Positions 1-36,615 of a stretch of 36,615 nt of DNA are shown here, in pieces. The stretch is from Acidobacteriota bacterium (lineage in GTDB: Bacteria > Acidobacteriota > Polarisedimenticolia > Gp22-AA2): contig QHXZ01000027.1 in NCBI GenBank assembly GCA_003223165.1, positions 1 to 36,615 of the forward strand, in the 5' to 3' direction. Every line of letters starts with the position of its first letter. The stretch's first letter is position 1. The notes beneath the pieces are model-generated. The model saw only the letters and a program-made list of their open reading frames with translations. It was not told the DNA's origin and did no database searches. The position numbers were made by a program, and so were the translations under genes.

Positions 1-954
1 TCCGCCCCCGCGAAATCCCCTCAGGACCGCTTCGGCGTCAGCGAGGACGATCGCGCCGATGCGGTGAAGGAAGCGAACCGTGGATGGGAGAAGGTCGGGA
101 AGGCGGAGCCTCGCCAGGCCCTCGACCACTACCTGGCGGCGCTCAAGCTCGATCCCGAGAACCGCGCGGGGCGCGAGGGGCTCGCCGCGCTGCTGGGGAT
201 GCCCGAGCTCGCTCCCGGGGTCCAAGCCCCGACCCGGGAATCGGACCTGCCCTCTTTCCCGGTGAGCCACAAGGACAAGCAGGAGGCGGCCAAGCACGTC
301 ACCCGCGGCTGGAAGGCGGCCAGGCAGGGCGAGGCTCGCAAGGCCCTCGACGCCTACCTCGAGGCCCTGGATCTGGACCCCTCCAACCACGCGGCGCGCC
401 AAGGCCTCGTGGAGCTGATGCCGCCCACCCTGGCCGGCGAGTCCGGGCCCTCGGCCGGCCGGCCGGTTGCCGCCGCGGCGCGTGGACGGAAGGATCGCGA
501 CGACCAGGTCCTGGGCCGCATTCCGGATGGCCCCGAGGGCCCGCTCGACACCAAGGGCCCTCTGTACGGCGCTGCGAAGCCCTACCTGTCCCGGGTCGAG
601 CACAGCGCCGATCGTTACGGCGTGGAGCCCCGGCTGGTGCTGGCCGTGATCATGGTCGAGTCCGGGTTCAGCGCCCATGCTCGCTCCTCGAGCGGGGCGC
701 GCGGTCTGATGCAGCTCCTGCCCGAGACGGCCTCGAAGTTCGGCGCCAGCGACGTGGACGATCCCTTCGAGAACATCGACGCCGGCACCCGCTACCTGCG
801 CTACCTGCTGGACCTCTTCAAGGGGGATGTGGACCGCAGCCTGGCGGCCTACAACTCGGGGGAGATGACCGTCGTGAACGCCCGCGGCGTGCCGCCCATC
901 CCGGGCGTGCAGCGGTTCGTGCAGGACGTGAAGGCTTACTACCGCCAGTTCTGA
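1..954 (+). CDS. TPR-containing lytic transglycosylase (5'-truncated)
   Basis: Likely a periplasmic murein lytic transglycosylase that cleaves the MurNAc-GlcNAc bond of peptidoglycan. The frame is open from base 1 with no stop, so the gene probably begins upstream; GTG at 64 is the first start-like codon but is not convincing as the true start. Two TPR-like helical repeats are visible at about 64-200 and 286-415, each ending in a D-P-E/S-N pattern. A Gly/Arg/Pro-rich linker follows, and from about 568 an SLT (Slt70/MltE-type) domain. That domain carries the catalytic Glu in VESGF (codon 658-660), the S-S-GARGLMQL motif, an N-I-D-A-G-T-RYL motif and the AAYNSG motif, all typical of the fold. 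The combination of TPR and SLT suggests docking to other envelope proteins. Family assignment is firm; substrate details and the missing N-terminus (signal peptide) cannot be judged. Confidence 0.9.
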   Translation, partial: SAPAKSPQDRFGVSEDDRADAVKEANRGWEKVGKAEPRQALDHYLAALKLDPENRAGREGLAALLGMPELAPGVQAPTRESDLPSFPVSHKDKQEAAKHVTRGWKAARQGEARKALDAYLEALDLDPSNHAARQGLVELMPPTLAGESGPSAGRPVAAAARGRKDRDDQVLGRIPDGPEGPLDTKGPLYGAAKPYLSRVEHSADRYGVEPRLVLAVIMVESGFSAHARSSSGARGLMQLLPETASKFGASDVDDPFENIDAGTRYLRYLLDLFKGDVDRSLAAYNSGEMTVVNARGVPPIPGVQRFVQDVKAYYRQF

Positions 955-969
955 GCCGCGCCTTGATCT

Positions 970-998
970 TTGGAGGTGCGGCCGGGATGGATTAGAAT
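970..998 (+). promoter_or_regulatory. Predicted sigma70-type promoter, near-leaderless start for the Cys-rich gene
   Basis: TTGGAG at 970-975, a 17-bp spacer and TAGAAT at 993-998. Only 8 bases separate the -10 from the ATG at 1007 and there is no Shine-Dalgarno sequence, so the transcript would begin at or next to the start codon. The -35 matches consensus only in part. Confidence 0.5.
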
Positions 999-1006
999 GC
1001 ACCCCC

Positions 1007-1333
1007 ATGAGCGCGACCGATCCTCTGAAGCGGAACCCGGGCCAGCGCCACCGATTCCGCGCCATCGAGCCGGGCGTCCCGGCCGAGGGTGAAGGACCCG
1101 CCTCCGCGCGCCGCAGGCTGGCCGGCATCAAGTGCAGCTACCGGCCGCCGGACGCCGATTTCTTCTGCTGGAAGTTCGGCGTCTGGTACAACGTCATGGA
1201 CTGCTGCTACCGCCACGCTCGTCAGACCTACAGCGGTTGCTCCGACTGCGGCCAGGGGGAGATGAACCTCCGCCAGCACGAGGAACGTTACCTGTCGATC
1301 CGTCTCTTCGGCGACCCGCCCCGGCAGCGCTGA
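1007..1333 (+). CDS. Small six-cysteine protein of unknown function
   Basis: A 108-residue protein that I do not recognise. The first 38 residues are Arg/Pro/Gly-rich and probably disordered. The rest holds six cysteines at 43, 54, 66, 67, 78 and 81, spaced C-x10-C-x11-CC-x10-C-x2-C, with aromatic residues between them (FFCWKFGVWY) and a closing GCSDCGQG. The closing CxxC and the His at 70 would suit a bound zinc or iron-sulfur centre, but this is inference. There is no signal peptide or membrane segment, so it is probably cytoplasmic. Codons end almost always in G or C, as in the neighbouring genes, which supports real coding. ATG 1007 follows a TAGAAT -10 element by 8 bases with no ribosome binding site. 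The D-aminoacylase gene starts 27 bases after its stop, so the two may be co-transcribed. Confidence 0.75.
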   Translation: MSATDPLKRNPGQRHRFRAIEPGVPAEGEGPASARRRLAGIKCSYRPPDADFFCWKFGVWYNVMDCCYRHARQTYSGCSDCGQGEMNLRQHEERYLSIRLFGDPPRQR

Positions 1334-1359
1334 AAGCGGCCTTACCGCGGGGGTGCGCG

Positions 1360-3012
1360 CTGGACGTCATCATCGCCAAGGGTGAGGTGGTGGACGGCAC
1401 CGGCCGGCCTCCCTTCCGGGCCGACGTCGGCGTTTCCGGCGATCGAATCGTGGCCGTCGCCCCCGCCCTTTCCGGCCCGTCGGCGACGCGCGTCGAAGCG
1501 GAGGGCCGGGTCGTCGCACCGGGGTTCATCGATCTCCACTCCCATTCGGACCTCTGCTTCACGCTGCCCTTCGCGCGCCAGGCGGAGCTCCTGCAAGGGC
1601 GAGTGCGCCAGGGGATCACCACAGAGCTTCTCGGCAACTGCGGCATCGGATGCGTCCCCCTGAACGAACGCTCCCGGCAGGACGTGGCGCGACTCTGCGG
1701 CTTCATCAGCCCGGACGACATCGCCTGGCACTGGGGCTCCCTCGGCTCCTACCTCGACCTGCTCGATGCCCAGGGTGTCCTCCTCAACGTCGCGAGTCTC
1801 GTGGCGCACGGCCCGGCCCGGGCGGCGACCCTGGGGTCGCGCGCCGGCCGTCCGGCCGCCGGCGAGCAGGACGACCTCGACCGTCAGGTGCGGTGCGCGG
1901 TTGAAGAGGGTGCCTTCGGCGTATCGTTCGGTCTCATCTACCCGCCGGGCCAGTTCGCCGACACCGAGGAGCTGGTCGCCGTGGCACGGGCGGCCGGCGC
2001 GGCCGGAGGCTTCGCGGCCTTCCACCAGCGGGGGAGCAGCCGTGAGACCCTGGAGCCGGCCGTGCGCGAGATCATCGAGGTGGGGCGCCGCTCAGGCGCG
2101 AGCGTGCACCACTCGCACGAGGAGACGGTGGGCCCGCGCGCCTGGGCCGGCGTCGAGGAGGTGCTGCAGATCGAGGCGCAGGCGGTGCGCGAGGGGATCG
2201 ATCTCACGGGCGACGTCATCCCCTACACCGCGGTCTGCACCACCATGCTGGCGCTCTATCCGCCCTGGTCGCTGGACGGAGGCATCGAACCCTTCCTCGA
2301 ACGGCTGCGCGATCCGGCCCAGCGCGAGCGCATGAAGCAGGAGATCGCATCGGCCTCGCCGGCCTGGCCGCCCTGGGAGGGGGACGGCCGCTGGACGATG
2401 AACATCGCCCGCGAGTGCGGCTGGGATCGGATCCGCCTCGCGCACGTGGACGGAGCACGCAACAAGACCCACGAGCACCTGAGCCTCGCCGAGATCGGCC
2501 GCCGCACCGGCCGGCACCCGTTCGACGCCCTGTCGGATCTGCTGCTGGAGGAGAAGGGTATCGCCACGCAGCTCATCTTCGGCATCTCCGGCGACGACCG
2601 GGATGATGCCCACCTGCTCGAGTTCCTGCGGGAACCGCGGCTGGCGATCGTGACCGACGCATGGGAGATCGGCAAGGGCTTCCCCCATCCCGGAGCCTAC
2701 GGCGCCTTTCCCCGCTGGCTCGGCCACTACGTTCGCGAGCGGCGCCTGCTGGGCCTCGCCGAAGCGGTGCGGCGGCTGACTTCACTGCCGGCGAAACGCC
2801 TCGGCCTGAAGGACCGGGGCATCGTCCGTGAAGGCTTCAAGGCGGATCTGGTGGTCTTCGACCAGCGCACGATCGCCGATCGTGCGACCTACCGTCATCC
2901 GCGCCTCATGCCGGCCGGCATCGACGAGGTCCTGATCAATGGCCGCAGGATCGTGGCCGGCGGCGCCTACCGGCCGCATCCCGCGGGGGAGGTGCTGCGC
3001 CGTGGTGCCTGA
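1360..3012 (+). CDS. N-acyl-D-amino-acid deacylase (D-aminoacylase family amidohydrolase)
   Basis: A metal-dependent amidohydrolase of about 550 residues, probably removing the acyl group from N-acyl-D-amino acids; exact substrate unknown. Visible family features are a start-of-fold DVIIAKG and VDGTGRPP, the metal-binding HSHSD (His 60 and 62), the Cys of GNCG at 94 that is a zinc ligand in D-aminoacylases, HQRGSSRET (His 222), HHSHEE (250-255), the catalytic-type Asp 433 in TDAWE, and the C-terminal G-x-YG-x-FPR segment. The start is unusual. No ATG, GTG or TTG lies near the family N-terminus; CTG at 1360, preceded by GCGGGGG at 1347-1353, fits best. An in-frame ATG at 1132 would add 76 residues inside the previous gene in a frame with non-coding codon usage, so I reject it. 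The stop overlaps the next gene by 11 bases, suggesting an operon. Confidence 0.85.
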   Translation: MDVIIAKGEVVDGTGRPPFRADVGVSGDRIVAVAPALSGPSATRVEAEGRVVAPGFIDLHSHSDLCFTLPFARQAELLQGRVRQGITTELLGNCGIGCVPLNERSRQDVARLCGFISPDDIAWHWGSLGSYLDLLDAQGVLLNVASLVAHGPARAATLGSRAGRPAAGEQDDLDRQVRCAVEEGAFGVSFGLIYPPGQFADTEELVAVARAAGAAGGFAAFHQRGSSRETLEPAVREIIEVGRRSGASVHHSHEETVGPRAWAGVEEVLQIEAQAVREGIDLTGDVIPYTAVCTTMLALYPPWSLDGGIEPFLERLRDPAQRERMKQEIASASPAWPPWEGDGRWTMNIARECGWDRIRLAHVDGARNKTHEHLSLAEIGRRTGRHPFDALSDLLLEEKGIATQLIFGISGDDRDDAHLLEFLREPRLAIVTDAWEIGKGFPHPGAYGAFPRWLGHYVRERRLLGLAEAVRRLTSLPAKRLGLKDRGIVREGFKADLVVFDQRTIADRATYRHPRLMPAGIDEVLINGRRIVAGGAYRPHPAGEVLRRGA

Positions 3013-6000
3013 GCGGATGCGAGGGTCGCGGACCGTGGTCCGGCCGGGGGCGCGCGCGGCGGCGCTGGTCCTTTCGCTCGCGCTCGGCGGGAGCGAGGGC
3101 CCCGGAGTGGCGAAGGAGGCCCCCCCAGCGCCGACGTCCGGGGGCCAGGCGGAGCAAGCGATCCGGGCCAACAACCGGGGCGCCGCGCTGATGGAGCAGT
3201 TCAAGCATGCGCAGGCCGTGGAGGAGTTCCGCAAGGTCACGCAGCTGGTCCCGCGCTGGGCGGCGGGGTTCGCCAACCTGGGTCTGGCCGCGTTCTACGC
3301 GCGGGACCACGGCGCCGCCCAAACCGCGCTTCGCGAGGCGATCCGGCTCGACCCCCGCCTGATCCAGGGGCACTACGGGCTCGCCTTGCTGCTGAAGAAC
3401 GAGGGGAAGAGCGAGGAAGCGATCGCCCTGCTCGAGGAAGCCCTCACCCTCGACCCGGAGGACCCCGATCTGCTCTATAACCTCGGGCTGCTCCATGCCC
3501 GCCTCAGGAAATTCGACGCGGCGGCCCGGCTTCTGGTACGGGCGCGCGAGATCGACCCGAACAGCATGTCGATCCGTTACCAGCTGGCGCGGGCGCTGCT
3601 GCAGGCCGGGCAGGCGGAGTCGGGCCGGAAGGAGATGGCGGCGTACCAGAAGCTGGCCGCAAATCCCCGCTTCGCGGTCCCGACCGGAAACCAGTATGGC
3701 GAGGCCGGGCGCTACGCCCTGGTGCTCACGGACTACGGCGCTCTCGGAGGTCCGCCCCCGGCGCCCACGCCCGCAACGGTGCGCTTCAGCGAGGTGACCG
3801 GGGCGCCGGCTCTCACCTTCGTGCACGCCGGCCCTGGGGGCGAGGTGGACGGCCCGGGACCGGGCGGGGCGAAGGCCGGCGCGCTCCAGCGGGCCGCCCG
3901 CTACGGGTCCGGCGTGGCGATCGGCGATCTGGATGGTGACGGGCTTCCCGACCTCGTGTTCGCCAACGCCGACGCGGCGGGCACGGCGCGTCCGGCGCTG
4001 TATCGCAACCGGGGTGGATGGAGCTTCGAGGACGTCACGGCGCGTTCCGGCGTGACGTACGCCGGCGCCGGCATGGCGGCGGTCCTCGGCGATTTCGACA
4101 ACGACGGCGACGTCGATCTGTACCTGACAGGGAGCGGCGGCGGGGCGCTCTTCGCCAACCAGGGGCAAGGAGTCTTCCAGGACGTCACGGCGAAGGCGGG
4201 CGCGAAGACGGCGGGGTTCGGCGTGGGGGCCTCCTGGGTGGACGTCGATCACGACGGCGACCTCGATCTGTTCATCTGCCGCTTGCCTCTCGCGGGAGCC
4301 GCCGCGGGCTCCGGGGCGGTGCTGCTGCGCAATCTCGGCAACGGCACCTTCAAGGATGCCACCGCCGAGCTGTCGCTCGGCGGCCCGGTCTCCGGAGCGA
4401 TCGGGTCGGTCTGGAGCGACTTCGACGCCGATCGCGACATCGACGCCGTGCTCTCGATCCCGGGAGGCCAGGACGCGCTGCTGGACAACCGCCGCGAGGC
4501 CGGCTTCTCCGAGCGCGGGCGCGCCGCCGGCCTCGCGCCGCGCGGCGCGGGACGAGGCGTGAGCGCCGGCGACGTGAACGGCGATGGGTTGCCCGACCTG
4601 GTGTTCTCCGCGGGCGCCGGCGGACCCGTCCGGGTCCTCCTCAACGGCCCGCGTCGCGTCTTCACGGCCCGCGATCTGCCCAGGCCCCAAGGCGTTTCCT
4701 CCTATGGCACGGTGCTCTTCGACGCCGACAACGACGGCGACCTCGACCTCTTCGTGACCGGCAGCGCGAACCTGCTCTATCTCAACGATGGAAGCGGGGT
4801 CTTCCATGACGCCACGGCCGAAGCCGGCCTGGGGGGCATCCCCTTCAAGGATGGGCGCGCCGTCGCCGCGGCAGACCTGGACGGGGACGGCGACCTCGAC
4901 CTGGTCGTGACGGCCAATGGCGCCCGTCCGCTCCTCCTGCGCAACGAAGGAGGCCAGCGCAACCACTGGCTCGAGGTCACGCCGCGCGGGTTGAACAGCA
5001 ACCGCGAGGGCGTCGGCGCCAAGGTCGAGGTCCAGGCGGGAGCGCTGTGGCAGCGGCGGGAAGTGCAGGCTGGCGCAGGATACCTGTCGCAGTCACCGCC
5101 CCTGGCGCACTTCGGTCTGGGGAATCGCTCGGTGGCGGATTTCGTGCGGCTCGTCTGGCCGGGCGGCGTGCTGCAATCGGAAATGGATGTCCCGGCCGGC
5201 CAGAGGGTCGAGGAGACGGAGCTCGATCGCAAGGGGTCTTCGTGCCCCCTCCTGTTCGCCTGGAACGGAGGCAAGTACGGGTTCGTCACCGACTTCCTGG
5301 GCGTCGGTGGCCTCGGGATGTGGATGGCGCCCGGCGTCTACGGCCGGCCCGACCCCGAGGAATACGTGAAGCTCGAGCCCGACCAGCTTCGCCCGAAGGA
5401 CGGGGGCTACCTGCTCCAGGTGATGGAGAACCTCGAGGAGGTCGCCTACCTGGACCAGGTCAAGCTGATCGCCGTCGACCACCCCAAGGGGATCGATGTC
5501 TACCCCTACCAGCAATTCGGGTCCAAGGAGCGCTCGCCTTACCGCCTGCTGGCCCTGGAACGCGGCGGGCGCGTCTTTCCGACGCGGGCGGTCGACGACG
5601 GCGGCCGGGACGTCACCGACCGGCTCCTGCGCATCGACAGGACCTATCCCGATGACTTCCGGCTGCATCGCCTGGCGGGCTACGCGGACATGCACACCCT
5701 GACCCTGGAATTCCCCGAGGCCGCGGCGCGCCAGGACGGAATGGTGCTGTTCCTGTACGGCTGGGTGGACTACGAATACTCCTCCAGCAACTTCGCCGCG
5801 CACCAGGCGGGCCTGACGCTCGTGCCCCCGGTTCTCGAGACCGAAGGGGCCGATGGCCTGTTCGAGGCTCGTCTCGACCCCATGGGCTTCCCGCCCGGCC
5901 TGCCGCGCATGATGACGGTCGACCTTTCGTCCGTGGGAGGGCCGCGGTCCCGACGGCTCCGGTTGCGCACGAACATGCGGATCTTCTGGGACCAGATCTT

Positions 6001-6514
6001 CCTGGCGCGGCCATTGGCCGAGGGGTCGATCCCGGAGACGGTCAAGGTGAACGAGATCACCCTGAGCGGCGCGCACCTTCACCGGCGAGGATTCCCGAGG
6101 GAGCACAGCCCGGACGGCCGCGAGCCCAAGCTCTACGATTACGGGATCATCGACAATACGCAGCCGTTCCGCGTCATGAGCGGGGAGTACACGCGCTTCG
6201 GCCGCGTCACCGAGCTCCTGAGCCGGACGGACGATCGCTTCGTCATCTTCGGCAAGGGAGAGGAGGTCACCCTGGAATTTCCGGTGAAGGGGTTGCCGGA
6301 GCTGCCGAAGGGGTCGTCGCGCAGCTTCCTGCTCTACGCCAACGGCTACTGCAAGGACATGGACCCGCACACCGCCTCCCCGGAGACCGTGGAGCCGCTG
6401 CCCTTCCACGGCATGTCCGCCTACCCCTACCCGGACGGCGAGGCCTACCCCGACGACGAGGAGCACCGCGAGTACCGCAAGACCTACAATACGCGCACGC
6501 TCGAAGGTCGTTGA
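3002..6514 (+). CDS. Secreted TPR / FG-GAP repeat / ASPIC-UnbV (CRTAC1-like) protein
   Basis: A very large (about 1170-residue) exported protein of the CRTAC1/UnbV type. Order of parts: a hydrophobic signal-like stretch (about residues 20-37), roughly four TPR repeats (50-217), seven FG-GAP/VCBS-type calcium loops of the form D-x-D-x-DG-x-x-D (about 308 to 630; e.g. GDLDGDGLPDLVF, GDFDNDGDVDLYL, ADLDGDGDLDLVV), an ASPIC/UnbV domain (about 650-740; EGVGAKVEVQAG, GYLSQSPPLAHFGLGN, VWPGGV), then about 425 residues of a conserved-looking region with no name I know. The loops predict a calcium-bound beta-propeller. Start: GTG 3002 has GGGGGAGG at 2985-2992; GTG 3005 and ATG 3017 are alternatives. 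ABC ATPase and permease genes follow within 11 bases, so it may depend on, or serve, that transporter. Function unknown. Confidence 0.85.
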   Translation: MVPERMRGSRTVVRPGARAAALVLSLALGGSEGPGVAKEAPPAPTSGGQAEQAIRANNRGAALMEQFKHAQAVEEFRKVTQLVPRWAAGFANLGLAAFYARDHGAAQTALREAIRLDPRLIQGHYGLALLLKNEGKSEEAIALLEEALTLDPEDPDLLYNLGLLHARLRKFDAAARLLVRAREIDPNSMSIRYQLARALLQAGQAESGRKEMAAYQKLAANPRFAVPTGNQYGEAGRYALVLTDYGALGGPPPAPTPATVRFSEVTGAPALTFVHAGPGGEVDGPGPGGAKAGALQRAARYGSGVAIGDLDGDGLPDLVFANADAAGTARPALYRNRGGWSFEDVTARSGVTYAGAGMAAVLGDFDNDGDVDLYLTGSGGGALFANQGQGVFQDVTAKAGAKTAGFGVGASWVDVDHDGDLDLFICRLPLAGAAAGSGAVLLRNLGNGTFKDATAELSLGGPVSGAIGSVWSDFDADRDIDAVLSIPGGQDALLDNRREAGFSERGRAAGLAPRGAGRGVSAGDVNGDGLPDLVFSAGAGGPVRVLLNGPRRVFTARDLPRPQGVSSYGTVLFDADNDGDLDLFVTGSANLLYLNDGSGVFHDATAEAGLGGIPFKDGRAVAAADLDGDGDLDLVVTANGARPLLLRNEGGQRNHWLEVTPRGLNSNREGVGAKVEVQAGALWQRREVQAGAGYLSQSPPLAHFGLGNRSVADFVRLVWPGGVLQSEMDVPAGQRVEETELDRKGSSCPLLFAWNGGKYGFVTDFLGVGGLGMWMAPGVYGRPDPEEYVKLEPDQLRPKDGGYLLQVMENLEEVAYLDQVKLIAVDHPKGIDVYPYQQFGSKERSPYRLLALERGGRVFPTRAVDDGGRDVTDRLLRIDRTYPDDFRLHRLAGYADMHTLTLEFPEAAARQDGMVLFLYGWVDYEYSSSNFAAHQAGLTLVPPVLETEGADGLFEARLDPMGFPPGLPRMMTVDLSSVGGPRSRRLRLRTNMRIFWDQIFLARPLAEGSIPETVKVNEITLSGAHLHRRGFPREHSPDGREPKLYDYGIIDNTQPFRVMSGEYTRFGRVTELLSRTDDRFVIFGKGEEVTLEFPVKGLPELPKGSSRSFLLYANGYCKDMDPHTASPETVEPLPFHGMSAYPYPDGEAYPDDEEHREYRKTYNTRTLEGR

Positions 6515-6524
6515 GGGGGAGCGG

Positions 6525-7502
6525 ATGCCGGCGGCCATCCTGGCGGAGGATCTCGGCAAGATCTACGTGAAGCGGCGCAGCCTGCGCGAGATGACACGGA
6601 GGCCCTTCGGGCGGGCGGAGCGGGTGACGGCGCTCACCGGGATCGGCTTCGAGGTGCGCGCCGGCGAGATCTTCGGGTTGCTCGGGCCGAACGGCTCCGG
6701 CAAGACGACGCTCCTGAAGATCCTGGCCTGCCTGGTCCTTCCGAACGCGGGCCGGGCGCTGGTGGACGGGCTCGACGTGGCCCGCCATGATCGTGCGGTC
6801 AAGCGCCTGGTCGGATTCGTGACCGCCGACGAGCGCTCGTTCTACTGGCGCCTGACGGGGCGGGAGAACCTGCACTTCTTCGCCACCCTTTATGGACTCG
6901 GCGCCGCGCAGGCGCGAACGAGGGCGGACGAGCTGGTCTCGGCCATGGATCTGGCCGGCGTGGCCGACCAGCAGTTCATGAGCTACTCCTCCGGGATGAA
7001 GCAGCGGCTGGCGATCGCCCGCGCCTTGCTGCACGATCCTCCGATCCTCTGCCTCGACGAGCCGACCCGCAGCCTGGATCCGATCGCCGCCAAGCACCTG
7101 CGGCGCTTCATCGTCGAAGAGCTCAACGCGCGTCACGGACGGACGATCCTGCTCGCGACGCACAATCTCCAGGAAGCGGAGGAAATCTGCGGCAGGCTCG
7201 TCGTGCTCGACCGAGGACACGTGATCCGCCAGGGGAGCGTCGCGGCCATCACGGCCGGATTGCCCGGCCGCCTCCCTCGCCTCCCGGACGATCCACGCTG
7301 GTCCCTGGGGCTGGAGCGGCGCGACGGTGACCTCGCCCGGGTCGACGCGGCGGTCGACCGGGGCGGCGTGGCGTTGTCCGATCTGCTGCGCGGGATCCTG
7401 GATGGAGGCGGCACGATCCAGGCGTGCAGCCGCCGCGAGTCGAGCCTGCAGGAGATCTTCGACCGCATCGACGCGGGCCCGGCCCGCCCGGAGGAACCGT
7501 GA
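6525..7502 (+). CDS. ABC transporter ATP-binding protein (ABC-2 / DrrA-NatA type)
   Basis: Cytoplasmic ATPase subunit of an ABC-2-type exporter, 325 residues. Walker A is GPNGSGKTT (Lys 60), the Q-loop region follows, the signature is SYSSGMKQRLA from residue 153, Walker B is ILCLDEPT near 175-182, and the switch His lies in ATHNLQEAEE. The SSGM form of the signature and the roughly 90-residue tail after the ATPase core are common in DrrA/NatA-like proteins. ATG 6525 has a strong purine-rich site (GAGGGGGAG) just upstream. It lies 10 bases after the large secreted protein and overlaps the permease start by 4 bases (GTGA), so all three are very likely one operon. The exported substrate cannot be read from the sequence; drugs, lipids, polysaccharide or sodium are all seen in this family. 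Confidence 0.93.
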   Translation: MPAAILAEDLGKIYVKRRSLREMTRRPFGRAERVTALTGIGFEVRAGEIFGLLGPNGSGKTTLLKILACLVLPNAGRALVDGLDVARHDRAVKRLVGFVTADERSFYWRLTGRENLHFFATLYGLGAAQARTRADELVSAMDLAGVADQQFMSYSSGMKQRLAIARALLHDPPILCLDEPTRSLDPIAAKHLRRFIVEELNARHGRTILLATHNLQEAEEICGRLVVLDRGHVIRQGSVAAITAGLPGRLPRLPDDPRWSLGLERRDGDLARVDAAVDRGGVALSDLLRGILDGGGTIQACSRRESSLQEIFDRIDAGPARPEEP

Positions 7503-8320
7503 GGGTCCTGCGCGCGCTCCTGGCCTTCCTGAAGCGGGACTTTCTGATCGAGGTGTCCTACCGGACCTCGTTCGTGCTGCAGTTCCTGGGAATCATGTTC
7601 TCCGTGTTGATCTGGTTCTACATCTCGCGGGTGGTGGCGGCGCCTCCCACGACACCCGGCCTGGACGGGCTGGACTACTTCGCCTACGTGCTCCTTGGGC
7701 TGGCGTTCTTCCATTACCTCTCGGCGGCGATGATGTCGTTCGCCGGCAAGGTCCGCAACGAGCAGGTCACGGGCACGCTCGAGGCGATGCTGGTCACGCC
7801 TACCTCCGTCGGGACGATCGTCCTCGGCTCCTCGCTCTGGGACTTCGTCCTGACCTCGTTCAAGGTCGTGGTCTATCTGCTCGTCGGCCGGCTCGCCTTC
7901 GGCGTCGTCATCCACCTGGACAGCCTTCTCTCCTGCCTCCTGGTGCTCGCCTTGACGGTGCTCGCCTTCTCGGGCATCGGCATTCTGTCGGCTGCGCTCA
8001 TCCTGTACCTCAAGCGCGGGGATCCGATCACCTCCCTGGTCGCAAGCCTTTCGGCGCTTCTGGGGGGCGTCTTCTATCCCCCCGAGGACATGCCCGCCTG
8101 GCTCGGGATCGGGTCGCGCTTCCTGCCGATCACCTATGCCCTGCACGCCCTCCGCCGAGCTCTTGCCCGACATCGAGGCGCTGGTGCTGTTCGTCGCGGT
8201 GCTGCTGCCTCTCGGGCTCCTGGCGTTCCGCTTCGCCGTGCGCAAGGCGCGCGAAGAGGGGTCGCTGGTCCAGTACTAGGAGCGCGTACCGAGGGCGGGT
8301 ACGATCCCCCGCTTCGTTGA
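7499..8320 (+). CDS. ABC-2 type transporter permease, frameshifted near the C-terminus
   Basis: Inner-membrane permease partner of the preceding ATPase. GTG 7499 overlaps the ATPase stop (GTGA). Residues 1-215 look normal: a cytoplasmic FLKRDF start, membrane helices around YRTSFVLQFLGIMFSVLIW and YVLLGLAFFHYL, the QVTGTLEAMLVTPTS coupling segment, and a GGVFYPPEDMPAWL motif typical of the family. After ITYALHAL (to about 8150) this frame turns into an Arg/Ala-rich sequence with poor codon usage and runs to a stop at 8318-8320, inside the icd promoter. The expected last membrane helix and tail are found in another frame at 8151-8279. A loss of 3n+2 bases around 8141-8157 would explain this, so the gene is either damaged or carries a sequencing error. 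The protein as encoded would lack its last transmembrane helix. Confidence 0.85.
   Translation: MRVLRALLAFLKRDFLIEVSYRTSFVLQFLGIMFSVLIWFYISRVVAAPPTTPGLDGLDYFAYVLLGLAFFHYLSAAMMSFAGKVRNEQVTGTLEAMLVTPTSVGTIVLGSSLWDFVLTSFKVVVYLLVGRLAFGVVIHLDSLLSCLLVLALTVLAFSGIGILSAALILYLKRGDPITSLVASLSALLGGVFYPPEDMPAWLGIGSRFLPITYALHALRRALARHRGAGAVRRGAAASRAPGVPLRRAQGARRGVAGPVLGARTEGGYDPPLR
8151..8279 (+). other. Out-of-frame C-terminal segment of the ABC-2 permease
   Basis: This segment, one frame away from the permease, reads SAELLPDIEALVLF, then a hydrophobic helix, then a basic REEGSLVQY tail and a TAG stop at 8277-8279. That is the usual ending of ABC-2 permeases. Nearly every codon ends in G or C, unlike the overlapping frame. 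It supports an indel at about 8141-8157 rather than a natural early end. Confidence 0.75.
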
Positions 8321-8345
8321 CACCCCTTGGACCCTGTGCTAGAGT
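8317..8345 (+). promoter_or_regulatory. Predicted sigma70 promoter of icd
   Basis: Perfect -35 TTGACA at 8317-8322, a 17-bp spacer and -10 TAGAGT at 8340-8345 with an extended TGC just before it. Transcription would begin near 8352, giving a leader of about 90 bases before the TTG start at 8440. The TGA that ends the frameshifted permease frame lies inside the -35. Confidence 0.75.
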
Positions 8346-8439
8346 GCCCGCCCACTCCGCAGAAGAAGCGTCCGGGCGATCGTAGTGACGACGGGTCCGC
8401 GGCCACGCGGCGAGACGAGGACGCAGGAGGACCGTCACC

Positions 8440-9690
<1,251 letters not shown>

Positions 9691-9715
9691 AGGCTCCAGG
9701 GACGGGGGAGAGAGG

Positions 9716-10642
9716 ATGCGCAGAAAGGTCTCGATCATCGGCGCCGGCAACGTGGGCGCCTCGGCGGCGGAGAGGATCGCGCTGCGCCGCCTGGCGGACG
9801 TCGTGATGGTGGACATCATCGAGGGGCTGCCGCAGGGGAAGGCCCTCGATCTCAACGAGGCGGGACCGGTCGACGGCTACGACGCCCGCTTCACGGGCAG
9901 CAACGGCTACGAGGCCACGAAGGGGTCCGACATCGTGGTGATCACGTCGGGGCTGCCGCGCAAGCCGGGCATGAGCCGTGACGACCTCCTGATGAAGAAC
10001 TTCGAGATCGTCAAGTCGGTGACCGAGCAGGTAGCGCGCCAGTCACCACGGGCCGTGCTGATCGTGGTGAGCAACCCGCTCGACGCCATGGCCTACACGG
10101 CCCTGAAGGTGAGCGGCTTCCCGCGCGAGCGCGTGCTGGGGATGGCGGGCGTGCTGGATTCGGCGCGCATGCGGTTCTTCATCGCCGAGGCGCTCGGCGT
10201 GTCGGTCGAGAACACCCATGCCTTCGTGCTCGGGGGACATGGCGACACCATGGTCCCGCTGCCGCGCTATTCCACCGTGGCGGGCATCCCCATCACCGAG
10301 CTGCTCACCAAGGAGGCCATCGACGCGATCGTGCAGCGCACGCGCGACGGCGGCATCGAGGTCGTCAACCTGCTCAAGAGCGGCAGCGCCTACTACGCTC
10401 CGGCCAGCTCGATCGTGCAGATGGTCCAGGCGATCCTGCTCGATGAGCACCGCATCCTGCCCTGCGCCGTCTACCTTCAGGGCGAGTACGGCTACCGTGA
10501 CCTGTTCGTCGGGGTGCCGGCGCGCCTCGGCGCCGGTGGGCTCGAGAAGGTGGTGGAGATCACGCTCGCCGCCGAGGAGAAGGCGGCGCTCGATCGCTCC
10601 GCCGCCGCGGTGCGCGAGTCGGTCTCGAAGCTGGCCGTCTAG
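9716..10642 (+). CDS. mdh: Malate dehydrogenase (LDH-like type)
   Basis: NAD-dependent oxidation of malate to oxaloacetate in the TCA cycle. The protein is 308 residues, typical for the lactate-dehydrogenase-like malate dehydrogenases. Visible features are the Rossmann GAGNVG near the N-terminus, the Asp of [15 protein letters not shown], the mobile-loop [14 protein letters not shown] with Arg residues that favour dicarboxylic acids, [20 protein letters not shown] and the catalytic His in [14 protein letters not shown] 9716 follows GGGGGAGAGAGG by a few bases; an in-frame ATG at 9665 lies inside icd and is not needed. It sits 25 bases after icd and points toward the convergent dacB gene, with 31 bases between the two stops and no clear terminator hairpin there. 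Confidence 0.96.
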
Positions 10643-10673
10643 GGCGGATGGGGGGCGCGGCGCGAACGGGCTT

Positions 10674-12281
10674 TCAGCGCCCGGTGCCGTCCGGGAGGGG
10701 AGCGAGGTCGGCGTCCTGGCTGCCGACCAACTCGTCGATGACCCGATCGATGGCCCGGTGCACCGCCTCGATCGATCCGCGCGGCTGGTTGGCCAGGAAG
10801 GCGAACGCGAACTCGCGCCCGTCGCGATTCGCGGCGTATCCCGCCAGCGACAAGGCTCCCGCGATCCGCCCGGTCTTGGCGCGCACCCGTCTCTTCGCGG
10901 CCTCCCCGCCAAACCGCTCGTCGAGCGTTCCATCCACCCCCCCCACGGGGAAAGACGCCTCCATCTCGGGCCCCAGCTCGAAGTCCGCGTGCACCCGCGC
11001 CAGCAACTCGGCGAGGAGCCGCGCCGGGACCCGGTCCTCGTCCGAGAGCCCCGAGCCGTCGGCGAGCGTCGCGCGCGCGGCGTCGAGGCCGGCGCCGGAG
11101 AGGTAGGTCCGAATCACCTCCAGGCCGTTGGCGGTGGTGCCAGGGACGTCGACAAATTGCGCCCCCAGCGTCTTGACGAGAGCCTCCGCCATGAAATTGT
11201 TGCTGTTCTTGTTCATGTCGCGCACCAGGGAGGCGAGCGGCCGTGACTCGTGGCGGTACAGCTCGCGTGCCGTGTCGGGGACGACCGCCACGGTCAGCGC
11301 GCCGCGGATCTCGATCCCCTCCCCGCGGGCGATTTCCCGGAAGGCGTGCAGGGCGTAGAGCGCCGGGTCCTCCACCGAACGGTTGTAAGTGACCGGGCCA
11401 CCGCCGCGCCGGATGGTGCCGCTCACCACCAGGGCGTTGCGGCCTCCTTCGAAGGAGCGCGCCACCGCCAGGGATGTGGGGCCGGAGCCGGTCACGGCCC
11501 GGTTCAGCACCTGGAAGTACGAGGCGATCGGCTCGAGGGTCAGGTCCGGCCGCGCGCCGAGAAGCGCCGACGGCTCGATGCGCACCGAGACGACGTTGAA
11601 GTTGCACGACAGGGCACCCACCGGAGCGTTATACCAGGAGTCGGCTGCGGGCGCGGGCCAGCCGAACGGCCTGCGCACGCCATCGAAGTACGACTCGTCC
11701 CCCACCAGATCGCCATTCACGCGCCGCAGCCCCATCGCCGCGAGCCGGTGGGCCATGAGCCACCATGACTCACCGACGAGATCGGGGGCCCCCGATCCCC
11801 GGATGTAGAGGTTGCCGGGGAGATTGCCGTCGGCGTCGATCGGTGCGTCGGCCAGGATGCGGGTCTCGTAGACGAACTCGGGGCGCAGGAGCGCCAGGGC
11901 GGCCGCGCTGGTGAGAATCTTGAGCGTCGAGGCCGGCTTGAGCGCCCGATCGGCGTTCTTGAGCAAGATGGGGCGCTCCTGGGGAAGGAGCAGGATCGCC
12001 ACGCCGGTCTCTTCGGGGTGGAAGACCGGTCCCCGCAGCAGCGCCGCGAGGCGGGCCGCCAGCGGCGGCCCCGGCGAAGCGGGGGTGGTTGACGCCGGCG
12101 GGATCTCGCGCGGCGAGGCGGTCTGCCCGGCCGCTTCCGCCCGCTTGCTCCCGACCAGGATGGATCCGGCGACCAGAAAGACCCAGGCTGCGCGGGCGGC
12201 GGCCCCAAGGTGCGGGCGTACGCACCGGACGGAAGGCGGACCGCAGGGCGTGATCGGCCTTCGGTCGGGGGGACGCGGCAT
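10674..12281 (-). CDS. dacB: D-alanyl-D-alanine carboxypeptidase/endopeptidase (PBP4, peptidase S13)
   Basis: Periplasmic low-molecular-weight penicillin-binding protein that trims or cuts peptidoglycan cross-links. The three active-site motifs are present: SxxK as ASTLK, SxN as NSNNF after MNK, and KTG as RAKTGRIAG. The N-terminus has a long basic region followed by a hydrophobic signal core (WVFLVAGSILVG) and an AEAA cleavage-like site. About 535 residues, including the large insert domain between SxxK and SxN usual for S13 proteins. Start choice: a promoter on this strand (12315-12343) would begin the transcript near 12308, leaving GTG 12305 almost leaderless, whereas ATG 12281 has GGGAG about 11 bases upstream; I prefer ATG 12281. 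It is inverted between mdh and sucC and transcribed divergently from sucC. Confidence 0.93.
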   Translation of the reverse strand: MPRPPDRRPITPCGPPSVRCVRPHLGAAARAAWVFLVAGSILVGSKRAEAAGQTASPREIPPASTTPASPGPPLAARLAALLRGPVFHPEETGVAILLLPQERPILLKNADRALKPASTLKILTSAAALALLRPEFVYETRILADAPIDADGNLPGNLYIRGSGAPDLVGESWWLMAHRLAAMGLRRVNGDLVGDESYFDGVRRPFGWPAPAADSWYNAPVGALSCNFNVVSVRIEPSALLGARPDLTLEPIASYFQVLNRAVTGSGPTSLAVARSFEGGRNALVVSGTIRRGGGPVTYNRSVEDPALYALHAFREIARGEGIEIRGALTVAVVPDTARELYRHESRPLASLVRDMNKNSNNFMAEALVKTLGAQFVDVPGTTANGLEVIRTYLSGAGLDAARATLADGSGLSDEDRVPARLLAELLARVHADFELGPEMEASFPVGGVDGTLDERFGGEAAKRRVRAKTGRIAGALSLAGYAANRDGREFAFAFLANQPRGSIEAVHRAIDRVIDELVGSQDADLAPLPDGTGR

Positions 12282-12314
12282 CGTCGACGAGGCTCCCGTG
12301 GGCACCGCGCCGGC

Positions 12315-12343
12315 ATGGTAGCAAAGCCACGAAAGGCTGTCAA
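12315..12343 (-). promoter_or_regulatory. Predicted sigma70 promoter of dacB
   Basis: On the minus strand: TTGACA (12338-12343), 17-bp spacer, TACCAT (12315-12320). It lies back to back with the sucC promoter; only 5 bases separate the two -35 hexamers, so polymerase binding at one probably hinders the other. Confidence 0.7.
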
Positions 12344-12348
12344 AACAA

Positions 12349-12377
12349 CTGACACGATCTGCGCGCGATGCTATATA
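12349..12377 (+). promoter_or_regulatory. Predicted sigma70 promoter of sucC-sucD-ndk
   Basis: CTGACA at 12349-12354, 17-bp spacer, TATATA at 12372-12377. The transcript would begin near 12384, which rules out the in-frame ATG at 12368 and supports ATG 12401 as the sucC start. Confidence 0.75.
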
Positions 12378-12400
12378 AGGTGCGCCCTGCCGGGGAGCGA

Positions 12401-13564
12401 ATGAAAATACACGAATACCAGGCCAAGCAGATCCTGGCGCGCCACGGTGTTGCGGTGCCGCGTGGCGAGGTCGCGTTCAGCTCCAAGGAGGCGGCGTCGA
12501 TCGCGGGCCGCCTCGGGGGGCGCTGCGTCGTGAAGGCGCAGATTCACGCGGGCGGGCGCGGCAAGGGTGGCGGGGTCCGGATCGCCGCCGACGTCGAGGA
12601 GGCGGAGGCCGTGGCGCGCCAGATGATCGGCATGACCCTGGTCACCCCTCAGACCGGCCCGCAGGGGAAGAAGGTGCGTCGCGTCCTGGTGGAGGAGACT
12701 CTGGAGATCGCGCGCGAGATCTACCTCGGCATCACGCTCGATCGCGCCCGCGGGGTGCCTGTCGTCATGGCGTGCGCGGAGGGCGGAGTGGAGATCGAGG
12801 AGGTCGCGCGCCGGGACCCGGCGGCGATCGTGATCGAGCCGATCGAGCCGCTCCTCGGCCTGCGTCCGTTCCAGGCGCGCAAGCTCGCGTTCGCGCTGGG
12901 CCTGCAGGGCGAGGCGGTGGTGCGCGCAACACCTCTGATGCAATCGCTTGCCAGGGCCTACGAAGATACCGACGCCTCGCTCGCCGAGGTCAACCCGCTG
13001 GTGCTCACCAGGAGCGGGGCGCTGGTGGCCCTGGATGCGAAGATGACGTTCGACGACAACGCCCTCTTCCGGCATCCGGAGATCCGCGAGCTGCGGGACA
13101 AGGACGAGGAGGACCCGCTGGAGGTCGAGGCCTCGGCGCACGCCCTGAACTACATCAAGCTGCAGGGGAGCGTCGGCTGCATGGTCAATGGCGCCGGCCT
13201 CGCGATGGCCACGATGGACCTCATCAAGCTCGTGGGGGGCGAGCCGGCCAATTTCCTCGACGTCGGCGGCGGTGCGACCTCCGAGCAGGTGGCGCAGGCC
13301 TTCCGGATCCTGGTGTCCGACGCCAACGTGAAGGCGTTGTTCATCAACATCTTCGGCGGCATCCTGCGCGTCGACGTCCTGGCCAAGGGGCTGGTGGAGG
13401 CGGCCCGGCAGGTCAATGTGAAGATGCCGATGGTCGCCCGGCTCGAGGGGACGAACGTCGAGGAAGGGCGCCGCATCCTGCGGGAGGCCGGCCTGAGCTT
13501 CACCCTGGCGGAGGGCATGCTCGAAGGGGCGGAGAAGGTCGTCGCGCTGGCCGGAGCACGATGA
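12401..13564 (+). CDS. sucC: Succinyl-CoA synthetase, beta subunit (ADP/GDP-forming)
   Basis: ATP-grasp subunit of succinate-CoA ligase, which interconverts succinyl-CoA and succinate with substrate-level phosphorylation. The 387-residue length matches the family (E. coli 388). It starts [12 protein letters not shown], has the nucleotide-binding [15 protein letters not shown], the EVNPLV metal/phosphate motif, and the C-terminal ligase domain with [19 protein letters not shown] and INIFGGI. ATG 12401 follows GGGGAG at 12392-12397, although the spacing of 3 bases is short. A promoter lies just upstream. The stop overlaps the sucD start by 4 bases (ATGA), giving translational coupling and equal subunit amounts. 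Confidence 0.97.
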
Positions 13565-14430
13565 GCATCCTCGTCGACGAGAAGAGCCGCGTCGTGGTGC
13601 AGGGAATCACCGGCCGCGAGGGGACCTTCCACACCCGACAGTGCCGGGAGTACGGCACGAAGGTGGTGGCCGGCGTCACGCCGGGCCGCGGCGGGATCGT
13701 GCACGAAGGCGTGCCGGTGTTCAACACGGTGAAGGAAGCGGTCGAACACGAGGCCGCCGAGGTTTCGCTCATTTTCGTGCCGCCGGCCTCCGCCGCCGAC
13801 GCCATCCTCGAGGCGGCCGACGCCGGAATCCGACTGGTCGTTTGCATCACCGAGGGGATCCCGGTCTCGGACATGGTGAGGGTGAGAGCCGCGTTGCGGG
13901 GCCGGCCGACGCGCCTCGTCGGTCCGAACTGCCCCGGCATCATCTCGCCTGGGAAGTGCAAGGTCGGCATCATGCCGGGCTACATCCATCGCCCCGGCGC
14001 CGTGGGCGTCGTGTCGCGCAGCGGCACCCTGACCTACGAAGCGGTGGCGCAGCTGGGCCGGCATGGCCTCGGGCAGAGCACGTGCATCGGCATCGGGGGC
14101 GATCCGATCATCGGCACCACGTTCCTCGACGCGTTGCGCCTGTTCCGGGAGGATGGCGGCACCCGGGCCCTGGTGATGATCGGCGAGATCGGCGGCGGCG
14201 CGGAGGAAGAAGCCGCCCGCTACGCCGCCAAGGAGATGCGCATCCCGCTCGTGGCCTTCGTAGCGGGTCAGACCGCGCCTCCAGGGAAAAGGATGGGGCA
14301 CGCCGGAGCGATCATCGCGGGCGGGCACGGCACCGCGGCGGAGAAGATGGCCGCGCTGTCGCAAGCCGGGGTGCACGTGCTCAAGAGTCCCGCCGAGATC
14401 GGCGGCGCCGTGAAACGGCTGCTCGGCTAG
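13561..14430 (+). CDS. sucD: Succinyl-CoA synthetase, alpha subunit
   Basis: CoA-binding subunit of succinate-CoA ligase, 289 residues like the E. coli protein. It begins with [17 protein letters not shown], followed by [10 protein letters not shown], the CoA-binding region, and the [11 protein letters not shown] motif. The phosphorylated histidine is in [14 protein letters not shown]; the first His of this segment is the catalytic one. The gene starts at ATG 13561, overlapping the sucC stop by 4 bases. ndk follows after about 55 bases. The sucC-sucD pair is complete and nothing is odd in the sequence. Confidence 0.97.
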
Positions 14431-14485
14431 GAGCCTGTCCATGGGCGGAAGAGGCACGGGAGGCCATGAGGGCATGGGAAAGGTC

Positions 14486-14908
14486 ATGACGGAGCGAACG
14501 CTGGCCATCGTCAAGCCCGACGGGGTCCAGAAGGGACTCGTCGGTGAGGTCGTAAGGCGCTTCGAGGCGGCGGGCCTGAGGGTGATCGCCTTGAAGATGA
14601 TCCGCCTCGATGCCGAGCGTGCCGGCGGGTTCTATCACGTGCATCGCGAGCGGCCATTCTTCTCGTCGCTGGTTACGTTCATGACCTCCGGGCCGATCGT
14701 GCCGATGGTGCTGGAAGGGGAAGGGGCGATTGCCGCGGTGCGCCGGATCATGGGGGCGACGGACCCCGCCAAGGCCGACCCCGGCACCATCCGCAAGGAC
14801 TTCGCGTCGTCGATCGAACGCAACATCGTGCACGGTTCCGACGCGCCGGCGACCGCCAGCTTCGAGGTCGGGTATTTCTTCAGCGCCCTCGAGATGCAAC
14901 CCCGCTGA
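14486..14908 (+). CDS. ndk: Nucleoside diphosphate kinase
   Basis: Moves the terminal phosphate from ATP to other nucleoside diphosphates. The protein is 140 residues, typical for the family (E. coli 143). It starts [16 protein letters not shown], has the conserved REKPFF-like segment (RERPFFSSL), MVLEGEGAI, the GATDP and the active-site His in [11 protein letters not shown] 14486 fits the family N-terminus and follows a GGGAAAGG stretch closely; in-frame ATGs at 14441 and 14474 would add unlikely residues. Its place right after sucCD is sensible: succinyl-CoA synthetase produces an NTP and Ndk can equilibrate it with ATP. The MsbA-like gene begins 7 bases after the stop. Confidence 0.96.
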
Positions 14909-14914
14909 GCGGCG

Positions 14915-16786
14915 ATGAAGGATCTCGCCCGCCTGCTGCGCTACGTCCGGCCCTACGTGAGACGTCTGGCAGCGGCCGTCGTCTGCTCGGGGCTCGTCTC
15001 CCTCGCTTACCTCGGCCTGTTCAGCCTCATCCAGCCGATCTTCGATCAGGTCTTCGCGCGCAACGTGGTCGGGCCGGCCGCCACGGGCGGCAAGATCCAG
15101 CTCCTCGACGAGACCCGCCGCCTGATCGGCGCCGGCGGCCGGACCTTCGCGCCGCTCGCCTCTCTCGCGTCCCGGATCGGCGAAGGGTCGGCCGGCACGG
15201 GGCTGCTGGTGGCGCTCCTGCTGGTGGTGCTGTTCCTCTTCAAGGGTTTGTTCACCTACCTCTCTGAGTACTTCACGCGCTGGACGGGACTGCAGGCGGT
15301 CCTGGATCTGCGCCGGGATCTCTACGCCCGCATCCACCGTCAATCGCCCGCCTTCTTCTCGGAGCACCCGACCGGCCTCCTGATCGCCCGCGTGATGAAC
15401 GACGTGGGCCGCATCCAACGCACCGTCTCGGGAGACCTCGCCGAGATCTTTCGTCTCGTGGCGATCGTCCTGGGCCAGGCCGTCTGGCTGTTCTATCTCA
15501 ACGCCCGCCTGGCCGCCTTCTGCCTGGTGCTGCTGCCGCTCATCCTCCACCCGGTCGCCCGCTTCGGGAGCCGCCTCAAGGTCACGAGCCGCCGCAGCCA
15601 GGAGCGCCTGGGCGATGCGGTCAGCATCATGAAGGAGGGACTCGCCGCGACGCGCGTGGTGCAGGCCTTCGGCATGGAAGAGTTCGAGATCGAACGCTTC
15701 AGCGCCGCGCTGAGCAGGATGCAGCGGGCCGAGAAACGCGCGGCGCGGCTCCTCTCCTTGAGCGGCCCGGTCCTGGAGCTGATGGGCGCCGTCGGCGGCG
15801 CCATCCTCATCTGGTACGCGGTGCTGCGCATCAACTCGGGAAAGCTCTCACCGGGCGAGTTCGCCACCTTCGTCGCCGCGCTCTTCATGATCTACACCTC
15901 GATCAAGAACCTGGTGAAGATCTACAACGAGGTGCAGCAGTCGATGGCCTCGGCGCGAAGGGTCTTCGAAATCATGGATCTCGAGAACCGCATCCGCGAG
16001 AAGCCCGACGCCATAGAGCTGCCGGCGTTCCGCGAGCGGATCGAATTCCGCGGCGTCCACTTCGCCTACGGCCAGGCCCCCGTCCTGCGCGGCATCGACC
16101 TGACCGTGCCGGCCGGCCAGGTCGTCGCCCTCGTCGGGCCGAGCGGAGCGGGAAAGTCGACGCTGGTCAACCTGCTGTCGCGCTTCTACGATGTGACGCA
16201 GGGGGCCGTGCTCATCGACGGCCACGATGTGCGCGACGTGACGCTGGCATCGCTGCGCCGGCAGATAGGGCTCGTCACGCAGGAAGTGCTCCTGTTCGAC
16301 GACACCGTCCGCAACAACATCGCCTACGGCCGTACGGACATCCCGCTGGAGCGTGTCGTCGAGGCGGCGCGTGCCGCCTACGCCGACACCTTCATACGCG
16401 CCCTCCCCCACGGCTACGACACGCGGCTGGGTGAGGCGGCCCACCGGCTTTCCCTCGGGCAACGGCAACGGCTCTCGATCGCCCGGGCCATCCTCAAGGA
16501 CTCTCCGATCCTGATCCTGGACGAGGCCACCTCCTCGCTCGACATGGAATCCGAGGCGGAGGTGCAGGGCGCCCTGCAGAACCTCATCGCAGGGAGGACC
16601 GTGTTTGTCATCGCCCACCGGATCTCGACGGTGCGGCGCGCCGACACGATTCTCGTCCTGGAGGGCGGGATGATCGTCGAGCGCGGTCCGCACCCGGACC
16701 TCCTGGAGCGCAAGGGCCTGTACGCGCGGCTGCACGCCCTGCAGTTCCGCGACACGGAGCCGGCACCGGAGGCCTCGGCGCTCTGA
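14915..16786 (+). CDS. ABC transporter with fused permease and ATPase (MsbA-like lipid flippase)
   Basis: A half-transporter of 623 residues with an N-terminal membrane domain (about 1-340, six predicted helices) and a C-terminal ATPase. Walker A is GPSGAGKST near residue 407-415, the Q-loop lies in IGLVTQEVLLFDDTV, the signature is LSLGQRQRLSIARA near 510 (third position Leu instead of Gly), Walker B with D-loop is ILILDEATSSLD, and the switch His is in FVIAHR. The closest functional class is MsbA, which flips lipid A-core across the inner membrane; the following GT39, PAP2 and glycosyltransferase genes support an envelope-lipid job. A multidrug exporter is the main alternative. ATG 14915 has only a weak ribosome site and may depend on translation from ndk. 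Confidence 0.9.
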   Translation: MKDLARLLRYVRPYVRRLAAAVVCSGLVSLAYLGLFSLIQPIFDQVFARNVVGPAATGGKIQLLDETRRLIGAGGRTFAPLASLASRIGEGSAGTGLLVALLLVVLFLFKGLFTYLSEYFTRWTGLQAVLDLRRDLYARIHRQSPAFFSEHPTGLLIARVMNDVGRIQRTVSGDLAEIFRLVAIVLGQAVWLFYLNARLAAFCLVLLPLILHPVARFGSRLKVTSRRSQERLGDAVSIMKEGLAATRVVQAFGMEEFEIERFSAALSRMQRAEKRAARLLSLSGPVLELMGAVGGAILIWYAVLRINSGKLSPGEFATFVAALFMIYTSIKNLVKIYNEVQQSMASARRVFEIMDLENRIREKPDAIELPAFRERIEFRGVHFAYGQAPVLRGIDLTVPAGQVVALVGPSGAGKSTLVNLLSRFYDVTQGAVLIDGHDVRDVTLASLRRQIGLVTQEVLLFDDTVRNNIAYGRTDIPLERVVEAARAAYADTFIRALPHGYDTRLGEAAHRLSLGQRQRLSIARAILKDSPILILDEATSSLDMESEAEVQGALQNLIAGRTVFVIAHRISTVRRADTILVLEGGMIVERGPHPDLLERKGLYARLHALQFRDTEPAPEASAL

Positions 16787-16819
16787 ACGCGGGTACCCGC
16801 CCCTCCGGGAGCACGGTCG

Positions 16820-18478
16820 ATGGTGTCCTTGAAGGTCCGCATCTTCAGCACCGACCGCCGTTGTCTCCTGCTGGTGGTCCCGCTGGCCCTCCTGCTCTTC
16901 TCCCTCGATCTGGGCGGACGCGATCTCTGGGCACCGGATGAGCCGCGCACCGGGGAGGTCGTGCGCGAGATCCTGCTGACCGGTTCCTGGGTCGTCCTGC
17001 ACGACAACGGCCTGCCGTACGTCGAGAAGCCGCCGCTCTACTTCTGGATCGCGGCCGCCCTCGCCCGCGCCGCGGGGGAGGTCACCGAGCTGACGGTGCG
17101 CCTGCCTGCCAGCCTGGCGGGGCTCCTGGGTGCGGTCTGCCTCTTCGCGCTCGGGCGTGGCCTGTTCGGCCGGCGCACGGGTGCCCTGTCCGCGATCGTC
17201 CTGATCACCACGCAGAAGTACTTCATGGAGGCGCGCTGGGCGCACCCGGACATGCTCTGGACGCTTCTCCTGATCTTCTCCTGCCTGGCCTTCCACCAGG
17301 CCCACCGTGCGGAAGGCGATCGGCGCTGGCTCGCCGCCTTCTATCTGGGGCTGGGGCTCGCCACGCTCACCAAGGGACCCCTCGGCCTGCTCCTGCCCTT
17401 GGCCGCGGTGGCGGTGTTCCTCGCTTCGTGCCGGGATCTCCCGTTCCTGCGCCGCGCCGGGTTGCCCTGGGGCCTGCCGCTGGCCGTGGCGCCTGCCGCC
17501 CTCTGGCTCGGCGCCTACCACGCGGCCTCGGGGGGCGCCTTCCCGGTCGGGGAGGCCATCGCCCGCATGCTTGAGCGCTTCACGCGCGGGCTGCACCATC
17601 CCCGCCCCTTCCTGCATACCCTGACGAGCCTGCCTCTCGATACGCTGCCCTGGCTCGTCCTCCTCCCGGCGGCGCTGGCGCTCACCTTTCCACGCCGCGG
17701 CGGCCGCGGTGACCGGGAGGTCGCCTACATCTACTCGTGGATCGCGGTGATCCTCGCCGTCTTCACCTTCTCGGCCGAGAAGCGCGGCGTCTATCTGCTG
17801 CCGCTCCTGCCGTTGCTGGCGCTCCTCATCGGCCGTCTCTGGGACACGGCCCTCCTCGGCTGGGAGCCATCGCCGCTCGACGGGCCGATCGCCTGGTCGC
17901 TCGCCGGGGGCCTTCTGCTGGCGGCGGGGGCCACGGTGATCCTCCTGCCCCGGATCGCCCGGGAGGCGCCGGCGCTGCACCACCCCGCCGCGATCCTGGC
18001 CGCCGCCGCGCTGCTCGGGCTCGCCGCCGCGCTGGCCGTCCTGCGCCGTTGGGGCGGCGGGGCGGCGCTTGGGGTCTTCGGCGCCGGCCTCGTCGTCTGC
18101 TACCTGACCATCGCGCTCACCATCCTCCCGGCGCTCGATCGCTACAAGTCGGCGCGACCGTTCTGCGCGCGTGTCGCGGCGCTCGCCGGGGCCGCCCCGC
18201 TCGCGATGTATCCCGACTATCACGCGGCGTACGTGTTCTACACGCGACGCTTCATCCGGGTGCTCCCGGATCGGCCGGCGCTGGCGGCTTTCCTGGGGTC
18301 GGGGGAGAGGGTCTTCTGCCTGATCGAGGACGACCGTTTCGAGGTCGAGCGTCGCATGCTCGGCATCCCCCTCCAGGTGGTCGATCGGGAGCGGGTGGGT
18401 CATCGTGGCATGCTGCTGGTGTCGGCCGGCGCCGCTTCCTCCCCGGACGAGGGAGCCGCTCGGGGCGGGGCTCCATGA
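16820..18478 (+). CDS. Membrane glycosyltransferase, GT39/ArnT-like (first copy)
   Basis: A multi-pass inner-membrane glycosyltransferase of 552 residues related to ArnT and protein O-mannosyltransferases. These enzymes take a sugar from a polyprenyl-phosphate carrier and transfer it, on the periplasmic side, to lipid A or protein. The first periplasmic loop has the catalytic-type Asp/Glu in [14 protein letters not shown], followed by EKPPLYFW, both hallmark motifs. About 11-12 hydrophobic helices are visible up to about residue 450, with a smaller soluble C-terminal part. ATG 16820 has GGGAG at 16806-16810. A paralogue lies at 22055-23707. The stop overlaps the PAP2 gene start (ATGA), so the two are coupled. 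Acceptor and sugar cannot be read from the sequence. Confidence 0.88.
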
Positions 18479-19428
18479 GGTCGGGAGCGGCCGCAAGGCC
18501 CCCTCTCCTTCTTCGGCCTTGTGCCGCGCTCCTGCTGTCTCTTTTCTGTCCGCAGGCGACGACCGTCCGCGCGGCGGCGGAGCGGGTCGAGCCCGATCCC
18601 TCCCCTCTGCCCGCCCCCGGGCAGGAGCAAGGATCGGCGCCCGCGCTAGGCCACCGGCAGGGCTCGGAGGCGCCGCTCGAGTGGAGACAGGTCGGGCGGG
18701 ACGCGCGGTACGTTTTCGGCCGCCCGTTCCACCTGGATCGGGAGGGTTGGACGAAGGTCGCGTGGGTCCTGGGGACCGGGGCGGCCCTGTACGCCGCGCG
18801 GGAGGATGTCCGCGAAGCGGCGCAGCGCAACCGTACGCGCTCTCGCGATGCGTTCCTCCAGGACGTCCGGACGATGGGCAAGGGAGCGGCGGTGCCGATC
18901 GTCGCCCTCGGCTTCTACCTGACCGGCGCCGCCCGCGATTCCGGGTACGACAAAGAGACCGCGGCCCTGTTGATGGAGAACCTCGCCTTCGCCGCGACGA
19001 TCACGGGTGTCGGTCAGAGGGTGCTGACCACCGAACGGCCGGAGCGGGGGACGAAGGTGCGGCTCTTGGGCGGTCCGGGCCACAGCGTCTCCGGCGACGT
19101 GACCGTCGCGGCCTCGTTGCTGGCTCCGATCATCGAGCGCCACCTCCTGATCGAGGGCGACGACACGCGCGCCGTGAGGTTCTGGAAGCGCTTCGGCGCC
19201 TGGGGGCTGTACGGGGGGGCAGGTCTCGTGGCCTACCAGCGGAACAACCAGGACCGGCACTGGCTGCCGGACGTCTACTTCGGCTACGCCAACGCGCTGA
19301 CCGTGGGGCGCCTGCTGGTCGATTCCCACCGGGGTGGCCGCGCCTGGCGGCGTCCTCAGCGCGTGTCGATCGACGCGGCGCCCGGCGGCCTGCGCATCTC
19401 CTGGGGACCGCCCGTGCCTTCGGAGTGA
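18475..19428 (+). CDS. PAP2-superfamily phosphatase-like exported protein with altered motifs
   Basis: A 317-residue protein with an N-terminal signal segment ([14 protein letters not shown]), a Pro/Gly/Gln-rich linker, and a PAP2 (type 2 phosphatidic acid phosphatase) domain. Motif III is well kept ([11 protein letters not shown]: Arg, nucleophile-type His, Asp), except that the usual Ser is Gln. Motif I keeps the RP of TTERPERG, but the expected Lys appears to be Gln. Motif II is GPGHSVSGD instead of PSGH. Catalysis is therefore plausible but uncertain. Known relatives remove phosphate from lipid A, undecaprenyl diphosphate or phosphatidate at the periplasmic face; being coupled to the GT39 gene (ATGA overlap) suits a lipid-phosphate role. 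Its last 73 bases overlap the convergent GT2 gene. Confidence 0.8.
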
Positions 19429-20366
19429 GCGCGCGCACGGTCCCGCTCCATCGCCAGCCGGTATCCCCGCACCATCTGCGTGTCGAGCTCCGCCTGCCAG
19501 TACTTCTCGACCATCCTCGAAGCACCCAGGCGCTGCGCCAGGGGGAAGGCGATCCCTCGCATCCGCGTCCGCAGACGCTTCATCGCGGAGATGCGCACGA
19601 TGCCCGTCTTCCCTTCCAGCTCGGGATGATTGCGGATGAGCACGTAGAGCGACTGGCCGGCGGTGAACTGGCGCCGCTTGAAGTCCTCGAACGAGCGGCG
19701 ATGGTGGTGGTACCCCAGCGCGAGTTCGTCGAAGTGAAAGACGAACCCCTCGGCCTCCAGCCGGTACGCGAGATCGATGTCCTCGAAGCCGTAGACGATC
19801 TCCTCGTCGAAAGGGTGCGCGATGAGCGCGGCTCTCTTGAGCGACACGTTGCAGGTGTAGAAGTGCCGGTAATCGAGCGTAGACTGGCCCGTCACCTCGT
19901 GATACTTGAATTGCGGACCACCTCGATCGAGCCAACGCATGAAGTGATCGAGACTCCAGTCGGGAGGCCAGACGACCCGCCCCGCCGCTGCCGCCGTCAC
20001 TTCAGGATGGCGAGCGTGGAGCGCCAGGTGCCGCGACAGGAGATCGGGGGCGGCCACGATATCGTCCTGGATGAAAAGGATGATCGTCCCACGGGACTCG
20101 AGGACTCCCCGGTTGCGCGCCGAGGAGACCCCGCGGTTCTGCTGGCGGAAGCACCGCAGCCGCAGGGGGCTCTCGGCGATGAGCCGGGCCAGCGTCCCGG
20201 CCGTCCCGTCGGGCGAGCCATCGTCGATCACCACCACCTCGAAGGCGTCCCGCGGCACGATCTGGCGTTCTAGGGCGCGGACCACCAAGGGCAGCGTCTC
20301 GGCCTTGCCGTACGTGGGGATCACGACGCTCAGGAGTGGGGCGCGGTCCGTGGCCTGCTCCGACAT
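19356..20366 (-). CDS. Glycosyltransferase family 2
   Basis: A cytoplasmic GT-A-fold glycosyltransferase of about 336 residues. It begins with [14 protein letters not shown], carries [12 protein letters not shown] (nucleotide-sugar binding), [11 protein letters not shown], the metal-binding region at [12 protein letters not shown], and the [18 protein letters not shown] segment with the ED catalytic-base motif seen in GT2 enzymes. It probably adds a sugar to an envelope glycan; donor and acceptor unknown. ATG 20366 is preferred over ATG 20405 because a TAGAAT -10 element ends 7 bases before it, implying a leaderless transcript, and the family N-terminus begins soon after. The C-terminal 24 codons overlap the convergent PAP2 gene and look less constrained. 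Confidence 0.9.
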
Positions 20367-20373
20367 GGGGTCG

Positions 20374-20379
20374 ATTCTA
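20374..20379 (-). promoter_or_regulatory. Possible -10 element for the GT2 gene (leaderless start)
   Basis: TAGAAT on the minus strand with an extended TGC before it and 7 bases between it and ATG 20366. No recognisable -35 and no Shine-Dalgarno sequence. The spacing fits a leaderless mRNA. Confidence 0.45.
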
Positions 20380-20386
20380 GCATCCG

Positions 20387-20415
20387 TTGACCGGGGCGGA
20401 GGCATCTGTTAACGT
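20387..20415 (+). promoter_or_regulatory. Possible promoter for the GT4 gene
   Basis: TTGACC at 20387-20392, 17-bp spacer, TAACGT at 20410-20415, 9 bases before ATG 20425, which has no ribosome binding site. The -10 is a weak match, so this is tentative. Confidence 0.35.
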
Positions 20416-20424
20416 CCGGCGCGC

Positions 20425-21462
20425 ATGCGTCTGCTGTGCGTCCTGAGCGGGGGAAGCGAACATCCCAGCAGCCGGTTCCGGATCATGCAGCACCTCCACG
20501 GCCTGCGCGGGCGGGGCATCGCGGCGGAGGTGTTCGTGGCCAAGAGGCGCGGCGTGCTGGACATCGCCGACCTGGCGCGTCGCGCGCGCCGGGCGGACCT
20601 GGTGCTCCTTCAAAAGAAGCTCTTCCCCCGCTGGAAACTCCGCCTGGTCCTCGGGGACGCCCCCTTCGTCTTCGACCTCGACGACGCCGTGTTCAGCGTG
20701 AGCCCCTCCGAAGGCGAGCGCTATGGCGCGGGGCCCGCCGAGCGCAGGGCCGCCTCCCGGAGCCGGCGCCTGCAGGCCATCCTGCGGCGCAGCCGCAGGG
20801 TGCTGGCGGGGAACCGCTACCTGGCCGATTACGCCTCGCGCTTCGCCTCCGACGTCCAGGTCCTTCCGACGGCTGTCGACTTGACGCCCTTCCCCGAAGA
20901 GGCCGTGGCGCGGGCGCGCGCCCGGCGCCTGGAGCGGCGCGACGGCGCGCGCATCGGGTGGATCGGCAGCCGCCCCAGCCTCCCGTACCTGGCGTCGCTC
21001 GCGGGTCCGTTGCGCGCGGTCTGCGCGCGTTACCCGGACACGCGGCTGGTCCAGATCTGCAACGCCTTCACCGACCTGCCCGGGGTGCCGATGGAAAAGA
21101 AGATCTGGGACGCGCAGCGCGAGGCCTCCGACCTGATGGACCTCGACGTGGGATTGATGCCGCTGGACGATACGCCCTTCTCGCGTGGCAAGTGCGGTCT
21201 CAAGATCCTGCAGTACCACGCGGCGGGCGTGCCCGTGATCTGCTCGCCGGTCGGCGCCAACCGCGATCTCGTCAGCGAGGGGGAGAGCGGCCTGTTCGCA
21301 CACACCCAGGGGGAATGGGAGGACGGGCTGTCACGCCTTGTCGCCGACAGGCCGGGCGCCATGGCCCTGGGTGAACGCGGCCGGCGGGTGGTGAGCGAGC
21401 GCTTCGAAGCTTCGCTCATCGGCAGCCGGCTGGCCGATCTGCTCCTCTCCGCGGCGGCCTGA
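20425..21462 (+). CDS. Glycosyltransferase, GT4-like (GT-B fold)
   Basis: A 345-residue cytoplasmic glycosyltransferase of the group 1/GT4 kind. The N-terminal half has the variable acceptor domain starting RLLCVLSGGSEHPSSRFR; the S-S-R-F-R segment and FDLDDAVF are often seen in related uncharacterised GT4 proteins. The C-terminal donor domain shows IGWIGSRPS, MPLDDTPFSRGKCGLKILQY (the place of the usual E-x7-E motif, here with GKCGLK) and GVPVICSPVGANRDLV. Likely role is adding a sugar to an envelope polysaccharide or lipid-linked glycan. It is divergent from the GT2 gene and its stop abuts the stop of the convergent methyltransferase with no gap. No clear Shine-Dalgarno sequence precedes ATG 20425. 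Confidence 0.88.
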   Translation: MRLLCVLSGGSEHPSSRFRIMQHLHGLRGRGIAAEVFVAKRRGVLDIADLARRARRADLVLLQKKLFPRWKLRLVLGDAPFVFDLDDAVFSVSPSEGERYGAGPAERRAASRSRRLQAILRRSRRVLAGNRYLADYASRFASDVQVLPTAVDLTPFPEEAVARARARRLERRDGARIGWIGSRPSLPYLASLAGPLRAVCARYPDTRLVQICNAFTDLPGVPMEKKIWDAQREASDLMDLDVGLMPLDDTPFSRGKCGLKILQYHAAGVPVICSPVGANRDLVSEGESGLFAHTQGEWEDGLSRLVADRPGAMALGERGRRVVSERFEASLIGSRLADLLLSAAA

Positions 21463-22029
21463 TCACCCGCCCGCGGTCTTCCAGGAAAGGAAGGCGAAGA
21501 CGACGAGGAGTCCGGCGATCACCATGGGCTCCTGGTTGCGCACCATCCGCCCGAACGACCAGGCGAGCTTCTCGCCCGGATAGCGGCTCAGCCCCGGGAA
21601 GAGGATCGGAACCCTGGCGTGGTAGGCCTCGAACGCCGGGCCGTGGAGGCGGGCCAGGCGGGCCCCTTCGACGCGCAGCTTGCGCGGCAGATAATAAAGG
21701 AAGAAGACGGCGTATCCCACGGCCAAGGCCGCGAGGTTCCAGCGGGCTTCGCTGCGGGCCGCGACGGCGAGACCGGTGAGGATGAGGAGGCGGCCGAGGT
21801 AGAGCGGGTTCTGCGTGTAGGCATAGGGGCCGGAGGTCGCCAAGCGTGCCGACTTGACCAGGTGCCCAGCGGCCCAGACCCGCAGCGCTTCGCCCAGGAG
21901 CACCAGGGCGCCGCAGGCGGCGAGAGGCGGCGGGGTCGGACGGGACAGGACGACGAGGACGGCGATGAATGAGTAGACCGACGCGATCCGCGCCCAACCG
22001 AGGATCCTGCTTCGCTCTCCCACGGCCAT
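21463..22029 (-). CDS. Small membrane methyltransferase, isoprenylcysteine carboxyl methyltransferase (ICMT) family
   Basis: A 188-residue integral membrane protein of the ICMT/phospholipid-methyltransferase superfamily. Four to five hydrophobic helices are visible, with the SAM-binding signature LATSGPYAYTQNPLYLGRLL (G-P-Y-x-Y-x-x-N-P-x-Y) and a later EGARLARLHGPAFEAYHARV helix that matches the usual E-x-x-x-L-x-x-x-x-G-x-x-Y-x-x-Y pattern. Bacterial members methylate lipids or small molecules; there are no prenylated CaaX proteins to suggest the eukaryotic substrate. Start: upstream in-frame ATGs exist up to 22077, but a strong minus-strand promoter at 22049-22077 would begin the transcript near 22041, so ATG 22029 is chosen. 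It is convergent with, and exactly abuts, the GT4 gene. Confidence 0.82.
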   Translation of the reverse strand: MAVGERSRILGWARIASVYSFIAVLVVLSRPTPPPLAACGALVLLGEALRVWAAGHLVKSARLATSGPYAYTQNPLYLGRLLILTGLAVAARSEARWNLAALAVGYAVFFLYYLPRKLRVEGARLARLHGPAFEAYHARVPILFPGLSRYPGEKLAWSFGRMVRNQEPMVIAGLLVVFAFLSWKTAGG

Positions 22030-22048
22030 GCCCCGCGACGAGGCGGGC

Positions 22049-22077
22049 ATGCTAATGAACTCCGGGGGGGCTGTCAA
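22049..22077 (-). promoter_or_regulatory. Predicted sigma70 promoter of the ICMT-family gene
   Basis: On the minus strand: perfect TTGACA (22072-22077), 17-bp spacer, TAGCAT (22049-22054). The spacer contains a run of seven C. The element overlaps the start region of the divergent GT39 gene. Confidence 0.7.
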
Positions 22078-23707
22078 CGTGCGACGGGCCGGCCTCGAAG
22101 AGGGGCGCGCGCGGGACCTGCTGATCTTGACGCTGGCCGGGCTGGCCCTCTTCGTCTGGCGCCTCGGCTCGCACGATTTGTGGCCGCCGGACGAGCCGCG
22201 CTTCGCCTTGGTGGCGCGCGAGATGTGGCAGAGGGCCGACTACGCCGTCCTGTCGCTCGACGATCGCCTGTACACGGACAAGCCGCCGCTGTTCTTCTGG
22301 GCCATCAACGGGTTCGGCCGCCTCCTTGGAGGGGTCGACGAGTGGGCGGCGAGGCTGCCGTCCGCGGTCGCCGGCTTGCTCGCGCTCCTCCTGACATACT
22401 GGCTCGGGGCGTCGCTGTACGAGCGGCGTACCGGGTTGTACGGCGCGCTGGTCTTCGCGACCTCGGTCCAGATCGTCGAGCGCGCACGCTGGGCCTCGAT
22501 CGACATGACGCTCAGCCTCTTCGTCCTCTCCGCCGTCGTCCTGCTCTGGCGTTCGTGGACCGCGCCCGAGCGGGCGCCCTGGGTCGTGCGCGGGGCCTGG
22601 ATCCTGATGGGCCTGGCCACGCTCGCCAAGGGCCCCGTCGGCCTGCTTCTGCCCCTCCTGGCGGTCCTGCCTGCGATGCTCTTGGAGCGCGACCTCCTCG
22701 CCGTGCGCCGGGTCTTCCTGCCGTCCGGGATTGCCCTGTACCTGGCGGTCACCCTGGCATGGTTCGGGATCTTCGCCCACCGCGTCGGGGCCGCCTTCGC
22801 CGTCCAGGTCCTGGTGCACCAGAACGTGGAGCGCTACGTGGACGCCTGGAACTCCCGGCATCCGGTCTGGTACTACCTGTGGCGCTTTCCCGCCGGGTTC
22901 TTTCCTTGGAGCCTTGCCTTCCCCTGGGGGATCGCACAGGGGTACGCTCCGGAGGAAGCGCACCACAGGCGATCGGTCACGTTTCTGGTGACCTGGATCG
23001 TCGCCATCCTCGTGTTCTTCTCGCTGTCGACGGGGAAGCGCGGCGTCTACATCATCCCTCTCTACCCGGCGGCCTCGATCCTGGTCGGAAGGCTCCTGGC
23101 GCAGGCCGGCGCGCCGGGGTCCACCGGCGGGCGGGCGGCCCGGCGGCGGTTGCTCCCCCCTCTGGCCCTCTGGATCGCCTCCGGCGCCTTTCTCGCCATC
23201 GGACTGCCGTTCCTGGCGCGCGCCCGCTTTCCATCCCTCGCCCCCGTGGCCGCCATCGTGGGCCTGAGCCTGCTGGGCGGGGGGATTGCCTCGTGCGTCC
23301 TGGTGCGCCGGCGCGGGGGCGCCGGCGCGCCGGCCTGCCTGGCCGTTTCGGCCGGGATCGCGCTGCTGGTCGTGGTGGGCGCCGCCGTGCCGCGCGTGAA
23401 CGCCTACCAGAACATCAAGGGCTTCGCCGAGCAGGTGAAGGCGCGGCTCGACCCGGGAGCGCGCTTCGCGACCACCGAGCAGAAGAGAGACGCGTGGGTG
23501 TTCTACACCGGCCGCTTCGCCGAGCCGCTGGACACGCCGGAAAGGGTGCTGGCCTACCTCGCTCTGCCCGGGCGACGCGATCTGCTCATCGAAGAGGGGA
23601 AGCTGCGGGAAGTGCGCGCGGCGCTGCCTGCCGGGGTGGTGGAAATCCTGCGGGGCCGGGTCGGCAGCCAGGAGTACCACCTCCTCGAACGGGCATCGGC
23701 GCCGTGA
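22055..23707 (+). CDS. Membrane glycosyltransferase, GT39/ArnT-like (second copy)
   Basis: Paralogue of the GT39 gene at 16820-18478, about 550 residues. It has the same loop motifs, HDLWPPDEPRFALVAREM and DKPPLFFWAING, then about eleven membrane helices. The predicted reaction is transfer of a sugar from a polyprenyl-phosphate donor to a periplasmic acceptor (lipid A, lipid or protein). The conserved VVREI/VAREM step after the DEPR motif and the KRGVYIIPLYPA segment match the ArnT/PMT superfamily well. Start is uncertain: ATG 22028, ATG 22055 and GTG 22079 (with a GGGGGGG stretch 8-9 bases upstream) are all in frame; the first two lie in the divergent promoter region. The next gene overlaps its stop (GTGA). 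Confidence 0.87.
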   Translation: MNSGGAVNVRRAGLEEGRARDLLILTLAGLALFVWRLGSHDLWPPDEPRFALVAREMWQRADYAVLSLDDRLYTDKPPLFFWAINGFGRLLGGVDEWAARLPSAVAGLLALLLTYWLGASLYERRTGLYGALVFATSVQIVERARWASIDMTLSLFVLSAVVLLWRSWTAPERAPWVVRGAWILMGLATLAKGPVGLLLPLLAVLPAMLLERDLLAVRRVFLPSGIALYLAVTLAWFGIFAHRVGAAFAVQVLVHQNVERYVDAWNSRHPVWYYLWRFPAGFFPWSLAFPWGIAQGYAPEEAHHRRSVTFLVTWIVAILVFFSLSTGKRGVYIIPLYPAASILVGRLLAQAGAPGSTGGRAARRRLLPPLALWIASGAFLAIGLPFLARARFPSLAPVAAIVGLSLLGGGIASCVLVRRRGGAGAPACLAVSAGIALLVVVGAAVPRVNAYQNIKGFAEQVKARLDPGARFATTEQKRDAWVFYTGRFAEPLDTPERVLAYLALPGRRDLLIEEGKLREVRAALPAGVVEILRGRVGSQEYHLLERASAP

Positions 23708-24435
23708 GGCTGCTGCGCGTCGCGGCGGGCGCGGGGATCGCGGTCCTGGGGCTGGTCGTCCTCTGGGCCTTCGGTCTGGCTCCCGTCCCGGAAGGGATCA
23801 GCCGCCGGCTGGCGGCCTTCGAAGCGGTCTTTCCGGGACGCTGGACCCGCGCGGAGGTGGAACGGGTCCCGTGCCCGCCGCTGCGCAGGTTGCGCCTCTA
23901 CGTCGTCTGCACGGACGGCTGCGACGGAATATGGAAGGTGGTCGGCGTGCGAGGATTCAGGACCCTCCCGCTCATCAACCTGAACCGCATGCCTCCCGAA
24001 CCCACCGAGGACGTGCGCCGGCGGTTCAACCGTGAGGTCGCGAAGGAGGCGCTGCGATTGGACCCCGGCGAAGCCGTCGACATGATCGGCTGCTACCTGG
24101 GACTCGCCGGGCTCCATCCCGAGCTGGTCCTCACGGATGCCGCGCTCGCCGCGGTAGAGACCGCGCGCGAAGGGCCCCGGCCCGAGGACGCGATGAAGAG
24201 CGTGGCGGAGGGGCTGGACGGGCCCGACGCGCTGTCGCGCCTCACGGTCGAGGAGACGGCGCAGGGGTTCGAGTCGAGCTTCCGCTACTGGGACACCGCC
24301 AGCGCGGGCCGGCCGGTGCTTGAGATGGACTATCGGCTGGGTCGCAACGGCGTGCTGCTCGGGGTCCGCGTGCGGGAGCGGTCGCCTACAGGCGATACTG
24401 CTTCCGGTAGTACTCCAGGTAGGCCCCCGACTTGA
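23704..24435 (+). CDS. Hypothetical membrane-anchored protein
   Basis: A 243-residue protein that I do not recognise. GTG 23704 overlaps the GT39 stop by 4 bases (GTGA), so it is probably translated with that gene. The N-terminus is a single hydrophobic segment (AGAGIAVLGLVVLWAFGLA) that could be a signal anchor, and the rest would be periplasmic. Four cysteines lie at VPCPP, VVCTDGCDGIW and IGCYLG, which could pair as disulfides outside the cytoplasm. A helical region and a C-terminal strand-rich part (LEMDYRLGRNGVLLGVRVRE) follow. The last 50 bases overlap the convergent rfbB gene. A role alongside the GT39 transferase is inferred only from coupling. Confidence 0.7.
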   Translation: MRLLRVAAGAGIAVLGLVVLWAFGLAPVPEGISRRLAAFEAVFPGRWTRAEVERVPCPPLRRLRLYVVCTDGCDGIWKVVGVRGFRTLPLINLNRMPPEPTEDVRRRFNREVAKEALRLDPGEAVDMIGCYLGLAGLHPELVLTDAALAAVETAREGPRPEDAMKSVAEGLDGPDALSRLTVEETAQGFESSFRYWDTASAGRPVLEMDYRLGRNGVLLGVRVRERSPTGDTASGSTPGRPPT

Positions 24436-25396
24436 TCTTCTCCCACCAATCCCGATGGTCCGCGTACCACGCGATGGTCTCTTCGAGCCCCTCGTCGAAG
24501 GGAGTGCGCGGCGACCATCCGAGCAATCGCAGTTTGCGGCAGTCGAGGGCGTAACGCCGGTCGTGCCCCGGCCGGTCGGAGACGGAGCGCACGAGACCGG
24601 GGGGCTTGCCGAGCCGCTCGAGGATGGCCCGGCTGATGTCGATGTTGCGCCGCTCGTTGCCGCCGCCGACGTTGTAGACCTGGCCGGGGGTGCCTCGCTC
24701 GAGGACCACGTCGAGAGCCTCGCAGTGGTCGCCCACGAAGAGCCAGTCGCGCACGTTCAGCCCGTCGCCGTAGAGGGGCAGCGCTTGATCATCGAGAGCG
24801 TTCGTGACGAACAGCGGGATCAGCTTCTCGGGGTATTGGTTCGGACCGAAATTGTTCGAGGCGCGCGTGATCAGCACGGGCAGCCCGTAAGTCGCGTGGT
24901 ACGAGTAGGCGAGGCGGTCGGCCGCGGCCTTGCTTGCGGCATAGGGGTTCGACGGCATCAGGGCGTCCTCCTCGCGGCTGGCTCCCTGCGGAACGCTGCC
25001 GTAGACCTCGTCGGTGGAGATCTGGAGGAAGCGCTTGACACCGCGCGACCGCGCTGCCTCGAGGAGGGCGTAGGCGCCGTAGATGTCGGTGCGGATGAAG
25101 CCCTCCGGATCGCCGATCGAGCGATCGACGTGCGTCTCCGCGGCGAAGTTGAGCACGATGTCGGCGCCGCCTTCCATGGCCAGCGCCACGTCCTCGCGCG
25201 AGGCCACGTCGCCGCGGAGGAAACGATAACGCGCGTGCCCCTCGAGGTCCTTCAGGTTGTCCGGGTTGCCGGCGTACGTCAGCTTGTCGAGGACGGTGAC
25301 CTGCCACTCGGGGTGACGGGCGAGGGCGTGATGGGCGTAATGGGATCCGATGAAGCCCGCGCCGCCCGTGATCAGCACGCGCGTCATGGGCTTCAC
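24386..25396 (-). CDS. rfbB: dTDP-glucose 4,6-dehydratase
   Basis: Short-chain dehydrogenase/reductase-family enzyme converting dTDP-glucose to dTDP-4-keto-6-deoxyglucose with bound NAD. Visible features are GGAGFIGSHY, NFAAETHVDRS, the catalytic STDEVYG (Thr-Asp-Glu) and YAASKAAAD (Tyr-x3-Lys), ASNNFGPNQYPEKLIP, DGLNVRDWLFVGDHC and DRPGHDRRYALD. The length of about 336 residues is normal. The start is either GTG 25396, which overlaps the rfbA stop (GTGA coupling), or ATG 25387 three codons later; both give an intact enzyme. It is the third gene of a minus-strand rfbC-rfbA-rfbB operon. The C-terminus overlaps the convergent hypothetical gene by 50 bases. Confidence 0.96.
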   Translation of the reverse strand: MKPMTRVLITGGAGFIGSHYAHHALARHPEWQVTVLDKLTYAGNPDNLKDLEGHARYRFLRGDVASREDVALAMEGGADIVLNFAAETHVDRSIGDPEGFIRTDIYGAYALLEAARSRGVKRFLQISTDEVYGSVPQGASREEDALMPSNPYAASKAAADRLAYSYHATYGLPVLITRASNNFGPNQYPEKLIPLFVTNALDDQALPLYGDGLNVRDWLFVGDHCEALDVVLERGTPGQVYNVGGGNERRNIDISRAILERLGKPPGLVRSVSDRPGHDRRYALDCRKLRLLGWSPRTPFDEGLEETIAWYADHRDWWEKIKSGAYLEYYRKQYRL

Positions 25397-26136
25397 CCGA
25401 GGCGGGCGGTCAGGGTCTCGATCTTCTTCTCACGCACGAGCTGGTTGGCGCGAAACAACGACTCGAACGTCCCGGCGTCGGTCCACCAGCCCTCGAGCAC
25501 GTCGTGCTGCAGATCGCCGCGCTTGATATAGGCGTTGTTGACGTCGGTGATCTCCAGCTCGCCGCGCTCGGACGGCTTGAGCGTTGCGATGATGTCGAAG
25601 ATCGTCGGGTCGTACATGTAGACGCCGACGACCGCATAGTCGGATTTCGGGTTCCTGGGCTTTTCCTCGATCGAGACGATGCGACCGTCGCGGAATTCCG
25701 GGACGCCGAAACGGCCGGGGTCCGCGACGCGCTTGAGGAGCAGCCGGGCGCCGCCAGGCTGATCGGCGAAGGCCTGCACCGATCGCTTGATATCTCCTTC
25801 GATGATGTTGTCACCCAGCATCACGACAATCTTCTCGCCGTCGGCGAAGTGCCGGGCCAGGGAGAGGGCGTCCGCGATCCCGCCCTCCCCCTCCTGATAG
25901 GTGTAGGCGATGTCCTCCAGTCCGAACTCCTTCCCGTTTCCCAGGAGGCGCAGGAACTCCCCCGCGTGGTTCCCGCCGGTGACGATCAGGATGTCGCGCA
26001 GGCCGGCGCCGACCAGCGTCAGCAACGGGTAGTGGATCATCGGCCGGTCGTAAATCGGGAGCAGGTGCTTGTTGGTGATCTTCGTGAGCGGGTGCAGGCG
26101 CGTCCCGAGCCCCCCGGCGAGGATGACCCCCTTCAT
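25393..26136 (-). CDS. rfbA: Glucose-1-phosphate thymidylyltransferase, short type
   Basis: Makes dTDP-glucose from dTTP and glucose 1-phosphate. It begins MKGVILAGGLGTRLHPLT, the nucleotide-binding signature, then NKHLLPIYDRPMIHYPL, MLGDNIIEGD (metal-binding Asp), GRFGVPEF, IEEKPRNPKSDYAVVGVYMY and EITDVNNAYI. At 247 residues it is shorter than the E. coli RmlA (about 290) and lacks the C-terminal extension, like the short forms seen in many bacteria and archaea. ATG 26136 is chosen because the signature follows directly; an AAGGAA stretch lies about 11 bases upstream. It starts 4 bases after the rfbC stop and overlaps rfbB by 4 bases. Confidence 0.94.
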   Translation of the reverse strand: MKGVILAGGLGTRLHPLTKITNKHLLPIYDRPMIHYPLLTLVGAGLRDILIVTGGNHAGEFLRLLGNGKEFGLEDIAYTYQEGEGGIADALSLARHFADGEKIVVMLGDNIIEGDIKRSVQAFADQPGGARLLLKRVADPGRFGVPEFRDGRIVSIEEKPRNPKSDYAVVGVYMYDPTIFDIIATLKPSERGELEITDVNNAYIKRGDLQHDVLEGWWTDAGTFESLFRANQLVREKKIETLTARLG

Positions 26137-26140
26137 GGCG

Positions 26141-26596
26141 TCACTTTTCCTTGAGGGCCCAGTCGTACGGGACCGAGGGGGTGCGGGGATCGACGCGGTA
26201 CTCGTCGGGCGCATCGTAACGGTACGGCTCGGTCGGCAGGTTGAGCATGATGGCTTCCTCGGTTCCGATCGCTTTGAAGCCGTGCAGGACCAGCAGGGGG
26301 ATCTGCAGCAAGGTGGGGTTGTGCACGCCGAGGAAGAACTCGTTCACCTCCCCGCGCGTGGGAGAGTTCTCCCGGTCGTCGTACAGCACCACTTTGAACA
26401 TGCCCTTCACGCCGACGAAGTTGTCGACCTGGATCTTGTGGTAGTGCCAGCCCTTGATGACGCCCGGGTAGGCCGTGGTGATATAGGCTTGGCCGAACTT
26501 GATGAACAGGTCGTCGTCGCAGCGGAGCGTCTCCATGAGGCGCCCCCGTTCGTCGGGGATCACCTTGAGCGGCTTGAGACGGACATCCTTGATCAC
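26141..26596 (-). CDS. rfbC: dTDP-4-dehydrorhamnose 3,5-epimerase family protein
   Basis: A cupin-fold sugar-nucleotide epimerase of about 151 residues, shorter than classical RmlC (about 180). It starts VIKDVRLKPLKVIPDERG and has FGQAYITTAYPGVIKGWHYH with the catalytic-type His pair, NFVGVKGMFKVVLYDDR, PLLVLHGFKAI and NLPTEPYRYDAPDEYR. These are typical of the small RmlC-like family found beside rfbA/rfbB. The true substrate may be dTDP-4-keto-6-deoxyglucose or a related sugar. Start GTG 26596 aligns with the family N-terminus; its GGAGGT site lies only 3 bases upstream, which is unusually close. First gene of the rfbC-rfbA-rfbB operon. No rfbD reductase is present in the window. Confidence 0.9.
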   Translation of the reverse strand: MIKDVRLKPLKVIPDERGRLMETLRCDDDLFIKFGQAYITTAYPGVIKGWHYHKIQVDNFVGVKGMFKVVLYDDRENSPTRGEVNEFFLGVHNPTLLQIPLLVLHGFKAIGTEEAIMLNLPTEPYRYDAPDEYRVDPRTPSVPYDWALKEK

Positions 26597-26664
26597 GACA
26601 CCTCCGCCGTGCCCGGGAGCACGCGGCCCAGCGTCCCGCCCGGCCGGCGCCAAGGATAGCAGAT

Positions 26665-27354
26665 CTAGGGCGCGCCGCGGGGCCGCCGGGCGCCGCGAAT
26701 CAGGCCGCGCAGAACCGTCCCGATGCGGTAGAAAAGCGGCTGCGGGGGAAGCGGCGCTCCCGGGAGGGGAGCAAGGCGCCGGCGCAGCCTTGCAACCGAG
26801 CGGAGATCGGCGCGACGCATCTGGTCGAAGAGGAACCGTCGCAGCGGGCCCGACCCCGGGCCCTCGACCAGGCAGGTCGAGAAATCGACCAGGTAGGGGC
26901 GACCACCTGGACCCTCCAGGACGTCGTGGCGGTGCAGATCGCCGTGGGCGACGCCGGCGGCGTGCAGCGCCTGCACCAGGAGATCGAGGCCGTCGAAGAA
27001 GGAGCCGGGGAGGTCTCCGGGGCGGATCGAGGCCAGCGTCCGGCCGGGGATGTACTCCAGAACGATCGCCTGCGGGTCCAGGCGCCCCAGGAAGCGGGGC
27101 ACTCCCGGCACGCACCCGAGTCGCGCGTAGGCGCGCGCCTCCCGGTCGAGCTGCCACGGGCCGAGAAGCCGGCGCACCGGCCAGGGACGGCCCATGACAT
27201 CCTTGACGACCAGCGACCGCCCCTCCAACTCGACCAGGTCCACCGAAGCCTTGGTGAAATTACGTCCTTCGTGGAGCCGGGTGCGGGGACGCCCGGTCAG
27301 GCTCTCGCGTGTCGGGGTCGGCGTGGAGATGGTCGGAACGGACGGAGCCACCAT
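26665..27354 (-). CDS. WaaP/RIO-like mini-kinase (first of a divergent pair)
   Basis: A 229-residue protein with a small kinase fold related to lipopolysaccharide kinases (WaaP/KdkA) and RIO kinases. After a Thr/Ser/Pro-rich start, a beta region ends in LVVKDV (likely ATP-binding Lys), with the helix Glu in DREARAY, a hinge in VLEYIPGRTL, a catalytic-loop HGDLHRHDVL, and the metal-binding Asp in YLVDFSTC. The loop position normally Asn is Asp here. A phosphoryl transfer to an envelope sugar is the natural guess, but the substrate is unknown. ATG 27354 is preferred to an upstream start at 27456. The gene is divergent from a clear paralogue at 27423 and lies 68 bases upstream of the rfb operon. 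Confidence 0.8.
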   Translation of the reverse strand: MVAPSVPTISTPTPTRESLTGRPRTRLHEGRNFTKASVDLVELEGRSLVVKDVMGRPWPVRRLLGPWQLDREARAYARLGCVPGVPRFLGRLDPQAIVLEYIPGRTLASIRPGDLPGSFFDGLDLLVQALHAAGVAHGDLHRHDVLEGPGGRPYLVDFSTCLVEGPGSGPLRRFLFDQMRRADLRSVARLRRRLAPLPGAPLPPQPLFYRIGTVLRGLIRGARRPRGAP

Positions 27355-27370
27355 GAGGCCTGGAAGCGGT

Positions 27371-27380
27371 ATGGTAAGAT
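27371..27380. promoter_or_regulatory. Overlapping divergent -10 elements between the two mini-kinases
   Basis: The 10 bases hold TAAGAT for the plus strand (27375-27380, with an extended TGG before it) and TACCAT for the minus strand (27371-27376). No convincing -35 is seen for either. The plus -10 lies only 3 bases before ATG 27384, so that ATG would be upstream of the transcript and GTG 27423 is the likely start. Confidence 0.4.
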
Positions 27381-27422
27381 CGCATGCCCTCACGAAGGCG
27401 AAGGATAGCACAGGAGCACGAA

Positions 27423-28058
27423 GTGGCGCAGACCGCCGCGGCGACGGACGAGTCATTGATGACGGTGACCCTGGTGCAGCGAGGGGGCTGGTTCAAGGCC
27501 GATGTCAAGGAGGTCGCCCTGGCGGGGGACCGCGCGATCCTCAAGGACTTCGCGGACAAATCCTGGCTGTCACGCCTTCTTGGCCGGCGCCAGATCGGGC
27601 GCGAGATCCGCGCTCTCACGCGGTTGCAGGGCATCCCGGGCATCCCCGCCTGCTACGGCGAAGCCGGCCCCTGGGGCGTGCTGATGGAGCGCGTCGAGGG
27701 CGAACGGATTACGCGCTGGTGCCGGTTGAAGCCGGGTGAGCGTACGATGATGTTCGGACGCCTCGATCGCCTGGTCGACTCGATCCACCGTCGCGGGGTC
27801 GCGCACATCGACCTGCGCAAGCGGGACAACATCCTGGTCGGCGAGGACGGATCGCCCCGCATCATCGACTTCAACGCTTCATTCTGCTTCGCGCCGGGCG
27901 GCCTGGGCGTCCGGCTGCTCTTCCCGGTGTTGCGCCGCGTCGACACCGCCGCGGTCCTGAAATGGAAGTCGCGGCTGGCGCCGCACCTTCTGACATCCAC
28001 CGAGGCGCGCCGCCACCGCTGGATGAGCGCCTTGAGGCGCCTCTGGATCTTCAACTGA
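27423..28058 (+). CDS. WaaP/RIO-like mini-kinase (second of a divergent pair)
   Basis: A 211-residue paralogue of the gene at 26665-27354, divergent from it. Shared parts in order: a beta region FKADVKEVALAG followed by RAILKDF (likely ATP-binding Lys), an RLLG motif before the Glu helix REIRAL, a G-I-P-x-CYG turn, hinge VLMERVEGE, catalytic loop HIDLRKRDNILV with Asp and Asn, and metal-binding Asp in IIDFNASF. Unlike the first copy, it keeps an Asn in the loop, so it looks more likely to be active. Probable job is phosphorylating a lipid-linked or envelope sugar; substrate unknown. GTG 27423 is chosen because AGGAG (27412-27416) lies 6 bases upstream. The DPM1-like gene begins 1 base after its stop. 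Confidence 0.82.
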   Translation: MAQTAAATDESLMTVTLVQRGGWFKADVKEVALAGDRAILKDFADKSWLSRLLGRRQIGREIRALTRLQGIPGIPACYGEAGPWGVLMERVEGERITRWCRLKPGERTMMFGRLDRLVDSIHRRGVAHIDLRKRDNILVGEDGSPRIIDFNASFCFAPGGLGVRLLFPVLRRVDTAAVLKWKSRLAPHLLTSTEARRHRWMSALRRLWIFN

Positions 28059-28059
28059 C

Positions 28060-28791
28060 GTGAGCGGCGAGCGCGACCCGGACGTCGACATCTCCGTCGT
28101 CATCCCCGTCTACAACGAACGCGACAACCTCGCGCCCCTGCTGGCGGAGGTGACCGCGGTGCTCCTCGGCCTCGGGCGGCCGTACGAGATCCTGTTCGTC
28201 GACGACGGCAGCACGGACGGCAGCGGGGGCGTGCTCGCAGAGCTGCGGAAAGGGGACCGGCGCGTGCGCCTCGTCAGCTTCGCCCGCAACGCAGGCCAGA
28301 CGGCCGCCATGGACGCCGGCTTCCGGCGCGCGCGGGGCCGCGTGATCGTCACCCTTGATGCCGACCTGCAGAACGATCCGGCCGACATCCCGCGCCTCCT
28401 GGCCGACCTCGAGGGGTGGGACGCGGTGGTCGGCGTGCGCGCCCGGCGCCGGGACACCTGGGTGCGACGCGTCTCCTCCCGGGTCGCCAACTACGTGCGC
28501 AACCGCCTCAGTGACGAATCAATCTCCGACACAGGCTGCTCGCTCAAGGCCTACCGCCGGGAGGCCTTGTCGAGGCTCGTCCTCTACAGCGGCATGCACC
28601 GCTTCCTCCCGACGCTGCTCAAGATGGAAGGCTTTCGTGTGAGGGAGACGCCGGTGGGCCATCGCCCGCGTCGTTCGGGGGAGTCGAAGTACGGCATCTC
28701 CAACCGCCTGGTGCCCTCCTTCATGGACCTCATGGCGGTGCGGTGGATGAAGCGGCGCAAGCTGCGTTACGAGGTGAAGGATGAATCTTGA
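28060..28791 (+). CDS. DPM1-like glycosyltransferase family 2 (polyprenyl-phosphate sugar synthase type)
   Basis: A 243-residue GT2 enzyme of the dolichol/polyprenyl-phosphate mannosyltransferase group, which moves a sugar from a nucleotide donor onto a polyprenyl phosphate at the inner face of the membrane. It has ISVVIPVYNERDNLAPLL, ILFVDDGSTDGS, FARNAGQTAAMDAGF, the metal-binding TLDADLQNDP, GVRARRRDTW, SISDTGCSLKAYRRE and the HRPRRSGESKYGISNR tail motif. The C-terminal membrane helices of ArnC/GtrB are absent, so it probably relies on a partner. GTG 28060 comes 1 base after the kinase stop and the next membrane gene overlaps its end by 11 bases, so kinase, GT2 and LAB_N genes form one operon. 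Confidence 0.92.
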   Translation: MSGERDPDVDISVVIPVYNERDNLAPLLAEVTAVLLGLGRPYEILFVDDGSTDGSGGVLAELRKGDRRVRLVSFARNAGQTAAMDAGFRRARGRVIVTLDADLQNDPADIPRLLADLEGWDAVVGVRARRRDTWVRRVSSRVANYVRNRLSDESISDTGCSLKAYRREALSRLVLYSGMHRFLPTLLKMEGFRVRETPVGHRPRRSGESKYGISNRLVPSFMDLMAVRWMKRRKLRYEVKDES

Positions 28792-29107
28792 GCACCTGAT
28801 GCACGTCAACGCCTGGGTGCTGTTCGGGCTTCTGGGACAGGCCTTCTTCACCCTGCGGTTCCTGGTCCAATGGGTGGCCTCCGAGCGCCGGGGCCGCAGC
28901 ACCGTGCCGGAGGTGTTCTGGTACCTCAGCCTGGCAGGCGGGGCGATGCTGCTCGTGTACGCTTTCTGGTACCGGCACGATCTGGTCTTCACGCTCGGGC
29001 AGTTCGCGGGGCTGTTCGTCTACACGCGGAACCTCGTGCTGATAAGGAGGCTGCGCGGGCGCGCGGACGCAGTGGCGGCTCAGGGGATCGCGGGACCCGG
29101 CGCGTAG
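28781..29107 (+). CDS. Lipid-A-disaccharide synthase N-terminal-domain (LAB_N) membrane protein
   Basis: A 108-residue integral membrane protein of the lipid-A-biosynthesis N-terminal-domain family. Three hydrophobic helices are visible: VLFGLLGQAFFTLRFLVQW, FWYLSLAGGAMLLVYAFWY and FTLGQFAGLFVYTRNLVLI. The FxxRFxVQW, S-x-VP-x-x-FW-x-LS and GQ-x-x-G-x-x-x-Y-x-RN patterns are typical. This free-standing protein is often found beside DPM1-like GT2 and ArnT-like genes, as here. It may anchor the GT2 enzyme or help move the lipid-linked sugar across the membrane; neither is shown by the sequence. ATG 28781 lies inside the end of the GT2 gene. Its last 28 bases overlap the convergent VWA gene. Confidence 0.88.
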   Translation: MNLEHLMHVNAWVLFGLLGQAFFTLRFLVQWVASERRGRSTVPEVFWYLSLAGGAMLLVYAFWYRHDLVFTLGQFAGLFVYTRNLVLIRRLRGRADAVAAQGIAGPGA

Positions 29108-30348
29108 TAGCCGGCGCGCGCCTGCACCGTGGCCTCCGGATCGCGAACCCGCAGCGCGATCGTCCGCCAGCGTCCGTCACGGGTCCGGTTCGCGGGTGTG
29201 TAGGCCAGTGCGTACTGGTGCTTGAGGTCCGAGGCCACCTCGCGGTAGATGGCGGACAGTTGCCCCGGCCGATCGGGAAAGTAGGACCGTCCGCCGGTCT
29301 GCCGGGCCAGCGCCTCCAGGATATCTTTCAGGCTGCGGGTCAGCTGCAGGTCCATCTCGTTCTCCAGGTGACGGCCCAGACCGACGGCATAAATCGCCAC
29401 CTCGGTGCGATGGGCCCTCTCCAGCGCCTCCTCGAACAGGTGCAGGCTGCCGGGCTCGTTCTCCGTGAGCGCCTGGTCGCGTCCGTCCGACAGGAGCACG
29501 ATCGCGCGGCGGCCTTCCGATCCCGCCAGGAGATCGGAGGCCTTGAAGAGGGCGTCGTAGAGGGCCGTGCCTCCCGCGGCGTGGATCCCTTCGATGGCCT
29601 CCTTGAGCCGGCGTCGGTCGGAGACGGGTTCTTTGAGGCCCTGCAGGTCGTCGCTGAAGGGGAGGACCATCAGCCGATCCTCCCTGTCGACGCTGTCCAC
29701 GAAGTCCTCCGCCGCCTTGCGGGCCAGGTCGAGCTTGCCGCCCAGGTTCATGCTGTTGCTGGCGTCGACGAGGAGGGCTACGGTGAGCGGCACCCGGGCG
29801 GAGGCGAAGTGGGACAGCGCCTGGGGCACGCCGTCCTCCAGCAGCGTGAAATCGCCCCGGACCAGATCGAGCACCGGGTTCCCCTTGCGGTCCCGGACCG
29901 TGGCGTAGACGTTCACCAGGCGCACTTCCTCGTACTGGCCGACGTTCAGGGGCCGCGCCACCAGGACCGCCTCGGCGCGGCGGCCGGCCGCGTCCAGGGC
30001 CACCGCCTTGAGGACGCGCCGTGCGAAGTCGCGGCCGGCGTTCCAGGTGACGGTGTAGGGCGGCGCATCGAGGGTCGTGAGAAGGTTCCCGTCGACGTAG
30101 ATCTCGACACGCACGATGCGCGACTCGGGGGACGTCGAGGCTTCGATCGTGATGCGGGTCTCGCCCAGGATGAGCCCCGGTGCCGTGGGCTCGACGAATC
30201 GCACCGAAACCGGTCCGGAGGCGGCGCGTGGCGGCGTAGAGGGGGTCGGCGGGGGCGGTTCCTGCGCCAGCGCACCGGCGCCCAGCACCAGCGCCAGCGC
30301 GGCGGTCGCCGCCCGTCGCGTCAGTAAGCCCGCGCCAGGTAGACCCAC
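29080..30348 (-). CDS. VWFA-related acidobacterial-type exported protein
   Basis: A secreted protein of about 422 residues with a von Willebrand A domain. The N-terminus is a good signal peptide (TRRAATAALALVLGAGALAQ), followed by a Pro-rich stretch and an Ig-like beta domain (about residues 45-130). A characteristic VNVYATVRDRKGNPVLDL and FTLLEDGVPQ segment follows, as in the VWFA-related acidobacterial domain family (TIGR03436 in my recollection). The MIDAS metal site is complete: DASNS, the Thr of GGTALYDAL and the Asp of LLSDGRDQ. It probably binds another protein through a divalent metal; the partner is unknown. The start is unclear: GTG 30348 lies inside proS and gives the full signal peptide, while CTG 30324 would overlap the proS stop. 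Last gene of the pcm-proS operon. Confidence 0.88.
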   Translation of the reverse strand: MGLPGAGLLTRRAATAALALVLGAGALAQEPPPPTPSTPPRAASGPVSVRFVEPTAPGLILGETRITIEASTSPESRIVRVEIYVDGNLLTTLDAPPYTVTWNAGRDFARRVLKAVALDAAGRRAEAVLVARPLNVGQYEEVRLVNVYATVRDRKGNPVLDLVRGDFTLLEDGVPQALSHFASARVPLTVALLVDASNSMNLGGKLDLARKAAEDFVDSVDREDRLMVLPFSDDLQGLKEPVSDRRRLKEAIEGIHAAGGTALYDALFKASDLLAGSEGRRAIVLLSDGRDQALTENEPGSLHLFEEALERAHRTEVAIYAVGLGRHLENEMDLQLTRSLKDILEALARQTGGRSYFPDRPGQLSAIYREVASDLKHQYALAYTPANRTRDGRWRTIALRVRDPEATVQARAGYYAPGPAIP

Positions 30349-31751
30349 CTGGCCGACCGGGCCCCGCAAATCAGGCACCTTCCCTCCTCGCGGTTCCCCT
30401 CCAGGGGGATGCACCGGATCGTCGCCTTGGTCTCGTCCTTGATCCGCCGCTCGCACTCCGGGGAGCCGCACCAGTGGGCCCGGAAGAACCCGCCGACCTC
30501 GTCGAGGGCCTTCTTGAACGCCGTGTAGTCGGTCGCGTCCCGGGTGTTCTGCCGCAGGAAGGCGCGCGCCTTCTCCAGCATCTCGGATTGGATCTCCTCG
30601 AGAAGCGCACCGGTCCGCGCGACGAGGGCGCCGCGTGGCACCGGAGTCTTCTTCCGGTCGGTGCGCCGCACCGCCAGGAATTGATCCTTCTCAAGGTCCT
30701 TCGGCCCGATCTCCAGGCGCAGCGGGACGCCCTTGAGCTCCCACTCGTTGAACTTCCATCCCGGGGAGACCTCATCCCGCAGGTCCGCCTGCACCCGGAA
30801 GGCGCCTTTGAGCTCCTCCACCGCGAGGCGCGCCACCTCGGCGATGCGCCGCTTCTCCTCGTCGGTCTTCCAGATCGGCACGATCACCACCTGGACGGGA
30901 GCGAGCCGCGGCGGCAGCGACAGTCCGTTGTCGTCGCCGTGCTCCATCACGAGCGCCCCGATGAGCCGGGTGGAGACCCCCCACGAGGTCTGCCAGACGT
31001 GAGCCCAGTCGCCTTCCTGGGTCTGGAACTTCACCTCGAACGCCTTGGAGAAGTTCTGGCCGAGGTTGTGGGAGGTCCCGGCCTGCAGCGCCTTGCCGTC
31101 GGGCATCAGCGCCTCGATGCAGTAGGTGCGCAGCGCTCCCGCGAACTTCTCGCTCTCGGTCTTGAGCCCCGTGTAGACCGGTGTGGCCATGTGATCTTCG
31201 ACGAAGCGGCGGTAGATCTCGAGGATCCGGAGCGCCTCGTCCTCCGCCTCCGCCTCGGTGGCGTGGGCCGTGTGGCCCTCCTGCCAGAGAAACTCCGTGG
31301 TGCGCAGGAAGAGGCGGGTGCGCATCTCCCAACGAACGACGTTCGCCCATTGGTTGATGAGCACGGGCAGATCCCGGTAGGAGCGGATCCACTTTGCATA
31401 CATCGCGTAGATGATGGTCTCGGAGGTCGGACGGACCACCAGCGGCTCCTCGAGCTTCTTGCCGCCACCGTGGGTGACGACCGCGCACTCCGGCGCGAAT
31501 CCCTCGACGTGCTTCGCCTCCTTGTGCAAGTACGACTCGGGAATGAACAGCGGGAAGTAGGCGTTCTGGTGGCCGGTCTCCTTGAAGCGGGCATCGAGCT
31601 CGCGCTGCATTCCCTCCCACACGCTGTAGCCCAGCGGGCGGATCACCATGCAACCCTTGACGGGGGAGTAGTCCGCCATCTGGGATTGCGTGACGACGTC
31701 CGTGTACCAGCGAGAGTAGTCTTCGCTCCGGGGCGTGATGACCTTGGCCAT
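30321..31751 (-). CDS. proS: Prolyl-tRNA synthetase, archaeal/eukaryote-type (ProS type 3)
   Basis: Charges tRNA-Pro with proline in the cytoplasm. At 476 residues it is the compact type without the bacterial editing insertion. Class II motifs are present: the motif 2 loop in RTTEFLWQEGHTAH, the proline-binding TSETIIY and WANVVRWEMRTR segments, and motif 3 in STRLIGALVMEHGDD. The anticodon-binding domain follows from about residue 280. The C-terminal zinc domain has its Cys residues in HWCGSPECE and CLICGARSA, and the protein ends in Tyr (YLARAY), as is common in this type. ATG 31751 has AGGAG 5-6 bases upstream. The gene is 21 bases after pcm, and its last 28 bases overlap the VWA gene start. 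Confidence 0.96.
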   Translation of the reverse strand: MAKVITPRSEDYSRWYTDVVTQSQMADYSPVKGCMVIRPLGYSVWEGMQRELDARFKETGHQNAYFPLFIPESYLHKEAKHVEGFAPECAVVTHGGGKKLEEPLVVRPTSETIIYAMYAKWIRSYRDLPVLINQWANVVRWEMRTRLFLRTTEFLWQEGHTAHATEAEAEDEALRILEIYRRFVEDHMATPVYTGLKTESEKFAGALRTYCIEALMPDGKALQAGTSHNLGQNFSKAFEVKFQTQEGDWAHVWQTSWGVSTRLIGALVMEHGDDNGLSLPPRLAPVQVVIVPIWKTDEEKRRIAEVARLAVEELKGAFRVQADLRDEVSPGWKFNEWELKGVPLRLEIGPKDLEKDQFLAVRRTDRKKTPVPRGALVARTGALLEEIQSEMLEKARAFLRQNTRDATDYTAFKKALDEVGGFFRAHWCGSPECERRIKDETKATIRCIPLEGNREEGRCLICGARSARWVYLARAY

Positions 31752-31772
31752 GCGTTCTCCTGGGTGACGAAT

Positions 31773-32444
31773 TCAGACCGGACGGCGGGCATCCCCGGTC
31801 ATCGGCACGAAGCGGACGGGAAGGAGCGTCTCTCGCTCTGCGCCCTGGGTGGTGCGTGTCAGCCGGACGAGATCCTGGGCATCGGCCATCTCGGATCCGA
31901 TCGGGACGACCATGGTCCCTCCCACTCTCAGCTGGTCGAGAAGGGGCGGGACCTCGTCCGGGGCCGCCGTCACGACGATCGCGTCGAACGGCGCCTCCCC
32001 CGGCCATCCATGGTGGCCGTCGCCGACCCTCACGATCACGTTGCGGCAGCCGAGCGCTTCGAGCTGCCGGCGCGCCGACTCGGCCATCGCCGGGCGAATC
32101 TCCAGACTGAAGACCTCGGCGACGAGGGAGGCCAGGATTGCCGCCTGGTATCCCGAGCCGGTCCCGACCTCCAGGACGCGGTCGGTGGGCCGAGGCCGGA
32201 TCGCCTCGGTCATGAATGCCACGATGTAAGGCTGGGAGATCGTCTGTCCCTCTCCAATAGGCAGCGGGCCGTCATCGTACGCCATGGCGCGATGGGATTC
32301 GGGGACGAACAGATGGCGCGGCACCGACTCCATCGCCGCCAGGACCCTGGGGTCCCTCACGCCGCGTTTTTCGATCTGATCGCGGGCCATACGATGCCGG
32401 GCTTCGGTGTAGGGATCGTTGGCGGCCGCTCGGGTGTCGCACAT
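31773..32444 (-). CDS. pcm: Protein-L-isoaspartate O-methyltransferase
   Basis: Repairs L-isoaspartyl residues in aged proteins by methylating them with SAM. 223 residues, normal for the family. It carries RDPRVLAAMESVPRHLFVP, then GEGQTISQPYIVAFMTEAI, which is the family hallmark, and SAM motif I as VLEVGTGSGYQAAILA. Post motif I acidic Glu is in VFSLEIRP, and motif II lies near FDAIVVTAA. ATG 32444 is preferred over an upstream GC-rich frame because a GGAGAGGTGG site lies about 7-10 bases upstream. A TAGAAT -10 on this strand at 32562-32567 would give a leader of about 110 bases. First gene of the pcm-proS-VWA operon. Confidence 0.95.
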   Translation of the reverse strand: MCDTRAAANDPYTEARHRMARDQIEKRGVRDPRVLAAMESVPRHLFVPESHRAMAYDDGPLPIGEGQTISQPYIVAFMTEAIRPRPTDRVLEVGTGSGYQAAILASLVAEVFSLEIRPAMAESARRQLEALGCRNVIVRVGDGHHGWPGEAPFDAIVVTAAPDEVPPLLDQLRVGGTMVVPIGSEMADAQDLVRLTRTTQGAERETLLPVRFVPMTGDARRPV

Positions 32445-32561
32445 CACGGGGCCACCTCTCCGGAACTGGCCGGCGGAACCGGGATGCACCGAAGGATGCG
32501 GGCCGCGCCGCGCACGCCGCCGTGCCCCGGCACCTGCCTTCACAACTGGCGCCTGGACGGA

Positions 32562-32567
32562 ATTCTA
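32562..32567 (-). promoter_or_regulatory. Possible -10 element for pcm-proS
   Basis: TAGAAT on the minus strand, about 118 bases before ATG 32444, divergent from the endonuclease III -10. No -35 resembling TTGACA at 16-18 bp. Tentative. Confidence 0.35.
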
Positions 32568-32613
32568 CCACACCGGTCCAGGACGCCGGGTGGCACGGCG
32601 CGCCGGCGTCCGT

Positions 32614-32619
32614 TACAAT
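32614..32619 (+). promoter_or_regulatory. Possible -10 element for the endonuclease III gene
   Basis: TACAAT at 32614-32619 followed by GCACCC, the same context (AATGCACCC) as the -10 before the gene at 1007. The hexamer 17 bp upstream is TGGCAC, a weak -35. A transcript from here would begin near 32626, 30 bases before TTG 32656. Confidence 0.45.
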
Positions 32620-32655
32620 GCACCCGGCCGATGGCGTGGCCCCGGGGGATCGGCG

Positions 32656-33378
32656 TTGGACTACCGCAGCTTGCGTCGCAGCGTTGCGGGAGGCCTCGAC
32701 CGGCTTGAGGCGGCGTTCGGCAGGCCGCGTCTCGGACGCTCCTTGCCGCCTCTGGACGAGCTGATCCTGACCATCCTGTCGCAGAACACCAACGACCTGA
32801 ACCGCGACCGTGCCTTCCGCAGCCTGCGCCAGGCGTTCCCGACCTGGGAATCGGTCATGGAAGCGGATCCCGCCCGGATCGAGGAAGCGATCCGGTGCGG
32901 GGGCCTGGCCCACATCAAGAGCCGGATCATCCAGGAGGTGCTGCGACGCGTGCGTCAAGAGCGGGGCCGCCTCGACCTGGACGTCCTGAGACGAATGCCC
33001 GCGGAGGAAGCGCGGCGGTACCTGTCGGGCTTCCGGGGCGTCGGGGACAAGACGGCCTGCTGCGTTCTCCTGTTCGCCTGCGGCCACGCTGCGTTCCCCG
33101 TCGACACGCACATCCATCGGGTGGCCCGGAGAGTGGGGTGGGTCTCCTCCGGGGCGACCCCGGCCACGAGCCACGCCGTTCTGGCCGGGCTCATACCCGC
33201 CTCCCGCTACCTGGTTGCGCACGTCAACCTGATCACGCTCGGCCGGCGACTTTGCCGGCCCCGCAACCCCGACTGCCCGGCATGCCCGCTGCGGCGGACC
33301 TGTCGTCACGCGAGGCGCGGGCGGCCGCCGCTCAGGGGCGCTCCCCGGCCGATGGCCCGGGCCGGAAGGCCCGCGTGA
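32656..33378 (+). CDS. nth: Endonuclease III (DNA glycosylase/AP lyase)
   Basis: Base-excision repair enzyme removing oxidised pyrimidines and cutting abasic sites. 240 residues. The helix-hairpin-helix is GFRGVGDKTACCVLLF with the catalytic Lys, and the catalytic Asp is in FPVDTHIHRVARRVGW. The [4Fe-4S] cluster motif is complete: C-x6-C-x2-C-x5-C (CRPRNPDCPACPLRRTC). Also visible is ILTILSQNTNDLNRDRAF, the family's LSxQ(T/N)xD segment. The start is TTG at 32656, with GGGGGA about 7 bases upstream; no ATG or GTG in the same frame fits and the TACAAT -10 at 32614 excludes starts further up. The C-terminal tail after the cluster (about 30 residues) is basic and Pro-rich. It is divergent from pcm. 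Confidence 0.94.
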   Translation: MDYRSLRRSVAGGLDRLEAAFGRPRLGRSLPPLDELILTILSQNTNDLNRDRAFRSLRQAFPTWESVMEADPARIEEAIRCGGLAHIKSRIIQEVLRRVRQERGRLDLDVLRRMPAEEARRYLSGFRGVGDKTACCVLLFACGHAAFPVDTHIHRVARRVGWVSSGATPATSHAVLAGLIPASRYLVAHVNLITLGRRLCRPRNPDCPACPLRRTCRHARRGRPPLRGAPRPMARAGRPA

Positions 33379-33401
33379 ATGGCCTTCTGGAGAGAGCCGA
33401 C

Positions 33402-33407
33402 TATATT
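33402..33407 (+). promoter_or_regulatory. Possible -10 element for the patatin-like gene
   Basis: TATATT at 33402-33407 gives a transcript starting about 35 bases before ATG 33449. No good -35 is visible at 16-18 bp. Tentative. Confidence 0.4.
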
Positions 33408-33448
33408 TAGGGCGGGGCGATGACGGCCTCGTCAGCGGAGATGGCGCC

Positions 33449-34426
33449 ATGTTCGAAGGATTCAAGGTCGGGCTCGCGCTGGGCGGCGGAGCAGCCCGGG
33501 GCCTGGCCCACCTCGGTGTGCTCAAGGTTCTCGAAGAGAGCGAGATCCCGGTCGACCTGATCGTGGGGACGAGCATCGGCGCTCTCGTCGGCGGAGTCTA
33601 CGCCACCACCCGCAGCGCTTCCGCCACGGAGCGGCGCTTCCTCGACTTCATTTTCTCCAAGGAATTCCAGCGCGCCAAGTTCGATTTCCTCAAGGAGAGC
33701 CGCGAGGCGCGCCCCGGTCTTTTCTATAACTTCATTTCCCTCGTCAAGAAGGGGATCTTCTTCTCGTTTTCGATGGCGAAGACTTCGTGGATCTCGGCGC
33801 AGCAGTTCGAGCACAACATGAACGCGCTGCTCGATGACGTGTCGATCGAAGAGACGGCCATCCCGTTCGCCGCCGTTGCCGCCGACATCGAGCGCGGCGA
33901 GGAAGTCATCCTGCACCAGGGATCGCTGCGACGCGCCGTGAGCGCCAGCAGCGCGGTCCCAGGGCTCCTGCCGCCGGTGCCGATCGACGGGCGCCTGCTC
34001 ATCGACGGCGGATGGATCAGCAAGATCCCGGTGATCCCGGCGCTGCGGCTGGGAGCCGATATGGTCATCGCCGTCGACGTCTCGAAGGAGATCGAGGACG
34101 CGGCGGCCTTCCGGAACGGGCTCAACATCATGGTGCGGGCCAACGCCCTGAAGGCGGAGGCGCTCAAGGACATGCAATGCCGCTTCGCGGACATTCTGAT
34201 CGAGCCCCAGGTGGACCATGTTCACTGGGCGGACTTCTCGGCGGTGGAGGAATGCGTGGCGCTCGGCGAGGAGGCCGCGCGACGTAAGATCGGCGAGGCT
34301 CGGCAGCGGATCAGAGCGGGCCGCTGGGGGTCGCTCCTGGGCTACTCCCGCGCACGTCGCCTGGCCCGTGCCTACATCCGGAAGGGCGAATTGAAAAGCG
34401 GGTCCTTTCGGGGTCAGCGTGGGTAA
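33449..34426 (+). CDS. Patatin-like phospholipase (RssA/NTE type)
   Basis: A 325-residue serine lipase/acyl hydrolase. The oxyanion-hole GGGAARGLAHLGVLK, the nucleophile elbow GTSIGALVGG (GxSxG) and the catalytic Asp of LIDGGWISKIPV (DGG) are all present, so the Ser-Asp dyad is intact. The spacing and the later AVDVSKEIED match the RssA/NTE group that hydrolyses phospholipids or lysophospholipids. No signal peptide, so it is probably cytoplasmic or membrane-associated. ATG 33449 follows a GGAG at about 33436 after a TATATT -10. It lies 70 bases after the endonuclease III gene. Its last codons overlap a possible small gene on the minus strand. Confidence 0.93.
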   Translation: MFEGFKVGLALGGGAARGLAHLGVLKVLEESEIPVDLIVGTSIGALVGGVYATTRSASATERRFLDFIFSKEFQRAKFDFLKESREARPGLFYNFISLVKKGIFFSFSMAKTSWISAQQFEHNMNALLDDVSIEETAIPFAAVAADIERGEEVILHQGSLRRAVSASSAVPGLLPPVPIDGRLLIDGGWISKIPVIPALRLGADMVIAVDVSKEIEDAAAFRNGLNIMVRANALKAEALKDMQCRFADILIEPQVDHVHWADFSAVEECVALGEEAARRKIGEARQRIRAGRWGSLLGYSRARRLARAYIRKGELKSGSFRGQRG

Positions 34427-34550
34427 TGGTCCGGTCCTCCTCCTCGCAGAGCACCGGCCGCATGGTGGGGGGGCGCGCGACCTCGCCCTCGACGTAGTCG
34501 CTGAAGGAGCTGTCGCAGCCGACGAATGGCCGGGGGGACCAGCGCCCCAT
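34311..34550 (-). CDS. Possible small orphan protein (79 residues), tail overlaps patatin gene
   Basis: ATG 34550 opens a 79-codon frame reading MGRWSPRPFVGCDSSFSDYV and on to VARPPTMRPVLCEEEDRTIT. All but two of its first 44 codons end in G or C, the same bias as the real genes here, and the composition looks like a natural protein with two cysteines and an acidic cluster. After the frame enters the patatin gene near 34426 the codon bias is lost, so the true gene may be short, frameshifted or a remnant. I see no ribosome binding site and only a weak TTAGAAG-like -10 far upstream. I recognise no family. It occupies the otherwise empty gap between the patatin and AsmA genes. Confidence 0.4.
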   Translation of the reverse strand: MGRWSPRPFVGCDSSFSDYVEGEVARPPTMRPVLCEEEDRTITHADPERTRFSIRPSGCRHGPGDVRGSSPGATPSGPL

Positions 34551-34596
34551 GCCGGCGGCACCACAGCCGACTGGCCCTTCTAACCAGGAGAATCAG

Positions 34597-36615
34597 GTGA
34601 TCGGACCACGCTGGGCTCGCCTCGGGATGATGGCCGCCGCGGCGCTCGTTTTGCTCCTCATCGCCGCGGCGTTCGCCTTGCCGCTCTTGCTGGACGTCAA
34701 CCGCTACCGTCCGGCGATCGCATCTGCGCTCCAGGATGCGACCGGGAGGGCCGTGACCCTGGGCCCCATCCACTTCGCCCTGCTGCCCGCTCCGAGCCTG
34801 GCGGTCGACTCCTTCGCCGTCGCCGATTCGCCGCGCTACCCGGGGCGTGAGGCCCTCCGGGCCCGGTCCCTTTCGATCCGTCTCGGCCTCCTCGACCTGC
34901 TGCGCGGCCGGATCACCCTCGAGACCATCATTCTGAACCGCCCATCGGTGACCCTGATCCGGGACGGGCGCGGGCGCTGGAACTTCGACGATCTGCTCGA
35001 ACGCGCCTCCGCCGCACGTGCGGCGCCCGCCGGGCGCAGCGTGGCCGCGGGTCCCTCGGGCGCATCGGTCATGGTGGCTCGCGCCGTCGTGCGGACCGGC
35101 ACGGTGACGATCTATGACGACGCGGTCGTGCCGGGAAAGCGTTCGCGGGCGGTGATAGGTCCCCTGGACGTCACCGTCGCCGGCGGGGGGGATGGGGGCG
35201 AGACCCGGATCGACCTGTCCATCGGGCTGGGGGGGAGCCGCCTGGCGGCGGAGGGGCGCCTGACCGCTCGGGACGGCGGCGCCACCCTCGAAGCCCAGGC
35301 GCGCGCCTCGTCGTTCCGGGCCGCGGACCTGGTGCCCCTTCTGCCCTGGCTGGGTGTGGCGCAGGCACGAGGATTGGATGTCGGCGGCACGCTGGACCTC
35401 GAGGGATCCGCCACGCTCCCCCTGGAGCGGCTCGAGGCCATCCGCTTCAAGGGGTCTCTCAAGTTGCGCGATGTCAGCTATCGCGACGCCTCGATGAGGC
35501 AGCCTCTCAAAGGACTCTCCGGCCTGGTGAAGGTGGACGGCGACCACGCGTCCTGGAACGATTTTACGGCGAGGCTGGGGACGTCATCTCTCTCGGGCGG
35601 CCTTCAAGTGGAGAATTTCCTGCAACCCCGGATCGGCATCGCGCTGACCTCGCCGAAGCTCGATTTCAACGAGATCCTCGCGGCCTTCCTCCCGGAGGTC
35701 CCCGGGAACGCGCCGGCCGCATCCGCCGCCAAGCCGGAAGCGCTGCCGGTCGGCCTGCTGGGTCAGGTCAGCGCGCGCGGCACCCTGTCGGTGGGCGCCG
35801 CGCGCTTTCAGACGTTCGATCTGTCGCAGGTCCGCGCCACCCTGAGCTTCGAGCGGAGCGTGCTGGCGCTGAAGGAGATGCAGGCCGTGTTCTACGGTGG
35901 CACCTTGACCGGCACGGCGAGCGCAGACGTGGCGGCGGCCCGCCCCCGCGTCACCCTCGGGGTGCGCGTCGAAGGGCTCGACGTGAACCCGCTGATCACC
36001 GCTTACGACCCGGCGCTCAAGGACCTCCTGGGTGGAAAGCTCACCGGTCGCATCGATCTCCAGGCCGCGGGCCAGGAGATGAAGGCCCTGATGGCCGGCG
36101 CGCGGGGGACGGCGGCCCTCGAGATCGTGCAGGGCCGCATCACGTCCTTCAGCGTCCTCAAGCAGCTCGCCGCCCTGCTGGAGCTGGCCGGCGGCAAGGG
36201 GATCGGGCGCGACGAGACACCGTTCGAGTACCTGCGGGGTCATCTCGATCTGGCCGACGGCAAGGCGCGCACCGAGGACCTGGCGCTGCACGCGACCGAC
36301 CTGGATCTGGAAGGGAAGGGGTGGATCGGGTTGGAGGGGCAGCTCGACCTGATGGTCGCGGCGCGCTTCTCCGAAGAATCGACCCGGGGCATGCTGGCGA
36401 AGAACGCCCGGCTCGAGTCGTTCGCCGGCAAGGACGGCCGGCTGACGGTCCATATGAACCTGTCTGGAAACCTGGCGAGCCCCAAGTTCGGGCTGGACAC
36501 GCGCGCTCAGGCCGGGGAGGCGAAGGAAAAGGTCAAGGAGAGGGTCCGGGATCGCCTCCTGGACCGGCTGCGCAAGGGTCTGGGACAGGGAGGGCAGGAG
36601 GAGCAGGGTGGGGAG
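34597..36615 (+). CDS. AsmA-family protein (3'-truncated)
   Basis: A large envelope protein of the AsmA family, open to the end of the window (at least 673 residues), so the C-terminus is missing. GTG 34597 has AGGAG at 34586-34590, 6 bases upstream. An N-terminal membrane anchor (AAAALVLLLIAAAFALPLLL) leads into the AsmA start DVNRYRPAI, GRAVTLGPIHF and GRWNFDDLLE. The C-terminal part has AVFYGGTLTGTAS and GQEMKALMAGARGTAALE, then RITSFSVLKQLAALLELAG, as in known AsmA proteins. The fold is a beta-groove bridging inner and outer membranes; family members are thought to carry phospholipids outward. This fits the diderm envelope genes in the window. The last bases enter a Gln/Gly/Glu-rich segment. 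Confidence 0.93.
   Translation, partial: MIGPRWARLGMMAAAALVLLLIAAAFALPLLLDVNRYRPAIASALQDATGRAVTLGPIHFALLPAPSLAVDSFAVADSPRYPGREALRARSLSIRLGLLDLLRGRITLETIILNRPSVTLIRDGRGRWNFDDLLERASAARAAPAGRSVAAGPSGASVMVARAVVRTGTVTIYDDAVVPGKRSRAVIGPLDVTVAGGGDGGETRIDLSIGLGGSRLAAEGRLTARDGGATLEAQARASSFRAADLVPLLPWLGVAQARGLDVGGTLDLEGSATLPLERLEAIRFKGSLKLRDVSYRDASMRQPLKGLSGLVKVDGDHASWNDFTARLGTSSLSGGLQVENFLQPRIGIALTSPKLDFNEILAAFLPEVPGNAPAASAAKPEALPVGLLGQVSARGTLSVGAARFQTFDLSQVRATLSFERSVLALKEMQAVFYGGTLTGTASADVAAARPRVTLGVRVEGLDVNPLITAYDPALKDLLGGKLTGRIDLQAAGQEMKALMAGARGTAALEIVQGRITSFSVLKQLAALLELAGGKGIGRDETPFEYLRGHLDLADGKARTEDLALHATDLDLEGKGWIGLEGQLDLMVAARFSEESTRGMLAKNARLESFAGKDGRLTVHMNLSGNLASPKFGLDTRAQAGEAKEKVKERVRDRLLDRLRKGLGQGGQEEQGGE

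Follow-up and report, generated by a model that had tools for sequence, protein, structure and literature searches.

The window analysed here is a stretch of 36,615 nucleotides located on contig C112 in the 3.06 Mb draft genome of an Acidobacteriota bacterium belonging to family f1 of its class (f numbers denote families within the class, L numbers loci and G numbers genomes). It contains two small kinase-like genes that are read away from each other, and this raises the question of whether the two belong together and, if so, what they act on and how their expression is arranged. We address it from sequence, by way of the paralogy of the two genes, the age of their duplication, their conservation, the states of their active-site residues, the facing -10 motifs between them and their neighbours. 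The gene on the minus strand is referred to as Km and that on the plus strand as Kp:

26665..27354, minus strand: Km, small kinase with the loop Asn replaced by Asp, 229 aa from ATG 27354
27423..28058, plus strand: Kp, small kinase with the loop Asn at catalytic Asp +6, 211 aa from GTG 27423

The ORF check confirmed two divergent kinase-like genes where the preliminary description had placed them; at full extent the reading frames cover 26665-27456 (minus strand) and 27384-28058 (plus strand). Km probably starts at ATG 27354, the in-frame upstream ATG 27456 being less likely, and Kp probably starts at GTG 27423 rather than at the in-frame upstream ATG 27384; the GTG position is common to the relatives in the f1 alignment and is preceded by AGGAG at 27412-27416. 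With these starts the two genes need not overlap. The proteins align with 36% identity over 199 aa (E = 1e-27), and when the host genome was searched with Kp as query the closest relative was Km (1.2e-25), all other matches being 1.2e-4 or weaker, such that the paralogy proposed earlier holds. The kinase motifs ascribed to both proteins (Lys, Glu, a HxDL-type loop and VDF/IDF) were also found: Lys51 (VVKD), Glu (DRE), HGDLHRHDV and VDF in Km, and Lys41 (ILKD), Glu (GRE), HIDLRKRDN and IDF in Kp.

PknB-type kinases, E. coli WaaP and a KdkA-like protein (L001) served as outgroups in a tree from which the Km of L080, cut by a contig end, was omitted. The tree is a quick one and has no bootstrap values; 36 of its 96 inner branches are unresolved, and the program issued a warning about long branches meeting within the outgroup. 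All 87 Kp and Km rows form one group (SH-aLRT 92), within which 41 Kp rows make up one clade (SH-aLRT 94) and 38 Km rows another (SH-aLRT 87), while eight rows fall outside both (L114 and L116, labelled Kp, and L109, L110, L113, L120, L121 and L126, labelled Km). According to the preliminary description its reading would fail if the two proteins did not group together in a kinase tree; they do, and the joint clade together with the paralogy bears out a gene duplication. Given two parallel clades and pairing throughout the class, the duplication appears to be ancient and to predate the class. A recent local duplication was also considered and rejected on the basis of the tree.

Searching other genomes for the pair, as had been suggested, gave a clear result. 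Among the fetched loci the adjacent divergent pair (Km on the minus and Kp on the plus strand, with less than 250 bp between the domains) is kept in 23 of the 41 class genomes, and in two more, both of family f12, the genes are divergent with approximately 2.25 kb, including an additional gene, between them. Kp and Km are both present in all eight f1 genomes and are adjacent and divergent in seven; in the remaining one, G003, each sits at the end of a different contig and Kp is represented by a 45-residue piece only. The Kp profile was matched at 1e-12 in 40 of the 41 class genomes, and in at least 9 of 355 genomes in the rest of the phylum, a lower bound since at most seven candidates per genome were scored. 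In family f3, Kp is present in 11 and a Km-clade kinase in 10 of 12 genomes, never side by side in the fetched loci. Kp was found without Km in G024, neither was found in G038, and in G032 the two are on different contigs, with Km beside a GT2 gene. Kp and Km are hence a well-conserved gene pair and not a chance arrangement. Plasmid relatives were limited to two weak partial matches. A description of the pair was not found among the matches listed in the open-licence literature, for which some queries were too broad to inform.

Two further observations concern the distribution. The approximately 2.25 kb of gap DNA in f12 (L093 and L094, in G039 and G040) seems by eye to encode CxxCH-type motifs. 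Outside the class, G260 (L107, about 5688-7633, minus strand) carries Kp, Km and a methyltransferase gene in tandem on one strand, and as its sequences fall among those of f8-f10 this suggests possible horizontal transfer.

To which family do the two kinases belong? All Pfam and NCBIfam matches, among others Pkinase, Kdo, RIO1, TCAD9, APH and PRK12274/PRK09188, are below the cut-offs. Km and Kp reach 14.5 and 15.9 bits against Kdo/WaaP (PF06293, cut-off 21.3 bits); Km reaches 13.9 bits against RIO1 (PF01163, cut-off 22 bits), for which Kp is without a listed match. The best NCBIfam match of both is PRK12274 (2.7e-18 for Kp and 1.6e-11 for Km), with 66.3 bits for Kp and 44.1 bits for Km compared to the equivalog cut-off of 372 bits (NF008910). 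AlphaFold2 models, built from five-row alignments, have a kinase fold in both cases. The mean pLDDT is 83.4 for the Km model and 75.6 for that of Kp; of the five Kp models a single one was good, the remaining four having values near 38. The nearest solved fold to the Km model is Rio2 (1tqi, Z 18.2 over 176 residues, 3.4 Å), followed by Rio1 (Z 16.8) and PknB (Z 15.8), and that to the Kp model is CurKC (7wj7, Z 14.7 over 187 residues, 3.8 Å), tied with Rio2 (Z 14.5) and followed by PRPK (Z 12.9), with many other kinases near 13. Both models are thus of the RIO-like minimal kinase fold, with many other kinases within a few Z units. WaaP is absent among the structure matches listed for the two models, which is no argument against a likeness to WaaP. 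As modelled, the fold gives no indication of the substrate.

As to the earlier assignment as WaaP/RIO-like, the fold is closest to RIO and similar minimal kinases, but the Pfam cut-offs for Kdo and RIO1 are not reached. The PRK12274/PRK09188 small kinases are the best family match, yet the scores are far below the curated cut-offs and Kp and Km form a divergent paralogous pair. The RIO and Bud32/PRPK minimal kinases provide the nearest solved folds but differ from Kp and Km by the approximately 20% identity, the RIO1 score below cut-off, the Asn at +6 in Kp and the Asp in Km. With WaaP and KdkA (Pfam Kdo) the pair shares the kinase fold and a lipid A-type neighbourhood, whereas the scores lie under the Pfam cut-off and WaaP and the KdkA-like protein branch outside the Kp/Km group.

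These comparisons bear on the rival with the best standing, that Kp and Km are protein kinases which regulate envelope enzymes (e.g. of the lipid A pathway) instead of acting on glycolipids. Both PRK12274 and PRK09188 are named serine/threonine protein kinase, and the solved structures closest in fold, those of RIO and lanthipeptide-synthetase kinase domains, belong to kinases with protein or peptide targets. However, scores of 66 and 44 bits are far below 372, neither protein has any further domain over a Pfam cut-off, and the conserved neighbours (see below) look mostly like envelope glycolipid enzymes. We regard a role as protein kinases as possible, with a probability well short of even.

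Active-site residues were counted, without the Km rows from outside the class, in an alignment of 41 Kp rows (minus L114 and L116), 27 main-group Km rows (minus L126) and 10 f3 Km rows (minus L120 and L121). Every row of the three sets has the Lys, Glu and catalytic Asp (41/41, 27/27 and 10/10), and the DFG Asp is present in 41/41 Kp, 26/27 main-group Km (the remaining one being cut by a contig end) and 10/10 f3 Km. Both proteins thus have the ion-pair Lys and Glu, the catalytic Asp and the DFG Asp expected of a protein-kinase-like fold. At the loop position, Kp has Asn in 41/41 rows, located at catalytic Asp +6 with one extra residue before it, main-group Km has Asp at +5 in 27/27, and f3 Km, which has moved away from Kp, has Asn in 10/10. 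Hence the Asn at the standard place, catalytic Asp +5 (N171 in PKA), is absent from Kp and main-group Km and is found in f3 Km only. The preliminary description, which gave one copy a normal loop Asn and the other an Asp, was right about the residue states, but the Asn of Kp is not in the normal place. E. coli WaaP is likewise without the loop Asn (HRDCYICH). A microbial kinome survey lists N171 among ten key residues and reports that nearly all of these are replaced in at least one family (PMC1821047).

Of the 27 main-group Km genes, 23 are adjacent to Kp, two are separated from it by the insert, one is at a contig end (G003) and one is on another contig (G032). The link between Asp and adjacency is consequently close but imperfect, and f3 is a single family. 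All 41 Kp rows retain the HxD His, compared to 11/27 main-group Km (lost in 16/27) and 1/10 f3 Km.

The suggestion that one copy may be inactive was developed into a second rival, in which Km, as a pseudokinase, would bind Kp and regulate it, with the replacement of Asn by Asp as the sign that catalysis has been lost. In its favour are the Asp in 27/27 main-group Km against 41/41 Asn in Kp, and the loss of the HxD His. Against it, Asp is able to coordinate Mg, and the Lys, Glu and catalytic Asp of Km are invariant, as is the DFG Asp in all rows reaching it, while f3 Km, which lies inside the Km clade, has Asn, either kept or regained. "Inactive" is therefore not the best reading for Km, and we consider the pseudokinase doubtful. 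A decayed kinase, also considered, is unsupported given the conserved catalytic residues.

Separately, the f3 Km loci L115, L117 and L127 have stop-free frames of 806-1143 aa, from which, in GC-rich DNA, a longer protein need not follow. L126 (G033:C8:96407-96733) is another small kinase, YIDLSKPENVLV, with Asn at +6, located approximately 9 kb from the KdtA (105412) and LpxK (106611) genes on the same contig.

The region between the two genes contains the following elements:

27370..27380, plus strand (hexamer 27375-27380): Kp extended -10, TATGGTAAGAT, based on the alignment of seven f1 members, the class-wide scan and shuffles
27412..27402, minus strand (hexamer 27407 to 27402): Km extended -10, reading TGTGCTATCCT, based on the alignment, the class-wide scan and shuffles
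27412..27416, plus strand: AGGAG, likely Kp ribosome-binding site, touching the Km -10 motif

The two -10 elements face each other with 21 bp between the hexamers. TRTGGTAANAT on the plus strand is conserved in 7/7 aligned f1 members and TGTGCTAT(T/C/A)(C/T)T on the minus strand in 6/7, and both stretches fit the extended -10 motif, TRTGnTAnnnT. We scanned 23 intergenic regions for TGnTAnnnT (excluding the two f12 regions of 2.25 kb) with dinucleotide shuffles as baseline. The motif was present in sense orientation in 20 regions and in antisense orientation in 21, with both in 18 and the facing layout in 17, compared to shuffle means of 0.8, 0.9, 0.09 and 0.05, respectively. With one locus per family (n = 8) the numbers were 7, 7, 6 and 5, and none of 1000 shuffles was as high. 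The gap between the hexamers is 21-25 bp in f1-f2, 41 bp in f7 and 71-73 bp in f8 and f9 as well as in two f10 loci. Opposing -10 elements, each downstream of the other, are thus seen at the level of extended -10 sequences in the window and in 17 of the 23 loci. The full facing layout is absent in six: the antisense motif is missing from the f6 locus and, within f1, from L044, the sense motif is missing from L088, L089 and L092 (all f10), and in f5 (L080), the only family of this kind among those examined, the -10 pair is symmetric and truly overlapping.

In f3, where Kp and a methyltransferase gene are divergent, the nine regions examined contain neither motif and hence no facing layout (0/9). 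These represent 9 of the 11 f3 Kp loci, L097 and L103 having been excluded for lack of a methyltransferase match beside Kp. As f3 is a single family, this absence amounts to one event in evolution, and another -10 pattern may apply to its promoters.

The 10-bp promoter core that the preliminary description had the two genes share is not supported by these data as the conserved feature. Of the overlapping -10 elements which it placed at 27371-27380, only the sense element is conserved (27370-27380). The window sequence permits overlapping hexamers on the two strands, as the antisense strand of the core reads TACCAT, but only 11 of 20 loci keep TAnnnT at this position, which is what a constraint acting on the sense motif alone would lead one to expect. 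That one symmetric core drives both Kp and Km is accordingly quite unlikely: f5 has overlapping extended -10 elements, and bidirectional promoters of this kind are common in E. coli (PMC12825309), but an antisense extended -10 is present in 21/23 loci (20/23 without f5), and in 20 of these it either lies away from the sense core or occurs where a sense core is missing. The conserved feature is two separate facing extended -10 elements.

Assuming a start approximately 7 bp past each hexamer, transcription is predicted to begin near 27387 for Kp and near 27395 for Km, and the two transcripts would overlap by approximately 9 nt in the window and approximately 58 nt in f8-f9. Since each -10 is located in or next to the initially transcribed region of the other, the firing of one promoter should hinder the other, and the mutually exclusive transcription proposed earlier is plausible on this geometry. 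Promoters that face each other can interfere, and Streptomyces scbA-scbR, a gene pair whose facing promoters give overlapping 5' regions as predicted for Kp and Km, has been modelled as a bistable switch on this ground (PMC3134472). By contrast, in a test of five bidirectional promoters of E. coli, all were too weak for competition between polymerases to play a part (Warman et al. 2026, PMC12825309). Unlike Kp and Km, which are paralogous kinases, scbA and scbR are signal-response genes.

The neighbouring genes in the window are:

28060..28791, plus strand: GT2 glycosyltransferase, best NCBIfam match ArnC (2.3e-48), below cut-off
28781..29107, plus strand: LAB_N small protein, over Pfam cut-off (1.2e-29)
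26141..26599, minus strand: RmlC-like short cupin, dTDP-sugar isomerase family, f1 insertion
25393..26139, minus strand: RmlA-like nucleotidyltransferase, f1 insertion
24386..25396, minus strand: RmlB, dTDP-glucose 4,6-dehydratase, over NCBIfam TIGR01181 cut-off, f1 insertion
22028..23707, plus strand: ArnT-like glycosyltransferase (PMT_2), NCBIfam ArnT (5.3e-44), below cut-off
21463..22077, minus strand: PEMT-type methyltransferase, best NCBIfam match LmtA (1.8e-8), below cut-off

LAB_N is the N-terminal domain of some lipid-A-disaccharide synthases, and the best NCBIfam match of the small protein is an LpxB fusion, below cut-off; LmtA is named lipid A-Kdo2 1-phosphate O-methyltransferase in NCBIfam. 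Neighbours were counted in 40 Kp loci, some of which end at contig ends, using the window proteins as tblastn queries. A GT2 match lies downstream of Kp on the same strand in 32 of the 40 (not found in eight) and a LAB_N match beside Kp in 24 (not found in 16, including all four f2 loci, some at contig ends); a convergent VWA gene is often next. On the Km side, 17 of the non-f1 pair loci have a left flank of at least 3 kb; every one of these carries a PEMT-type methyltransferase gene downstream on the Km strand, at a distance of up to approximately 3.5 kb, and in 13 it directly follows Km. The RmlC-RmlA-RmlB cassette follows Km directly in all eight f1 genomes, and Rml genes adjoin Km in none of these 17 loci. 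The dTDP-sugar operon noted earlier is therefore real in the window but lineage-specific, and as a functional core of the locus it was rejected. RmlD was not seen among the annotated genes beside the cassette at 24386-26599.

Further left, at 14915-18475 (plus strand), the window has an ABC exporter (ABC_membrane and ABC_tran) and, after it, another ArnT-like PMT_2 protein, the second in the window; lipid glycosylation-type genes thus reach well left of the pair. The gene at 2939-6511 (plus strand) encodes a large protein in which TPR and FG-GAP repeats are combined with an ASPIC/UnbV domain.

The LpxK, LpxC and Glycos_transf_N (KdtA) families are each present in 39 of the 41 class genomes, and the class thus probably makes lipid A with Kdo. 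As LpxK is present, no vacant lipid A kinase step calls for Kp or Km, and the idea of the two as stand-ins for a missing LpxK was discarded. ArnC-like and ArnT-like genes near Kp and Km are reminiscent of Bordetella lgmA-D and E. coli Arn, loci in which we know of no kinase pair. Lipid A species substituted with GlcN disappear on loss of lgmA-D (PMC11401268), and the methylated lipid A phosphate of Leptospira is the subject of two entries in the reference list of PMC10248169. That Kp is a lipid-carrier (polyprenol) kinase feeding undecaprenyl phosphate to the ArnC-like transferase is the least likely rival, as the position of Kp ahead of the GT2 gene would agree with it, but Km and its methyltransferase arm are left unexplained and we know of no polyprenol kinase with this fold.

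Our preferred reading, held with middling confidence, is that Kp and Km are active glycolipid or sugar kinases at the head of a lipid A/inner-core decoration locus with mutually hindering promoters. They would be anciently duplicated minimal kinases of RIO/Bud32 size, with one at the head of each arm of an envelope locus, the Kp arm usually running into an ArnC-like and often a LAB_N gene, and the Km arm, outside f1, towards an LmtA-like phosphate methyltransferase. Both would act on a glycolipid or sugar, Km with Asp in place of Asn as metal ligand, and would supply or tune phosphate groups that the partner enzymes then cap. We infer the decoration of lipid A or inner-core phosphates as the likeliest purpose because the conserved partners resemble ArnC, ArnT, LAB_N and LmtA, and the steering by mutually hindering promoters from their geometry. 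The chemistry may differ, given that the scores against ArnC, ArnT and LmtA fall far short of the equivalog cut-offs in every case. A more speculative extension, which we think improbable, is an either/or switch in which the Kp arm leads to aminosugar capping and the Km arm to methyl capping while the facing promoters compete, the Asn-to-Asp change in Km having evolved with linkage and been undone on its relocation. If true, two outcomes for lipid A/inner-core phosphates, aminosugar versus methyl, would compete via overlapping 5' ends.

Acidobacteria are common soil bacteria whose lipid A chemistry is little known. An ancient pair heading an apparent lipid A decoration locus provides a concrete substrate hypothesis for two enzymes, and the Asn/Asp difference at a metal-binding position, which tracks genomic linkage closely, constitutes a natural experiment on change in a kinase active site. 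Finally, the facing promoters offer a compact and testable case of transcriptional interference between paralogues.
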